From assembly GCF_037055325.1 (NCBI RefSeq), contig NZ_CP146373.1:2232001-2296000 (forward strand): a stretch of 64,000 nt of DNA, read 5' to 3'. Each line of letters begins with the position of its first letter. The first letter of the stretch is position 1. Of this stretch, positions 1 through 64,000 are shown in pieces. The position numbers and the translations under genes were made by a program. The notes beneath the pieces were generated by a model. It did not search any database. It was not told where the DNA came from and saw nothing but the letters and a program-made list of their open reading frames with translations. This DNA comes from Arachnia propionica (GTDB taxonomy: Bacteria > Actinomycetota > Actinomycetes > Propionibacteriales > Propionibacteriaceae).

Positions 1-1238
1 GCTACACCGACGATGATGAGGATGGAGGTCCCACCGAACGGGAAATTCTGGTTCGCGCCGACCGCGATGAACGCGAGGGTCGGAATCATCGAGATGACCG
101 CCAAATACAACGAACCTGGCGCGGTCAGACGGTTCAGCACGTAGGTCAGGTAACGCTCCGTAGGCTTGCCCGCACGGATACCGGGAATAAAACCGCCGTA
201 CTTCTTCATGTTGTCCGACACCTCCTCAGAGTTGAAGGTGATCGCGACGTAGAAGTAGCAGAAACCGACGATGAGCAGGAACTGCAGGGTGCTGTAAACC
301 CAACTGTTCGTGTGGAAATTGGCAGCTATCCACTGGCCGGTTTCCGACTCGGGCCGGAAGGTGGCATAAAGAATCGGTAGATAGAGGATGGAGCTGGCGA
401 AAATCACGGGAATGACACCGGACTGATTGACCTTCAGCGGGATGTAGGTGGTCGATCCCCCCACGAGCCTGCGTCCGACCATACGCTTGGCGTACTGCAC
501 GGGAACGCGCCGCTGTCCCTGCTCCATGAACAAGATGCCGAGCATCACGAGCAGACCGATGGCGATGATGGCCAGGAAGAGAAACCAACCGGTGGCCCCT
601 GGGTGGCTCTCCTTGATGGACCACAGGCCGGTCGGGAACTGAGCGGCGATCTGGGTGAAGATCAGCACGGACATGCCGTTGCCGACGCCACGATCGGTGA
701 TCAGCTCGCCCAGCCACATGATCACGACGGTCCCGGCGGTCATGGTGAGCACCATCGTGATCAGCGGGAAGAGCTCCTGTGCGTAGAGGATGGGCCGGCT
801 GCACTGCAACAGCTGGCCCGTGCGCGCCATGGTGACGAATGCCGTCGCCTGGAGCAGCGCCAGGACGAGGGTGAGATACCGCGTGTATTGCGTGATCTTG
901 GCCTGCCCGGCGGCGCCCTCCTTGCGGAGGGCCTCCAGCCGCGGGATCACCACTGCGAGCAGCTGCAGGATGATCGAGGACGTGATGTAGGGCATCACGC
1001 CCAGGGCGAAGATCGTCAGGTGAAGCAGGGCACCGCCCGAGAACAGGTTGATCAGGGAGTAGAGCCCGGCCTTCGAACCTGTCGTTGCATCTGCCACGCA
1101 TGCGTTCAACGCCTGCATGTTCACGTTCGGGGCAGGGATGGTGGAACCGAGGCGGAACACCAGAAGGATCCCAAGCGTGAAGAAGATCTTCTTGCGCAGC
1201 TCAGGTGTTTTGAACGCGCTAGCGAAGGCGGAGAGCAT
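1..1238 (-). CDS. secY: Protein translocase subunit SecY (3' end cut by window edge)
   Basis: SecY is the multi-spanning core of the SecYEG channel that moves unfolded proteins across or into the cytoplasmic membrane. The minus-strand frame begins MLSAFASAFKTPELRKK and runs open to the window edge with about 412 residues visible, including the plug-region N-terminus, alternating hydrophobic segments and the later conserved stretch EVSDNMKKYGGFIPGIR. The start at 1238 is preceded by GAAAGAGGGG about 5 bases upstream. The gene would normally follow rplO in the spc operon. Here a plus-strand epimerase gene and a strong terminator lie between them, so secY must have its own promoter in 1239-1498. 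The last residues lie outside the window. Confidence 0.95.
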   Translation of the reverse strand, partial: MLSAFASAFKTPELRKKIFFTLGILLVFRLGSTIPAPNVNMQALNACVADATTGSKAGLYSLINLFSGGALLHLTIFALGVMPYITSSIILQLLAVVIPRLEALRKEGAAGQAKITQYTRYLTLVLALLQATAFVTMARTGQLLQCSRPILYAQELFPLITMVLTMTAGTVVIMWLGELITDRGVGNGMSVLIFTQIAAQFPTGLWSIKESHPGATGWFLFLAIIAIGLLVMLGILFMEQGQRRVPVQYAKRMVGRRLVGGSTTYIPLKVNQSGVIPVIFASSILYLPILYATFRPESETGQWIAANFHTNSWVYSTLQFLLIVGFCYFYVAITFNSEEVSDNMKKYGGFIPGIRAGKPTERYLTYVLNRLTAPGSLYLAVISMIPTLAFIAVGANQNFPFGGTSILIIVGV

Positions 1239-1498
1239 CCGGCCCCTCTTTCAGTTGCTCAGCAAATTACCCGTCGCCCATCTCAGGCAACCCAGGCAGC
1301 GTACCAAGGGGCACGCGCATTCCCCAATGCCGCGCCACGGATGAGACCTCACGGGGGTGTCGGGCTACCGCCCCGGCGCGCACCCGTACCTCTCCGATGC
1401 GCAACTCTTCCCGAGGGTATTGCATACTTCCGGCCAGCTCTCCTATGCTTCCCGCATTGATTTCGCGACGTGACTATCGTCGTTGGTTGGGGGACATC

Positions 1499-2680
1499 AT
1501 GAAAAAAGTAATGACCGTGTACGGGACCCGTCCCGAGGGCATCAAGATGGCACCTGTCATCCGACGCCTGGAGGAGGACTCGCGTTTCGAGTCGATCTCG
1601 GTGGTCACGGGGCAGCACCGCGAGATGCTGGACCAGGTGAGTGAGGTTCTGGGAATCACCCCGACGCACGACCTCAACGTTTTCGCACCAGGCCAGACCC
1701 TCAATGAGATCATGGCCCACATCATCACACTGCTCGATCCCATTCTCGAGATGCAGCGCCCAGATGCCGTCGTGGTCCAGGGCGACACCGCCACCGTCGC
1801 CGCAGCGGCCCTGACTAGTTTCAACCGCCACATTCCCGTCGTCCATTTGGAGGCGGGACTTCGCAGCGGCGACATCGCTGCCCCGTTCCCGGAGGAGGCC
1901 AACCGCAGCATCGCGACACGGATCAGTTCCCTCCATCTGGCACCAACCCGGCAGTGCCGGTACAACCTGGAGCGGGAAGGCATCCGCGGTGAGCACATCG
2001 TTGTCACTGGCAACACCGTCATCGACGCTCTGATGCGCGCGGTAGATGCCGGGATCCCCATCCGGGACGAAAAGATCCGCCACGTGGTCGCCTCGGGAGC
2101 ACCGATCCTGCTGGTCACCGCTCATCGCCGGGAAAACTGGGGTCTACCCATGGAACGGATCGGTCGCGCCGTCGCCCGTTTGGCGCGTCGTCATCCCGAG
2201 CTTCACGTCATCCTGCCAGCCCATCTGAATCCCATCGTCCGGCACTGCCTGCTACCTCCCCTAGTCGGCCTGGACAACGTCATCGCCTGCGATCCTCTCC
2301 CCTACGGCGAGTTCATCCAGGTCCTGAAAGCCTCGAGCATCGTACTGACGGATTCCGGGGGTTTGCAGGAGGAGGCGCCGGCCCTTGGCAAACCCGTCCT
2401 GGTACTGCGCGAGAGAACGGATCGCCCTGAGGCGATCGAGGTCGGAGCGGCTCGCCTGGTCGGCACTGACGAAGAGATCATCCTCGCGGAAGCCACCAGC
2501 CTGCTTGAAGGACTTGCCCGACGAGCACCGGTCCCTGAACCAGTCAATCCATACGGCGACGGCGCAGCCGCCGTACGTGCGGTCGCCGGCATCGCTGCAT
2601 TCCTTGGCGTCGGCGACCCCCTCCCTGACTTCGTCAGTCGCACCCCGGCGCGGACCTGGCCGTTGATCAAATCCGCCTGA
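1499..2680 (+). CDS. wecB: UDP-N-acetylglucosamine 2-epimerase (non-hydrolysing)
   Basis: This enzyme interconverts UDP-GlcNAc and UDP-ManNAc in the cytoplasm, feeding cell-wall teichoic/teichuronic or capsule polymers. The 393-residue product has the family length. It starts MKKVMTVYGTRPEGIKMAPV, then shows the family motifs VVQGDTAT, LEAGLRSGD, PFPEEANR, VTAHRREN and TDSGGLQEEAP. An upstream in-frame ATG at 1397 exists, but 1499 has a purine-rich ribosome site (GGTTGGGGGAC) and matches the family N-terminus. It is on the opposite strand to all the surrounding ribosomal genes, divergent from secY and convergent with rplO. No glycan-synthesis neighbours are visible, so the polymer it serves is unknown. 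Confidence 0.93.
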   Translation: MKKVMTVYGTRPEGIKMAPVIRRLEEDSRFESISVVTGQHREMLDQVSEVLGITPTHDLNVFAPGQTLNEIMAHIITLLDPILEMQRPDAVVVQGDTATVAAAALTSFNRHIPVVHLEAGLRSGDIAAPFPEEANRSIATRISSLHLAPTRQCRYNLEREGIRGEHIVVTGNTVIDALMRAVDAGIPIRDEKIRHVVASGAPILLVTAHRRENWGLPMERIGRAVARLARRHPELHVILPAHLNPIVRHCLLPPLVGLDNVIACDPLPYGEFIQVLKASSIVLTDSGGLQEEAPALGKPVLVLRERTDRPEAIEVGAARLVGTDEEIILAEATSLLEGLARRAPVPEPVNPYGDGAAAVRAVAGIAAFLGVGDPLPDFVSRTPARTWPLIKSA

Positions 2681-2688
2681 GACACGAA

Positions 2689-2730
2689 GGGGCCGGGTGG
2701 CCGATCCTCAAGGATCAGCCACCCGGCCCC
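2689..2730. terminator. Bidirectional hairpin terminator between wecB and rplO
   Basis: GGGGCCGGGTGGC (2689-2701) is perfectly complementary to GCCACCCGGCCCC (2718-2730), and the 16-base interior holds a further GATCC/GGATC pairing. The hairpin lies between the convergent ends of wecB (2680) and rplO (2750), so it can stop transcripts from both sides. Confidence 0.88.
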
Positions 2731-2749
2731 TGTGTCATGCTGTTGCCGT

Positions 2750-3190
2750 TCAGGCCTCCACTGCAGACCCACCAGCAGCTGCCAGCTTCTCCTTCGCGGA
2801 GTTCGAAAACGCGTCAGCCGTCACGTTGAGAGCAACGTTGATGTCACCGCCGCCCAGCACCTTGACGAGCGTGCCGCCACGCACGGCACCGGCCTCGACA
2901 AGATCCTCCACCGTGACGGCTCCCCCCTTGGGGAACAGCTCGGCGAGACGACCGACATTGACGACCTGGTACTCCACGCGGAACGGGTTCGTGAACCCCT
3001 TGAGTTTCGGGATCCGCATGTGCATCGGCATCTGACCGCCCTCGAAGTTCGCCGGGACGTTCTTGCGAGCACCCGTACCCTTCGTGCCACGACCAGCGGT
3101 CTTGCCCTTGGACGCCTCACCACGACCCACGCGGGTCTTAGCGGTATTGGCCCCCGGCGCGGGGCGCAGGTGATGAATCTTGAGAGCCAT
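2750..3190 (-). CDS. rplO: 50S ribosomal protein L15
   Basis: L15 (uL15) is a late-assembling 23S rRNA-binding protein of the large subunit. The 146-residue product opens [20 protein letters not shown] and carries the glycine-rich basic segment [21 protein letters not shown] typical of the family, followed by [11 protein letters not shown]. It is of normal length. Its start codon shares a base with the stop of rpmD (TAATG), so the two are translationally coupled. It is the last gene of this block: a perfect 13-bp hairpin follows 20 bases after the stop, and secY is not in the same transcript. Confidence 0.98.
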
Positions 3191-3372
3191 TAGTTGACCT
3201 CTTCCACTTTCACGAGGTGGGCGACGGTACGGATCATGCCGAGCACCTCGGGGCGGTCCTCGCGCACCACGGTCTGACCGATGCGCTTCAGCCCCAGGGT
3301 ACGCAGCGTGTCCCGCTGGTAGTCCTTGCCGCCAACCTTCGACTTGATCTGGGTGATCCTCAGTTCAGCCAT
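3190..3372 (-). CDS. rpmD: 50S ribosomal protein L30
   Basis: L30 (uL30) is a small protein on the surface of the large subunit. The product is 60 residues, the normal bacterial length, opening [16 protein letters not shown] and containing [13 protein letters not shown], the family core. The frame is open further upstream, but the ATG at 3372 overlaps the stop of rpsE (TGATG) and gives the canonical N-terminus. It is coupled to rplO downstream by a one-base overlap. Confidence 0.97.
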
Positions 3373-3977
3373 CAGCCGGCCACCTCCTCCTTGCGTGCCC
3401 GGAGCAGTGCCGCCGGGGCGACGTCCTCGACCGGCAGGCCACGTCGTTTCGCGACGGCTTCCGGTTCCTCGAGCTGCTGCAGGGCATCCACCGTCGCGTG
3501 AACGACGTTGATGGCATTGGCCGAGCCGAGCGACTTGGCCAGCACGTCGTGCACACCCGCGCATTCGAGCACTGCACGGGCCGATCCACCGGCGATGACA
3601 CCGGTACCCGGCGAGGCGGGGCGCAGAAGCACCACGCCAGCGGCCTTCTCACCCTGCACGGGGTGCGGGATGGTGCGCTGGATCAACGGCACGCGGAAGA
3701 AGTGTTTCTTGGCCTCCTCCACGCCCTTGGCGATGGCGGCAGGCACCTCCTTCGCCTTGCCGTAGCCGACGCCGACCATGCCCTCGCCGTCACCGACGAC
3801 CACCAGGGCGGTGAAGCTGAAACGACGCCCACCCTGGACGACCTTGGCGACGCGGTTGATGGCGACCACGCGCTCGAGATACTGATTCTTCTCTTCCCTG
3901 GAAGCCTGGCCACGACGATCGTCACGGCCACGACGCTCCCCACCGCGGCGATCACCGCGCTGCTGGGTTTCACTCAT
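3372..3977 (-). CDS. rpsE: 30S ribosomal protein S5
   Basis: S5 (uS5) sits near the mRNA entry site of the small subunit and contributes to decoding fidelity. The 201-residue product has an Arg/Gly/Asp-rich N-terminal tail of about 28 residues ([20 protein letters not shown]), common in actinobacteria, then the S5 N-terminal domain ([20 protein letters not shown]), the [10 protein letters not shown] loop and the C-terminal domain with [13 protein letters not shown]. The start at 3977 was chosen over a further upstream in-frame codon because GAGAGGATAGGGAA precedes it and the tail matches actinobacterial S5. It overlaps rpmD by one base. Confidence 0.97.
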
Positions 3978-4002
3978 CGTGTTCCCTATCCTCTCGTCGT
4001 TC

Positions 4003-4386
4003 TCAGAATCCGAGACCGGCCTCGCGCGCCGCATCGGCGAGCGCGGCGATCCGGCCGTGGTACTTGTTCCCTGCGCGGTCGAAGACGACATTCTCGACAC
4101 CGGCTTTCTTCGCACGCTGGGCGATGATCTCCCCCACCTTGCGAGCTTTGGCGGACTTGTCGCCCTCCGCCGCCCTCAGATCGGCTTCCATGGTGGAAGC
4201 GGATGCCAAGGTGTGGCCGATGGTGTCGTCGATCACCTGCACGTACAAGTGACGCGCGGAGCGGGTGACCACCATGCGAGGCCGCTCGGCGGTGCCATTG
4301 ATCTTCTTGCGGCCGCGCAGCTGACGGCGGGCGCGTGAGGCGGTCTTCGCCGCCAGGCCCTTGCGCTTGCCAAGCGAGATAGCCAT
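4003..4386 (-). CDS. rplR: 50S ribosomal protein L18
   Basis: L18 (uL18) binds 5S rRNA and helps dock it on the large subunit. The product is 127 residues and begins [20 protein letters not shown]. It contains [20 protein letters not shown] and ends with the family tail [19 protein letters not shown]. The start overlaps the stop of rplF (TAATG). A 25-base gap separates it from rpsE. Confidence 0.97.
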
Positions 4387-4928
4387 TACTTACCAGCCTT
4401 TCCGGCCTTGCGGCGGACGTGCTCGCCCGCGTAGCGAACACCCTTACCCTTGTAGGGTTCGGGCTTGCGGATCTTGCGGATGTTCGCGGCGGTCTCACCG
4501 ACAAGCTGCTTGTCGATGCCGTGCACCGTGAACTTGGTCTGGGTCTCGACGGTGAAGGTAATGCCCTCCGGGGCGTTGACCACCACCGGGTGCGAGAACC
4601 CGAGGGCGAATTCGAGCTGGGTCGGGCCCTTCGCAATGACGCGGTAGCCGACACCCACGATCTCGAGTTTCTTCTCATATCCCTGGGTGACCCCGGTGAC
4701 CATGTTCGACACGAGGGTGCGGGTCAGGCCGTGCAGGGAACGGGACAGCCGCTCGTCGTTCGGGCGCGACACCTCCAGCTCTCCCTGCTCGTTCTTCGCG
4801 ACGGTGATGGGTTCGCGTACGGTGAATTTCAACTCACCCTTGGGACCCTTGACGGCCAGGTTCTGACCGTCGATCTTGACCTCGACGTTGGACGGGACCG
4901 CGACCGGGAGCTTGCCAATTCGTGACAT
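4386..4928 (-). CDS. rplF: 50S ribosomal protein L6
   Basis: L6 (uL6) lies at the factor-binding region near the sarcin-ricin loop. The 180-residue product has the two-domain layout: [17 protein letters not shown] at the start, VRALVSNM-like segment [20 protein letters not shown] in the middle and the signature [12 protein letters not shown] near the C-terminus. A strong ribosome site (AAGGAGATA) precedes the ATG at 4928. Confidence 0.98.
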
Positions 4929-4956
4929 TATCTATCTCCTTTTCAGTCTCGTCGGG

Positions 4957-5361
4957 TCACCAGACGTAGGCGAGCACTTCGCCACCCACGGACTTGGCGT
5001 TTGCTTGCTTGTCGGTCAGCAGGCCCTGGGATGTGGAGATGATGGCGATACCGAGACCGCCGAGCACCTTCGGGAGGGCCTTGGCCTTCGCGTAGACACG
5101 CAGACCGGGCTTGCTGATACGACGGAGTCCTGCGATGGAGCGCTCCCGCGAGTCACCGTACTTGAGGGTGACCTTGAGCACTTTGCCCACCTGTCCTTCG
5201 ACCTCGGTCAGTTCGAAGTTCGAGATGTAACCCTCGGCCTTCAGAATCTCCGCGATGCCGACCTTGATCTTCGACGACGGCATGGTCGTCGATTCCTGGT
5301 ACGCCTGATTGGCGTTACGCAGACGCGTGAGCATGTCTGCGATGGGATCAGTCATTGTCAT
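4957..5361 (-). CDS. rpsH: 30S ribosomal protein S8
   Basis: S8 (uS8) is a primary 16S rRNA-binding protein; in enterobacteria it is also the translational repressor of the spc operon. The product is 134 residues, opening [20 protein letters not shown] and ending with GGEVLAYVW. It contains the signature [13 protein letters not shown] second in-frame ATG two codons downstream is an equally possible start. A 92-base spacer separates it from rpsZ. Confidence 0.97.
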
Positions 5362-5453
5362 GGCTGTTTGGCTTCTTTCTCGCCCCGGTTTCCCTCATGT
5401 GTGGGGACCTTTGGCAAATCGAAAATTGGAAGTTCTTCTCGTGGCGCTCTGGG

Positions 5454-5639
5454 TCACCAGGACGACTTGGTCACGCCGGGAAGCTGACCTGAGTGGGCGA
5501 GCTCACGCAGGCAGATACGGCACAGACCGAACTTGCGGTACACCGACTTGGGACGACCGCAGCGCTTGCAGCGGGTGTAGGCGCGCACACCGAACTTCGG
5601 CTTGCGGGACTGCTTGACCTTGAGTGCTGTCTTAGCCAT
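5454..5639 (-). CDS. rpsZ: 30S ribosomal protein S14, zinc-binding type (S14Z)
   Basis: S14 (uS14) sits in the head of the small subunit. This is the short zinc-dependent form of 61 residues: it has Cys24-x2-Cys27 and Cys40-x2-Cys43 ([10 protein letters not shown] and [11 protein letters not shown]). The zinc-independent S14 used under zinc limitation is longer and lacks these cysteines; no copy of it is in this window. It lies 9 bases downstream of rplE. Confidence 0.97.
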
Positions 5640-5648
5640 GGTTCACGC

Positions 5649-6269
5649 TCACTTCTTCTTCTTGGGCTGGAACGCGGGGCCGCGACCGCCCTTGACCGGC
5701 TTCGGATCGTCGACTGCCTTGAAGGGGAAGCCGAGGTGCTTCAGCAACGCACGACCCTCCTGGTCATTGGTGGCCGAGGTCACGAACGTGATGTCCATGC
5801 CACGGACGCGGTCGATCTTGTCCTGATCAATCTCCAGGAACATGACCTGCTCGTTCAACCCGAAGGTGTAGTTGCCCTTGCCGTCGAACTGGCGACCATT
5901 GAGGCCGCGGAAGTCGCGGATACGAGGCAGAGCCAGGGTCAACAGCCGGTCAGCGAACTCCCACATGCGGTTCCCACGCAGGGTGACGTGACAGCCGATG
6001 GGCATGCCCTCACGCAGCTTGAACTGAGCAATGGACTTGCGGGCCCTGGTGATGGTTGGCTTCTGACCGGTGATGACGGTCAGATCACGGACGGCACCGT
6101 CGATGATCTTGGAGTCACGCGCAGCCTCGCCGACGCCCATGTTGACCACGATCTTGGTCAGACCGGGAATCTGCATGACGTTGGCGTACTTGAACTCCTC
6201 CTGCAGGGCAGGGATGATCTGCTCGCGGTATTTCTTCTTCAGGCGCGGGATCTCAACGTCGCTGCTCAT
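5649..6269 (-). CDS. rplE: 50S ribosomal protein L5
   Basis: L5 (uL5) contacts 5S rRNA and the P-site tRNA in the central protuberance. The product is 206 residues, longer than the ~180 of E. coli because of short N- and C-terminal extensions (the tail ends in a run of lysines). Conserved stretches include [33 protein letters not shown] and [14 protein letters not shown]. The ATG overlaps the rplX stop (TGATG). Confidence 0.97.
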
Positions 6270-6640
6270 CAGATCTCCTTCCCGGTCTTCTGGGCGATGC
6301 GAACGCTGCGCTGGGCCGGGTACTCGGACCCGTCGGAGCGCTTCTTGGTGACATCGACGCGCTTGTAGCCAACCCGGGTCACGACCTCCTTGCCGTCAAC
6401 TTTGGTGACGAGCTGGACGTTCGAGACGTGAATGGGGGCCTCAGAGCTGATGATGCCGCCCTCGATGCGCCGACCATCGGCACCCTGGGATTCGCGCTTG
6501 TGTCGTTTGATGACGTTGACGCCCTCGACGGTCACCTTCTGGGATCGGGGATCGACGGCGATGATCTCACCGGTCTTGCCCTTGTCCTTGCCCGCGATGA
6601 CCTTGACCCGGTCACCCTTCTTGACGTGGAGCGAGTTCAT
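6269..6640 (-). CDS. rplX: 50S ribosomal protein L24
   Basis: L24 (uL24) is an assembly-initiator protein of the large subunit. The 123-residue product opens with the KOW motif ([20 protein letters not shown]), followed by [14 protein letters not shown]. It has an actinobacterial C-terminal extension of about 20 residues ([17 protein letters not shown]). It lies 2 bases downstream of rplN and overlaps rplE by one base. Confidence 0.97.
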
Positions 6641-6642
6641 CC

Positions 6643-7011
6643 TCAGATCACCTCCGGGGCGAGCGAGACGATGCGCATGAACTTCTTTTCACGCAGTTCC
6701 CGCGCCACCGGGCCGAAGATACGGGTGCCGCGGGGCTCCCCGTCGCTCTTCAGGATGACGGCGGCGTTCTCGTCGAATTTGATGTACGAGCCGTCGCCGC
6801 GGCGACGCTCCTTGACTGTACGCACTACAACGGCCCTGACGACTTCGCCCTTCTTGACGTTGCCGCCGGGGATCGCGTCCTTGACCGTGGCGACGATGGT
6901 GTCACCGAGGTAGGCGTAACGACGCTTCGAGCCACCGAGAACGCGGATGCACAAGAGTTCCTTGGCACCAGTGTTGTCGGCGACCTTGAGTCGCGACTCC
7001 TGCTGGATCAT
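6643..7011 (-). CDS. rplN: 50S ribosomal protein L14
   Basis: L14 (uL14) forms an intersubunit bridge. The product is 122 residues, the invariant family length, opening [20 protein letters not shown] and containing [15 protein letters not shown] and [11 protein letters not shown]. The frame stays open for 18 codons upstream, but the ATG at 7011 has GGAGGAGAAC 4-13 bases before it and gives the canonical N-terminus. It is the first gene of the block rplN-rplO, equivalent to the enterobacterial spc operon. Here it is detached from rpsQ by 3.5 kb of unrelated genes. Confidence 0.98.
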
Positions 7012-7379
7012 TTGTTCTCCTCCGTCCGACCGGTTCCCGGGCCCGGGCCTGGTCGGAACTCGCATGATGAACCCCCTGGATTTTGCCAGGAGGCGCCCCG
7101 GGCCTCGGGCACGGGGATTTCGTCACCCGAGAGAGGTCCCCAACCGGATACCCGGAGGGCACAGACTCAAGGCAACTTGCCAAGAGTACCCCACGGGACC
7201 TCGCCAGGCGAAACCGATACACCAGAGCGGCAGGAACTGCCCTGGCCCTGGAGGCCATTCGCCCTCGGAACGAAGCTCCACGCCCACGCCTGCTCGCGGG
7301 TTTCACCGGTGGATACGTGGTCGTGGACGGTCTTCTACAAAAGTCCTCGGCGGTACTATCACCCCACTTTCCCAGCACA
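7012..7379 (-). promoter_or_regulatory. Leader/promoter region of the rplN-rplO block
   Basis: This 368-base gap must hold the promoter of the rplN-rplO block, because the neighbouring PQQ-like gene (ending at 7380) and the terminator after rpsQ separate it from the S10 block. I see no convincing -35/-10 pair. A TACTCT hexamer on the minus strand near 7185-7190 lacks a matching -35. A small palindrome GGCAACTTGCC lies at 7171-7181. No coding frame here looks real. Confidence 0.45.
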
Positions 7380-8828
7380 TCATCTCAGCACGGCGAACTT
7401 ATCCTCGCTACGCAGGATCAGGTATTGATCGTCCTGCTCGATGTAGGTGTAGTCATCGAAAGTCTGTGTCCACAGTTTCTCCGATTGTCCAGCTCTGATC
7501 GCGACAAGCTCCACCCCTTTCCCCCTGTCATCGGATGCCACGATGTCGCCGCCCGCTGTTCGAAACACCACTCGCCCGGACGCAACCGAATGTTTCTCCA
7601 GCCCGATCTCCCCCGTGTCCATATTGGCAATTCCCACGTTCAAGGTCTGCGCCTCCGCGAACAACACCACCGGCTGTCCTTCGTGATCAAAGATGATCGG
7701 ATATCCATTGCCCCAGTTTTGTCTCCACCGCACATCCCCGGTGCGGGGATCGAGACGTTCGATCATCTCGCCCCGCCGCGACCCTATGAGCAGGACATCC
7801 TTGAAAACATGGAGCGGCCCCCCGGAGTCTGCCTTCTGCCAGAGCTGGTTTCCCGTCGAGTCGTAAGCGCTCAGACGACCTTTTTCCTGTTCGGATGTGA
7901 CGATGACTCCACTGACACGCACGAAAGTCGTTGAGTCGTCCTTCCACGGGGGCGGACTGCCGTCGTCAAGGGACAGAGACTTGAAACAGCTGATCTCGGC
8001 CCCAAACTCGTTGATCCAACAGAAATCGGCAAATCCGTCGCGTTCCTTCACCGTGTACGCCCCCTCCTGCGGCACAATTTCCACCTCGGTACTCCACGCG
8101 ATGGCATCGGAATTCACGATGTCCGGTATGCGACTGATCTTCACGGTGCCAATACGTTCCTCATCCGGCTCGTAGCGGTACACCGCTTTCATGTCACCGC
8201 CGATGAGCGACCCATGGCCCAGGTCCAGTTCCCGCACGAATTCTCCGTTCGATGCCCTGTGAACCAGGAACCGGTTCTTTCCGACCGCATCCGTGACAAT
8301 CAGTCCGAAGAGTCCATCGGGTAATTTCGTGTGGATTTGGACGCTCACCGCACCGCTGACCCGGTCGCTGACGTCAACCGCCCATCGCTCCGAGCCATCA
8401 GCCCATGCGAGCATTCTGAGCCGGGCACCTCCCTCGGTGACATTGGGAATTACCAACAAGCCCTCCGCCGTCCCTCCCACGGCGCCACCCCGATGTTCAC
8501 TCTCCCACGCAATCTGCGGGGCTTGATTGAGTCCCGTCACGGGCTTGATGCTCTCCCCATCGCTCCCGCCTCGCAGGAGGAACCACCAGCTTCCGAATCC
8601 TGCGACAGCCACCAGGACAGCGGCCAGCATGATGAACAGAATTGTTCGGCCCCTGCGCGGCGCAGACGACGACTGCGGCGAGGCCGGCTGAGGGGTCATC
8701 GCTTCCTCCGAAACCTGTGAAGGTGTTCCGGAAAACCCCGGAGAGGAAGTAACGGGCCCTAACGGCGGCGGAATCATGTTCGGGCCCGGTCCACGATGCC
8801 CGTCGGGTGGGGTGTTGTGCTCGCTCAT
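7380..8828 (-). CDS. Membrane-anchored PQQ-like beta-propeller protein
   Basis: Function unknown. From the start at 8828 the product is 482 residues. It begins with a Pro/Ser-rich cytoplasmic segment of ~60 residues, then one membrane helix (about 61-84, TILFIMLAAVLVAVAGFGSW), then an exported domain with repeats of the PQQ-like kind (e.g. LSAYDSTGNQLWQK, RLDPRTGDVRWRQ, VAIRAGQSEKLWTQ), which usually fold as a beta-propeller. The ATG at 8828 follows GTGAGGATTGT; an in-frame start at 8948 is possible but has no better site and would add 40 non-membrane residues. It is divergent from the ferritin gene and sits between two ribosomal blocks. It could be a BamB-like surface scaffold or a sensor; nothing here decides. 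Confidence 0.75.
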   Translation of the reverse strand: MSEHNTPPDGHRGPGPNMIPPPLGPVTSSPGFSGTPSQVSEEAMTPQPASPQSSSAPRRGRTILFIMLAAVLVAVAGFGSWWFLLRGGSDGESIKPVTGLNQAPQIAWESEHRGGAVGGTAEGLLVIPNVTEGGARLRMLAWADGSERWAVDVSDRVSGAVSVQIHTKLPDGLFGLIVTDAVGKNRFLVHRASNGEFVRELDLGHGSLIGGDMKAVYRYEPDEERIGTVKISRIPDIVNSDAIAWSTEVEIVPQEGAYTVKERDGFADFCWINEFGAEISCFKSLSLDDGSPPPWKDDSTTFVRVSGVIVTSEQEKGRLSAYDSTGNQLWQKADSGGPLHVFKDVLLIGSRRGEMIERLDPRTGDVRWRQNWGNGYPIIFDHEGQPVVLFAEAQTLNVGIANMDTGEIGLEKHSVASGRVVFRTAGGDIVASDDRGKGVELVAIRAGQSEKLWTQTFDDYTYIEQDDQYLILRSEDKFAVLR

Positions 8829-9019
8829 ACAATCCTCACTGATCCAGTGAGCCCATTCTTGCGCATCGGGAACCGCGCGGGGAGAGATCGCGCGAACTGC
8901 TCCCGAGAGCCCACTGCATGGCTCTGGCGTCGTCGTCGTTTTGGCCATCCAGCGATTTTCGATAGCCGAACCTAACTGACGCGACGGTTTCCGGGGAAAG
9001 AACAGCTAGTCTCTTCAGC

Positions 9020-9520
9020 ATGGAACTTACTGGAAAGCTTAAGGAAGCCTTCAACGCCCAGGTCACCATGGAACTGACCGCCGCTGCCGTATACCGGCAG
9101 CTCTCCATCGATATGGAAGCCCTCGACCTGCCGGGCATCGCGGGTTGGTTCAAAGCCCAGTCCGCTGAAGAAGAAGTACACGCCGAGAAATTCATCGCCC
9201 ACATGTTGGATCGCGACGCCACGCCGCTGCTGGGCACCATCAAGGCCCAGACCAAGCATGTCACCACGGTCCTCGAGGCCTTCGAGGCCTCTCTCGCCCA
9301 CGAGAAGAAGGTGTCCGGGGCAATCCGCGATCTTTACCGTCTCGCCAGTTCAACCGATGACATCGACGCCCTTCCGCTGCTCAGCTGGTTCATTGACGAG
9401 CAGATTGAAGAGGAATCCACCGTCTCCGCCATCATCAGCCGAATCAAACTGATCGGCAATGACGGCAACGGCATCCTCCGCCTCGACGAGGAACTCGGCG
9501 GTCGCTCAACGCAGGCCTGA
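9020..9520 (+). CDS. ftn: Bacterial ferritin (non-haem)
   Basis: This protein should oxidise Fe(II) and store it as a mineral in a 24-subunit shell. The product is 166 residues, the usual length. The ferroxidase ligands are visible at the expected places: Glu18 (TMELTAAAVYRQL), Tyr25, Glu51 and His54 (SAEEEVHAEKF), and the later Glu cluster DEQIEEES. It lacks a haem-ligand context of bacterioferritin (no Met at position 52). No strong ribosome site precedes the ATG at 9020 and the gap to the divergent PQQ-like gene is under 200 bases, so the transcript may have a short leader. Iron regulation is likely from the family but no operator was identified. Confidence 0.93.
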   Translation: MELTGKLKEAFNAQVTMELTAAAVYRQLSIDMEALDLPGIAGWFKAQSAEEEVHAEKFIAHMLDRDATPLLGTIKAQTKHVTTVLEAFEASLAHEKKVSGAIRDLYRLASSTDDIDALPLLSWFIDEQIEEESTVSAIISRIKLIGNDGNGILRLDEELGGRSTQA

Positions 9521-9611
9521 GCCCATAGCCATCACACAGGCGCGGGGCGGCCTGATTCCCTCCTGGGAGTCAGGCCGTCCCGCGCCTCGTCAGATGCTGA
9601 AGTCATCTCGA

Positions 9612-10222
9612 TCAGGCGTTCCGCCGCTTCAGCACCATTCTTGCCGAATCCACCAGCAACACCAGACCAGCACCCATCTGGATGCAGTCCTTGAGCACCA
9701 GACGTCCGCGGCCCGACAGGAAAGGCAGCCCCAGATCCGCGTCTGCCAGCCCTTGAGCCGGAGCGGTCACCCAGACCTGCGGCGTGGTAATCAGGAAGGA
9801 CAGGGTGACGCACGTGAACCCGATCAGCGCCAACGCACCCAGCATGCCCAGTTCAGGGCGCACCCAGTGCAGGGCTATGAACACAGCGATCAGGATGATG
9901 CACACCCCCACGAAGATCGACATCGAATACGTACCGTTGGCCTCATGCCAGGCTCGGTTCGCTTCATTCAGCACGCCTTCGGCATTGACATGGGCCTTAT
10001 AGTTCTCAGGATCCTTGATCATCCACCTCATGAGCGGAGACGTGGCGACAAAGGGAACATGCCGTCGGCCTCATACTTGAACCACTTGAGTCCCCCGATC
10101 CATAGCAGAACGATCAAGACCCCAATCCGCAACACCGTCATCGCGACCCGGTCGAGACCCGAGATCCACCTACTCACCCTGAGCACAAATCCCGTCAAGC
10201 CGCTTTTATCAGCTTCGGTCAC
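9612..10222 (-). pseudogene. ykgB: YkgB-family (DUF417) membrane protein gene, frameshifted
   Basis: YkgB-family proteins are ~200-residue inner-membrane proteins of unclear function, often linked to oxidative or chlorine stress. Two overlapping minus-strand frames together give a full-length member. The first (10222 to 10028, 64 residues) covers RIGVLIVLLWIGGLKWFKYE, then ends LSPRLRS and stop. The second (10031 to 9612) continues LMRWMIKDPENYKAHVN and ends with VTLSFLITTPQVWV and LPFLSGRGRLVLKD. Adding one base in the run at 10050-10055 (AAAGGG on the plus strand) restores PFVATSPLMRWM, the expected family sequence. It is therefore a single-base deletion: real inactivation, or an assembly error in a short homopolymer pair. 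At least three membrane helices are visible. Confidence 0.82.
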
Positions 10223-10476
10223 AGTTTTTCCTTTCTCAATGAGGACACACGTGACCCGTTACGGGTAGAACACCCGCATCACAGCACAAGGTCTTACCTG
10301 CAGACGCTCTCATCGCACGCGTCACGTGAGCCAGATCAATTCTCAAACGAAGAATGATATATGAATCAAGGATAAGATTCGGAGAAATCCGGCCACGCGA
10401 GCGGCGCGCACCACACCCTGCGAGGAAAAATTGAATTTTTCACTACTCGCGCGAAACGCGACGATCTCACTACGAC
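10223..10476. other. Non-coding gap upstream of ykgB and downstream of rpsQ
   Basis: About 250 bases, lower in GC than its surroundings near 10340-10450. It should contain the ykgB promoter. No gene, repeat or RNA was recognised. Confidence 0.5.
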
Positions 10477-10507
10477 AACGGCCCGGCCTGCAGGAGGCCG
10501 GGCCGTT
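10477..10507 (-). terminator. Terminator after rpsQ (end of S10 block)
   Basis: AACGGCCCGGCCT (10477-10489) pairs perfectly with AGGCCGGGCCGTT (10495-10507) around a five-base loop. It lies 13 bases past the rpsQ stop and ends the rpsJ-rpsQ transcript. No long U-run follows, as is common in high-GC actinobacteria. Confidence 0.85.
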
Positions 10508-10520
10508 CATGTGATTCAGA

Positions 10521-10793
10521 TCACTTGGCGCGTTCGATGATCTCGACCAGACGCCAGCGCTTCTGCGCCGACAGCGGTCGGGTCTCCATGACGCGGACGC
10601 GGTCACCGACGCCAGCGGTGTTGTCCTCGTCATGGACCTTGATGCGCGACGACTTGGTCATGACCTTGCCGTAGAGCGGGTGCTTCACGCGGTCCTCGAC
10701 CAAGACGACAATGGTTTTGTCCATCTTGTCCGAGACGACGACGCCCTGCATCACCTTGCGGCGGCCGCGCTGTTGGGTGGTGGTTTCAGACAT
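10521..10793 (-). CDS. rpsQ: 30S ribosomal protein S17
   Basis: S17 (uS17) is a primary 16S rRNA-binding protein. The product is 90 residues: [20 protein letters not shown], then the family core [18 protein letters not shown] and [24 protein letters not shown] two codons upstream (10799) is in frame, but the ATG at 10793 is 8 bases from GGAG and is the better start. The gene closes the S10 block; the next ribosomal gene, rplN, is 3.5 kb away. Confidence 0.97.
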
Positions 10794-10795
10794 GC

Positions 10796-11029
10796 TCACT
10801 TCTCCTGGATCGCGGGCTCATCGACGATACCGAGGTTGCGTTCCTGCAACACGGTGTAGACGCGGGCGATGTCTTTGCGGACCTCGCGAAGCCGCCCGTG
10901 GGACTCCAGCTGACCCGTGGCGGCGGCGAACCGGAGGCCGAACAGTTCCTCCTTCAGCTCCACCACCTTGGCGTTGAGCTGCTCGCGGGACAGGCCACGC
11001 AGCTCGTTGGCGGTCAGGGCCTTGCTCAT
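10796..11029 (-). CDS. rpmC: 50S ribosomal protein L29
   Basis: L29 (uL29) lies at the polypeptide exit and takes part in docking trigger factor and SRP. The product is 77 residues, opening [18 protein letters not shown], with the helical-hairpin core [17 protein letters not shown] and the family motif [12 protein letters not shown]. It lies 2 bases upstream of rpsQ and its start overlaps the stop of rplP. Confidence 0.97.
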
Positions 11030-11448
11030 CAGATCTCACCTGCTTCGCGTTTGATGAAACGGGCCTTGAAGGGCAGCTTGTGGATTGCGAGGCGCATCGC
11101 CTCACGGGCCACGTCCTCAGCCACACCGGAGAGCTCGAAGAGCACCCGACCGGGTTTGACGTTGGCCACCCACCACTCGGGCGAGCCCTTGCCGGAACCC
11201 ATTCGGGTCTCAGCCGGTTTCTTGGTCAGGGGACGGTCCGGGTAGACGTTGATCCAGACCTTGCCGCCACGCTTGATGTGACGGGTCATGGCGATACGAG
11301 CTGCCTCGATCTGACGGTTCGTCAGGTAGGAGGACTCGAGCGCCTGGATGCCGTACTCACCGAAGGCGAGCTTCGTGGCGCCCTTGGCAACACCGTCCCG
11401 CTTCGGGTGGTGCTGTTTGCGGAACTTGACGCGACGAGGAATCAGCAT
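11029..11448 (-). CDS. rplP: 50S ribosomal protein L16
   Basis: L16 (uL16) helps place aminoacyl-tRNA in the A site. The product is 139 residues and starts [19 protein letters not shown]. It contains the signature [20 protein letters not shown] and [17 protein letters not shown]. It is of normal length, 3 bases after rpsC and overlapping rpmC by one base. Confidence 0.98.
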
Positions 11449-11451
11449 GGC

Positions 11452-12264
11452 TCACGCTCCTGCGTTCGAGGTTTCGGGAGCAGCCTCGACCGGTGCCTGG
11501 GCTGCTTCTGCGCGGCGGCGTCCGCCACGCTCGGGACGATCCCCGCGACCCTCGCCGCGTCCCGGGCGGCGGCCCGAACGCTGACGACCGGTGGGGGCGG
11601 AGTTGCGGGCGGCCTTCTGGGCAGCACGTTCGGCACGGGTGCCGGTGACGTCGCCCTTGTAGATCCACACCTTGACGCCGATCCGCCCGAAGGTGGTGCG
11701 GGCCTCGTAGAAACCATAGTCAATGTCGGCGCGAAGGGTGTGCAGCGGCACCTGGCCGTCACGATACCCCTCGGAACGCGACATCTCGGCCCCGCCGAGA
11801 CGCCCGGAGCACTTGATGCGGATGCCCTTAGCGCCGGAACGCATGGCCGTCTGCTGGGCCTTGCGCATCGCGCGACGGAAAGCCACACGGGCCCCCAGCT
11901 GCTCGGCGACACCCTGCGCCACGAGCTGGGCGTCGATCTCGGGGTTCTTAACCTCGAGGATGTTCAGCTGCACCTGCTTGCCGGTCAGCTTCTCCAGCTC
12001 GGCCCGCACCCGCTCCGCCTCGGCGCCGTTACGCCCGATGACGATCCCGGGACGCGCGGCGTGAAGGAAGATGGTGACCCGTTTGGAACGACGCTCGATC
12101 TCGATGGAGGAGATCCCGGCGCGTTCCAGCGACTTGGTCAGGTAGTTACGGATCTTCACGTCCTCAGCCACGTAGTCTGCGTAGTTCTTCGTCGCGTACC
12201 AGCGGGTGATGTGATCCGTGGTGATGCCGAGACGGAAGCCGTTCGGGTTGATCTTCTGCCCCAT
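11452..12264 (-). CDS. rpsC: 30S ribosomal protein S3
   Basis: S3 (uS3) lines the mRNA entry tunnel and has helicase activity in the ribosome. The 270-residue product opens [18 protein letters not shown], has a KH domain ([20 protein letters not shown]) and the C-terminal domain ([20 protein letters not shown]). The last ~55 residues form an Arg/Gly/Ala-rich tail beyond the E. coli length, a common actinobacterial extension. AAGGAGGCCTGAGC precedes the ATG. Confidence 0.98.
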
Positions 12265-12266
12265 GC

Positions 12267-12668
12267 TCAGGCCTCCTTCGACTCTCGGGGTTCAACGACC
12301 ACAGTGATGTGGGAACCGCGTTTCAGGATCCGCGAAGCGGAACCCTTGGCGCGGGGACGAATGCGACGCAGGGTCACGCCCTCGTCGACGAATGCCTTCG
12401 ACACGTAGAGGTCCTGGGGGTCCAGGTCCTCGGCGTTCTCAGCGTTGGCGACGGCCGAGGCCACCACCTTGTACACGGGCTCCGAAGCCGCCTGGGGGGC
12501 GAACCTCAGGGCGGTAAGGGCCTCGGTGACATCCATGCCGCGGATCAGATCCACCACACGACGCACCTTCATCGGGCTCATCCGGACGTGACGCGCGATG
12601 GCGTAGGAGCCGGGACGATCACCGAGCAGGGCCTCGCGACGGGCGCTGTTGCCGTTTTCGTTGCTCAT
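12267..12668 (-). CDS. rplV: 50S ribosomal protein L22
   Basis: L22 (uL22) has a long loop in the exit tunnel; changes there give macrolide resistance. The product is 133 residues with an N-terminal extension ([20 protein letters not shown]), then [20 protein letters not shown] and the family tail [20 protein letters not shown]. No deletion is seen in the beta-hairpin loop, so nothing suggests resistance. It is 2 bases upstream of rpsC. Confidence 0.97.
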
Positions 12669-12694
12669 CGTTTCGTTAGTCCTATCCTCGCGCC

Positions 12695-12976
12695 TCAGCG
12701 GCGACGGGCCTTCTTGTCTTCCTTCACGTGCCCCCGGAAGGTGCGCGTGGGGGCGAATTCGCCCAGCTTGTGACCAATCATGGCCTCGGTGATGAACACC
12801 GGGACGTGCTTGCGACCGTCGTGCACGGCGATGGTGTGGCCCAGCATGTCCGGGACGATCATCGAACGGCGCGACCAGGTCTTGATGACATTCTTGGTGC
12901 CCTTTTCGTTCTGAACGTCCACCTTCTTCATCAGGTGGTCGTCAACGAAGGGGCCTTTCTTCAGGCTGCGTGGCAT
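12695..12976 (-). CDS. rpsS: 30S ribosomal protein S19
   Basis: S19 (uS19) lies in the 30S head near the A-site finger. The product is 93 residues, the normal length, opening [19 protein letters not shown] and containing [20 protein letters not shown] and the signature [24 protein letters not shown] precedes the ATG. Confidence 0.98.
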
Positions 12977-12994
12977 ATTTCCTCAGGCTCCCTA

Positions 12995-13831
12995 TCAGCG
13001 CTTCTTGCCGGTCTTGCGGCGACGCACGATGAGACGGCTGCTCGCCTTGTTCTTGTCGCGGGTACGGCCCTCGGGCTTACCCCACGGGGACACCGGGTGA
13101 CGACCACCCGAGGTACGGCCCTCGCCACCACCGTGCGGGTGGTCGACGGGGTTCATCACGACGCCACGAACGGTCGGGCGGATGCCCTTCCAGCGGTTAC
13201 GTCCTGCCTTGCCCCAGTTGATGTTCGACTGCTCGGCGTTGCCGACCGTGCCGATGGTGGCACGGCACCGGACGTCGACCATGCGCATCTCCCCCGAGGG
13301 CATGCGCAAGGTGGCGTACTTGCCCTCACGGGCCACGAGTTGAATGGCCGCGCCAGCGGAACGACCCAGCTTGGCGCCGCCTCCGGGACGCAACTCAACG
13401 GCATGAACCGTGGTGCCGACGGGGATCTGCCGCAGCTCCAGGTTGTTGCCGGGCTTGATGTCGGAGCCCGGACCGGAAACCACGATGGTTCCCTGGGTCA
13501 GGCCGTTGGGGGCGATGATGTAGCGCTTCTCGCCGTCGCGATAGTGCAGCAGCGCGATGCGGGCAGTGCGGTTGGGGTCGTACTCGATGTGAGCGACCTT
13601 CGCAGGCACACCATCCTTGTCATAGCGCTTGAAATCAATGATGCGATAGGCCTGCTTGTGACCACCACCGATGTGGCGCGTGGTGATACGACCCGAGTTG
13701 TTACGGCCACCGGTCTTCGATTTCGGGGCGAGCAGCGACTTCTCCGGAGTTGAACGGGTCAGTTCGACGAAATCGGAGACGCTGGCGCCGCGGCGACCCG
13801 GGGTCGTCGGCTTGTACTTGCGGATACCCAT
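12995..13831 (-). CDS. rplB: 50S ribosomal protein L2
   Basis: L2 (uL2) is needed for subunit association and peptidyl-transferase assembly. The product is 278 residues, opening [20 protein letters not shown]. It has the RNA-binding domain [20 protein letters not shown] and the C-terminal signature [19 protein letters not shown] with the conserved histidine near the peptidyl-transferase centre. It is of normal length. It lies 17 bases after rplW. Confidence 0.98.
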
Positions 13832-13848
13832 GACGAATCAGTCCTTCT

Positions 13849-14157
13849 TCACTCGCCCTGGCCGGCGAAGATGTCGATGCGGTCACCCTCGGCGACGGTC
13901 ACGATGGCACGTTTGACATCGACCCTCTTGCCGATGCCGAAGCGAGTGCGACGACGCTTGCCCTGACGGTTCTGGGTGTTGACGGCTATGACGCGAACAT
14001 CAAAGATCTTCTCGATAGCGATCTTGATCTCGGTCTTGTTCGCGCGGGGGGCCACGACGAACGTGTACTTGTTCTCGTCGAGGAGGTTGTAGCTCTTCTC
14101 GCTGACGACGGGACGCCAGATGATGTCGCGGTGATCGCGGATCTTCAGCTCGCTCAC
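13849..14157 (-). CDS. rplW: 50S ribosomal protein L23
   Basis: L23 (uL23) is the docking site for trigger factor at the exit tunnel. The product is 102 residues, containing [20 protein letters not shown] and the signature [15 protein letters not shown]. It starts with GTG at 14157, overlapping the rplD stop (GTGA) with GGAGGAGAA just upstream. Confidence 0.97.
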
Positions 14158-15038
14158 TTCTCCTCCTTGCCTTCCATCACGTTCACGAAGCCGGCGGCCT
14201 CAGCTGCCTCGGCGGTCTTGAACCAAACCTCGGCGATAGTGCGGGAGTACCACGGCGACTCAGGGGTATGGAATTTCATGGAATCCTCGTTGCCCTTGAT
14301 CTCGAACCCAGCAGGCGGCTTGTCACCGCGGTAGGAGTTCTTGCCGTAGTCCTTCTTGGCCTTCACCTCGGTCGTGGCCTCGGCCTCAGATTCGGTGGCG
14401 ATCGCCTCGGCACCCCGGTTAGTGAACGCGGCCAGCGCCGCGGAGGTGAACACGACGGTGTCGGCCACCAGCACGTCGTAGGTGTTGAGTTGGTCGACGG
14501 CCAGGACGTGGATGGTCGGGACGTTGCGCAGGCTCAGCCAGGAGACCTCCTCGAACCGGTCGAGGACCACGAGCACCTTCTTCAGTTCACCCAGCTGCGC
14601 GAGCGTTTCAAGAGCGGTGCGGGTGGAGGGAACCTCGCCGGGAACCAGCTCGGAGACCACGAAGACCTGGCCGTCGCGGGCGCGATCGGACAGGGAGCCG
14701 CGCAGGGCCGCGGCGATCATCTTCTTGGGGGTGCGCTGGGAGTAGTCGCGAGGCTTGGGACCGTGAACGGTGCCGCCGCCGGTCCAGATCGGGGAACGAC
14801 GTGAACCGTGACGGGCACGACCGGTTCCCTTCTGTCGCCACGGCTTGCTACCGCCGCCACGAACCTCACCGCGGGTCTTGGTGGAGTGCGTGCCCTGGCG
14901 GGCAGCGGCAAGCTGGGCCACCACGACCTGATGGATCAGAGGAATGTTGGTTTGGACGTCGAAGATCTCGCCGGGCAGCTCGGCGGTGCCGGCTTTCTTA
15001 CCCTTGGGAGCGTGGACGTCAACGGTGATGGAGCTCAT
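14154..15038 (-). CDS. rplD: 50S ribosomal protein L4 with C-terminal sunset-like extension
   Basis: L4 (uL4) reaches into the exit tunnel; in enterobacteria it also represses its own operon. Residues 1 to ~215 are a normal L4: [20 protein letters not shown], then [20 protein letters not shown] and [20 protein letters not shown]. The product is 294 residues, about 80 longer than usual. After an acidic linker rich in Ala/Glu/Thr ([16 protein letters not shown]), the tail reads [20 protein letters not shown] then [20 protein letters not shown]. This IKGN...HTP.SPWY...AEVWF..AEAAGF pattern matches the 'sunset' domain known as an extension of some actinobacterial ribosomal proteins. Its role there is unknown. 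The ATG overlaps the rplC stop. Confidence 0.95.
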
Positions 15039-15697
15039 GCCTGCTCACCCTTCTTTGCTGCGCTGCGCACGACGACGAGCGAGCCGTTGTTGCCGGGGAC
15101 CGCGCCGCGAACCAGCAGCAGGCCTCGTTCGGCATCGACGGCGTGGATCTTGAGGTTCTGGACGGTCACCTTGGCGTTACCCATGCGACCCGCCATGCGG
15201 AGGCCCTTGAACACGCGACCGGGGGTGGAGCAGCCACCGATGGAACCAGGTGCGCGGTGCTTGCGGTGCACGCCATGTGAACTCTTGAGGCCCCCGAAGC
15301 CGTGGCGCTTCATGACGCCCGCAGTGCCCTTGCCCTTGGTGGTCCCGGTCACGTCGACGAACTCACCACCGGCGAAAAGCTCGGCGGTCAGCTCCTGGCC
15401 AAGAGTGAACTCGGATGCGTTGGCCGTGCGCAGCTCGAGCAGGTGCCTGCGAGGAGTGACACCGGCCTTGTCGAAGTGCCCCTGGGCAGGTTTCGTGACC
15501 TTCCTGGAAGCGATGGCTCCGAAGCCGAGCTGGACGGCGTTGTACCCGTCCTTCTCGGGGGTGCGGACCTGGGTGACGACACAAGGCCCGGCCTGGATGA
15601 CGGTGACGGGGACGACCTTGTTGTTCTCGTCCCAGAGCTGGGTCATGCCGAGCTTGGTGCCCAGGATGCCCTTGACGATTCGTTCGCTGTTGCTCAT
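15035..15697 (-). CDS. rplC: 50S ribosomal protein L3
   Basis: L3 (uL3) is one of the two initiators of large-subunit assembly, with a loop near the peptidyl-transferase centre. The 220-residue product begins [20 protein letters not shown] and carries [20 protein letters not shown] and the signature [24 protein letters not shown] four codons upstream is in frame, but the ATG at 15697 has GAGG about 8 bases before it. It follows rpsJ by 8 bases. Confidence 0.97.
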
Positions 15698-15705
15698 CTC
15701 GGACC

Positions 15706-16017
15706 TCACGGAAGCTTGATTTCGATGTCGACACCGGCCGGAAGGTCGAGGCGCATCAGCAGATCGACGGTCTTCGGCGTGGGGTCGAGGATGTCGATCA
15801 ACCGCTTGTGGGTGCGCATCTCGAAATGCTCGCGGCTGTCCTTGTACTTATGGGGCGAACGGATCACACAGAACACGTTCTTCTCGGTCGGCAGCGGCAC
15901 GGGGCCTGCCACCTTGGCACCGGTGCGAGTCACGGTGTCGACGATCTTGCGCGCCGAGCTGTCGATGACCTCGTGGTCATACGCCCGCAACCGGATGCGG
16001 ATCTTTTGTCCCGCCAC
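15706..16017 (-). CDS. rpsJ: 30S ribosomal protein S10 (NusE)
   Basis: S10 (uS10) is a 30S head protein that also binds NusB and NusG in antitermination and transcription-translation coupling. The 103-residue product includes [20 protein letters not shown] and the signature [20 protein letters not shown]. It starts with GTG at 16017 behind AGAAGGAATGAACT. It is the first gene of the S10 block. The 275 bases upstream should hold the promoter and leader; an imperfect hairpin (CTCCGACC/GGTCGGGAG, 16086-16107) lies there and could be an L4-responsive element by analogy, which is unproven. Confidence 0.98.
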
Positions 16018-16292
16018 AGTTCATTCCTTCTACTTGTCCCTGATGGAGTTCTCATGAACTTTTTGGGGCCTGGACCCCTCCGCCGCTCCGACCCCCGAGG
16101 TCGGGAGTGTCGGGCCCGAAGCCGCAAGGAAAGACCTGCCTCCAGCTTTCCGGAGGTCACATCTTGCGCTTGGGCGACCTGCTCGACCTCGACAAGGAGG
16201 GCATTCGTCACACACACGACAGACGCCACCCCTTGCGGAGCAACCTGCACATTCTTGCATGCCCTCGCCGACGTGCCAAATCGCCGCTGCGT

Positions 16293-16967
16293 TCAGGGGG
16301 TGCTGCGGTTCAGGAAAGCGAGGATGGCGCGCACCCGGCGGTTCTCGTCTCCGGGCTCGAAACCGAGTTTGGAGAAGATGTTGGAAACATGTTTTGCCAC
16401 AGCAGCCCCAGACAGGAAAAGCCGCCCAGCGATTTGGTTGTTGGAGAGTCCCTGGGCCATGAGCTCCAGCACCTCGAGTTCTCGCGGAGTGAGTTCTCCC
16501 AGCCCAGAACGGGAAGCCTGCATCATGGCGCGTGCGACCTCCGGGTCGATCACCACTCCCCCGCCAACCACCATCCGCAACGCACCGATGAAGTCCGCGA
16601 CCTGCGCCACCCGGTCCTTGAGGAGGTACCCGGCTCCACCCGCACCTGGCGGGGCCGGGAGGGCGAACAGCTCCTGGGCGTGCAGCGGGGAGACGTACTG
16701 GCTGAGTACCAGAACCGCCACCCGGGGGTGTTCCTCCTTGATCCGGATAGCGGCCTGAAGGCCGTCGTTGGTCATGGTGGGCGGCATCCGAACGTCGGTG
16801 ATCACCACGTCGGGAACCGCTTCCCGCCCGGCCAGTTCGGCGATGGCGGCCAGGAGCGCATCAGCGCGGTGTTCCTGCCCGACGATCTCGTAGCCCTGGC
16901 GTTCCAGGAGCCCGACGAGCCCTTCACGGAGCAGAGCGGAGTCGTCGGCCATCAACACTGTGGTCAT
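16293..16967 (-). CDS. LuxR/NarL-family response regulator
   Basis: This is a DNA-binding response regulator. The 224-residue product has a receiver domain with acidic pocket Asp8-Asp9, phosphoacceptor Asp58 (VVITDVRMPP) and conserved Lys in GYLLKDR, then a LuxR-type helix-turn-helix (ELTPRELEVLELMAQGLSNN, about 156-215). It overlaps the upstream histidine kinase gene by 4 bases (ATGA), so the two form a two-component pair. The divergent ABC exporter genes at 17977-20099 are a likely target from position alone; drug or peptide stress would be a typical input. Confidence 0.93.
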   Translation of the reverse strand: MTTVLMADDSALLREGLVGLLERQGYEIVGQEHRADALLAAIAELAGREAVPDVVITDVRMPPTMTNDGLQAAIRIKEEHPRVAVLVLSQYVSPLHAQELFALPAPPGAGGAGYLLKDRVAQVADFIGALRMVVGGGVVIDPEVARAMMQASRSGLGELTPRELEVLELMAQGLSNNQIAGRLFLSGAAVAKHVSNIFSKLGFEPGDENRRVRAILAFLNRSTP

Positions 16968-17677
16968 GAGATCACCACCGCGGGTTCGCCTCGATTCAGT
17001 AGGAGAGGAATGGTAACGGCCAGCTGCGTGGGTCCTCCGGGTGGTGAGGAGATCGTGAGTTCACCACCCGCGGCAGCCACGCGTTCCTTCATGCCCGCCA
17101 GCCCGTGTCCGGGAACGATTCTCGCTCCGCCCTGCCCCTGGTCGACGACGGAGACCCGGAGGTCCTGGCCAGCGGCCAGCAGCACGGTCACATCCGCACG
17201 GGGCGCGTACTTGGCGGCGTTTCCGATGGCTTCACAGGCGAAGAAGTAGCCGACCGCCAGCACCCCCTCGGGGAGTTCGGGCAGCGGTTGTGGCACGACG
17301 ATGCGCACCCGGTTGGCCGCGGTGGCCGCCACCTCCTCGAGTGCCGCAGGCAGACCCTGCTGCCTGAGCAGCTGCGGATGGATGCCGCGAATCGTCCGGC
17401 GAAGTGCCCCCAGGCCCTCCTGAATGGCGGTGTTGGCCTCGGCCAGGAGCTGCGCAGTAACGGGGTCGTTCTCGACCGCTGGGGAGAGCTGCGCCTCCCC
17501 CACCTTCATGGCGGCGGCCACGAGGTATTGCTGGGCGCCGTCGTGGAGGTCGCGTTCGATACGGCGACGTTCCACCTCGTAGGCCTCGACGATGACTCGC
17601 CGCGAAGCAGTGAGTTCAGCGATCCGCTGGGCGGCCTCCTGCTCATGGCTGACCTGCCGTTTCCTTCCCCAGCGCAT
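16964..17677 (-). CDS. Short NarL-type sensor histidine kinase without membrane segments
   Basis: The protein phosphorylates itself and passes phosphate to the neighbouring regulator. From the ATG at 17677 it has 237 residues: a short coiled segment (QEAAQRIAELTASRRVIVEA), the HisKA_3 box RRRIERDLHDGAQQ with His45, and an HATPase domain (FFACEAIGNAAKYAP, then VDQGQGGARIVPGHGLAGMK). No transmembrane or extracellular sensing region is visible, unlike most family members, which carry 4-6 helices before the kinase core. The frame is open to a GTG at 17845 but that extra 56 residues is not hydrophobic and no ribosome site is seen at either start. It may be cytoplasmic, or reduced from a longer protein. 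Confidence 0.82.
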   Translation of the reverse strand: MRWGRKRQVSHEQEAAQRIAELTASRRVIVEAYEVERRRIERDLHDGAQQYLVAAAMKVGEAQLSPAVENDPVTAQLLAEANTAIQEGLGALRRTIRGIHPQLLRQQGLPAALEEVAATAANRVRIVVPQPLPELPEGVLAVGYFFACEAIGNAAKYAPRADVTVLLAAGQDLRVSVVDQGQGGARIVPGHGLAGMKERVAAAGGELTISSPPGGPTQLAVTIPLLLNRGEPAVVIS

Positions 17678-17976
17678 GACAGAGAATCTATCGCGTGCCC
17701 TGCGTATCCCACGACCACGGGGTGAGCCGATACAGAAGTGCCCTCTCCCGTCCGGAGCCAGCTGCGTCACAATCACCCCACACCCGAACAACACACCCAT
17801 CCTTGGGTCCCCGGACGCCCTCGCCATGGTTTCAACACGACCCACTCGCAGAGCTCGCAGGCCGCTTCACAGGGCTCCGAGGACATGGGGTGTAGGAGAA
17901 TAGGTAGTGCTGGCACCACCCCGAATGTGGAGTGCACCCTGTGTTGCGCGACCGATCCCGGCGATGGAATTGAGAC

Positions 17977-18687
17977 ATGTTCGATGACACCTACTCAGCG
18001 GCCCTGCTGGCCACTCACGACATCACGAAGAGTTTCGGCTCGGTCAAGGCACTGGCCGGGGTCTCCCTCACCATCGCTTCTGGGGAGTCCGTCGCCATCA
18101 TGGGGCCCTCCGGTTCCGGCAAGTCCACCCTCCTGCACTGTCTGTCGGGTGTGCTGACCCCCGACAACGGACCGGTCCTGTTCGCCGGCAAGGATCTCAC
18201 CCGGATGTCCGACGCGCAGCGCTCCCATCTACGGTTGCACCAGTTCGGTTTCGTCTTTCAGGACGGCCAGCTGATCCCGGAGCTCCCAGCCCGTGAGAAC
18301 GTGGCGCTGCCGCTGATGCTCACCGGCACCCGGCGCCGCGCCGCGCTGGCTAAGGCCGATGAGGTCCTGGCGAAGATTGGCATTCCCGATCTGGCCGGTC
18401 GTCGTCCCTCCGAGATGTCGGGCGGACAGGCACAGCGGGTCGCGATAGCCCGCGCACTGGTGGCGAACCCCCGGGTAGTGTTCGCCGACGAGCCCAGCGG
18501 CGCACTCGACCAGGCAACGGGTCACGAGGTGATGCAGTTGTTGACCGCAACCGTCGCTCGGGTAGGGGCGTCCCTGGTGATGGTTACCCACGACTCGGCG
18601 GTCGCCCGTTGGTGCTCACGCCTGGTAGAGATCCGTGACGGCCTGGTCCACGCCGACCGCCGCCTCGACGTAAGGGTCGCGCGATGA
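17977..18687 (+). CDS. ABC transporter ATP-binding protein (LolD/MacB type)
   Basis: This 236-residue ATPase powers an FtsX-type exporter or extractor. It has Walker A GPSGSGKST, Q-loop FGFVFQDGQL, signature MSGGQAQR, Walker B VVFADEPSGALD and the H-loop VMVTHD. It overlaps the following permease gene by 4 bases. It is divergent from the two-component genes, an arrangement seen for regulated peptide-antibiotic detoxification systems. The substrate cannot be read from sequence. Confidence 0.93.
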   Translation: MFDDTYSAALLATHDITKSFGSVKALAGVSLTIASGESVAIMGPSGSGKSTLLHCLSGVLTPDNGPVLFAGKDLTRMSDAQRSHLRLHQFGFVFQDGQLIPELPARENVALPLMLTGTRRRAALAKADEVLAKIGIPDLAGRRPSEMSGGQAQRVAIARALVANPRVVFADEPSGALDQATGHEVMQLLTATVARVGASLVMVTHDSAVARWCSRLVEIRDGLVHADRRLDVRVAR

Positions 18688-20099
18688 GCGCCGCCACCGG
18701 TTTGACCGGCCTCACGTTCCAGCTCACCCGCGCGCGCTTCGCGGTTCGCCAAGGCGAAGCCCTACTGTTTTTCGCAGCTGTGCTGGCCAATACCATCTCC
18801 GCCGCCCTGGCTTTCACCGTGGCGGGCGGAACGATGATGTTCTACACCCGCTGGGAACAGCCCACCGGACTGCTGGCGGCTCTGAAGGCGGAAGATCCCT
18901 CCTTCGACTTGATCCTGGGTTTCTACGTGGTGCTTGCCTTGATTGCCACGGCTCTGCTGGTACCCGCGATGACCTCCCTGTCGGCATCAGCAGCCGTGCT
19001 GGGGGCGCAGGGTCGTGAGCAGCGGCTGTCAGCTCTTCGACTGCTCGGACTGAGCTCCGGCGATGTGACCCGCATGTCGTTGATCGACTCGGCCATCCAG
19101 GCGAGCATCGGCACTCTCCTCGGTGGTCTGCTCTACCTGGTGACCGCTCCCTTCTGGGGGGCGCTCGAATTCCAGGGGGAACCAACGGCCCTGATCCTGC
19201 CCTGGTGGCTGGCACTGACCGTTACCGCTTTGAACATCGTCATCGCGCTGATCGCCACCTGGTGGGGGCTGCGACAGGTCCGGATCTCCCCACTCGGTGT
19301 CGCCCGCCGTGGCGCGAAACCCCGAATGACCTGGAAACGGGTTGTGGCTTTCCTCACAATTCTGGTCGTGACCTTCGTCGTAATGCCTCGTCTCCTGTCC
19401 GGAGGTGAAGCCATGGCCTATGTGGTGCTGGCTGCACTGATCAGTAGCGTGATCTTCGGCTACAACCTCTTCGGACCGTGGATGCTCCAGATCTTCGCCC
19501 GTCTCTACCGTCTGATTCCCGGCCCCGCAGCGCTGATGGCCGGACGCCGAATCATGGCCGATCCCCGCAGCACCTGGCGTCGCATCGGCGGGCTGGGAAT
19601 CCTGGCGCTCATAGCGGGCTATCTAGGATCGATGCCCTTCGAGATGAACAGCAACATCAATGCTCTCATGCGAACTTTTGCGGACAAAGCCAGGTGGGAC
19701 CTCGCCAAGGGAGTAGTCATCACCTTGACGGTTGCTCTGCTGCTGACTGCCACTGCCATCCTCATCAGCCAGGCCTCGTCCATATTCGAAAGGGCCGGTC
19801 TCACGGTCGCGCTGCACCGCCTCGGCACACCCAGTTCCTTCCACACGAAGGCACGGTGGCTGGAGAACCTGGGGCCGCTGGCGCTGGTCACCGTGGTCGG
19901 ATACCTCGTTGGCCTCGGCATTGCCCAGCCAGTGCTGATGGCCATGGAGAAAAAGCTCGGGCAGCAGGCCTCCGAGGCCGGAAACGTGGTGGTGGCCGCA
20001 GTGCTCGTAGGTGGCTTCGTCCTCGCCGCCCTGGCGCTGGCGGCCACCCAGCCCCTGCAAAATCAGGTGCTGCACACTCAGCGGCGTCGCAACGACTGA
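18684..20099 (+). CDS. FtsX-like ABC transporter permease
   Basis: This 471-residue membrane protein pairs with the upstream ATPase. An N-terminal helix (LLFFAAVLANTISAALAFTV) and two groups of hydrophobic segments (around 70-190 and 215-460) frame the FtsX-like pattern ASAAVLGAQGREQRLSALRL followed by SLIDSAIQASIGTLLGGLLY. The large extracellular domain of MacB is absent, so this is the compact type. It ends convergently with the permease gene at 20152, with a hairpin between them. Confidence 0.88.
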   Translation: MSAATGLTGLTFQLTRARFAVRQGEALLFFAAVLANTISAALAFTVAGGTMMFYTRWEQPTGLLAALKAEDPSFDLILGFYVVLALIATALLVPAMTSLSASAAVLGAQGREQRLSALRLLGLSSGDVTRMSLIDSAIQASIGTLLGGLLYLVTAPFWGALEFQGEPTALILPWWLALTVTALNIVIALIATWWGLRQVRISPLGVARRGAKPRMTWKRVVAFLTILVVTFVVMPRLLSGGEAMAYVVLAALISSVIFGYNLFGPWMLQIFARLYRLIPGPAALMAGRRIMADPRSTWRRIGGLGILALIAGYLGSMPFEMNSNINALMRTFADKARWDLAKGVVITLTVALLLTATAILISQASSIFERAGLTVALHRLGTPSSFHTKARWLENLGPLALVTVVGYLVGLGIAQPVLMAMEKKLGQQASEAGNVVVAAVLVGGFVLAALALAATQPLQNQVLHTQRRRND

Positions 20100-20110
20100 G
20101 CACTCACTGG

Positions 20111-20151
20111 CCTCCCGACCCGGAACGGCGGTACGCCCCCGGGCCGGGAGG
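20111..20151. terminator. Bidirectional terminator between convergent permease genes
   Basis: CCTCCCGACCCGG (20111-20123) pairs with CCGGGCCGGGAGG (20139-20151), with one internal mismatch pair and a 15-base loop. It lies in the 52-base gap between two convergent genes. Confidence 0.75.
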
Positions 20152-20934
20152 TCACGACTGTGCCCCGACGTAACTGCGCACCGCCATCCGCCACGTGCCG
20201 ATGGCCAGCAGGACGGAACCCGCGAACGAAACCGCGAGCAACACCAGCTGACCGCTCTCGAAGAAGCTGTTCGCTGGGACGGTGATGGCCAGTCCGACCG
20301 GAACCACGAAGGTCAGGATGATCTGCAGTGGAAGCGCATGGAGACCCAGGGGCCAGCGTCCCACGGTCTCGAGGATCTGATTCGCCACGATGAGCACCCC
20401 CTTACCTCTGCGCATCATCATGCCGAGGCCGGCGATCAGGTAGCACCATGCGGCGAGCGTACCGATCCCCAAGGCGAGCGCCACGACGTAGTGGGCAATC
20501 CTCAGCAGACCACCACCAGCATTCAGCCAGGTCGCAATCGTGATCCCGACTCCGAGCAGCACGTGGGTCAGAGGACCGAACGCCACCTCTGACAAACCGA
20601 TCAGGAACAGTCGTGGTCCGGGGTTCAGCAGAATCAGGTCGGCACTTCCGTCGTGAATACCCTCGATGAACCGGACCGTCGACGGGTACAACGCCACCTC
20701 GATGACCCCGAGGACGATGAAATGCGTACCGAGCAGAAAGACCAGCCCCTGGGCTGACCAGCCCGCCAGCACCGACGTCCTGGACGCGACGAACCACAAG
20801 CCGAGAAGATCCGCGCTCAAGGTGATACCGCTCAGCAGGAGCGACATCCAGAAATCCGTCCGGTAGGCCCAGAGCCTGGTCACACTCATCTTCAGCAGCG
20901 CCGAGAAGCAGCGAAGGAGGTATCGGATCCGCAT
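20152..20934 (-). CDS. ABC-2 type permease (DUF990 family), subunit 2
   Basis: This 260-residue protein has six hydrophobic segments and belongs to the ABC2_membrane_6/DUF990 group of exporter permeases. Features include MRIRYLLRCFSALLKMSVTR at the start, TDFWMSLLLSGITL and the conserved FIEGIHDGSADLILLNPGP near residue 100. The ATG at 20934 lies just inside the stop of the upstream permease gene. An upstream in-frame start exists but would be inside that gene. It forms a three-gene exporter with 20936-22695; the substrate is unknown. Confidence 0.88.
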   Translation of the reverse strand: MRIRYLLRCFSALLKMSVTRLWAYRTDFWMSLLLSGITLSADLLGLWFVASRTSVLAGWSAQGLVFLLGTHFIVLGVIEVALYPSTVRFIEGIHDGSADLILLNPGPRLFLIGLSEVAFGPLTHVLLGVGITIATWLNAGGGLLRIAHYVVALALGIGTLAAWCYLIAGLGMMMRRGKGVLIVANQILETVGRWPLGLHALPLQIILTFVVPVGLAITVPANSFFESGQLVLLAVSFAGSVLLAIGTWRMAVRSYVGAQS

Positions 20935-20935
20935 C

Positions 20936-21715
20936 TCAAGCCACCACCGTCTCGAATCGGGCCACCGCCCTGCGCGACAACACAACAGCCGACAGCAACG
21001 CCAACACGGCCCACAACGCCTGCTGTCCCAGAACCACCCACCCGGAGACGCCGTCATCGAACAGGCTCAACGGCAGCGCCAGCATGCTCGGGAACGGGGT
21101 CAGCGACGCGGCCGTGTCAAACCAGTCCGGGAGCAACTCCAGCGGGGCAAAGCTGCCCGAGGCCAAACCCTGAACCGCAAAGTACAAGCCATTGACGGCA
21201 TTCATCCGTGTGGTCCAGAAGGACAACTGCGCAAGCCCCCACTCGATGAGAAACCGGATCACGATCGCCATCACCAGGGATGCGAAGAAGAACACAGCAC
21301 GATCCCATCGAACGTCCAGGTAGGCCTTCCCCACGATCCACATCACCGCCCCACCGACCAAAGCCACGGGCCCGGAGAAGAGCTTCGAACCCAGCGTGAG
21401 CGCCAGATCGCGACCCACGACAGCGCCCGGGCGCAGCAACTGGAGGGCATAGTCGCCGGAACGGATCCGATCACCGTAATCCCACATCAGCCAGGTGTAG
21501 GACAGGTTGTTCACGACGAACGCCATGCTGAAGTACGCCGTCAGCCTCGCTCCACCAGCGCCGCCACCGATCCCCTCCACATTCGTCCAGATCGCCAGCA
21601 TGACGACCGGCTGGAGGAGACTCAACACAATCCACACGACAGCGGCCCCCGGGTAACGCCACTCCGCCCGGTAGAAGACGAGGGCCTCCGCCCAGACTCC
21701 CCTGATCGTTCTCAC
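20936..21715 (-). CDS. ABC-2 type permease (DUF990 family), subunit 1
   Basis: This 259-residue protein has six predicted membrane segments. It begins MRTIRGVWAEALVFYRAEWR and shows the family features YTWLMWDYGDRIRSGDYALQ and LLRPGAVVGRD, the cytoplasmic coupling region. It overlaps the upstream ATPase gene by 4 bases and the downstream permease nearly touches it, so the three are one operon. Confidence 0.88.
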   Translation of the reverse strand: MRTIRGVWAEALVFYRAEWRYPGAAVVWIVLSLLQPVVMLAIWTNVEGIGGGAGGARLTAYFSMAFVVNNLSYTWLMWDYGDRIRSGDYALQLLRPGAVVGRDLALTLGSKLFSGPVALVGGAVMWIVGKAYLDVRWDRAVFFFASLVMAIVIRFLIEWGLAQLSFWTTRMNAVNGLYFAVQGLASGSFAPLELLPDWFDTAASLTPFPSMLALPLSLFDDGVSGWVVLGQQALWAVLALLSAVVLSRRAVARFETVVA

Positions 21716-22695
21716 CCGACCCCACCCTCGGCATACAACGCGGCAACCAGGTCGTTCATGTCAGGACGTCCGATGGTGATCTCCGTGAATGCCACCCCAG
21801 CCCCGGTCAGGGCATCAACCACCTCACGCGAGGACGCGTTCGTGTCGAACCGGAACACCGAGGCGTCGGATCCCGGAACCTCCCTGTGTTCGAAAGCCGC
21901 AATCACCCTCCTTGCCTCGTCGACACGCCCCGGATCGAGGGTGAGGCCCACACGCAGAGGAAGGGGAGCGTGAGAGACCATGTCCTGCAGTGACCCGTCG
22001 AATACGAGCCTTCCACCGTCGAGGAGCAGGGCCCGGTCACACACCGCCTCGACGTCCTCCATGTAGTGGCTCGTCAGGATGATCGTCGCCCCCGTATCAC
22101 GGTTGTACTCCCGCAGGAAACCACGAAGCGACCTCTGCGAGGCAGCATCAAGCCCGATCGTCGGCTCGTCGAGCAACACCAGCTCGGGAAGGTGCAGCAG
22201 CCCCATCGCCAGCTCCCCACGCATCCTCTCCCCCAGCGACAGGGTCCTGACGGGACGGTCGATATAGGCTCCCAATCCGAGGAGCTCCTCGAACCGCGCC
22301 AGGGTCTCGTCGAACTCATCGCGAGAGATGTCGTACAGCACCCGTTGCAGCTCCAAAGAGGCACGCAGGGGCACGTCCAGGTTGGCCCTCTGCTTCTGCC
22401 CCATGATCAGGGAGGTACGCATGAGAAACCCGCGGGACCTGCGGGCCGGGGTTTCACCCAAACAGGAAATGGTCCCCTCGCTCGGTCGCAGAACCCCGGA
22501 GAGCATCCGCATCATGGTGGACTTGCCCGCCCCGTTCGGCCCCAGCAGGGCCACCGACTCACCCGCCGCAACCCGGAACGAGACATCATTGACGGCCCGC
22601 CCCCTACCGGTCTTCGATCCGCGGGGCCGCCGGTAAGCGCGACTCACACGTGAAACCTCAATCACCGGCGAACTTTCACCATCACTTCGCATCAC
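21712..22695 (-). CDS. ABC transporter ATP-binding protein (ABC-2 exporter)
   Basis: This 327-residue ATPase has Walker A LLGPNGAGKST, a degenerate signature LSLGERMRGELA in place of LSGGQ, Walker B LVLLDEPTIGLD and H-loop LTSHYMEDVE. After the nucleotide-binding domain it has about 90 extra residues, typical of DUF4162-like C-terminal domains in drug and polymer exporters. It is the first gene of the operon with two DUF990 permeases; its promoter should lie just right of 22695. Confidence 0.9.
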   Translation of the reverse strand: MMRSDGESSPVIEVSRVSRAYRRPRGSKTGRGRAVNDVSFRVAAGESVALLGPNGAGKSTMMRMLSGVLRPSEGTISCLGETPARRSRGFLMRTSLIMGQKQRANLDVPLRASLELQRVLYDISRDEFDETLARFEELLGLGAYIDRPVRTLSLGERMRGELAMGLLHLPELVLLDEPTIGLDAASQRSLRGFLREYNRDTGATIILTSHYMEDVEAVCDRALLLDGGRLVFDGSLQDMVSHAPLPLRVGLTLDPGRVDEARRVIAAFEHREVPGSDASVFRFDTNASSREVVDALTGAGVAFTEITIGRPDMNDLVAALYAEGGVG

Positions 22696-22933
22696 ACCAC
22701 CCCAGCTATCCCGACCCTCATCCTCGCGGGTCCGGCGCTCTCATCCCGTACAACGAATACTCCGACGCCCTCTCCTTTCAAGGCGTTCGGTTTCCCCGCG
22801 ATCCGCCCCTGATGGTATCAATCGCGAGAGGCTCTGTCAGTTCCCTCGGCCCTCATAGAACCCGAACCAGGCCGCTGCTCTCATTCGACGCGAAAGTTAT
22901 CGACAACAAGTACCAACAGACGAAGTCGTCCTG

Positions 22934-23014
22934 TGAGGCGTGTTCACAACCATCGTCAAACGCGCTCTGACCAGGGGTTTCGCTGGCGAACGCAACACCC
23001 TCGACTAAACCTCA
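22934..23014. repeat. Degenerate copy of the miniature element
   Basis: This 81-base segment starts TGAGGCGTGTTCACA and ends TAAACCTCA. Aligned without gaps it matches the element at 23405-23485 over its whole length at roughly two thirds of positions by eye; shared blocks include TCTGAC-AGGGG and TTCACA. Its ends are decayed and no matching target duplication is seen, so it looks older. Confidence 0.65.
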
Positions 23015-23405
23015 CTGCCCACGAAATTACGTAGCCCCCCACTCCACTCCCGCATGATTAGAAGTTGCCGGATTTCGCTCCCCAGAACATCAATCCGGGT
23101 ATAGTCCCAAACATGCTAATCCTCGGAGGGAACAGGCCACAAAGATGCATCTCTGCATTGATACCGCGATCTACTCAACAGGATAGGCTTACCAAACTAC
23201 GTCACCTCGCATTGACCACGACATCCGCCCTACCCGGCTTCCGTCGAATTAGCTCAACGCAGACCGTCTCATTATCAGCACCGCATCTCGGCGACTGCAC
23301 ACCTAGCACGCATCCACACACTTGCACGCGGGTCACACGGCACGGCCTACCATCAATTTTTCCTGGTCCAAATATTCTATTAACTAAAAGTGAGAACTTT
23401 ACATT

Positions 23406-23484
23406 GAGCCTTATTCACAGCCTTCCTCAAGTGCGCCCTGACTAGGGGCTTTGCTGGCCGACACGCCGTCTGTGAATAAGCCTC
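23406..23484. mobile_element. Miniature inverted-repeat element (MITE) related to the IS5-type element
   Basis: This 79-base non-coding element has terminal inverted repeats GAGCCTTATTCACAG (23406-23420) and CTGTGAATAAGCCTC (23470-23484), with one mismatch. It is flanked by a direct ATT on both sides (23403-23405 and 23485-23487). The terminal GAGGCTTATTCA is the same as that of the IS at 53419-54320, so this looks like a non-autonomous element moved by that transposase family. Confidence 0.75.
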
Positions 23485-23573
23485 ATTATATCCCACGAAG
23501 CGTTGTACCCACCGAAACCCAGAAACCCTTCCAACTGCCCCCATGAAACATCTCGAAGCAGGAATACCTAATA

Positions 23574-24263
23574 ATGTTTTCTAAGCAAAAAAATCCCATT
23601 CACCACCCACCCCCAACCGATCACAGTCGCATCTCACTCGCCATTATCGATGGCGATATGTTTGTTCGCCAAACCCTTACGGAAATTTTCACTCAAACGA
23701 CCGATATACAGGTAGCTTCAACGCTGGATAATGCAGAGGAGGCAGTGCATTATATTCAACACAATCCTGTCGATGTCGCATTGATGGATATTCACTTACC
23801 AGGAATTTCAGGCATTAAGGCAACCTCTATCATTCGACACCACTATCCACAAGTTCGGGTGCTCATCATGGCCTCCGCGGCGAGCCGGAACTCAATCGAC
23901 ACGGCGATGACAGCCGGAGCGACGGGATACTTGCTCAAGAATACGCGCACGTCTCAGCTCATAGCAGCTATTCGAGCTGTGGTCCAAGACCTTTCCGTAT
24001 TCTCACCAGACTTGCTCAACCAGATTCTACCGAATCGTCATCACACAATGCGGACAGCAAACGAACTGGCCATTACACAAAAAGAGCTCATGGTGTTGCA
24101 CTACCTGAACCGGGGGCTGCGAAATGCAGACATTGCCGACAAAATCTACGTCTCCGTCTCCAGCGTCAAAACCTATATCCATTGCCTACTGAAAAAACTC
24201 GGAGTTGACAGCCGCTTGAAGCTCGTAGCACGTGCCCGCGAACTCGGCCTCCTCGAGGATTAA
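23574..24263 (+). CDS. LuxR-family response regulator next to RiPP cluster
   Basis: This 229-residue regulator has a receiver domain with phosphoacceptor Asp72 (VDVALMDIHLPG) and conserved Lys in GYLLKNT. The acidic pocket is Asp26-Gly-Asp28 rather than the usual adjacent pair. A LuxR-type helix-turn-helix follows (ITQKELMVLHYLNRGLRNAD). The extra N-terminal ~18 residues are His/Pro-rich. AGGAATACC precedes the ATG. There is no kinase gene next to it, so it is an orphan. It is convergent with the ABC permease at 24260 (stops overlap by 3 bases). Its lower GC matches the RiPP genes, so it is a candidate regulator of them. Confidence 0.88.
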   Translation: MFSKQKNPIHHPPPTDHSRISLAIIDGDMFVRQTLTEIFTQTTDIQVASTLDNAEEAVHYIQHNPVDVALMDIHLPGISGIKATSIIRHHYPQVRVLIMASAASRNSIDTAMTAGATGYLLKNTRTSQLIAAIRAVVQDLSVFSPDLLNQILPNRHHTMRTANELAITQKELMVLHYLNRGLRNADIADKIYVSVSSVKTYIHCLLKKLGVDSRLKLVARARELGLLED

Positions 24264-25351
24264 GAATCAATCGTCGCACGTCTAAAGGGCACGGTCAAAG
24301 CAATGGCCCCGGCGACTGCCAACAGGGCTGCGACGACAACGGAGAAAGTAGACACATCTTCGGACACCATACGAACCGGCATGACCATGGAACTGACAAT
24401 CGGTACATAGGAGAGGATCACCTGTGGCATTCCTTGGAGATACATCGCTGCAAACCACATTCCCATCAACCCAAGGTTGAGTGGAACTGATGCGTCACGC
24501 AACGCATCCATGTTTCGGGACCGAAGCCCAATCAAGGCCCAGAGAAGGCACACGTTGAGATAGCCGAGAACAAACAACGGAACATAGGCGACAAGAACAC
24601 TCGAACCCAACGATTCTATAAGACCACTGGGCAGTGCGCGCCGCAACAGGAGCAATGCCGCGAGCAACAAAGTCATCTGAACAACCGAGATGGTGATGTT
24701 CGCTATTAATTTACCTAATATGAGGGCACGGAGAGGCATCAATTGCCTCAGGGTGTCATACACCCCTAATTTTTTGTCCTCGACGATACTGACAGCCAGC
24801 TGTTGGCCAACCATCAAGCCCGCGAACAGGAATCCGCAGCCGAGCGCGGCAGCGAAGAGCTGTCGTGTGACAACATCTTGGGTCTTCGCGCCATCTGCCG
24901 CAAGAGCTACTCGGACTTGATCATCGGCGGCGCCTCGTTCCACTGCTATCCACTGCCACGCTATAGCATGGGCGACCTGGGTTCCGGAGCCTGCGATCGA
25001 TTCTGGAATCGTGACAGTCACCTTGAGGGTCGACTCCGAACCTGCCAGAGAAATCTGCGCCCGAATCACATCTTGGGACGCTGCAGTTCCCGGTTCCACC
25101 GGCTCACACAAAGCCACCACTCCCGAACCCCGCCAGCCAGCACACAGGGATTGCGCCAAAGGCACGGCTGCCGATTCTGCCTCAACAACCATGCTCTTAT
25201 CACTCTTCGAGGTCTGCAGATACTGAAATATCGCCACTGCCCCAACCAACGCTAGCGAACCGATCATGGCAACGATGAAGCTGCGATTTAGGAGCTTCCT
25301 GAAGATCTCTCGCCTGGCCACGATAAGGAACTGCATCCACGTGAATGGCAA
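24260..25351 (-). CDS. ABC-2 type permease of RiPP cluster
   Basis: This 363-residue membrane protein is a likely exporter or immunity permease. It has one N-terminal helix (FIVAMIGSLALVGAVAIF), an external domain of ~140 residues, then about five more helices (e.g. LFAAALGCGFLFAGLMVGQQ), the NatB/ABC2_membrane_3 layout. The best start is TTG at 25351: AGGAGG lies 6 bases before it, and it sits right behind the stop of the ATPase gene (25353). Starts at 25399 (GTG) and 25336 (ATG) are in frame but have no ribosome site. Confidence 0.85.
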   Translation of the reverse strand: MPFTWMQFLIVARREIFRKLLNRSFIVAMIGSLALVGAVAIFQYLQTSKSDKSMVVEAESAAVPLAQSLCAGWRGSGVVALCEPVEPGTAASQDVIRAQISLAGSESTLKVTVTIPESIAGSGTQVAHAIAWQWIAVERGAADDQVRVALAADGAKTQDVVTRQLFAAALGCGFLFAGLMVGQQLAVSIVEDKKLGVYDTLRQLMPLRALILGKLIANITISVVQMTLLLAALLLLRRALPSGLIESLGSSVLVAYVPLFVLGYLNVCLLWALIGLRSRNMDALRDASVPLNLGLMGMWFAAMYLQGMPQVILSYVPIVSSMVMPVRMVSEDVSTFSVVVAALLAVAGAIALTVPFRRATIDS

Positions 25352-25352
25352 T

Positions 25353-26225
25353 TTACTCCTCCTCGCACGCACGGCGGGAACAAGCATCGTAAAACTCACG
25401 CATTCGAGTGCGATTTTTCTGACTCAGAGAGAAAATACCTCCCCATGATATGGACTGCGCCAATCTCGCCCTGACTTCATGAGTATCAGGCATCGCCTCG
25501 ACACTCCCATCGGGCATGGTTACTTCCCATTCGCGACTCCCTTCGTGCATACCAAGGGTTGTCGATTCAGCACGCCCGGCATGGATCACCGTGACTCGGT
25601 CGCACAACCGCTCCAGAACATCAAGCTGATGTGAAGATAGAATCACTGCAACTCCTTCCTCCTTACGACTTCTGAGAAGGTCAGAAAGTGCATCAACCCC
25701 CTCCACATCCAGCCCAGAGAAAGGCTCATCCCAGAGAATGCAGTGCTGGGAACACACCAAGGCGGCAGCAATCTGGACCCGTTGCTGATTGCCAAGTGAC
25801 AGCTCTCCCACCCGACGCCCAACAAGGGAATCCAATCCGAGGGAGGAGACGACTTCTCCGAAGAACTCATTTCGACGAGCACGAGGGTGGCGCAGCCGGG
25901 CGTAGAACTCCACGGTCTGACGAACGGTGTCCTGTGGATATAAGCCACGCTCTTCAGGCATAAAGCTGAAGGACCGCTGCACTTTTTCCCTCAGAGGAAC
26001 ATCATCCCACGTGATGGAACCTCCATCAGGCCGGGTGAGCCCAACGACACAACGAAGTAGCGTTGATTTTCCTGCCCCATTGGGACCAACCAAGGCAGTA
26101 ATCTCACCCCGAGGCGCCCATAGCCGCACTCCCCTCAGAGCCTTGACGGTCCCGAATGACTTCTCGATACCCTCACACAGCAGACCACCCCCGGGCGGAG
26201 CAGCGTGCCGCGCATGATATTTCAC
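25353..26225 (-). CDS. ABC transporter ATP-binding protein of RiPP cluster
   Basis: This 290-residue ATPase has Walker A LVGPNGAGKST, signature LSLGNQQR (variant of LSGGQ), Walker B CILWDEPFSGLD and H-loop LSSHQLD. It resembles CcmA/NatA-type exporters. It overlaps the small membrane protein gene by 4 bases and is followed directly by the permease. Together they probably export the peptide made by this cluster or protect the cell from it. Confidence 0.9.
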   Translation of the reverse strand: MKYHARHAAPPGGGLLCEGIEKSFGTVKALRGVRLWAPRGEITALVGPNGAGKSTLLRCVVGLTRPDGGSITWDDVPLREKVQRSFSFMPEERGLYPQDTVRQTVEFYARLRHPRARRNEFFGEVVSSLGLDSLVGRRVGELSLGNQQRVQIAAALVCSQHCILWDEPFSGLDVEGVDALSDLLRSRKEEGVAVILSSHQLDVLERLCDRVTVIHAGRAESTTLGMHEGSREWEVTMPDGSVEAMPDTHEVRARLAQSISWGGIFSLSQKNRTRMREFYDACSRRACEEE

Positions 26226-26446
26226 CGTTCTACAGGCTCGGTAGTCTCAGATCTCCCCCTGTTTCGCCGACGTGCGTACGCTGCAATGAGACTGGAGGAT
26301 ACCACCGCCATCAGGACACACCCAACAGTGATGGGTTGCCTCAGAGAAGGAGGCGCATAGAAGCCAGTCGTCAAGGCTAGGCCCGTGAAGAGGGCCACTA
26401 CGCATATGATCAAGATTACAACTTTACCTGAAAGGTCACTAGTCAT
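26222..26446 (-). CDS. Small two-helix membrane protein (candidate immunity protein)
   Basis: I do not recognise a family. The product has 74 residues with two clear membrane helices (VVILIICVVALFTGLALTTG and ITVGCVLMAVVSSSLIAAYA) and an Arg-rich C-terminus. The ATG at 26446 has GAAAGGAGAAGGG upstream and lies inside the last codons of the radical SAM gene. Its downstream end overlaps the ATPase gene. Small membrane proteins in this position often give self-immunity in bacteriocin clusters; that is inference from context. Confidence 0.72.
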   Translation of the reverse strand: MTSDLSGKVVILIICVVALFTGLALTTGFYAPPSLRQPITVGCVLMAVVSSSLIAAYARRRNRGRSETTEPVER

Positions 26447-27929
26447 CAGCCCTTCTCCTTTCTTGCGCCATAGTACCACCGAAGCCTCTTGACGAAAGCG
26501 AAGACACTTGCGTTTCGCGGCACGAATCACACACCCCAAGCAAATCCGCGCCATTCACCTGCGGAAGAGTTTCGGTTTCAAACCAACGCTCATACCAGCG
26601 GCACCGCACATCGGCTCGAGGAACGAGACTCATGGCCTTGCTGGGGCATCCTTGGCAGAAGTTGAAATACTCACACTCCACGCATTCAACCCCACCGGGC
26701 CTGGGGGCATTTGCCAATTGAAAAGATTTGAGACCACCGAATATTTCACAATACTCGTCCGTCAGTAGATTGCCCAGTCTCCCTAGAGAGTCACCGAAGT
26801 TGCAGGGACGCACGCCAGCCTTTACGTCAACAGCGACGGTGCGATGGCCTGCACCACAGTTTCGAATCTGTTCCACCCCGCCAGCCGCCGTGGGAGCACC
26901 AGCCTGCGTAATCCCGGGGCCGCTGTAACCCGCCTTCTTGAGCGCCTCCTCCAAGCGACGCGAAGTCCCAGCAGAGGCGAGAGCCGAATCGGTAACATTA
27001 CATCCGCGCCCGAAGGGAGCCACCGGAGAAAATGCATGCAGCGCCGGAGCCAATTTGCGCCCCAGAGAAACGAGCTCAGGAACCTCATGCAAAGTCCCTT
27101 CAGAAATGCTCGTGGCAATACGCGTTGGTTTTCCCGCCTCTGTGCATACTCGCACCGCTTCAACGGCTCGCTGGAAAGAATGCCTATGCTTACGGAACAA
27201 GTCGTGCGTGCGCTCGATCCCGTCGATGCTGACCTGAACAGCCACGTTGTCGCGCCCCATGATGGCATCACGCACCTTTCCCGGAACCCCCAGAAGATAC
27301 CCATTGGTCAGGACGCTAACCAGACTGAATTTCGAGCAAGCGAGGTTCAGCATCTCCGTGAATTTTGGATGAATAGTACATTCACCTCCACTTAATTCAA
27401 CCACTTGGACACCATTGGCACTCAGGAGCTCGACCACAGTCGCGAAGGTGTCAATGGACATGAAACTGCCAACATTTTGCCGTGCCGCTATATAGCAGTG
27501 CTCACAAGAGAAATTACAGCGGTCCGTGATTTCGATTACCGCATGTTGCGGATAATAAGCGTCACGCCTGCCCGTGACCTGCGGAGGCCGTGCGGGCGAC
27601 AGTGGCTGCTCGGTCCAGCGAAGCAATCCGCGCATTGAAAGCGCCCAGTTAACAGCTCGATCTGCCAGAACCGGCCCAAAGACTGGATCACTGCCCTTGA
27701 CGTATCGCTCGACGATTTCCTCGAGGGTAACCGTGCCATCAGCAATGCTCACGACATCCACATAGAAACCATCGATCGCAAAATATGCCATAGACATAAA
27801 GCCCCCTCGACTGTCAGCTGCATACCCATTCAACTCCTCGGCTTCTCGGGCATTTTGGAGGCTTATCGACAGACGACCACCACTTGCATCGCGATGAAAT
27901 TTGAAAGCTGGATTCACGTGCGGATACAT
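26439..27929 (-). CDS. Radical SAM/SPASM peptide maturase
   Basis: This 496-residue enzyme is expected to modify the cysteine-rich precursor encoded just upstream. It has an N-terminal segment resembling a RiPP recognition element (GTVTLEEIVERYVKGSDP, about residues 65-105), the radical SAM cluster DRCNFSCEHCY (CxxxCxxC, Cys138, 142, 145), then ELSGGECTIHPKF. Its SPASM domain has further cysteines: NCGAGHRTVAVDVKAGVRPC and CVECEYFNFCQGCP. This arrangement is that of sactipeptide thioether-forming enzymes such as AlbA and of other peptide maturases. The start at 27929 follows CAGGGGAAGAAGG; an ATG at 27950 is in frame without a ribosome site. The exact chemistry is inferred. Confidence 0.88.
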   Translation of the reverse strand: MYPHVNPAFKFHRDASGGRLSISLQNAREAEELNGYAADSRGGFMSMAYFAIDGFYVDVVSIADGTVTLEEIVERYVKGSDPVFGPVLADRAVNWALSMRGLLRWTEQPLSPARPPQVTGRRDAYYPQHAVIEITDRCNFSCEHCYIAARQNVGSFMSIDTFATVVELLSANGVQVVELSGGECTIHPKFTEMLNLACSKFSLVSVLTNGYLLGVPGKVRDAIMGRDNVAVQVSIDGIERTHDLFRKHRHSFQRAVEAVRVCTEAGKPTRIATSISEGTLHEVPELVSLGRKLAPALHAFSPVAPFGRGCNVTDSALASAGTSRRLEEALKKAGYSGPGITQAGAPTAAGGVEQIRNCGAGHRTVAVDVKAGVRPCNFGDSLGRLGNLLTDEYCEIFGGLKSFQLANAPRPGGVECVECEYFNFCQGCPSKAMSLVPRADVRCRWYERWFETETLPQVNGADLLGVCDSCRETQVSSLSSRGFGGTMAQERRRADD

Positions 27930-27985
27930 AGCCTTCTTCCCCTGAACCATGCGATCAGCGACCGCTTCTTACGAAACGTAATTGT

Positions 27986-28705
27986 TTACATATGAAACGT
28001 CAGCAAATCCGTTTGTTCTTGACGGATCGCGTTCGCCAGCCCCTGATCACAGTACTCCATAGACGCACTTCCACCGATAGACCACAGAGCGGCAGATGCT
28101 GCGCCAGCGGTGCCGTAGTTTATTTCGGCACAAACAACGCACAGGCCGCAGGCACCACAGACCCCACACACACCACAACCATCCGTGATAGTGAGGTTAA
28201 GCTCAGGCTGCTCAGCAGGCTTTCTTGGAGCTGCTTTCAGCCCCGCATCTGGGGTGAGCTCACCACTCATTTTGACATCAGTGATCACCACGGTAAAGAT
28301 GGCATTCCCAACTACCCGTTGGCGCTGCACACCTGCTGGCCGCAGAGTTTCCTGTTCTCCGAGTTTGATCCTGTCATCAACGACACTTTCCGGACCGAGC
28401 ACGGCACTGAGGGGCTGCGCATCACCGATCTCGAATGACGACTCTTCATCACAGAAGCACAAAAAATTTGCGAGATCATGCCGAAGCGAAGGCTTGTCTG
28501 CAGGAAAACCAAAACGCGCTACTTCTTCCAAGGTCGGCGTTGTTTCTCGCCCAGAATCCAAAAACAGTCCCGCGAGGGCACGGGTGAGTCCTGCAGACAA
28601 CATTCGCGCCTTCCCATCATCCTGCTCACCGACGAGTGCCCCACAAGCAAGATCACGATCCGTGATCAACAGCACGTCAGCCACCAATTTCAGTGCATTC
28701 GGCAT
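27986..28705 (-). CDS. Long cysteine-ladder RiPP precursor (sactipeptide-like)
   Basis: This 239-residue protein is the probable substrate of the radical SAM enzyme that starts 57 bases downstream. Residues 1-170 form an ordinary-looking acidic leader region with two helices and no known domain I can name. Residues 177-192 are six cysteines at exact three-residue spacing: CGVCGVCGACGLCVVC. They are followed by AEINYGTAGAASAALWSIGG and a seventh Cys at 219, then a 20-residue tail. The pattern of evenly spaced cysteines followed by a small-residue stretch resembles thurincin H, in which cysteines are bridged to alpha-carbons. AGGAGGG lies 10 bases before the ATG. The leader is far longer than that of thurincin H; it is closer in layout to the large precursor of propionicin F. 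Confidence 0.8.
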   Translation of the reverse strand: MPNALKLVADVLLITDRDLACGALVGEQDDGKARMLSAGLTRALAGLFLDSGRETTPTLEEVARFGFPADKPSLRHDLANFLCFCDEESSFEIGDAQPLSAVLGPESVVDDRIKLGEQETLRPAGVQRQRVVGNAIFTVVITDVKMSGELTPDAGLKAAPRKPAEQPELNLTITDGCGVCGVCGACGLCVVCAEINYGTAGAASAALWSIGGSASMEYCDQGLANAIRQEQTDLLTFHM

Positions 28706-28735
28706 CGAAATACACCCTCCTCGATCTGAACCTCA

Positions 28736-28756
28736 TTCTGCGGTTCTCCCGCAGAA
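28736..28756. promoter_or_regulatory. Perfect palindrome upstream of the RiPP precursor
   Basis: TTCTGCGG (28736-28743) and CCGCAGAA (28749-28756) form an 8-bp perfect inverted repeat with a five-base spacer, 30 bases upstream of the precursor start codon. It may be an operator for a regulator or a 5' hairpin in the mRNA; sequence does not decide. Confidence 0.4.
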
Positions 28757-29352
28757 CCCGACATGTTTCACACTAAGCCACATCGAAGCGGTTTGGAAGA
28801 CTCCTGCTCCTGAATTAGACCTTGGTACAACTCTTCAGTACGAACGGACAGTTATGTGAACCGAATCCGCCAGAAGTACAACGCCAGCACCTCTGGGACG
28901 CGATGCTTTTGTAGCCAGTGATGAAAGAGGCTTCATCGAGCACGTGAGCATAAATCTGCACTGCGCCGGCTCGAAGCGCAGCGAGGATTTCAATCAGCAG
29001 GTCGCGGCGGGGCAGTGGGAAACCCACCTGACCCTCACGCAACATCACCGATCTCCCCGATGCCCGTCCGGCCCACAACGCGCTCCCCCTTGACTCCACA
29101 CATGGCTCCGACCTAGTGTCTGACCTCATGGAACATCCCCGCATGATGCAGCTCGGCGCGCACTTCACCGCCTCTGCATGCCGGTGTTCCCGCCCGGTCC
29201 GTCAGTTCTGACGCACCCGGAAGTCCGGATCGTCCCGGAATTTTCGTCTTCGCTGCGCGCTCATAGTCCTCTGCGTTTTCCGGCAGCCGTCACACACTGA
29301 CCCGTCACACCCGTTGATGGTCAACGATCCACACCCTGACCAAGGAGTACCC
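28757..29352. other. Gap between RiPP cluster and amino-acid transporter
   Basis: This 596-base stretch has no gene I trust. A minus-strand frame (29168-28815, 117 residues) contains VGFPLPRRDLLIEILAALRA but has no ribosome site or recognised family. It may be a gene remnant. GC changes from low (left) to high (right) near 28,900, which marks the right border of the RiPP island. The promoter of the substrate-binding protein gene should lie just left of 29353. Confidence 0.5.
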
Positions 29353-30228
29353 ATGCCCATTTCCCGTCGCCACATCCTGGGTGGCACATTCTCCTCGTTG
29401 GCCCTGGCCTTCACCGCCTGTTCCGGAGCATCGCCCGACCCGGTCGCCTCCTCCGGGACGGGATCAGCCGGCAACGGACAGTTCCGAACCCTCGACCAGA
29501 TCAAATCCTCCGGCACCGTCAGGATCAGGGTTTTCAGCGACAAGGCCCCCTTCGGATATATCGATGCCGACGGCAAACCCGCGGGCTATGACGTGGTCTA
29601 CGCGGAAAGAATCGGCAAGGACCTCGGCGCACAAGTGGACTACGTTCCCGTCGAGGCCGCTTCCCGGGTCGAGTTCCTGCAGACCGCGAAGGTGGACATC
29701 ATCCTGGCGAATTTCACCGTCACACCGGAACGTGGGGAGAAGGTGGACTTCGCCAACCCCTACATGAAGGTCTCCCTCGGAGTGGTCTCCCCGGACTCGG
29801 CACTGATCACGGAGGAGCCCCAACTGGCCGGCAAGAAGATCATCGTGGTCAAGGGCACCACAGCCGAGGCCTGGTTGGCCAAAAACCATCCGGAGATCGA
29901 ACCTGACAAGTACGAGCAGTACAACGACGCCACCAGCGCCCTGGCAGACGGTCGTGGGGACGCCTGGGTCACCGACAACACCGAGGCCCTCGCCTGGGCA
30001 ATCGCAAGCGACGGTTTCACCGCCGGTATCACGGCTCTCGGTGACCCCGACAGCATCGCAGGCGCCGTCACCAAGGGCAACGGGACGCTGCTGTCGTGGC
30101 TGAACGAACACCTGGTCACCCTCGGCAAGGAACAGTTCTTCCACGCCGACTTCGAACAGACCCTGCGACCCGTGTACGGCGACTCGGCGTCCGCGGAGGA
30201 ACTGGTGGTCGAGGGAGGACAGCTCTGA
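29353..30228 (+). CDS. Amino-acid ABC transporter substrate-binding lipoprotein
   Basis: This 291-residue extracytoplasmic protein captures a polar amino acid (family 3: glutamate, glutamine, cysteine or similar). The signal has twin arginines (SRRHILGG) and a lipobox ending at Cys23 (LAFTAC), so it is probably a Tat-exported lipoprotein. The SBP_bac_3 fold shows in KAPFGYIDADGKPAGYDVVY, FTVTPERGEKVDFANPYM and VVKGTTAEAWL. AAGGAG lies 6 bases before the ATG at 29353; a longer frame from 29314 lacks the signal layout. It starts a four-gene operon. Confidence 0.93.
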   Translation: MPISRRHILGGTFSSLALAFTACSGASPDPVASSGTGSAGNGQFRTLDQIKSSGTVRIRVFSDKAPFGYIDADGKPAGYDVVYAERIGKDLGAQVDYVPVEAASRVEFLQTAKVDIILANFTVTPERGEKVDFANPYMKVSLGVVSPDSALITEEPQLAGKKIIVVKGTTAEAWLAKNHPEIEPDKYEQYNDATSALADGRGDAWVTDNTEALAWAIASDGFTAGITALGDPDSIAGAVTKGNGTLLSWLNEHLVTLGKEQFFHADFEQTLRPVYGDSASAEELVVEGGQL

Positions 30229-30259
30229 GTACGGGGAGCCTCACCGGCGAGGAGTTGGA

Positions 30260-30919
30260 ATGAACTGGGGCATCGTCTTCAGCTCGGTCCCCGTCTACGC
30301 CGAGGCGGCACTGCTCACGGTGCGGGTCGCGCTGTTCGGAATCGTCGGGGCCCTGTTCGTCGGGATCTGCTGCGCCGTGACACAGCATTTCCGTGTCCCC
30401 GTTGCCCGTCAGCTGGCGATCATCTACATCGAGATCTCGCGCAACACCCCGCTGCTGGTACAGCTGTTCTTTCTCTACTACGGACTACCGAAGCTGGGCA
30501 TGAAACTGGATCAGGAGATCTGCGCCATCATCGGGCTCACATTCCTGGGCGGCAGTTTCATGGCGGAGACGCTGCGGAGCGGACTGGATGCGGTGGAGCC
30601 GATCCAGCTGCAGTCCTCCCTGAGCCTCGGCCTCACACCATGGCAGGCAACGAGGCGGGTGATTCTTCCGCAGGCCGTCGCCATCAGCATGCCGGGTATC
30701 ACGGCGAACCTGGTGTTTCTGGTGAAGGAGACCTCCGTGGTCAGCATCATCGCTTTACCAGATCTGGTGTTCAGAGCAAAGGAACAGATCGGGTCGAAAT
30801 ACCAGACGTCCGAGGCCCTGCTGCTGCTCGTCGTCTGCTACCTGCTCATCCTGCTCCCGGTCTCGCTGGGCGCCGGTTTCCTGGAGAGGAGGTTGCGCCG
30901 TGCGACTTTCGGGGATTGA
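30260..30919 (+). CDS. Amino-acid ABC transporter permease (HisM/GlnP type)
   Basis: The 219-residue product has five membrane segments and the HisM-type motif region EISRNTPLLVQLFFLYYGLP, then SLSLGLTPWQATRRVILPQA, the EAA loop that contacts the ATPase. It follows the binding protein by 31 bases and overlaps the second permease gene by 20 bases, so the two permeases probably form a heterodimer. Confidence 0.93.
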   Translation: MNWGIVFSSVPVYAEAALLTVRVALFGIVGALFVGICCAVTQHFRVPVARQLAIIYIEISRNTPLLVQLFFLYYGLPKLGMKLDQEICAIIGLTFLGGSFMAETLRSGLDAVEPIQLQSSLSLGLTPWQATRRVILPQAVAISMPGITANLVFLVKETSVVSIIALPDLVFRAKEQIGSKYQTSEALLLLVVCYLLILLPVSLGAGFLERRLRRATFGD

Positions 30920-31580
30920 GCTGCTCCTCCAGGGACGAAACTTTCTGCGGCTTCTCGAGGGATTGTGGGTCAGTGCATCCATTGCTCTGATCGCCATGGC
31001 TTTCTCGATCGTTCTCGGCATCGGACTGGGCATCGTCATGACATCACGGAACCCGGTGGTGAAGCTGTTCACCCGCATCTACCTGGAGGTGGTGCGAATC
31101 ATGCCGCAGATCGTGTTGTTGTTCCTGGTGTTCTTCGATCTGGCCCGCTATCTCGGCGTCAGCCTCGACGGCCAGGCGGCCGCGGTCGTCGTGTTCACGC
31201 TCTGGGGCACAGCCGAAATGGGCGACCTGGTGCGTTCCGCTATCACGTCGATCCCGAAACACCAGTACGCCAGTGCGCAGGCACTCGGCCTGACTCCGTG
31301 GCAGGTGCAGTGGTACGTCGTGCTGCCCCAGGCGGCGCGTCGCCTGCTTCCGACCAGCATCAACCTGACCAACCGCATGATCATGACCACTCCCCTGGTG
31401 GCTCTCATCGGTGTGGTCGAGGTGTTGAAGGTCGGTCAGCAGATCATCGATGTCAACCGTTTCACCCATCCTGACGGTGCCTTGTGGATCTACGGCACCG
31501 TGTTGATCATGTATTTCGTCGTGTGTTTCCCGATCTCGTGGGGTGCTCGGCGTCTCGAGAGGAAGTGGGCCACCACATGA
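30900..31580 (+). CDS. Amino-acid ABC transporter permease, second subunit
   Basis: The 226-residue product has the same layout as the upstream permease: helix GLWVSASIALIAMAFSIVLG, EVVRIMPQIVLLFLVFFDLA and EAA loop AQALGLTPWQVQWYVVLPQA. It starts with GTG at 30900 (GAGGTTGCGCC upstream), inside the end of the previous gene, and its stop overlaps the ATPase start (ATGA). Confidence 0.93.
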   Translation: MRLSGIELLLQGRNFLRLLEGLWVSASIALIAMAFSIVLGIGLGIVMTSRNPVVKLFTRIYLEVVRIMPQIVLLFLVFFDLARYLGVSLDGQAAAVVVFTLWGTAEMGDLVRSAITSIPKHQYASAQALGLTPWQVQWYVVLPQAARRLLPTSINLTNRMIMTTPLVALIGVVEVLKVGQQIIDVNRFTHPDGALWIYGTVLIMYFVVCFPISWGARRLERKWATT

Positions 31581-32350
31581 CCCCGATGTTGCGAATTTCC
31601 GGTCTGGGAAAGAACTACGGGGATCTCCGGGCCTTGGACGGAATCGACCTGGAGGTCTCCCCCGGCGAGGTGATTGCCGTCGTCGGCCCCTCGGGCTGCG
31701 GGAAGTCGACGCTGCTGCGTTGCCTGAACGGCCTGGAGGCGATCACGGACGGCACTGTGGAGTTGGACGGTGTCGTGATCACGGATCCGGGGACGTGCTG
31801 GACCGAGATCCGGCAGCGAGTCGGGATGGTGTTCCAAAGCTACGAGTTGTTCCCACATCTGAACGTGATGGACAACCTGCTGCTCGGACCTCGTCTGGTG
31901 CAGGGGCGCACACGTGACGAGGCCGTGAAAGAGGCCATGGAGCTGTTGGAGCGTGTCGGGCTCGCCGAGAAGGCGAGGTCACTGCCGCGCGAGCTGTCGG
32001 GGGGTCAGAAGCAGCGGGTCGCGATCGTGCGAGCGTTGATGATGCACCCAGAGCTGCTGCTACTCGACGAGATCACCGCCTCCTTGGATCCAGAGATCGT
32101 CCGTGAGGTCCTCGATGTGGTGCTGGAGCTGGCCGCCGATGGCATGACCATGCTCATCGTTACCCACGAGATGCCCTTCGCGCGGGCGATCGCGGATCGG
32201 GTGGTGCTGATGGATGCGGGGCGGATCGTCGAGATCGCCTCACCGGAGAAATTCTTCACCGATCCCGAGACGGAACGCGCACGGGCGTTCCTCAAGACGT
32301 TCGAGTTCGATTCGGTCCACCAGCGCAAGAGCCGACCAGGTGTTTCCTGA
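31577..32350 (+). CDS. Amino-acid ABC transporter ATP-binding protein (GlnQ type)
   Basis: The 257-residue ATPase has Walker A VVGPSGCGKST, Q-loop GMVFQSYELFPHL, signature LSGGQKQR, Walker B LLLLDEITASLD and H-loop IVTHEM. This matches the polar amino-acid importer family. The ATG at 31577 overlaps the permease stop; a longer in-frame start at 31484 lies inside the permease gene. It is the last gene of the operon and converges on gltX 16 bases away. Confidence 0.94.
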   Translation: MTPMLRISGLGKNYGDLRALDGIDLEVSPGEVIAVVGPSGCGKSTLLRCLNGLEAITDGTVELDGVVITDPGTCWTEIRQRVGMVFQSYELFPHLNVMDNLLLGPRLVQGRTRDEAVKEAMELLERVGLAEKARSLPRELSGGQKQRVAIVRALMMHPELLLLDEITASLDPEIVREVLDVVLELAADGMTMLIVTHEMPFARAIADRVVLMDAGRIVEIASPEKFFTDPETERARAFLKTFEFDSVHQRKSRPGVS

Positions 32351-32366
32351 GGTAAAGGTCCGCCGC

Positions 32367-33821
32367 TCAGAGAGTCTCACGCAGCGCACGCAACCGTTTG
32401 AGGGTTTCCTCACGACCCAGGATCTCCATGGATTCGAACAGCGGCGGCGACACCTTGGCCCCGGTCAGTCCGACCCGCAGCGGCCCGAAAGCGAACTTCG
32501 GTTTGATGCCCAGCCCGTCGACGAGTTTCTCCCTCAGCCCGGCCTGGATCGATGCGGCATCGAAGGGTGCCGTCTCCAGCACCTCGATTCCAGCGTCGAG
32601 GACTTCCGCGGCATTGTCGGGCAGCGACGCACGGGCTGCTTCCTCGATCTCCACCCGATCGGCGAAAAGAAACCCCAGCTTCGGTAGGGCCTCACTCAGC
32701 AGGGTCATGCGTTCGCTGACCAGCGACACAGCCCGCCGCAACACGTCGGTATCGATGGCCGCGTCCCAGTCGCCACGTTCGGCGTGGAAGGCGACGATCC
32801 GTTCGGTCAGTTCATCGGCGCCGAGGGCGCGAATGTAGTGACCGTTCAGCCAGTCCAGTTTCTTCACGTCGAAAACCGGCCCGGTGGTGTTGACCTTGTC
32901 CCATGCGAAGTTTTCGACGAAATCCTCGAAGGTGGCCACCTCGGAGTCGTCATCGGCAGGCGGATAACCCAACAGCTGCAGGAAGTTGCGGACCGCCTCC
33001 GACAGGTAGCCCTGTTCGCGGAACCACATCAGGCGGGCGGCCGGGTTGCGGCGCTTAGAGATCTTCGACCTGTCGGTGTTGCGCAGCAACGGCATGTGCG
33101 CGTACTGCGGTTCGGGGAAACCGAGCCAGCGGTACAACAGGAGGTGTTTCGGAGTGGAACTGATCCACTCCTCGCCGCGCACCACCGTCGTGATCCCCAT
33201 CAGATGGTCGTCAACGACCACGGCCATATGATAGGTGGGGAAGCCATCGGCCTTCAGGATCACCTGGTCGTCGGGGAAAGGAGCTTTCACCTCACCACGG
33301 ATGATGTCGGTGAAGGTCAGGGGCGCGTCGTCGGGCACGAGCATCCGCACCACCGGGGTTTCAGTGAATCCGGGAAGCTTCGCACGCTCCTCGCGGGACT
33401 TCCCGAGACAGAGCCGGTCATAGCCTGTCCTGGCCGCCTTCGTGGCGTCCTGTTCCTTGCGCAGCTGCGCGAGACGTTCCGAGGAACACCAGCAGTAGTA
33501 GGCGTGTCCATCGGCGATCAACTGCTCGACGAAAGGCCGGTAGGTGCCGAGCCGCTCCGACTGCCGGTACGGTCCAAAATCGCCGCCCTCCAGCGGCCCC
33601 TCATCGGGAGAAAGCCCGAGCCAGGCGAGGGTATCGTGGATCTGCTCCTCACTGCCTTCCACAAGCCGGTTCTGGTCGGTATCCTCGATCCGCAGCACGA
33701 ACGAGCCGCCGGTTTTGGCCGCCCATGCTTTGTCGAACAAGGCCATGAACGCGGTACCAACGTGCGGATCCCCCGTCGGCGAGGGGGCAACACGGGTGCG
33801 GGCGGGAGTCAGCTCAGTCAT
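32367..33821 (-). CDS. gltX: Glutamyl-tRNA synthetase
   Basis: The enzyme charges tRNA-Glu with glutamate. The 484-residue class I synthetase begins RTRVAPSPTGDPHVGTAF, with the HIGH motif as HVGT (20-23), then FVLRIEDTDQNRLV, and has KISKRR (about residue 253) as its KMSKS motif. The length is normal. Because glnS is encoded 0.6 kb away, this GluRS could be discriminating (not charging tRNA-Gln), which would be unusual among actinobacteria that rely on GatCAB. It is divergent from the DUF4112 gene. Confidence 0.96.
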   Translation of the reverse strand: MTELTPARTRVAPSPTGDPHVGTAFMALFDKAWAAKTGGSFVLRIEDTDQNRLVEGSEEQIHDTLAWLGLSPDEGPLEGGDFGPYRQSERLGTYRPFVEQLIADGHAYYCWCSSERLAQLRKEQDATKAARTGYDRLCLGKSREERAKLPGFTETPVVRMLVPDDAPLTFTDIIRGEVKAPFPDDQVILKADGFPTYHMAVVVDDHLMGITTVVRGEEWISSTPKHLLLYRWLGFPEPQYAHMPLLRNTDRSKISKRRNPAARLMWFREQGYLSEAVRNFLQLLGYPPADDDSEVATFEDFVENFAWDKVNTTGPVFDVKKLDWLNGHYIRALGADELTERIVAFHAERGDWDAAIDTDVLRRAVSLVSERMTLLSEALPKLGFLFADRVEIEEAARASLPDNAAEVLDAGIEVLETAPFDAASIQAGLREKLVDGLGIKPKFAFGPLRVGLTGAKVSPPLFESMEILGREETLKRLRALRETL

Positions 33822-33893
33822 AGTGGCCCAAGCCTAATGGCCCCACCACCATCGGACCGAAACCAGGAGTCGCGCTCGTGGCATCATGATGGC

Positions 33894-34418
33894 GTGTCCT
33901 CCCGCGAATCCCATCGCTCACGCGCACTGAGAAGCTCGGAGTCCCTCCCCGAAACCACGGATGGGCCCTCTCCCATCAGCCGCCACTTCACCTTCTGGCT
34001 GGACGAGGTTTTCCGGGTACCCGGCACCGGTTTCCGGTTCGGCTTCGACCCGTTGCTGAGTCTGGTTCCCGCCGCAGGCAACGTGGTGGCAACAGCTCTG
34101 GGGTGTGTCGTGATCCTCGATGCGATCCGGCTACGCGTCCCCATACCGGTTCTTCTCCGGATGCTGTGGAACTACGTGGTCAACTGGTGTCTTGGTTCCA
34201 TTCCGCTGATCGGGTCCTTCTTCGATGCGCTGTGGATGTCGAACGCGAAGAACCTGAAACTGCTGCACCGCACCCTCGAGGACCGCAACCAGGTGCGCAA
34301 GGCCACCATCGCCTATTGGCTGGTGGCGTTGACCCTGGTGCTCGGTGTCACACTCGTCCTGCTGGCCACACCCTTCGTGTTGCTGTTCTGGTTGTTCGGT
34401 CTGTGGCTTGGAAGGTGA
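33894..34418 (+). CDS. DUF4112 family membrane protein
   Basis: This 174-residue protein has an N-terminal polar segment, then the DUF4112 signature FRFGFDPLLSLVPAAGN and PLIGSFFDALWMSNAKNLKL. Three or four hydrophobic segments are present (VVATALGCVVILDAI; VALTLVLGVTLVLLATPFVL). Function is unknown for the family. The start could be GTG 33894 or ATG 33837; the latter leaves only 15 bases to the divergent gltX start, so GTG is preferred without a clear ribosome site. It ends 12 bases before glnS. Confidence 0.82.
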   Translation: MSSRESHRSRALRSSESLPETTDGPSPISRHFTFWLDEVFRVPGTGFRFGFDPLLSLVPAAGNVVATALGCVVILDAIRLRVPIPVLLRMLWNYVVNWCLGSIPLIGSFFDALWMSNAKNLKLLHRTLEDRNQVRKATIAYWLVALTLVLGVTLVLLATPFVLLFWLFGLWLGR

Positions 34419-34430
34419 TAGCTTCACCAC

Positions 34431-36110
34431 ATGAATGAGCCGGGTGTCCCGAACAATTTCATCACCGATGCCATCCGCCGCGACAACGAAGCAGGAACCC
34501 ACGGTGGCAGGGTCCAGACCCGGTTCCCACCCGAACCCAACGGTTTCCTGCACGTCGGTCACGCCAAGGCCATCGTCGTGGACTTCGGCACCGCCGAGGA
34601 CTTCGGCGGCAGCTGCATGCTGCGCCTCGACGACACCAACCCGGAAGCCGAAGAGGAGGCCTTCGTCAACTCCATCATCGAGGACATCGAATGGCTGGGC
34701 TACGAGCCCTCGGAGGTACGCCACGCATCCGACTACTTCGAGACCCTCTACGACTGGGCTGTGCAGCTCATTGAGAAAGGCCTGGCCTACGTCGATGACC
34801 AGGACGGCGAGACTATCTCGGCCACCCGGGGGTCCTTCAACACACCCGGCATCGAATCGCCGTTCCGCAACCGCAGCGTCGCGGAGAACCTCGCCCTGTT
34901 CGAGAGGATGCGCACCGGGGAGTTTCCCGACGGCTCGCGAGTGCTGCGGGCAAAGATCGACATGGCACACGAAAACATGCAGCTACGCGACCCCGTGATG
35001 TACCGCATCCGCAACGTTGCGCACCACCGCACGGGTGATGCGTGGTCGATCTACCCCACTTATGACTGGGCCCACGGCCAGTCCGACGCGATCGAGGGCG
35101 TCACCCATTCCATCTGCACCCTCGAATTTGAATCCCACCGGCCCCTCTACGACTGGTTCCTGGAGCAGCTCGAGGTTCCCACTCCCCCACGCCAGTACGA
35201 GTTCGCGAGACTGGAGCTGACCCACACCGTCACATCCAAACGGCGCTTGGCAAAGCTGGTCGCGGACGGCGTCGTGGACGGCTGGGACGACCCTCGGATG
35301 CCAACCATACGAGGACTACGACGGCGCGGCTACCCGGCAGCCGCCATCCGAGCGTTCTGCCGCGAGGTCGGAACCACTCGCACCAATTCACGCAAGGCCA
35401 TCGAAGAGCTGGAGAGCTACGTGCGTCGCACGCTGAACGCGACCGCACAGCGCCGGATGGCCGTCACCCGACCTTTGAAGCTGATTCTGCCGAACTGGCC
35501 GACCAACTCCGACGGCAGCCCGGTGGTCGAATGGTTCGAGGTGGTCAACAATCCGGAGAACCCGGACGACGGCACCCGTCTGGTGCCGTTCACCGGGGAA
35601 CTGTGGATCGAGCAGGACGACTTCCGTGAGGTTCCGCCGCCGAAATATTTCCGGCTCTCTCCCGGTCGTGAGGTCAGGTTGCGTGGCGCCTACTTGGTCA
35701 CTGCACGCGATGTGGTCAAGGACGAGGAAGGCAACGTCGTCGAGGTGCGCTGCAGCTTCGACCCGGGCTCCCGTGGCGGCACCCCCGCCGACGGTCGGAA
35801 GGTGAAGTCGACGATGCACTGGGTATCAGCCCCACACTCCCTGGACGCCACCGTCGCCCTGTACGACAGGCTGTTCACCGCCGCGGCCCCTGGGGAACGC
35901 ACCGGGGAAGCACTCGATGACCTCAACCCCACCTCCCGTGAGCTGCTGACCGACGCAAAGGTAGAACCCGCCCTGGCAGACGCGGCACCGGGTGAAGTGG
36001 TGCAGTTCGAGCGGCTGGGATACTTCGCTGTCGACGATCGCACCCCGCTGCTGTTCCACCGCACGGTGGGTCTGCGGGACGAGTGGGCCAGTATTCAGAA
36101 ACGCGGCTGA
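34431..36110 (+). CDS. glnS: Glutaminyl-tRNA synthetase
   Basis: The enzyme charges tRNA-Gln directly with glutamine. The 559-residue product has the GlnRS catalytic start RFPPEPNGFLHVGHAKAIVV (HVGH at 41-44), MLRLDDTNPEAEEEAF, YPTYDWAHGQSDAIEGVTHS and VTSKRRL as the KMSKS-like motif (near 268), followed by the two C-terminal anticodon-binding barrels. Most actinobacteria lack GlnRS and amidate Glu-tRNA-Gln; Propionibacteriaceae are among those that may have it. The close gltX suggests functional pairing. Confidence 0.96.
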   Translation: MNEPGVPNNFITDAIRRDNEAGTHGGRVQTRFPPEPNGFLHVGHAKAIVVDFGTAEDFGGSCMLRLDDTNPEAEEEAFVNSIIEDIEWLGYEPSEVRHASDYFETLYDWAVQLIEKGLAYVDDQDGETISATRGSFNTPGIESPFRNRSVAENLALFERMRTGEFPDGSRVLRAKIDMAHENMQLRDPVMYRIRNVAHHRTGDAWSIYPTYDWAHGQSDAIEGVTHSICTLEFESHRPLYDWFLEQLEVPTPPRQYEFARLELTHTVTSKRRLAKLVADGVVDGWDDPRMPTIRGLRRRGYPAAAIRAFCREVGTTRTNSRKAIEELESYVRRTLNATAQRRMAVTRPLKLILPNWPTNSDGSPVVEWFEVVNNPENPDDGTRLVPFTGELWIEQDDFREVPPPKYFRLSPGREVRLRGAYLVTARDVVKDEEGNVVEVRCSFDPGSRGGTPADGRKVKSTMHWVSAPHSLDATVALYDRLFTAAAPGERTGEALDDLNPTSRELLTDAKVEPALADAAPGEVVQFERLGYFAVDDRTPLLFHRTVGLRDEWASIQKRG

Positions 36111-36148
36111 AAGCCTATCCACAGGAGACAGCAGCTACGGTTGTCTGC

Positions 36149-37420
36149 ATGCTTCCCACCGACGAAACCGCCACCGAGGTGGCCTTGGACCTGTTGACCG
36201 TTCTCGGATATGCAGCCATCGGATTCCTCGCAGGCGTCGTCGTCTCTGTGATCATCTCGATCATCATGCGGCAACTGGCCCGCCACCAGGAGGACCTGGG
36301 TTTCCTTAGCCGGAACCTACGACTCCCCCAGCGCCTCATCCTGACTGTCTTCGGCACTGGCATGGGCGTGCTGTTCGCCAGCGCCCCCACCCCGTGGCAG
36401 GCGGCACCCTCATGGCGGGCGAATTTCGAGCACTTTTTCCTGATCGTGATGATCTTCGCCGCTGCATACGGCATGACGGGAGTCATCAGAACCGTCGAGG
36501 ACGCTGTCCTCGCCCGTAAGAAGAACGCCCGGGAAACCCCGCAGTTCCGGCGCATCCGCACCCAGATGCAGGTCATAGCCCGAGTGCTGATCGGGGTGGT
36601 TTGGATCGGGGCAACCGCCGGAGCGCTGCTCACCTTCGATCAGTTCCGAGCCATCGGAACATCCCTGCTGGCCTCCGCCGGTCTGGTCTCACTGGTCGCC
36701 GGTCTCGCGGCGCAGTCGTCACTCACGAACGTCTTCGCCGGACTCCAGATCGCCTTCACCGGTTCCCTGCGCGTCGGCGACATCGTCGTCACAGACGACA
36801 ACCAAGGAACCGTCGAGGAGATCACCCTCACCTATGTGGTGCTGAGGAGCTGGGACGAGCGGCGCTGGATCGTGCCATCGACGCTGTTCACCACGAAAAC
36901 CTTCGAAAACTGGAGCCGGGAGGAACCGCGACAAACAGGAGTCATCGAATTCGACCTGGACTGGCTAGTTCCCGTGGAGGCCATGCGGATCGAGCTGCTG
37001 CGCCTAGTCAAAACCACGGACCTGTGGGACGGTCGCACCGTCGCTCTCCAGGTCATGGACGCCACGGGAGGTTCGGTCCGGGTTCGTGCCGTCGTTTCCG
37101 CGACGAACTCCAGCAGATTGTTCGAGCTTCGCTGCCTGCTGCGTGAACAGCTCATCAACTGGTTGCAGACCCAGGCGGTCTACGCTCTTCCCCGCACCCG
37201 CCTAGAGCCGGACACCACCACCGCTCCTCCCCGGGAGCAGCGCCAGGACTTCGTCGAGCAGGTCAAGGCCGACTGGGAGGCCGAGCAGGCCGACGAGCGG
37301 GAAGCCGCCCAGCTCCTGCCGCCCACAGAAAGCTCCGAGCACAACAACGATGACAAGAATCAGCAACATTCCGGGGGACGACTCGGCTGGCTGAAGGCCT
37401 TCCGCCGTTCCATCGGGTGA
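36149..37420 (+). CDS. MscS-family mechanosensitive channel protein
   Basis: This 423-residue membrane protein probably opens under membrane tension to release solutes. It has four or five hydrophobic segments and the MscS core: a Gly/Ala-rich pore helix (ASAGLVSLVAGLAAQSSLTN) followed by VFAGLQIAFTGSLRVGDIVV and the beta domain DDNQGTVEEITLTYVVLRSW. The last ~75 residues are charged and probably cytoplasmic. The frame is open to 36083 inside glnS, but the ATG at 36149 gives a sensible N-terminus. It converges on tuf. Confidence 0.9.
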   Translation: MLPTDETATEVALDLLTVLGYAAIGFLAGVVVSVIISIIMRQLARHQEDLGFLSRNLRLPQRLILTVFGTGMGVLFASAPTPWQAAPSWRANFEHFFLIVMIFAAAYGMTGVIRTVEDAVLARKKNARETPQFRRIRTQMQVIARVLIGVVWIGATAGALLTFDQFRAIGTSLLASAGLVSLVAGLAAQSSLTNVFAGLQIAFTGSLRVGDIVVTDDNQGTVEEITLTYVVLRSWDERRWIVPSTLFTTKTFENWSREEPRQTGVIEFDLDWLVPVEAMRIELLRLVKTTDLWDGRTVALQVMDATGGSVRVRAVVSATNSSRLFELRCLLREQLINWLQTQAVYALPRTRLEPDTTTAPPREQRQDFVEQVKADWEAEQADEREAAQLLPPTESSEHNNDDKNQQHSGGRLGWLKAFRRSIG

Positions 37421-37523
37421 CCCGTCCCCCGAAGAACATCACTGACAATTCCAGACGTTCCCTTGCCGTCTGGCATTCACGAGGCGGCCTCACCCAGAGC
37501 TTCCTCGGTTCTGCGCACACGAA

Positions 37524-37555
37524 GAAGGGGCCCACACATTCGTGCGGGCCCCTTC
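37524..37555 (-). terminator. Terminator after tuf
   Basis: GAAGGGGCCC (37524-37533) pairs perfectly with GGGCCCCTTC (37546-37555) with a 12-base loop. It lies 20 bases past the tuf stop and between convergent genes, so it may act in both directions. Confidence 0.85.
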
Positions 37556-37575
37556 CGTTGCCTGTCAGGCGGCGA

Positions 37576-38775
37576 TCACTTGATGATCTTGGTGACCTTG
37601 CCAGCACCAACGGTGCGGCCACCCTCGCGGATCGCGAACTTGAGGTTCTCCTCCATGGCGATGGGCTTGTTGAGGTGAACGGTCATGTCGGTGTTGTCAC
37701 CGGGCATGACCATTTCCTTGCCCTCCGGCAGCTGAACCACACCGGTGACGTCGGTGGTGCGGAAGTAGAACTGCGGGGAGTAGTTGGAGAAGAACGGCTT
37801 GTGACGACCGCCCTCTTCCTTGTTGAGCACGTAGACGGTGGCCTCGAAGTCGGTGTGCGGGGTGGTGGAACCGGGCTTGATCACGACCATGCCACGCTCC
37901 ACGTCCTCCTTCTTCGTGCCACGGAGCAGAAGGCCGACGTTCTCACCGGCGCGACCCTCGTCGAGGATCTTGCGGAACATCTCGACACCGGTGACGGTGG
38001 TGGTCTGCTTCTCGGGGCGGATGCCGACGAGGTCAACGGTGTCGCCGGTCCTGACGATACCGCGCTCGATACGACCGGTGATCACGGTGCCACGACCGGT
38101 GATGGTGAAGACGTCCTCGACGGGCATCAAGAACGGCTTGTCGGTGTCACGCTCGGGCTGCGGGATGTACTCGTCGACCGCATCCATGAGCTCGAGGATG
38201 CTGCCGGCCCACTTCTCGTCGCCGTTCAGCGCCGGGAAAGCCGCCACCCGGACGATCGGCAGGTTGTCGCCGTCGAACTCCTGGGCGGAGAGAATCTCGC
38301 GAAGCTCCATCTCGACCAGGTCGATGAGGTCGGCATCCTCGTCGGCGATCATGTCGCACTTGTTGAGGGCCACGACAATGGCCGGCACACCGACCTGACG
38401 GGCGAGCAGGATGTGCTCGTGGGTCTGCGCCATCGGGCCGTCGGTGGCGGCCACAACGAGGATCGCGCCGTCCATCTGAGCGGCACCGGTGATCATGTTC
38501 TTGACGTAGTCAGCGTGCCCGGGGCAGTCGACGTGCGCGTAGTGACGCTTCTCGGTCTGGTACTCGACGTGCGCGATCGAGATGGTGATACCGCGCTGAC
38601 GCTCCTCAGGGGCCTTGTCGATGCTGTCGAACGGGGACAGTTCGTTGAGCTCCGGGTACTTGTCGTGGAGCACCTTGGTGATCGCCGCGGTCAGAGTGGT
38701 CTTGCCGTGGTCGACGTGTCCGATGGTGCCGATGTTGCAGTGCGGCTTGGTCCGCTCAAACTTGGCCTTTGCCAC
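37576..38775 (-). CDS. tuf: Elongation factor Tu
   Basis: EF-Tu carries aminoacyl-tRNA to the ribosome with GTP. The product is 399 residues: [20 protein letters not shown] (G1), switch I with [14 protein letters not shown] (G3), NKCD (G4), then barrels II and III ending [14 protein letters not shown]. The start is GTG at 38775 behind AAGGAGCCCTAC; an upstream in-frame codon at 38850 adds residues not found in EF-Tu. It normally follows fusA in one operon. Here 3.3 kb of other genes separate them, and tuf has its own promoter. Confidence 0.98.
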
Positions 38776-38899
38776 GTAGGGCTCCTTCTTGGTCCAACCA
38801 CGCACTGTGCGTGGCCATATATTCTGGTGCACCCCTGAGCTATGGGTCACACCAGGGGTCCGACGCCCAAAGCTTATTACCCGGGCGCATACCCGTGCA

Positions 38900-38927
38900 A
38901 TGCTATCGGGCCGCTCCTGGAAGTCAA
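38900..38927 (-). promoter_or_regulatory. Promoter of tuf
   Basis: On the minus strand TTGACT (38927-38922) and TAGCAT (38905-38900) are separated by 16 bases, a good primary-sigma match. The leader to the GTG start is about 115 bases and contains a palindrome CCACGCAC/GTGCGTGG near 38798-38814. Confidence 0.65.
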
Positions 38928-38952
38928 ACTCAAGGCCGCGCTCCAGCCCCCT

Positions 38953-39420
38953 TCAACAACCTTCGTCCAGAAAGGACTCATCCCCCGCGTCGAGCTGGCG
39001 GAGCTGTGCCACCCGCCCGGCATGCCGCCCACCCTCGAAGGAAGCTTTCAAGAAGGCCTCGCAGATGGCCAAGGCGACATCGGGGCCCACCACCCGGGAT
39101 CCGAAACACAGGACGTTCGCATTGTTGTGCCGCCGACTCATCGCTGCCGAATAGGCCTCGGAAACACATGCTGCACGAATCCCGTTGACTTTGTTGGCCG
39201 CGATGGAGATGCCGACGCCAGAGCCGCAGATCGCGATTCCCACATCGAAACGCGCTGCAGCCACCTCGTGAGCCAATCGAACCCCCCATTTCGCGTAATC
39301 GGTGCGCTCGGAGATGGCAGGTCCGCGATCCACCACGTCGTAGCCGAGCTCTCGCAGACGGGGAATAAGGTCGATGCGCAGATCGTGAGCAGCATGATCG
39401 CTGGTGATTCCAATTTTCAT
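38953..39420 (-). CDS. rpiB: RpiB/LacA/LacB family sugar-phosphate isomerase (ribose-5-phosphate isomerase B)
   Basis: The enzyme interconverts ribose-5-phosphate and ribulose-5-phosphate in the pentose phosphate pathway. The 155-residue product starts MKIGITSDHAAHDLRIDL, carries the active-site loop GIAICGSGVGISIAANKVNG with the catalytic Cys, and RRHNNANVLCFGSRVVGPDV. The length is normal. It stands alone between tuf and the Sel1 region; a role with allose or galactose-phosphate cannot be excluded. Confidence 0.9.
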   Translation of the reverse strand: MKIGITSDHAAHDLRIDLIPRLRELGYDVVDRGPAISERTDYAKWGVRLAHEVAAARFDVGIAICGSGVGISIAANKVNGIRAACVSEAYSAAMSRRHNNANVLCFGSRVVGPDVALAICEAFLKASFEGGRHAGRVAQLRQLDAGDESFLDEGC

Positions 39421-39670
39421 GCGACAACGTTACTGACCCGGCTCCAAGGTCTTCCATAAACCTCCTGTCACATTGCCCTCGGTGCGCGCCGCGCGGAATT
39501 CCAGCGTCCTCCTTGTGTCCGAACGAGCAGCACCACCGTCTCCCCTCTCCAAACCACCCAGAACCCCGCTCTACCAAGAACTTTTGCTCTTTTTGGGGCG
39601 GCTTGTGCCCGCGTTTGGGATATTTCACGGCCCTCCCGGTTCGAAGTAGACCCGGTTAGCCTCCAGCCCA

Positions 39671-39731
39671 ATGTCACAGGACGTCGAAACACTGATTGAC
39701 CGCGGCTTCTAGAATTACGGGCGAGGCGACA
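39671..39731 (+). pseudogene. 5' fragment of a decayed Sel1-repeat gene copy
   Basis: ATGTCACAGGACGTCGAAAC starts a segment nearly identical to the first 61 bases of the intact gene at 41464, with an in-frame TAG at codon 14. About 190 bases upstream are also duplicated (39478 onward compared with 41275 onward). Similarity stops after GGCGACA at 39731, where a ~1.3 kb block is inserted. Confidence 0.8.
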
Positions 39732-39881
39732 TGGGGCGAGTTCGGGCGCCTCGGCGACGTTGAAGCGCGTCAGGTCGCCGATCCCGTTTGACCACCGCCT
39801 CCGGCACCAAGTGCTCAAACGGGGCCAGGCGGCCCAGACGGATCCAGGGACCAGGGCCAGTCGAGGGCCTAAAATGGGTTA

Positions 39882-40895
39882 GTGGGCACTCATGAAATTC
39901 CCGCAGCATCACCTAACCGACGCAGCAGCCCGGGGCTGCTCGTCGTGGCCGGGGCGGGCCTCATCGGATCCCGCCTGGCGGACATGGCTCAGGACAGCGG
40001 CTGGAAGATCCGGATCCTCCACCGCAGCGGACCGGACAGGGCGCCGCAGAAAGGCCTCAAGGTTGACGCCTCCGGCAGAGAGCACACCTGGTGGGCCCCC
40101 GCCGAGCATCTCCTGGCACCCGAAGCCCTGGAGGGAGCAAGAGCCGTAGCGTGCTTGTCGGGCGCCCCGATCGCGCCGCGTCCCTGGACACCTGCGCGCC
40201 GTCGCGTGCTCGCGGCCTCGCGCCTGTCCACCACCGCCCTCATCGCCCGGGTCGCCGCGGGCCTGCCCCCGGCGATGCGGCCCGGGGTCCTGCTGAGCGG
40301 GTCGGCCACCGGCTTCTATGGGAATCAGGGGGATGAGATACTCGACGAGACGTGCGGTCCGGGCGAGGGTTTCCTGTCCGAGCTATGCCAGCGCTGGGAG
40401 GCCGCCGCAGGCCCGGCGGCACGGGTCGGACTGCGCACGATCCAGTCTCGCACGGGCTTGGTGGTCAACCCCTCGGGCGGGCTGGGCAAGATCCTCGGCA
40501 CCGCCTACCGGCTGGGGGCGGGGGCTCGGCTCGGTCGCGGCGACCAGTGGCAGCCATGGATCGGGCTGGAGGACGCCGCGGCTGCACTCCTATGGGCCAT
40601 CGAGCACGACGACGTCTGCGGGCCGGTCAACCTGACCGCACCCGAGCCCCTGCGTAACCGCGACCTTCATCGGCTGCTGTCCCGCTCACCCGGCCCACCC
40701 TCGCCAGCGGTAGTGCCTCAGTTCCTGCTGGACCGGGCGAGGAGGACCGGGGCGACCGGCGGTACCAGCAGCATCGGCAGCATGCTCGCCGAGCTGCTCG
40801 GCGCCTCCCAGCGTGCTGTCCCCCAGGCACTGCTCGCCTCCGGCTTCCGCTTCGCTGCGCCGAGCGCGGCCTCGATCTGGGGACCCGGCACCTGA
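39882..40895 (+). CDS. TIGR01777 family SDR-type epimerase/oxidoreductase
   Basis: The function is unknown; the family is related to YfcH and to a cell-division inhibitor-like plant protein. The 337-residue product has a Rossmann start (LLVVAGAGLIGSRLADMAQD), the family segments CLSGAPIAPRPWTPARRR and LLSGSATGFYGNQGDEILDE, and the C-terminal DUF1731-like domain LLGASQRAVPQALLASGFRF. It starts with GTG at 39882 without a strong ribosome site. It is higher in GC than its surroundings and lies inside the block that splits the duplicated Sel1 gene, so it may have arrived by insertion. Confidence 0.85.
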   Translation: MGTHEIPAASPNRRSSPGLLVVAGAGLIGSRLADMAQDSGWKIRILHRSGPDRAPQKGLKVDASGREHTWWAPAEHLLAPEALEGARAVACLSGAPIAPRPWTPARRRVLAASRLSTTALIARVAAGLPPAMRPGVLLSGSATGFYGNQGDEILDETCGPGEGFLSELCQRWEAAAGPAARVGLRTIQSRTGLVVNPSGGLGKILGTAYRLGAGARLGRGDQWQPWIGLEDAAAALLWAIEHDDVCGPVNLTAPEPLRNRDLHRLLSRSPGPPSPAVVPQFLLDRARRTGATGGTSSIGSMLAELLGASQRAVPQALLASGFRFAAPSAASIWGPGT

Positions 40896-41020
40896 CTCCC
40901 GCCCCGACGCCGCGGCGACCATGATGTGAACATCGCGGTGTCGGGCTGCCTCGCCGCCCGACGGGAGCATGAGATGGGGCCACCGACCGCCGGAGTGCGG
41001 CTGCCCTAGCCCCGACGGGG

Positions 41021-41262
41021 TCCGACACCATGGTCAACCAGGGTCTCCTGGTCAACAACCCCACGGAGCACTGCAAGGCAACCCAGTGGTTCTTCCGCAC
41101 TGCCCTGCTGGGCAACAGCGACGGCATGTTGTCGCCCAGCAAGGTCCTCCAGGAACACGGGGACCACGCAGTCATCCAGAACTGGCTGCAGAAAGTCGTC
41201 GACCTAGGGGACCCCCGCCATCGATGCCCTGACCCGGGCCAGGAACACTCCCACGATTTCTC
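41021..41262 (+). pseudogene. 3' fragment of the decayed Sel1-repeat gene copy
   Basis: From TCCGACACCATGGTCAACC the sequence matches codons of the intact gene from 41571 to about 41812, including TQWFFRTALLGNSDGM against TQWFFRAALLGNTDGM. A one-base deletion near 41217 breaks the frame. With the fragment at 39671 it makes up one ancestral copy that has lost ~48 bases at the insertion site. Confidence 0.8.
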
Positions 41263-41463
41263 TTCCCACCACCCTCAATGCGCGACGCGCAGATTTTCCG
41301 CGTCCTCCTTTTGCCCGACCGGGCGACGTCCCAGCTTCCTGGAGCACAACCCTCTAAATCCGCTCTGACAAGCACTTTTGCCCAGATAGAAGCCGAAAAC
41401 CCCTGCGTTTCAGGCACCCCTCCCCTCTCCTCTCCCGAAACAGGTCCGGTTAGTCTCCATCTC

Positions 41464-41874
41464 ATGTCACAGGACGTCGAAACACTGATTGACCTCGGCT
41501 TCAAGGCCTACGGGCGAGGCGACAACACCCAGGCGGCACGTTGGTGGCGGATGGCAGCGGCGCAAAGACGCTCCGACGCCATGGTCAACCTCGGCCTCCT
41601 GACGGACAACCCCACAGACCGCGAGGAGGCCACGCAGTGGTTCTTCCGCGCCGCCCTATTGGGCAACACTGACGGCATGCTGCTTCTCAGCGGAATTCTT
41701 CAGGAACAAGGAGACCACGTCATCGCACAGAGTTGGTTGCAGAAGGCCGCCGATCTGGGCGATCCTCGCGCAATCGAGGCTTTGGCACAGGCCCGGAACA
41801 CCCCCAGGCGCATGGAGACCGCACCGAAACATAGCACCGCGGATCAGCTCAACGATCTGACCCTGGTGGACTGA
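41464..41874 (+). CDS. Small Sel1-repeat (TPR-like) protein
   Basis: The 136-residue protein has helical Sel1-type repeats: GFKAYGRGDNTQAARWWRMA, AMVNLGLLTDNPTDREEATQ with WFFRAALLGNTDGMLLLSGI, and AQSWLQKAADLGDPRAIEAL. Such repeats are protein-binding scaffolds. The ATG at 41464 is preceded by a region that is also duplicated at 39478-39670. The frame is open to 41278 but residues before 41464 do not resemble repeats. The partner and role are unknown. A hairpin follows the gene. Confidence 0.78.
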   Translation: MSQDVETLIDLGFKAYGRGDNTQAARWWRMAAAQRRSDAMVNLGLLTDNPTDREEATQWFFRAALLGNTDGMLLLSGILQEQGDHVIAQSWLQKAADLGDPRAIEALAQARNTPRRMETAPKHSTADQLNDLTLVD

Positions 41875-41892
41875 CAACCGATTCCCCCTCAC

Positions 41893-41925
41893 GGGCCCCG
41901 TCCGCTCCTGCACGGGCGGGCCTTT
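41893..41925 (+). terminator. Probable terminator after the Sel1 gene
   Basis: GGCCCCGTCCG (from 41894) pairs with CGGGCGGGCC (to 41922) with a bulge, and a short T run follows on the plus strand. Confidence 0.5.
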
Positions 41926-42006
41926 CAGCGTCTCCCGCCACGAGAAGTGAGCGAGCCGCAAAGGCCCACGAGCACCAGCTCCAGGACAAAACCACACTGG
42001 GAAAGG

Positions 42007-42044
42007 CCAACCGGCCCGGGACCTGAAGGTCCCGGGCCGGTTGG
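42007..42044 (-). terminator. Terminator after fusA
   Basis: CCAACCGGCCCGGGACC (42007-42023) pairs perfectly over 17 bases with GGTCCCGGGCCGGTTGG (42028-42044), with a four-base loop. It lies 16 bases past the fusA stop and separates fusA from tuf transcription. Confidence 0.88.
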
Positions 42045-42059
42045 ATTGTTCAGTGCGAA

Positions 42060-44159
42060 TCACTCGCCGCCGCGAGCCTTGGCGACGATCTCCTCCGAAA
42101 TGTTCTTCGGGGTCTCGGCGTAGGAGTCGAACTCCATGGAGTAGGAGGCCTGACCCGAGGTCTTCGAGCGCAGGTCACCGACATAGCCGAACATCTCCGA
42201 CAGCGGAACCAAGGCGCGCACGACGCGGTTGCCATGCAGTTCGTCCATCGACTGGACGTGGCCACGCCGGGCGTTCAGATCACCGATCACGGTGCCGAGG
42301 TAGTCCTCGGGGGTGGTGACCTCGACGGCCATCATCGGCTCCAGGATCGCCGGATCGGCCTTCCTCGCAGCCTCCTTGAAGGCCATCGAGCCGGCCAGCT
42401 TGAACGCCAGCTCCGAGGAGTCGACGTCGTGGTAAGCGCCATCGGTCAGAGTGACCTTGATGTCCTCGACCGGGTAGCCAGCAAGCACACCAAACTGCAT
42501 TGCCTCCTTGATGCCGGCGTCGACCGCAGGGATGTACTCCTTCGGGATACGCCCACCTGTGACGGCGTTGACGAACTCGTAGCCCGAACCGGCCTCGGTG
42601 GGTTCCAGGTCGATGATGACGCGACCGAACTGACCCGAGCCACCGGACTGCTTCTTGTGGGTGTACTCCACTTTCTCCACCTTGCGGCGCAGCGTCTCAC
42701 GGTAGGCAACCTGCGGTTTACCGATGTTGGCTTCCACCTTGAATTCGCGCTTCATGCGGTCAATCAGCACCTCGAGGTGCAACTCACCCATGCCTGCGAT
42801 GATGGTCTGACCGGTCTCCTCGTCGGTGTGGACACGGAAGGTCGGGTCCTCCTCGGCGAGCCGTTGGATGGCCACCGACAGCTTCTCCTGGTCCGATTTC
42901 GACTTCGGCTCAATGGCCTGCTCGATGACGGGGTTCGGGAACTCCATCGATTCCAGGATGATCGGGTGCGCGGGATCGCAGAGGGTCTCGCCGGTGGTGG
43001 TGTCCTTCAGACCCATCACGGCGCAGATCATGCCTGCGCCAATCGATTCGATCTCTTCACGCTTGTTGGCGTGCATCTGGTAGATCTTGCCGATGCGTTC
43101 CTTCCTGCCCTTGGTCGCATTCAGAACCTGCGATCCGGCTTTCAGCACACCAGAGTAGATGCGGATGAAGGTCAGCTTGCCCAGATGCGGGTCCGCGGCG
43201 ATCTTGAAGGCCAGAATCGACAGCGGCTCGTCCTCGGATGGTTTGCGGGACATCTCGATGGATTCGTCACCCGGCTTGAAACCCTCGATGGCAGGCACGT
43301 CCAACGGTGAGGGCAGGTAGTCGACGACTGCATCCAGCAGCGGCTGCACGCCCTTGTTCTTGAACGAGGTACCACACACCACCGCGGTGAAGGCGGAGGA
43401 CAACACACCGCGGCGGATGGCGGCCTTGATCTGCTCGACGGTGATGGCCTCGGGATCCTCCAGCCACAGCTCCATGAACTCGTCGTCGTGCTCGGCGATG
43501 GTTTCCAGCATCTCGGCACGGGCAACCTCGGCTGCCTCGACCATGTCAGCGGGAATGTCCTTGACCTCGTAGTCCTCAAGCCCCGGTTTGGTGACCTCGA
43601 TCGGCCAGATGTTGGCCTTCATGGTGACCAGGTCGACCTGGCCCTGGAAGTTGGCCTCCGCGCCGATCGGCAACTGCAGCAGCACCGGAGTGGCATTGAG
43701 ACGTTCACGGATGGTCTTGACGCAGTGCTCAAAGGATGCACCCGTGCGGTCCAGCTTGTTGATGTAGCAGATGCGCGGCACCCCATACTTGGTTGCCTGG
43801 CGCCACACGGTCTGCGACTGCGGTTCCACACCTGCAACGCCGTCGAACACCGCCACTGCCCCATCGAGCACACGCAGGGAGCGCTCCACCTCGACCGTGA
43901 AGTCAACGTGTCCCGGGGTGTCGAGGATGTTGATCTGGATGTCGTGCCAGAAGGCGGTGGTGGCAGCGGATGTAATGGTGATACCGCGTTCCTGCTCCTG
44001 CTCCATCCAGTCCATGGTGGCGGCGCCGTCGTGAACCTCGCCGATCTTGTAGGACTTGCCGGTGTAGAAGAGGATGCGCTCGGTTGTGGTGGTCTTACCG
44101 GCGTCGATGTGCGCCATGATGCCGATGTTGCGAACCTTGGACAGGTCGATCTTGGCCAC
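42060..44159 (-). CDS. fusA: Elongation factor G
   Basis: EF-G drives translocation and, with RRF, ribosome recycling. The 699-residue product has the GTPase motifs [20 protein letters not shown] (G1), [22 protein letters not shown] (G3) and NKLDRTGA (G4), then domains II-V with [18 protein letters not shown] and the C-terminal domain. It starts with GTG at 44159 behind AAAGGACTGAAC. It follows rpsG by 70 bases with a hairpin in between, and a 17-bp terminator follows it. Confidence 0.98.
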
Positions 44160-44199
44160 GTTCAGTCCTTTACTGAAGAAGTCTGTGAAGCGGTGAGAA

Positions 44200-44221
44200 C
44201 CCCCGGGCGAAGGCCCGGGGG
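44200..44221 (-). promoter_or_regulatory. Hairpin between rpsG and fusA
   Basis: CCCCCGGGC (44200-44208) and GCCCGGGGG (44213-44221) form a 9-bp GC stem with a GAAG loop, 9 bases past the rpsG stop. It may lower or process the mRNA between rpsG and fusA, or be a partial terminator. Confidence 0.6.
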
Positions 44222-44229
44222 CAAGGCGA

Positions 44230-44700
44230 TCACCAGCGGTAATGAGCGAAGGCGCGGTTGGCCTCGGCCATCTTGTGGGTATCTTCGCGGCGCTTGACGG
44301 AAGCGCCGAGCCCGTTGGAGGCGTCCAGAATCTCGTTCATGAGCCGCTCGGTCATGGTCTTCTCACGACGGGCGCGGGAGAAGCTGACGAGCCAACGCAT
44401 GGCCAGCGTGGTCTGGCGTCCCGGTTTGACTTCGATCGGCACCTGGTAGGTGGCGCCGCCGACGCGACGGGACTTGACCTCGATGGAGGGCTTGACGTTG
44501 TCGAGGGCCCGCTTCAGGGTCTGGACGGGGTCCTGCCCGGTCTTGGCGCGGGTTCCTTCGAGGGCGTTGTAGACGATGGACTGGGCCACGGTCTTCTTGC
44601 CGTCGAGCAGGATCTTGCTGACGAGCTGGCTCACCAGCGGGGAGCCGTAGACCGGATCGACCATGACGGGGCGCTTGGGCGCTGGTCCCTTGCGAGGCAT
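44230..44700 (-). CDS. rpsG: 30S ribosomal protein S7
   Basis: S7 (uS7) starts assembly of the 30S head. The 156-residue product opens [20 protein letters not shown] and has the signature [20 protein letters not shown] and [20 protein letters not shown]. It is of normal length. The start overlaps the rpsL stop (TAATG). Confidence 0.98.
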
Positions 44701-45071
44701 TACTTCTCCTTCTTCGCGCCGTAACGGCTGCGGGCCTGCTTGCGGCCCTTGACACCCTGGGTGTCGAGGGCGCCGCGGATGATCTTGTAACGGACGCCGG
44801 GCAGGTCCTTCACACGGCCACCACGCACCAGCACCATCGAGTGCTCCTGCAGGTTGTGGCCGACGCCCGGAATGTAGGCGGTGACTTCGATGCCGGAACT
44901 CAGGCGGACACGCGCAACCTTGCGCAGGGCGGAGTTTGGCTTCTTCGGAGTGGTGGTGTAGACGCGAGTGCAGACCCCACGACGCTGCGGCGAGCCCTTA
45001 AGAGCGGGCGTCTTGTTCTTGCTGACCTTGTCGGTGCGGCCCTTGCGGACCAGCTGCTGAATTGTTGGCAC
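44700..45071 (-). CDS. rpsL: 30S ribosomal protein S12
   Basis: S12 (uS12) monitors codon-anticodon pairing. The 123-residue product contains [20 protein letters not shown] and [20 protein letters not shown]. Lys43 and Lys88 are the wild-type residues, so the allele predicts streptomycin sensitivity at this locus. It starts with GTG at 45071 and is the first gene of the str block. Confidence 0.98.
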
Positions 45072-45279
45072 CTGTTGGTATCACTTTCGTTGTCTGGACG
45101 GGTATCCCTGGCTCGCAGCCGTCCCCAAGGAGCTTCCCGGGTCACCGTTTCCGTGAGCATCGCTGACGCGGCTGCCGTGCGAACTCCGCACAGACCCGGG
45201 ACTTCTTCGCAACTCAAGGATCCTCAGGGTCATGCCAGGGCACGCACAAAGTGTCCACTCACGGCGGACACACTCGGCA

Positions 45280-45308
45280 AGGGTACAACGCTCGATTGTC
45301 GGGGTCAA
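45280..45308 (-). promoter_or_regulatory. Promoter of the rpsL-rpsG-fusA block
   Basis: On the minus strand TTGACC (45308-45303) and TACCCT (45285-45280) are 17 bases apart. The leader to rpsL is about 200 bases and its start contains an inverted repeat GTGTCC/GGACAC (45249-45269). Confidence 0.65.
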
Positions 45309-45352
45309 ACATACGATTCCACGAGCCCTCCTTCACCATGTGGGGCCAAAGA

Positions 45353-47356
45353 TCACCCAAACGAGCCATCCCGCGAATTTCCGGCGACCGATCGCTCTTG
45401 TTCGAGTGTGTTGATGACCCAGTCGGTGATGGGGTTGGTTTCGGTGCGGATGCCGGTGTCGTGGGTGCCGTTGGGGTCGTACCAGAGGGTGGTGTTTCCG
45501 CCGAGTTCTCTGGAGTGTAGCGCCCAGGTGAGTCCTTGGCGGGGGTTGACGCGGGCGTCTTTGACGCAGATGACTATCAGGGTTGGTGGTGGGGTGGTGG
45601 TGAGTTTGCGCAGGGGGGAGAGTTCCTCGAGGGCGTGTCGGTGGTGGGGGTTGTGTTGGGGGTCGCCCCATTCGTCTCGGTCGGCTTGTTCGGTGAGTGA
45701 GGGGTGGCGGAGCAGTGATTCGAGGGGGTCTATGTAGCCGTTGACGATCACGGCAGCGTCGATAGGTGCTGTGTGATCGGCGAGGAGGGATGCGGTGAGG
45801 AAACCTCCGGCCGAGACGCCGATGACGCATATTGTGGTGGCGGTTACTGCTCCTTGACCGTTGCGTAGCCAGGCGATGGCTGCGATGGTGTCGGCCAAGG
45901 AACGGCCGCGTCGGTCCTGAGAGCCGGCGTGATGGCGTTGGGGGTCTCCTCCTCCTCGAACGTGGGCTGTCGCCACGGCGTAACCGCGATCCATCCAGCG
46001 ACCAAGTTCCTGGTCGCCGTCGAGGTCGATGTCGATTCCGTAGGCCCCATAGACCATGACGATGACCGGCCCGTGGAAGGTGGCGAAGTCACCGCGCCAT
46101 CGGATGTCAAGATCACACTGATACCCGTCCGGGGAGACGACACGCTCGCGTGTGGCGTGGATATCTGCTCCGGGATGCTGATGCGACGGGTTGAGTACCC
46201 GTCCGGCACCGTCGAGGTACCAGGTGATAGGGGGTGTTCCCACGATCATCTCGGTGATGACGAATCCGGTTGAGACGGCGCCGGGACTCGGGGTCAGCTG
46301 GAACATTCCCGCTGTGCTCAGCAAAATCCGCTGACCAACAGCAGCCGTGGCGGTGTGTGCCAGTGGTATCCACACCAAGTCCTCGGTGTGGCAGGTGTCC
46401 TGGGTTCGACTGACCCGGGCGAGCACGGCCCCGTGGGCGCCTACGAGATGGCAGAGTTTTCCCTGCCCGGCCGCTACCTGCCACCGATTCTGTACCTGAC
46501 CGTCACTGATCTGGCTGGCCTCGATACGCCACCGCTGATTGATGTTGACCGCGTGGAGCAGCACGTAACCGGCATCCAGTGGCGCAACATCGATCAGGCC
46601 GGGATCACACACCTGTTCAGACACAGGAATGGCCTGCTGCGGATCGGTGAGGTCGAAGACCTGCCAGACCCTGCGACTACGAACGCCGTGACCGACCTTG
46701 ACGAAACACCGCACGGAACATGCCTCGACCTTGACCCCGGCGGCGGGTCCCTCGGCAAGTACCCGCGGAGGATCATCCAGACGGGTCGTAGTGACCGGCA
46801 ACAGGCGCGCTCTGGCCCTGCCCGGCTCGTTGGGATGCGGCTCCACGAACACCACAACCGGCGACTCTGCCTGAGCCAACACTGCTTCGGGATACAGTCC
46901 CACCAGTACGAGTCCGGGTTCCGGATCGCCCCATTGGTGAACCGCCACCGCGTAGCGTTCCCGTTCGGGGTCGCGCAGAAGACGACACCACCACCCCAAC
47001 TCCACAGACAGGTCACGCCTGCCCGTCACCCAGCCACGCAGTCCCTCGATCCCGGTTTCCGCAAATACCAAGAGTGCGCCCATCGGATGCTGCTCCACCG
47101 GATCCGACACCGGCTGCCCCACCAAGTCCTTGTCATCCCCCGTGGCCAAACGCAACCATCCCCCAGCCAAAGGCACCACCTCAACACCATCAGCACCCCA
47201 TCTCTCACTCCAAGAGGTTTCAGGATCGCCCTCGACTGTGTTGATGTCTTGACCGTGTTCCTTCAGCAACTTCATGAGTGTGGTGTCATCAACCTCCAGC
47301 CATCGACTCCAGGGCGAGGAAGAACCACTCGCAGACGAAACCTCAGGAATATCCAT
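45353..47356 (-). CDS. S9-family (prolyl oligopeptidase-like) peptidase of the lanthipeptide cluster
   Basis: The 667-residue protein has an N-terminal propeller-like region (~400 residues) and a C-terminal alpha/beta-hydrolase domain. The catalytic triad is visible: Ser in IGVSAGGFL (about 515), Asp in CVKDARVNP (about 601) and His in NGTHDTG (about 630). S9 enzymes cut short peptides after particular residues, and in class III lanthipeptide pathways such as flavipeptin one removes the leader. Its place as the last gene of the cluster, 62 bases after the ABC exporter, supports that role here. No signal peptide is seen, so it should be cytoplasmic. Confidence 0.86.
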   Translation of the reverse strand: MDIPEVSSASGSSSPWSRWLEVDDTTLMKLLKEHGQDINTVEGDPETSWSERWGADGVEVVPLAGGWLRLATGDDKDLVGQPVSDPVEQHPMGALLVFAETGIEGLRGWVTGRRDLSVELGWWCRLLRDPERERYAVAVHQWGDPEPGLVLVGLYPEAVLAQAESPVVVFVEPHPNEPGRARARLLPVTTTRLDDPPRVLAEGPAAGVKVEACSVRCFVKVGHGVRSRRVWQVFDLTDPQQAIPVSEQVCDPGLIDVAPLDAGYVLLHAVNINQRWRIEASQISDGQVQNRWQVAAGQGKLCHLVGAHGAVLARVSRTQDTCHTEDLVWIPLAHTATAAVGQRILLSTAGMFQLTPSPGAVSTGFVITEMIVGTPPITWYLDGAGRVLNPSHQHPGADIHATRERVVSPDGYQCDLDIRWRGDFATFHGPVIVMVYGAYGIDIDLDGDQELGRWMDRGYAVATAHVRGGGDPQRHHAGSQDRRGRSLADTIAAIAWLRNGQGAVTATTICVIGVSAGGFLTASLLADHTAPIDAAVIVNGYIDPLESLLRHPSLTEQADRDEWGDPQHNPHHRHALEELSPLRKLTTTPPPTLIVICVKDARVNPRQGLTWALHSRELGGNTTLWYDPNGTHDTGIRTETNPITDWVINTLEQERSVAGNSRDGSFG

Positions 47357-47418
47357 TATCGATCATGTCTCTCAATCATTGCTTGCATGGTGCTTCAGGA
47401 CGCGTGACTGATGGTGTT

Positions 47419-49404
47419 TCAGGCTGCGACGAGGGACCGGAACAGTGCAGAGCGTCGGTGCACCTCGGCGGGTGGTCCGAACTCAACCAACCGTCCCTTG
47501 TCCAGCACCAAGACCAGATCGGCGATGTCCATGCCGAAGTGGCCATGTCCGGCAGCGAAGGTGGTGATCCCCCCCATCGTGGTTCGAATGAGGTTCATGA
47601 TCTGTTCCCGGTTCAGGACGTCGAGCCCGGAGGTGATCTCATCCAGCAGGAGCATCCGTGGCTGGCCGACGAGGGTCCTGGCTATCGCCAGCCGCTGGCG
47701 TTCACCGCCGGAGAAGGCGTACGCCGACTCCCCCACCGGTGTGTCCAACCCGCCGTCGCGGGCACTGATCGTGTCAGCCAAACCCACCTGACGAATGATC
47801 TCCCAACAATGCTCGTCATCAATGTCGCGTCCCAGCAACAGGTTGTCACGCACGGTTCCGCTGAACAACGGGCAGGCCTGCTCGATGTAACCAACCTGTC
47901 GTCGGTACTCGTCATCGTCATGCTCACCGAGCGGAATTCGATCTGCAAGGATTGTTCCGTCGGCGGGGACGATGAATTTCTCCAGCAGCGACAGGATGGT
48001 TGACTTGCCCGACCCTGAGGAACCGGTCATGGCGACCCAAGAGCCAGCTGGGACGCTGAATGTAACGCCGGCCAGTGCGTATTCGCGATTCCCACCTGCC
48101 TGCGGGTATCGCACTGACACATTGCGAAAATCTATCTCCCCCATCAAACCGGTTTCCGTCGGGAATCCACCAATCTGAGTAGCGACTGGCTTGAGCTGGA
48201 TCCGAGATGCGGATTGATCGGTCACGGCACGCAGGTCGATGATCCGCTGCAATGCTCCCAGACACTCTGCCATGTCCATGACGGTGCCCGCGCTCCCGGT
48301 GATCGGGGCGATGATGAGCATCATGTACATGAAAAAAGATACCAGCGCCTCAACGGAGATACTTCCGGTCTGCACACGCAGCACCGCGATACAGACGATC
48401 ACCAGCAGCGTCGCCTGTATGCAGATCGTGACCACCGGGCTCATGAAGGCATGTGCCTTGGCGCCTCGGTTGGCAGCATCGAGGAGTTTCTGACTGGATT
48501 TGTCCAAGCGACGAGCCGCAAATTTGTCAGCTACGAAGGCCCTCAGGGTCAGTACTGAGTCCAGCGCGCGGGTCACCTCCGCGACATATGCCCCCTGGGC
48601 TTCCTGACGATCGAAGGAGAACGAGGTCAGTCTGTTTGATATGACGATGATGAATGCTAGACAGCCCACCGTCAAACCAACCGCCGAGACAGTGAGGATC
48701 GAATCGATGACCGTCATCTGGGCCAGCGCTCCCACCACCATGACGATCCCGCCGAGGGCTTGCACGGGCCCTTGAGTGAAAACTTTGTCGAGGCGCTCGG
48801 AGTCTATGCTGCACCGGGCGACCAGATCAGCCGTGGGGTGCTGAACGAGCTTGTCCGCAGGAACCCGTAACGCAATTGCTGCGGACTCGTCTCGGAAAGC
48901 ACGCACTGTACGATTACCAGCCTTCGCGCCCACAACATTCACAACAGCCGCCACACCCGAAGCGAAAACAGCTAGCCCAGCCAGAATCGCCCCGTACGGA
49001 AGCGCAGCAACGAATCCCCCATTCTGCAACACCCCTACAACTGATCCGGCCAACATAGGCTGGGCCAGCGATACAAGAGAGGACAATACCGTACCAACAA
49101 AAATCAGAACCAAGGACCTCGGTTCTAAACGCAGAATCCTCAGGAGACGGCGCAGACGACTCTTCGGCGGCTCAGCGAGGAAAACGGCGACCGACCCGCC
49201 ACCCTGAGAATGGCAACGAAAGTCCTCACTAAGAACAAGATCCCGAGGATTTTTGGCCAATGGCGTTCGAGGTTCCGGCAGAGTCCGGGAACTCTCGGGC
49301 ATAGCACGCCGGGGAACCATGCCGCGGCCGAACGAATCCACCCGGAACGGGTCCAGATGTTTCGCAAAATCCGAGGTCACAGCTATTCCCTTGCCTTTAC
49401 CCAT
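47419..49404 (-). CDS. ABC exporter (fused permease-ATPase) of the lanthipeptide cluster
   Basis: This 661-residue half-exporter should carry the modified peptides out. After a polar N-terminus of ~85 residues without the C39 peptidase cysteine motif, it has six membrane helices (e.g. LIFVGTVLSSLVSLAQPMLA; LLVIVCIAVLRVQTGSISVE) and an ATPase domain: Walker A GSSGSGKST, signature FSGGERQR, Walker B MLLLDEITSGLD. Absence of C39 means that leader removal needs another enzyme, fitting the S9 peptidase next door. The start at 49404 has a weak site (GAAAGTGAAACA); later in-frame starts are possible. Confidence 0.88.
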   Translation of the reverse strand: MGKGKGIAVTSDFAKHLDPFRVDSFGRGMVPRRAMPESSRTLPEPRTPLAKNPRDLVLSEDFRCHSQGGGSVAVFLAEPPKSRLRRLLRILRLEPRSLVLIFVGTVLSSLVSLAQPMLAGSVVGVLQNGGFVAALPYGAILAGLAVFASGVAAVVNVVGAKAGNRTVRAFRDESAAIALRVPADKLVQHPTADLVARCSIDSERLDKVFTQGPVQALGGIVMVVGALAQMTVIDSILTVSAVGLTVGCLAFIIVISNRLTSFSFDRQEAQGAYVAEVTRALDSVLTLRAFVADKFAARRLDKSSQKLLDAANRGAKAHAFMSPVVTICIQATLLVIVCIAVLRVQTGSISVEALVSFFMYMMLIIAPITGSAGTVMDMAECLGALQRIIDLRAVTDQSASRIQLKPVATQIGGFPTETGLMGEIDFRNVSVRYPQAGGNREYALAGVTFSVPAGSWVAMTGSSGSGKSTILSLLEKFIVPADGTILADRIPLGEHDDDEYRRQVGYIEQACPLFSGTVRDNLLLGRDIDDEHCWEIIRQVGLADTISARDGGLDTPVGESAYAFSGGERQRLAIARTLVGQPRMLLLDEITSGLDVLNREQIMNLIRTTMGGITTFAAGHGHFGMDIADLVLVLDKGRLVEFGPPAEVHRRSALFRSLVAA

Positions 49405-49515
49405 TGTTTCACTTTCAAACCGCCTAGAAGATTATCAGAATGCTATTTGTCAAAAATTACAGATAGGTGGCGACAAACGATTCTCGCCGCCACCCACCAT
49501 AGAACTCAGACACTG

Positions 49516-49644
49516 CTAGCCGCACGCCCAGATACTGTAGGTCGAGCGGGAACACCAGAAAATACTCTGGTCAGTGGAGACTCGCCCCTTGGCATCCTGG
49601 GGCATCTCGACGGTGTCAGCTTGAAGATTCAAAACATTGGCCAT
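49516..49644 (-). CDS. Class III lanthipeptide precursor, copy 4 (diverged)
   Basis: This 42-residue peptide starts MANVLNLQADTVEMPQDAKG and ends in a core STDQSIFWCSRSTYSIWACG. The leader keeps the VLNLQ motif, the class III leader element (ILELQ in labyrinthopeptin). The core has S-x3-S-x3-C (STDQSIFWC) and then S-x2-S-x3-C (STYSIWAC), the latter being the classical labionin spacing. It is the last copy before the ABC gene and differs from the others in both leader and core. The ribosome site is AAAGGAAGTAGCAATT. Confidence 0.87.
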   Translation of the reverse strand: MANVLNLQADTVEMPQDAKGRVSTDQSIFWCSRSTYSIWACG

Positions 49645-49810
49645 AATTGCTACTTCCTTTACGATTGTCTTCGAACATCATGCGATAGTTGTTCAGCGGC
49701 ACCACTTCGTTCATCACTCCACTTGATGCGGTACACCGAACCAAGGACGGTTGGGTGGCGGCAAACGACTCTCGCCGCCACCCACCATAGAACTCAGATA
49801 CAGCTAGCGA

Positions 49811-49936
49811 TCAGCACACAAAGAGGCTATGACTAGTCGAGCCAGAGGAGCACCAAACAATGCTGGTATGGTCGGAGCGCTTGGTCTCCTGGGTCATCTC
49901 AGCGGTATCAGCCTGAAGATTCAAAACGTTAGCCAT
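49811..49936 (-). CDS. Class III lanthipeptide precursor, copy 3
   Basis: This 41-residue peptide shares the leader of copies 1 and 2 (MANVLNLQ...TQETKR). Its core begins SDHTSIVWC as in copies 1 and 2 but continues SSGSTSHSLFVC, one residue longer and with Phe-Val replacing Trp-Met. Ser and Cys positions allow S-x3-S-x3-C in both halves. It is preceded by AAAGGAAGTAG and followed by a hairpin. Confidence 0.88.
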   Translation of the reverse strand: MANVLNLQADTAEMTQETKRSDHTSIVWCSSGSTSHSLFVC

Positions 49937-50108
49937 AATTGCTACTTCCTTTACGATTGTCTTCGAACATCATGCGATAGTTGTTCAGCGGCACCACTTC
50001 ATTCATCACCCAACTCGATACGGTGCTCACCGAATCGGATACGGATGGGTGGCGGCAAACGACTCTCGCCGCCACCCACCCACCATAGAACTCAGATACA
50101 GCTAGCGA

Positions 50109-50231
50109 TCAGCACATCCAGAGGCTATGGCTGTTCGAGGTGGAACACCAAACAATGCTGGTATGGTCGGAGCGCTTGGTCTCCTGGGTCATCTCAGCGG
50201 TATCAGCCTGAAGATTCAAAACATTGGCCAT
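50109..50231 (-). CDS. Class III lanthipeptide precursor, copy 2
   Basis: This 40-residue peptide is identical in amino-acid sequence to copy 1, although the DNA differs at several synonymous sites (for example GTT TTG for GTT CTG and CGC TCC for CGT TCT). Selection for the same product is therefore likely. Core: SDHTSIVWC followed by STSNSHSLWMC, two S-x3-S-x3-C units. Its ribosome site (AAAGGAAGTAGTAATC) is weaker than that of copy 1. Confidence 0.88.
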   Translation of the reverse strand: MANVLNLQADTAEMTQETKRSDHTSIVWCSTSNSHSLWMC

Positions 50232-50401
50232 GATTACTACTTCCTTTACGATTGTCTTCGAACATCATGCGATGGTTGTTCAGCGGCACCACTTCATTCG
50301 TCATTCCACTCGATGCGGTACACCGAACCAAGGACAGATGGGTGGCGGTAAACGATTCTCGCCGCCACCCACCCACCATAGAACTCAGATACAGCTAGCG
50401 A

Positions 50402-50524
50402 TCAGCACATCCAGAGGCTATGGCTGTTCGAGGTGGAACACCAAACAATGCTGGTGTGATCAGAACGCTTAGTCTCCTGCGTCATCTCAGCGGTATCAGC
50501 CTGAAGATTCAGAACGTTGGCCAT
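50402..50524 (-). CDS. Class III lanthipeptide precursor, copy 1
   Basis: This 40-residue peptide is too short for long-ORF calling. The leader MANVLNLQADTAEMTQETKR has the hydrophobic VLNLQ motif that class III synthetases recognise. The core SDHTSIVWC-STSNSHSLWMC has two Ser-x3-Ser-x3-Cys units and resembles labyrinthopeptin A2 (SDWSLWEC at its start). It has a near-perfect ribosome site (GGAAGGAGGTGAAAACCC before the ATG), the strongest of the four copies. It lies 81 bases downstream of lanKC. Confidence 0.9.
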   Translation of the reverse strand: MANVLNLQADTAEMTQETKRSDHTSIVWCSTSNSHSLWMC

Positions 50525-50568
50525 TGGGTTTTCACCTCCTTCCAAAAATTTTCAGTGTTGGGTTTATA

Positions 50569-50605
50569 GTTCCCCACCCCACCCCGTGTTGTGGGGGTGG
50601 GGAAC
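50569..50605 (-). terminator. Hairpin between lanKC and the precursor genes
   Basis: GTTCCCCACCCC (50569-50580) pairs over 12 bases with GGGGTGGGGAAC (50594-50605), touching the lanKC stop codon. It may terminate the synthetase transcript, protect the precursor mRNA from 3'-5' decay, or allow partial read-through that raises precursor dose over enzyme. Confidence 0.75.
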
Positions 50606-53241
50606 TAGTGACTCGGTACGACCCCGATGAGGTCGCGTGTTTCCGAGCCAAGCTCTGAAACCGCCGGTTGCTGTAGCAGGTCGGCTGTGCGGACGCTGAT
50701 CGGCAGAGCAAGGTACGGGTGCTGGGATCGGTAGGTGTGCAGCGCCAGCGCGACTCCGGCAGCGCCGGTACCCAAGTCGGAACTGAGACGGATCAACCCG
50801 TCACCGATCACCAAGGCGTGTTCGTCATGGGTCAGAAGACTGCCGAGCAGCAGACCCGCTTGTCGATCGGCCTCCGCCCGATACTGGTCTCCAGCGGCTG
50901 TCAGCGTGACGAGGATGCCGGCGCGACCGTGATCCAAACCCGGATAGACGTAGAAGTTGGAGGAGCAGGCTTTGATGATCCCGGCACGTTCCTGCCGGGT
51001 CAGCACTGGCTCACCCGTGATACGTTCGAGCGCCGAGGCGATCAGCAGCACACCCGCTGATCCCCAGTCGTTGTAGGGAAGGACCCGGCTCTTTTCGCGG
51101 TCTTCGATCATCACCTCACCGGTTGGGATGGTGACGCACGCATCCAGATCCGCGCGCAACCGAACCCTGGCCCTGGCAAGCGGTTCCTCAGCGCCGGTGA
51201 CGGCATGGGCAACCAAGTCGGTCAACGCCACCCCAGTCAATCCCCAAAACAGTCCCCGGCGACGACACAACGCAGTCCACGCTGATCCGTCCGGCGTGAG
51301 GCAGGCATCCAACCTGCGATACGCCGCAACCGCACGATCCATCAACTCCGAATCCCCGGTCGTTTTCGCAACCTCTAGTGCAGCCAAGATCACTCCCGCC
51401 TGACCCGCACCCAGATCCAATCGACGCCGCCCCAAGGCCCGGTCGAGTGCCACATCCGCGGCGGCCACAGCATCCTGGTGTGCACCCACCTCGCTGAGTG
51501 TCAGCGCAACCCCGGTCAAACCATTCAACAATCCCGACGCTTCCTGCTCCGGCCACGCCTTGGCAATCTTCCGCAACGCATCCACATCACGATCAGCTGG
51601 TCGAACACCAACACGCTGCTGCGCCAACACCACGCCAGCACGCCCAGTCGTGATCACCTCATGAACACACTCCCCCGACTGGCTGATATCACCAGGAAAC
51701 GCCCCACCCGAACCAAACTGCCGCGACCACTCGATCCCGCTCAACAACCCGGAAATCCCAGAATCCAGCCCCGGTGGCTGAGGTGGCACACCAACAGTGA
51801 CATCACCTGCCGTCACTGGACGAGCGCCAGCGGCATAACGCCCCTCCACCGACGCCAACTGCTCAGCTGCCCGTTCGCCATAGATCTCACGGACCTTTCG
51901 ACGACACCGATCCCAAAACGCCGGCGACACCGCCTCAATCTCAAAGTCAACGCAATACAAGAGCATGATGCAACGCGCCACTGCAAACCAGTCAGCCTGC
52001 ACGGCATCCAATGACTTGTCAGCACAGTACTCGAACACCCTGAAACCGAGCTCACGCGGTGAATCCACCCTACTGGCATCCTCCAGATCAAGCATCGTCA
52101 CCGTTCCATCATCGGAGACCACCACATTCCCGGGATGGAGATCGCCGAATGCCCAACCACGCTGGTGAATCCTTTCGACGATGGCGATGATTTGTTCCAC
52201 GATGGCCACCGCTTGGCGGGCGTATTCTGCGGGATCGTTATCTTGAAGACGATCGTTATATGACATCCAGGACGTGAGGGCTACACCGGGAATGTAATCC
52301 ACTTCCAAATAGCGGTGCTCCCAGGCTGTGAACGAACCTCGAAGCTGCTGCACGCCTTTCACGCCGACAAGGTCTCGCAGCACTTCTTCCTCAGCCAACT
52401 GGCGCTGCAAGGCGCACCGGTTCCGGCCGTCCAGCCCGGCATGCGGTCTGGCTTCTCGTAGAATCCTGACCTCACCATCAGGCAGTTCCGCGCGATACAC
52501 CCCACCCGCATTGCTGAAGCTCAAGGGCTTGATGCTCACGAAATCATCCAACCGGGACTGGCTCGACTGCTGCGATGCCTCATATGCCGGTCGAAGAATT
52601 TCTGGAAGCTCGACTCCCTCAGGAATCACAACACGTGGATCACGATGATCGGGTATCAATTGCATGTTACGAAGATCAACAATCGACTCAACCGGGTCAT
52701 CATCTACATCAGGCACTCGCATACCAAGAATTGCCCCATACCGAACGAACACAGGAGCATTTGGGACGTATCGAAGGTCGGAGAGGATATAAGGCCCTTC
52801 CTGCCCCTTCAACGTATCGCCGAGAGCGATCAGTAGTTCCCGCAACTGGTCATCGTCATTGGGATAGATCGTGATGAACTTACCCGCCGCACCACGAGCC
52901 TGATTCTTAGAAGAAGAGCCACGCAACTGGCCCAAAGTCGGCAAAAACTTAAACGAAACCCCAGCCTCCAGGCACACCCTTGTGGTTCGCGCCAAAGTCT
53001 CCACAGCGCACTCAGGTGTCGCCGACACATGAATCTTCCACCCCTGCATACGAGGCTGCCAATCGCGGGGCGTCCACCCCTCCCAACTACCCCGGCACTG
53101 CACCAGCCATCCAGCCGGCAACTCCACCGACTGCAGCCGCTTATCCGACAGGCCAGCCAGCATCTCGACAAGCGGTCCCGACTGACCATAGAAAGGCGAT
53201 TCCTTCACCGCTCCCTGAAAATACTCAAAACGTACAGCCAC
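50605..53241 (-). CDS. Class III lanthipeptide synthetase (LanKC)
   Basis: This 878-residue three-domain enzyme phosphorylates Ser/Thr, eliminates phosphate and forms (methyl)lanthionine or labionin rings. The N-terminal ~220 residues are the lyase region. A Ser/Thr kinase domain follows with GDLHPGNVVV (near 367) and MLDLEDAS. The C-terminal cyclase region (~480-860) has LanC-type glycine repeats (GLLNGLTGVAL, GAGQAGVIL, LDHGRAGIL, LGTGAAGVAL). The zinc ligands of LanC are missing: NDWGSAG and LDHG stand where WCxG and CHG would be, which marks class III and not class IV. It starts with GTG at 53241 behind GGGAGAAGAATCT. It is the first gene of the cluster. Confidence 0.92.
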   Translation of the reverse strand: MAVRFEYFQGAVKESPFYGQSGPLVEMLAGLSDKRLQSVELPAGWLVQCRGSWEGWTPRDWQPRMQGWKIHVSATPECAVETLARTTRVCLEAGVSFKFLPTLGQLRGSSSKNQARGAAGKFITIYPNDDDQLRELLIALGDTLKGQEGPYILSDLRYVPNAPVFVRYGAILGMRVPDVDDDPVESIVDLRNMQLIPDHRDPRVVIPEGVELPEILRPAYEASQQSSQSRLDDFVSIKPLSFSNAGGVYRAELPDGEVRILREARPHAGLDGRNRCALQRQLAEEEVLRDLVGVKGVQQLRGSFTAWEHRYLEVDYIPGVALTSWMSYNDRLQDNDPAEYARQAVAIVEQIIAIVERIHQRGWAFGDLHPGNVVVSDDGTVTMLDLEDASRVDSPRELGFRVFEYCADKSLDAVQADWFAVARCIMLLYCVDFEIEAVSPAFWDRCRRKVREIYGERAAEQLASVEGRYAAGARPVTAGDVTVGVPPQPPGLDSGISGLLSGIEWSRQFGSGGAFPGDISQSGECVHEVITTGRAGVVLAQQRVGVRPADRDVDALRKIAKAWPEQEASGLLNGLTGVALTLSEVGAHQDAVAAADVALDRALGRRRLDLGAGQAGVILAALEVAKTTGDSELMDRAVAAYRRLDACLTPDGSAWTALCRRRGLFWGLTGVALTDLVAHAVTGAEEPLARARVRLRADLDACVTIPTGEVMIEDREKSRVLPYNDWGSAGVLLIASALERITGEPVLTRQERAGIIKACSSNFYVYPGLDHGRAGILVTLTAAGDQYRAEADRQAGLLLGSLLTHDEHALVIGDGLIRLSSDLGTGAAGVALALHTYRSQHPYLALPISVRTADLLQQPAVSELGSETRDLIGVVPSH

Positions 53242-53418
53242 AGATTCTTCTCCCTATGTCTTCCAATCAAAATTTAGCGATTTTCCAGATAGCTCAGCCA
53301 GCCAAGTTCCAGAACACCAACTGATATAAACAGTCGATTCCCACACGACTAGCACGGAATCAGCTCTGGCGCGAAGCATTTATTCACACACCTTGAGCGA
53401 CACTCACATGTATTCTTT

Positions 53419-54320
53419 GAGGCTTATTCATAGGGGTGTTTTGGCTTTCTCCAACTAACGCTTTATCCGAGGGGGATGTGGGGGCGGCTTGCCCGATCTG
53501 AGACAATTCAAGGTGTAGAAAGAAAACCCTCAGATGAAAGACAAGCCGCTGCCGTGAATACTACCACGATCCTTGAGCGTGATCAGATCCTTGACCTGTG
53601 TGAACTGATCCACACATCCCGTTCCGGAAACCTATCCGGCAGCAGGATCCCGTGCCCTAGGCTTGTTCCGCTGTATCCAAATCACTGTGTTAACACTCAG
53701 ACACAACCTCACCCAAGAGTTACTGGCCGACATCCACACGGTTTCCCAAGCCACCATCTCGAGAGTAGTGGCGGTCTACACTCCCTTGATCGCCGAGGCC
53801 CTCCAAGCCTGGGTGCCCGGCACGGGGGACCTCGACCCAGACCGCCAGTACATCATCGACGGTACTCTGGCGCCCTGCTGGTCATGGCACGACCGTCCCG
53901 AGCTGTACTCAGGCAAACACCACACGACGGGGGTGAACCTGCAAGTGGCCTGCACCCTGACCGGACAGCTCGCCTGGATCCCCAGAACCATCAGCAGGCA
54001 GTGTGCATGATGCAAAGGCCATCACAGAATCCGGATTCCTCACAACCCTCAATGCTCACAATCATATCGGGGACAAGGGCTACATCGGATTGGGAATGAT
54101 CACCCCCGTGAAGAAACCCGCCCATGGTGAACTCACCGACACCGATAAAAGAAACAACACGACCATCAACCGCGTCCGCTACCTCATCGAACGTGTCATC
54201 GCGAACCTCAAAACCTGGCGTGTCCTGCACACCGATTACCGTCGCCCTTACAACACCTTCGAAACCACAATACAAGCCGTCACGGGACTCGTCTTCGCCT
54301 ACACCCCATGAATAAGCCTC
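53419..54320 (+). mobile_element. IS5-type insertion sequence
   Basis: This 902-base element has inverted ends GAGGCTTATTCATAGGGGTGT (left, from 53419, 20 of the bases shared) and ACACCCCATGAATAAGCCTC (54301-54320), differing by one inserted base. It is flanked by a direct TTT on both sides. It carries one transposase reading frame broken in two places. It sits just upstream of lanKC and is the likely source of the miniature element at 23406. Confidence 0.85.
53554..54311 (+). pseudogene. IS5-family (DDE_Tnp_4) transposase, frameshifted
   Basis: Three frames are needed to read the protein. From GTG 53554: TTTILERDQILDLCELIHTS. From about 53663: RHNLTQELLADIHTVSQATI (helix-turn-helix) and YIIDGTLAPCWSW with the first catalytic Asp, then HHTTGVNLQVACTLTGQLAW. 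From about 53985: GSVHDAKAITESGFL, then IGDKGYIGLGMITPVKKP and RVRYLIERVIANLKTWRVL with the later catalytic residues. Frame changes lie near 53640-53660 and 53975-53985. Some IS5 groups use one programmed shift; two breaks suggest decay. Confidence 0.82.
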
Positions 54321-54773
54321 TTTGTTCTTAAATAGAAATACAATCTCGCAAGGTAATATCAAAGCCCCCTCGTATTTATCGAATCCAACCGGTCCAGAGC
54401 TAGCAGCAAGTTGCATAACCCGATTGATGATTCATTTCGATCCGCTGTTGCGGAACACGCCACCTAGAACATCACGCCTACTTTCATCATGTCAACCCCT
54501 CCAGTCGAGATCTCACCGTCACTCGAAGTCGCCACCCAAGCGACTTGCCTGAGGTTTCGTACCGCTGCTTTGTGAGTTTAATTTTTGAAATATGACCCCA
54601 GAAATGGGTTCGCAAACAGAAAGATCCCCAGTCAGAAACGCTTTCACATATGATTGAATGTGACACTTTAGCCCGAGTTGCTTGCGCGAGAATCCCCTAC
54701 CGGTAGCATGAGAACTGACACGGATCACCCAACGTTTCGTGCCGGTTTCTTTCGAGGCGGGGGAGGGCACAGC
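54321..54773. other. Gap between the two insertion sequences
   Basis: These 453 bases have no convincing gene. The right part (from about 54680) should contain the left end and promoter of the IS3-type element. Base composition is AT-richer than the core blocks. Confidence 0.5.
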
Positions 54774-55085
54774 ATGCCGCGAAGAATAGATCTAAATGTG
54801 AAGAAACGAGCGTTACGGCTACTGCGCGAGCACCGAGGTCGGTACCCGACGTTGACGGCTGCCTGCATCGCCGTGGCACGCCACGAGGGGATTGGAGCCG
54901 AGACCCTGCGACGCTGGGCGGTGCAGGCCGAGATCGATGAGGGGTCCCGCACCGGGACCAGCAGCAGGCAGCATGAGCAGATCCGAGCCTTGAAGGCGGA
55001 GAACATTCGACTACGGGAGGATGTGGCGATACTGAGAGCAGCGACAACTTTCTTCGCGGGGGAGCTCGACCCCTACAACCGCTGA
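54774..55085 (+). CDS. IS3-family transposase OrfA
   Basis: OrfA is the DNA-binding part of IS3 transposases. The 103-residue product has a helix-turn-helix (RYPTLTAACIAVARHEGIGA then ETLRRWAVQAEID) and a leucine-zipper-like C-terminal helix (IRALKAENIRLREDVAILRA). The ATG at 54774 follows GGGGGAGGGC. OrfB should follow in the -1 frame and does, but is truncated. Confidence 0.85.
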   Translation: MPRRIDLNVKKRALRLLREHRGRYPTLTAACIAVARHEGIGAETLRRWAVQAEIDEGSRTGTSSRQHEQIRALKAENIRLREDVAILRAATTFFAGELDPYNR

Positions 55086-55105
55086 CCATCGCCTTCATCG
55101 GGGAG

Positions 55106-55435
55106 ATGCGCGGCCGAGGTTTCGCGGTCGAGTCGATCTGCCGGGTCCTGCGAGGACAGGGCTGTCAGATTGCTGCGAGGACCTATCGGGCCTGGAAGAC
55201 ACGTCCACCATCGGCCCGGGCGATCAGCGATCAAAGAGTCCTAGAAGCTATCGAGAAGCTCGCTTGGACGACCGACTCTCGAGGTCGCAGGCGTCTGACT
55301 CCTGAGGGTCGTTACGGACGTCAGAGGATGCTGACGGCGTTACGCAACGCAGGCGTGGATGCCACCCCCGGAGCGGTGGACAGGGCCATGCGGAAACTCG
55401 GTCTCAGTGGGATCAAACGCAGCAGATCGGCGTAG
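55106..55435 (+). pseudogene. IS3-family transposase OrfB, truncated
   Basis: Only ~110 residues of the N-terminal HTH_21 region remain (FAVESICRVLRGQGCQIAAR; GRYGRQRMLTALRNAGVDAT), out of roughly 280 in a complete OrfB. The integrase core with the DDE residues is missing: the frame stops at 55435 and no further transposase sequence follows. The element is dead. Confidence 0.85.
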
Positions 55436-55723
55436 GAAAAGCTTGACGTGTCCAGTCGAGTCGCAACGTCACAGCTCCAACGCTGAAGGTGCGCGTCCCG
55501 GCCTCATCCCAAGGAGTTGGGTGGACGCATGAGCCGTGTCCTTGGAGATGAACACGTCTGCGCCCGCCATGAAGTGACGTGTACCTCGAGGTCCTACCTC
55601 AGTACCGATCAAGCGCTCGGCGCGTCTGCGATCCCCATGTCTAGCCCATGCACGGAAGAGCGCGCAGATTCCTCTGGATGTGCGGAGCCAGAGTCTTTGC
55701 GTGCTCCTCCTGCTGAACAACGG
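55436..55723. other. Gap between truncated IS3 and rpoC end
   Basis: These 288 bases show no gene. Short frames in both directions have no ribosome site or family resemblance. The region probably contains the right-hand junction of the truncated element. Confidence 0.5.
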
Positions 55724-55755
55724 AAGGGGCGGTCCCCCATGGGTGACCGCCCCTT
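55724..55755 (-). terminator. Terminator after rpoC
   Basis: AAGGGGCGGTC (55724-55734) pairs perfectly with GACCGCCCCTT (55745-55755) around a 10-base loop, 10 bases past the rpoC stop. Confidence 0.85.
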
Positions 55756-55765
55756 CTGAGCCTCG

Positions 55766-59716
<3,951 letters not shown>

Positions 59717-59809
59717 TGGTTCTCTTTCCCCCGCCGCCCCGGCGGGTGCCTGTGCCTGAAATCTGAGGTTTTACTGGTGCCGGGTAACCGGCGTGTGACT
59801 GAGTCAGAC

Positions 59810-62800
59810 TCAGACTTCGGTGACGTCGAGGAAGTGGTCGCCTCCGGGACGTCTCCCGAGATCGATGCCGAAGTCCTCGGCGTTGCGCAGATCGTCCTCC
59901 GATTCCCGCAGGTCGATGACGCGTCCGTCCCCGGAGAGAACCTCCACGTTCAGACACAACGACTGCATCTCCTTGACGAGCACCTTGAAAGACTCCGGGA
60001 TGCCGGGTTCGGGGATGTTTTCTCCCTTGACAATTGCCTCGTAGACCTTCACGCGACCGGGGACGTCGTCGGACTTGATGGTCAACAGCTCCTGGAGGGC
60101 CCACGCAGCTCCATAGGCCTCGAGGGCCCACACCTCCATCTCGCCGAAACGCTGACCACCGAACTGCGCTTTGCCGCCCAGCGGCTGCTGGGTGATCATC
60201 GAGTACGGGCCGGTGGAGCGGGCATGGATCTTGTCGTCGACCAAGTGGTGCAGCTTCAGCATGTACATGTAGCCGACGCCGGTCTTCTCCGGATAGGGCT
60301 CACCGGAGCGACCGTCGAACAGCTGGGCCTTGCCGCCGCCATCGATGAGGCGCTCCCCGTCGCGGGTGGTCAGCGAGTTCTCCAGCAGGCCGGTGATCTC
60401 GTGCTCGTCCGCGCCGTCAAAGACGGGGGTGGCCACCCGGGAGTCCGCCTCGACGCGGCCGAGACCGACCTGGCGCAGGCGATCCGCCCAGGCCTCCTTG
60501 ACCTCCGTGATGTCCCAGCCGGTCTTGGCGATCCACCCGAGATGGTTCTCCAGCACCTGCCCGATGTTCATCCGGGACGGGACGCCGAGAGGGTTGAGGA
60601 CGATGTCGACGGGGGTGCCATCGGCAAGGAAAGGCATGTCCTCCACGGGAAGGATTTTCGAGATAACGCCCTTGTTGCCGTGACGGCCAGCAAGCTTGTC
60701 ACCGTCGCTGATCTTGCGTTTCTGGGCGACGTGGACCCGCACCAGCTGATTGACCCCGGGCGGCAGTTCATCGTCATCACGGGTGTCGAAGACCCGCACC
60801 CCGATGACGGTGCCAGATTCACCGTGCGGCACCTTCAGGGAGGTGTCGCGGACCTCGCGGGCCTTCTCCCCGAAGATCGCGCGCAGCAAGCGCTCCTCGG
60901 GGGTCAGCTCGGTCTCGCCCTTCGGGGTGACCTTGCCGACCAGGATGTCACCGGCCGACACCTCGGCACCGATGCGGACGATGCCACGCTCGTCGAGATC
61001 GGCCAGCATCTCGTCGGAGACGTTGGGGATGTCGCGGGTGATCTCCTCGGCCCCCAGCTTCGTGTCGCGGGCGTCGACCTCGTGCTCCTCGATGTGGATC
61101 GAGGTGAGGACGTCGTCCTGAACGAGACGCTGCGACAAGATGATCGCGTCCTCGTAGTTGAGGCCCTCCCACGGCATGAATGCAACAAGGAGGTTCTTGC
61201 CGAGCGCCAACTCACCCTGGTCGGTGCAGGGGCCGTCGGCCAGAGGGGTGCCGATCTCGACACGGTCCCCGACCGCGACCAACGGGCGCTGGTTGATGCA
61301 GGTGCCCGCGTTGGATCGCACGAACTTCTCGAGCCGGTAGGAGGAGTAGGTGGCGTCATCATTGGCGATCTCGATGATGTCCGCCGTGACCGAGGACACC
61401 ACACCGGCCTTCTTCGCGAGGGTCACGTCACCGACATCCACGGCGGCACGGTACTCCATGCCGGTGCCTACGAATGGGGCCTCGTTGCGGATCAGCGGCA
61501 CCGCCTGGCGCTGCATGTTCGCACCCATCAGCGCACGGGAAGCATCGTCGTGCTCAAGGAACGGGATGAGCGCGGTGGCAACCGAGACCATCTGACGCGG
61601 CGAGACGTCCATGTACTCAACGTCTGCAGCCGGGATGGTGTCAACGTCACCGTGTTTGATGCGCACCAAGACGCGTTCCTCGGCGAGGCGACCCTCGGCG
61701 TCGAGGACCGCATTGGCCTGGGCGATGGAGAACCGGTCCTCCTCGTCGGCGGTCAGGTAGTCGATCTGGTCGGTGACCTTGCCATCGACGACGCGCCGGT
61801 ACGGGGTCTCGATGAACCCGAAGGCATTGACCCGGGCGAACGAGGCGAGCGAACCGATGAGGCCGATGTTCGGACCCTCGGGGGTCTCGATCGGGCACAT
61901 GCGACCGTAGTGCGAGCTGTGGACGTCGCGTACCTCCATGCCCGCGCGGTCGCGGGAGAGGCCGCCGGGACCGAGCGCCGAGAGCCTGCGTTTGTGGGTC
62001 AACCCCGCGAGCGGGTTGTTCTGGTCCATGAACTGCGACAGCTGTGAGGTGCCGAAGAACTCCTTCAACGCCGCCGTCACGGGGCGGATGTTGATGAGGG
62101 TCTGCGGAGTGATGGCCTCGATGTCCTGAGTGGTCATGCGGTCGCGGACGACGCGTTCCATGCGTCCCAGGCCAGTGCGCAACTGGTTCTGAATCAACTC
62201 ACCGACGGTGCGGAGCCGACGATTGCCGAAGTGATCGATATCGTCGTCCTCGACCGGCAGGCCGTTCAGCTCCTCCCTGTGCTCGTGGAGGGCCACGACG
62301 TACTTGATGGCCGCGACGATGTCCTCCATGGTGAGGACCTGGCTGTCGAAGGGCAGGTCGAGTCCGAGCTTCTTGTTGATCTTGTAGCGGCCAACTTTTG
62401 CCAGGTCGTAGCGCTTCGGGTTGAAGTAGTAGTTCTCCAGCAGCGCCTGGGCGGCATCGCGGGCCGGGGGCTCGCCGGGACGCAGCTTGCGGTAGATGTC
62501 CAGCAGCGCTTCGTCCTGGGTGTTGACGGTGTCCTTCTCCAATGTCATGCGCATGGACTCGAAGTCACCGAACTCTTCGAGGATGCGGTCCTCGCTCCAG
62601 CCGAGGGCCTTGAGCAGGACCGTGACGTTCTGCTTGCGCTTGCGGTCGAGACGCACGAAGACCATGTCGCGCTTGTCGATCTCGAACTCCAACCACGCAC
62701 CGCGGGAGGGGATCACCTTGCAGGAGTAGATGTCTTTGTCGGATCCCTTGTCAGGGGTGATCTCGAAGTAGACGCCTGGGGAGCGAACGAGCTGTGAAAC

Positions 62801-63283
62801 AACGACACGCTCGGTGCCGTTGATGATGAAGGTGCCCTTGTCGGTCATCAGCGGGAAGTCGCCGATGAACACGGTCTGCGACTTGATCTCACCCGTCTCG
62901 TTGTTGACGAACTCAGCGGTCACGAACAGCGGGGCGGCATAGGTGACGTCGCGGTCCTTGCATTCCTCGATGGAGTGCTTGGGCTCTTCGAAACGATGAT
63001 CGCGGAAGGACAGCGACATCGTCTCGTTGAAATCCTCGATGGGGGAGATCTCGGAGAAGATCTCCTCCAGCCCGGAGCGGGTATTGACATCGGTGCGGCC
63101 AGCGGCCAGGCGCTCCTCGACATCGGCCTGCCAGGCCTCGTTTCCGATGAGCCAGTTGTAGGAGTTAATTTGGAGATCGAGCAGGTTGGGGACCTCAAGT
63201 GGTTCGTGGATCTTCGCGAATGAGATCCGACCACTGGGCAAGACAACATTGGTGTTCTTCAACGCAGAGCGCGAGGCGGCCAA
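59810..63283 (-). CDS. rpoB: RNA polymerase subunit beta
   Basis: This is the second catalytic subunit of RNA polymerase and the rifampicin target. From TTG 63283 the product is 1157 residues ([20 protein letters not shown]). GGAAGGA lies about 7 bases before this TTG; an in-frame start at 63340 would add 19 residues not found in the family. The rifampicin region (about 412-445) reads [20 protein letters not shown] then [16 protein letters not shown], all wild-type residues, so rifampicin sensitivity is predicted. It is not preceded by rplJ-rplL within the window. Confidence 0.97.
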
Positions 63284-63606
63284 GATTCGGTCCTTCCGGG
63301 AACGCGGCTGGTTCGTCGCACAACAAAGGACCCGCGTCAAATCACGGGCACGATTGCAGAGCAGGGCAACAAACTACTATAGGCTACGAGAGCTCCGGAA
63401 GCAAGCCAGGAACCGAAATCACCTCATCAAACATGGTAGCGGACCATGAGACATGTGCAACGTGGTCAGTCCTGGCCTCGGAACTTCACGATCACCTGCA
63501 CCAGTCCAGCCCATGACACCCGGCCAACCATCCACCCACAAGCCACGGCTTTCGCTCCAGATCCACCAGCCCGCTCCCTGCGCGTCATGGGACATGGATT
63601 GCGACA
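63284..63606. other. Leader and upstream gap of rpoB
   Basis: These 323 bases hold the rpoB promoter (annotated separately) and an 86-base leader. No gene or RNA was recognised in the rest. Confidence 0.6.
63376..63404 (-). promoter_or_regulatory. Promoter of rpoB-rpoC
   Basis: On the minus strand TTGCTT (63404-63399) and TATAGT (63381-63376) are 17 bases apart, a strong primary-sigma match. Transcription would begin near 63369, giving a leader of about 86 bases to the TTG start. Confidence 0.7.
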
Positions 63607-64000
63607 TCATCGCCGAGGCCAGGCACGCAACAGGTCATGGAACCCGACGACGGCGGTCAACAGCCTCAGCGGCCCGATCTCCCCCACTCTGTAGTCACTG
63701 GAAGCGACGAACCTCCTCCTCAGCGTGGAATCGCAACGCCCTAGCAAGACGCGCAGCTTCAGCCCGTGCAGCGGATTCGAGGCCACGGCTACTCGCCCCG
63801 CGCCGGTGAGCATCGGCGCCACGCAGCGGGCATTCTCCACCGTGGTACGCGATTTCTGCTCCAGGATCACCTCACCGGCGAACCCGAGGCGGCGCACCTC
63901 CCTGGAGAGCAGTGCAGCCTCTGACACCCCCGCGCCCGCCGGATCGCCTCCGCAGGCCAGGATCCGACTTCCCGACCCGTAGCGACGGGCTGTCCTGACC
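63607..64000 (-). CDS. YdcF/SanA-family (DUF218) protein, 5' end cut by window edge
   Basis: Only the C-terminal ~130 residues are in the window. The frame is open to the right edge. Visible family features are GSGSRILACGGDPAGAG, GFAGEVILEQKSRTTVENAR (the conserved SRTT.ENA motif) and VAVASNPLHGLKLRVLL, where the family has an Asn/His helix. DUF218 proteins are linked to cell-envelope metabolism (ElyC, SanA) but biochemical roles are mostly unknown. It is upstream of rpoB in the same direction, without overlap. Confidence 0.82.
   Translation of the reverse strand, partial: VRTARRYGSGSRILACGGDPAGAGVSEAALLSREVRRLGFAGEVILEQKSRTTVENARCVAPMLTGAGRVAVASNPLHGLKLRVLLGRCDSTLRRRFVASSDYRVGEIGPLRLLTAVVGFHDLLRAWPRR

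Follow-up and report, generated by a model that had tools for sequence, protein, structure and literature searches.

We report a complete class III lanthipeptide cluster in a 64,000-nucleotide stretch of the Arachnia propionica genome (hereafter, the window; G000:C1:2232001-2296000 of a single-contig, 3.31 Mb genome), in which a lanthionine synthetase (LanKC), four short precursor genes, a fused ABC exporter and an S9 peptidase follow each other in this order of transcription on the minus strand (45353-53241; Table 1). We consider it probable that these genes make up a full class III pathway in which the S9 peptidase, an enzyme resembling oligopeptidase B (OpdB), acts as the leader protease and cuts after Lys or Lys-Arg. 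What appears to be new, judging from sequence, are members and a variant of a known pathway, among which the predicted trypsin-like protease and a branch of unusual cyclases stand out.

The window cores have new sequences, the genus they come from includes oral members, and no product was found for them in the open-access literature. The same literature yielded no report of the cluster and none of a trypsin-like S9 peptidase in class III maturation, subscription papers lying outside the search; the open-access passages retrieved for Arachnia and lanthipeptide hold nothing on class III, and Pseudopropionibacterium with lanthipeptide gave no match. Relative to the first-pass annotation of this DNA, our analysis adds the OpdB-like peptidase and its matching Lys-Arg border, a second, paralogous cluster and a wider family of related clusters.

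A complete cluster with four short precursor genes

The first-pass annotation had proposed a class III cluster of consecutive minus-strand genes, and every one of its parts was recovered in place. The synthetase scores 640.9 bits against NCBIfam NF038151 (cut-off 575) and 305 bits against the class IV model, under its cut-off of 650; its Pfam matches to RamC_N and LANC_like lie above cut-off and that to Pkinase slightly under. The exporter, said to lack a C39 peptidase, matches ABC_membrane and ABC_tran, C39 being absent among 11 Pfam rows, and the presence of an S9 peptidase was likewise borne out.

Table 1. Features of the lanthipeptide cluster and its flank, in window coordinates
Feature	Position	Strand	Remarks
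lanKC, class III lanthionine synthetase (lyase-kinase-cyclase)	50605..53241	-	878 aa, GTG start
Precursor A1, MANVLNLQADTAEMTQETKR/SDHTSIVWCSTSNSHSLWMC (slash, predicted border)	50402..50524	-	40 aa
Precursor A2, protein identical to A1	50109..50231	-	40 aa, 8 silent differences
Precursor A3, leader as A1, core SDHTSIVWCSSGSTSHSLFVC	49811..49936	-	41 aa
Precursor A4, leader end AKGR (predicted border), core VSTDQSIFWCSRSTYSIWACG	49516..49644	-	42 aa
lanT, fused ABC exporter (membrane + ATPase), without C39	47419..49404	-	Pfam
lanP, OpdB-type S9 peptidase, predicted leader protease	45353..47356	-	Pfam Peptidase_S9; closest solved relatives PREPL, bacterial OpdB
Hairpin after A1	50334..50377 (by eye)	-	stretch 50320-50400, z -2.99
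Hairpin after A2	50043..50084 (by eye)	-	stretch 50025-50107, z -5.14
Hairpin after A3	49749..49786 (by eye)	-	stretch 49730-49809, z -3.81
Hairpin after A4, then T-rich stretch	49462..49498 (by eye)	-	stretch 49440-49514, z -5.04
Transposase remnants, DDE_Tnp_4 type, upstream of lanKC	53663..54311	+	Pfam
Second transposase remnant, HTH_Tnp_1 / HTH_21	54678..55435	+	Pfam, both below cut-off

All four predicted precursor genes were found, each with the VLNLQ leader and spaced 292-295 bp from start to start. Between A1 and A2, 8 of 123 bases differ without a single amino-acid change; both encode one peptide, so that the cluster specifies three different cores. A degenerate DNA pattern of the leader start matches the window four times, always at the precursor array, with a maximum of 0 matches in 100 shuffles. 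Whether the small frames persist in relatives carrying the same lanKC had been named as the refuting check; using a wider pattern with one mismatch allowed, we found the leader in three of 39 genus genomes, the host included (nine places in G000, four in G002, one in G005), which leaves the proposal unrefuted, and all 14 places adjoin lanKC places, while the reversed pattern has no match in any of the 39 genomes. Over leader codons 2-19 of seven representative genes (21 pairs; identical copies A2, L004b-d, L035b and L036b and the divergent L035c left out), pS is 0.45 and pN 0.11, a ratio of 0.24 that stands without a frame control, the shifted-frame script having given no usable pair. Among the close relatives of the window cluster, leaders are thus constrained and cores strongly different. 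The leader pattern and its shuffles, conservation in the genus, the reversed control, the silent A1/A2 differences and pN/pS rule out chance open reading frames and show the small frames to be real genes. The three precursors tested against model NF038159 (A1, 19.3 bits; A3, 21.1; A4, 16.3) fall below its curated cut-off of 30, so that automatic naming may miss the window precursors. The remark that they had gone unlisted was fair, yet this is ordinary for class III, in which 55% of precursors are unannotated according to the part of PMC7268733 consulted.

Each precursor gene is followed by a strong hairpin (Table 1). Hairpins were present in nine of nine folded stretches, four from the window and five picked by eye from relatives (L004 one, L035 two, L036 one, L037 one), with z-scores of -2.99 to -5.85 against 200 shuffles and stem sequences that differ; one shuffle folded as well in the first stretch and none in the others. 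In more distant clusters, 20 stretches folded without shuffles displayed no such hairpin after every precursor. The hairpin after A4 and its T-rich stretch may form a weak terminator ahead of lanT.

The cluster lies between rpoC and rpsL (junction window 45072-55765). Across 12 genus genomes this junction holds the cluster in two (G000, G002), about 0.3-0.4 kb in five and 1.7-9.4 kb of other cargo in the remaining five; five proteins tested from three of these other inserts comprise ABC ATPases, a LacI-type regulator and glycosidases. This makes the junction a variable site, and acquisition of the cluster is probable. A near-identity search of a plasmid collection returned no match that would point to a plasmid origin. 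The transposase remnants at 53663..54311 are probably outside the pathway, and the remnant that follows them has a 694-bp counterpart, 76% similar in DNA, at this site in L036, a cluster of A. massiliense.

We also observed that, in A. massiliense, the synthetase and exporter at this site (L036 8968-14575, corresponding to window 47419-53241) are nearer to the site-2 copies than to those of the window, the middle of the exporter having 88-94% DNA identity to the former and 74-85% to the latter. Gene conversion or replacement could account for this likeness; six-row trees, one for each of the two proteins, did not settle the forks.

Related clusters and the synthetase branch

The host genome carries a second complete, paralogous cluster (L004, G000:C1:1776000-1795000, 8271-16791), whose LanKC is 84% identical to that of the window. 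It encodes four identical 32-residue precursors with a single-ring core, RSSWVSRWVCWG, at 353-bp spacing, together with a degenerate fifth copy of 24 residues that lacks Cys. With L035 and L036 in A. massiliense (G002) and L037 in G005, these clusters make up a close group spanning G000, G002 and G005, with exporter counterparts in L004, L035, L036 and L037 that are 70-84% identical to the window exporter; NCBI taxonomy places [Pseudopropionibacterium] massiliense (NZ_LR027842.1) in Arachnia, Propionibacteriaceae.

Sequence identity places the window LanKC in a wider Propionibacteriaceae branch. With up to four candidates scored per genome, 11 of 198 Propionibacteriaceae genomes proved to encode a LanKC of roughly 50% identity or higher, one of them G062, of the window's own genus, with a branch LanKC 60% identical. 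The sample analysed here covers 10 of the 11 genomes (all but G136, whose LanKC is split over two contigs), with 12 clusters and 37 distinct precursors, tabulated without the Cys-less L004 copy and a 34-residue frame of L089. The largest array, L084, has nine genes for eight distinct peptides, and the smallest, L037, a single gene; neither an S9 peptidase nor the main exporter was found near L088. At both A. massiliense sites the precursors persist and the S9 gene appears damaged, being only a remnant in L036 (14741-15154) and containing a frame change before the catalytic Asp and His in L035 (14838-16844), so that the peptidase may be dispensable, the pathway may be decaying in this species, or the record may be in error. 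The L036 precursors read Lys-Trp instead of Lys-Arg.

All eight lyase residues of ThurKC (8SAP) named in section 9 of PMC10604976 are conserved in the window LanKC. Its cyclase motif is GLDHG, with no Cys at either zinc-Cys position and the zinc-site His retained. This His is present in 12 of 12 branch clusters and in none of 21 LanKCs outside the branch; the motif is DHG in 10 of the 12, LHHG and LLHG occurring once each, and mostly LFxG outside. We read the branch cyclase as a putative metal-free or residual-metal variant, and a residual zinc His in such a branch bears on the origin of metal-free cyclases.

Elsewhere in the host genome (L005 6919-7620; G000:C1, about 3.183 Mb) there is a stand-alone RamC_N lyase of 233 aa with all eight lyase residues and no kinase or cyclase, neighboured by an ABC ATPase, an FtsX permease, an S9 peptidase and a two-component system.

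The S9 peptidase and the leader-core border

When the window S9 was compared, as a three-row profile, with solved structures, PREPL scored 66.6 bits, bacterial OpdBs 59.8-61.8 and the best true prolyl oligopeptidase (POP) 45.7; two protozoan OpdBs scored 54.7 and 43.4, the second (2xe4) falling under POP, which leaves the ranking of families ambiguous. As comparators we used four genomes, each of 8 Mb, from the same order, which we guess to be Kribbella with a FlaP-type S9, in which a LanKC stands beside an S9 with Trp at position 576 (SpOpdB numbering) and the borders are glycine-rich and lack Lys and Arg. The one comparator S9 of the four compared with solved structures (L059) places POP first, with 400 bits against 134 for OpdB.

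The catalytic residues of the window S9 are intact, and it has Asp at positions 460, 462, 576 and 578, the 576-equivalent being its own residue Asp559. At 576, Asp is present in 10 of 10 branch S9s, where all four comparators have Trp, which we take to be the proline-stacking residue of POP; at 460, Asp (10/10) corresponds to Thr in the comparators (4/4), and at 462 and 578 Asp is found in nine of 10 branch S9s each. According to the available part of PMC3778648, the specificity of Salmonella OpdB for basic P1 residues may be set by Glu576/Glu578, and in T. brucei it is essentially the residue equivalent to 576 that sets it. The curated OpdB model NF007511 gives only 52 of 1313 bits, over the catalytic part only, and Pfam returned no propeller family; for these reasons true membership of the oligopeptidase B family (S9A) was rejected, and we call the enzyme OpdB-like. 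A structure prediction from a two-row alignment reached a mean pLDDT of 32.9 and gave no usable model.

The precursors carry a matching border. Of the 37 distinct branch precursors, 36 have a Lys or Arg among the five positions that precede ring 1, and L084a has no basic residue there; the typical border is EEK-A/G-S, with Lys-Arg-Ser in A1-A3, and the Lys is conserved although the cores vary. Outside the branch a basic border occurs in five of 22 precursors, four of these five beside another Asp-type S9: by neighbouring peptidase, the counts are 0 of 4 for Trp-type, 1 of 12 where no S9 relative was found nearby and 4 of 6 for Asp-type, the failures beside an Asp-type S9 being a poly-Ser frame in L038 and one of five frames in L090. 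Because of their common descent, the branch clusters do not provide independent counts. Leader cleavage probably takes place after Lys or Lys-Arg, and not after Pro, given the OpdB-like fit, the Asp at 576 and the basic border residue.

Two of these outside loci merit description. In L090 (G141), a LanKC that does not belong to the branch is accompanied by five frames resembling precursors (10348-11193), of which four have an Arg close to the border, and by an S9 with Asp at 576; L038 (5139-5321, G005:C83) is a precursor-like frame by another LanKC, with a long Ser run before WGSSSCYSIWCC.

In the pathway we propose, LanKC would bind the VLNLQ leader, phosphorylate core Ser/Thr and then eliminate the phosphate, and close two thioether rings per peptide as lanthionine or labionin. 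The OpdB-like S9 would remove the leader through an acidic S1 pocket after the border Lys or Lys-Arg, and the exporter, without C39, would export the product, the order of cleavage and export being presumed. The hairpins may keep precursor mRNA in excess. By default, we would guess that the product serves in competition with neighbours.

Alternative readings and comparison with known systems

The leader might instead be removed by an unclustered M1 peptidase (AplP-like), or by the S9 cutting after Pro, like FlaP, followed by aminopeptidase trimming. Both routes have precedents in the part of PMC10885120 consulted, which describes FlaP, an S9 peptidase, as cleaving behind Pro(-12) and attributes the maturation of several class III peptides to M1 enzymes of the AplP type. 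The host genome encodes one M1 peptidase above the Pfam cut-off, and 27 of the 37 branch precursors have a Pro between residue 10 and ring 1, so that, judged by the leaders alone, a cut after Pro is conceivable. That stretch has no Pro, however, in the leaders of A1-A3, L004, L035a and L036, and the uniform replacement of the comparator Trp by Asp at 576 and a border Lys held constant before variable cores also weigh against removal by another route, which we regard as unlikely. A FlaP-type prolyl oligopeptidase as such was rejected on the closer fit to PREPL and bacterial OpdB than to POP, the Asp in place of Trp and the Pro-less A1-A3 leaders. It is more doubtful still that the cluster is silent or decaying: although there are transposase remnants upstream (53663-55435), S9 genes broken or lost at both A. 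massiliense sites and a degenerate precursor copy in L004, every cluster gene in the window is a full-length frame with catalytic residues intact, and all eight A1/A2 differences are silent.

The nature of the rings is much more evenly balanced. A1-A4 have an LxLQ-type leader and a Ser/Thr-x2-Ser/Thr-x(2-5)-Cys core with two Cys each, one per ring. For ring 1, S-x3-S-x3-C fits A1-A4, L004, L035a, L035c and L037, and in L035c it is the sole reading found for the ring plan's first Cys, and L036 reads S-x2-S-x4-C; in A1-A4 an x2 reading exists for every ring, some only with Thr or x4/x5 to Cys, and several cores also permit readings with Thr or x4. All 29 precursors of more distant branch clusters read S-x2-S, with x3 to Cys in 27 and x5 in two. 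The rings may be plain lanthionines (Ser-x3-Cys), with the Ser four positions upstream staying dehydrated or serving the protease, a reading to which we give a little less than an even chance. It is favoured by A1-A3, in which the canonical labionin position, three residues ahead of the central Ser in ring 1, is occupied by Asp, and by PMC7268733, which notes in the part consulted that, depending on the class III peptide, Sx2Sx3C ends up as either lanthionine or labionin. Labionins are favoured by a Ser four before the central Ser of ring 1 in six of seven distinct two-ring cores of the close group (five ring-1 sequences; L036 differs) and by noursin, whose labionin, formed from residues 3, 7 and 15 according to section 6 of PMC10206099, has an S-x3-S carbacycle.

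The first-pass annotation had likened the cores to labyrinthopeptins, and of this the two-ring Ser/Ser/Cys plan stands, as do the class III synthetase and LxLQ-type leader common to the window, the labyrinthopeptins with their LabKC and the labyrinthopeptin-like cluster L069. Labyrinthopeptins have two Sx2Sx3C labionin rings and extra Cys for a disulfide. The L069 core, SNWSLWECCSQGSLFNCC, has vicinal Cys pairs; A1-A4 have none, so no labyrinthopeptin-type disulfide is possible. Family membership, with the same ring topology and a disulfide, was rejected on the missing vicinal Cys, the other spacing of ring 1 and the limit of two Cys per core, and we hold it to be very improbable despite the shared plan and aromatic-rich cores, since the window LanKC is just 30% identical to that of L069. 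No relative of the window S9 was found in the L069 region.

Returning to the OpdB-like leader protease, all elements may belong together in a distinct Propionibacteriaceae class III branch that combines precursor arrays (one to nine genes, a nearly fixed Lys border, variable cores), a residual-His cyclase, possibly intermediate between zinc-dependent and metal-free forms, a trypsin-like leader protease and, in the close group, an S-x3-S-x3-C labionin whose ring 1 would have gained one residue in G000, G002 and G005. We advance this joint reading tentatively, as somewhat less probable than not. A trypsin-like S9 subtype, if real, could explain S9 genes in class III clusters with Pro-less leaders, as in Brevibacterium, where the part of PMC5719810 consulted gives weak flaP homologues in six of seven class III clusters and a leader Pro in one of six predicted precursors; it would also offer a simple tool, cutting after Lys/Arg, for removing class III leaders.

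Several characterized systems share parts of this arrangement. Flavipeptin of Kribbella flavida (PMC10885120 and PMC5719810, in the parts consulted) likewise pairs a LanKC with a clustered S9 leader protease, FlaP. Noursin, as described in the available sections of PMC10206099, is a class III product of NorKC with an S9 peptidase, NorP, and a labionin of S-x3-S spacing, a spacing that can be read in ring 1 of the window cores, but has one Cys, x7 to that Cys and a histidinobutyrine crosslink. Andalusicin (PMC10604976, sections consulted) has in common with the window, through ThurKC, the lyase residues, the kinase DxE motif and a cyclase without zinc Cys, whereas the window cyclase has Asp-His where ThurKC has Phe-Asp, and the andalusicin leader protease is an M16B pair, unlike the window S9. 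With oligopeptidase B (S9A; Serratia 7NE4), finally, the window S9 shares the catalytic Ser region, Asp460 and the acidic pair 576/578, and differs in that only its C-terminal catalytic part aligns, in having Asp and not Glu at 576, and in standing within a RiPP cluster.
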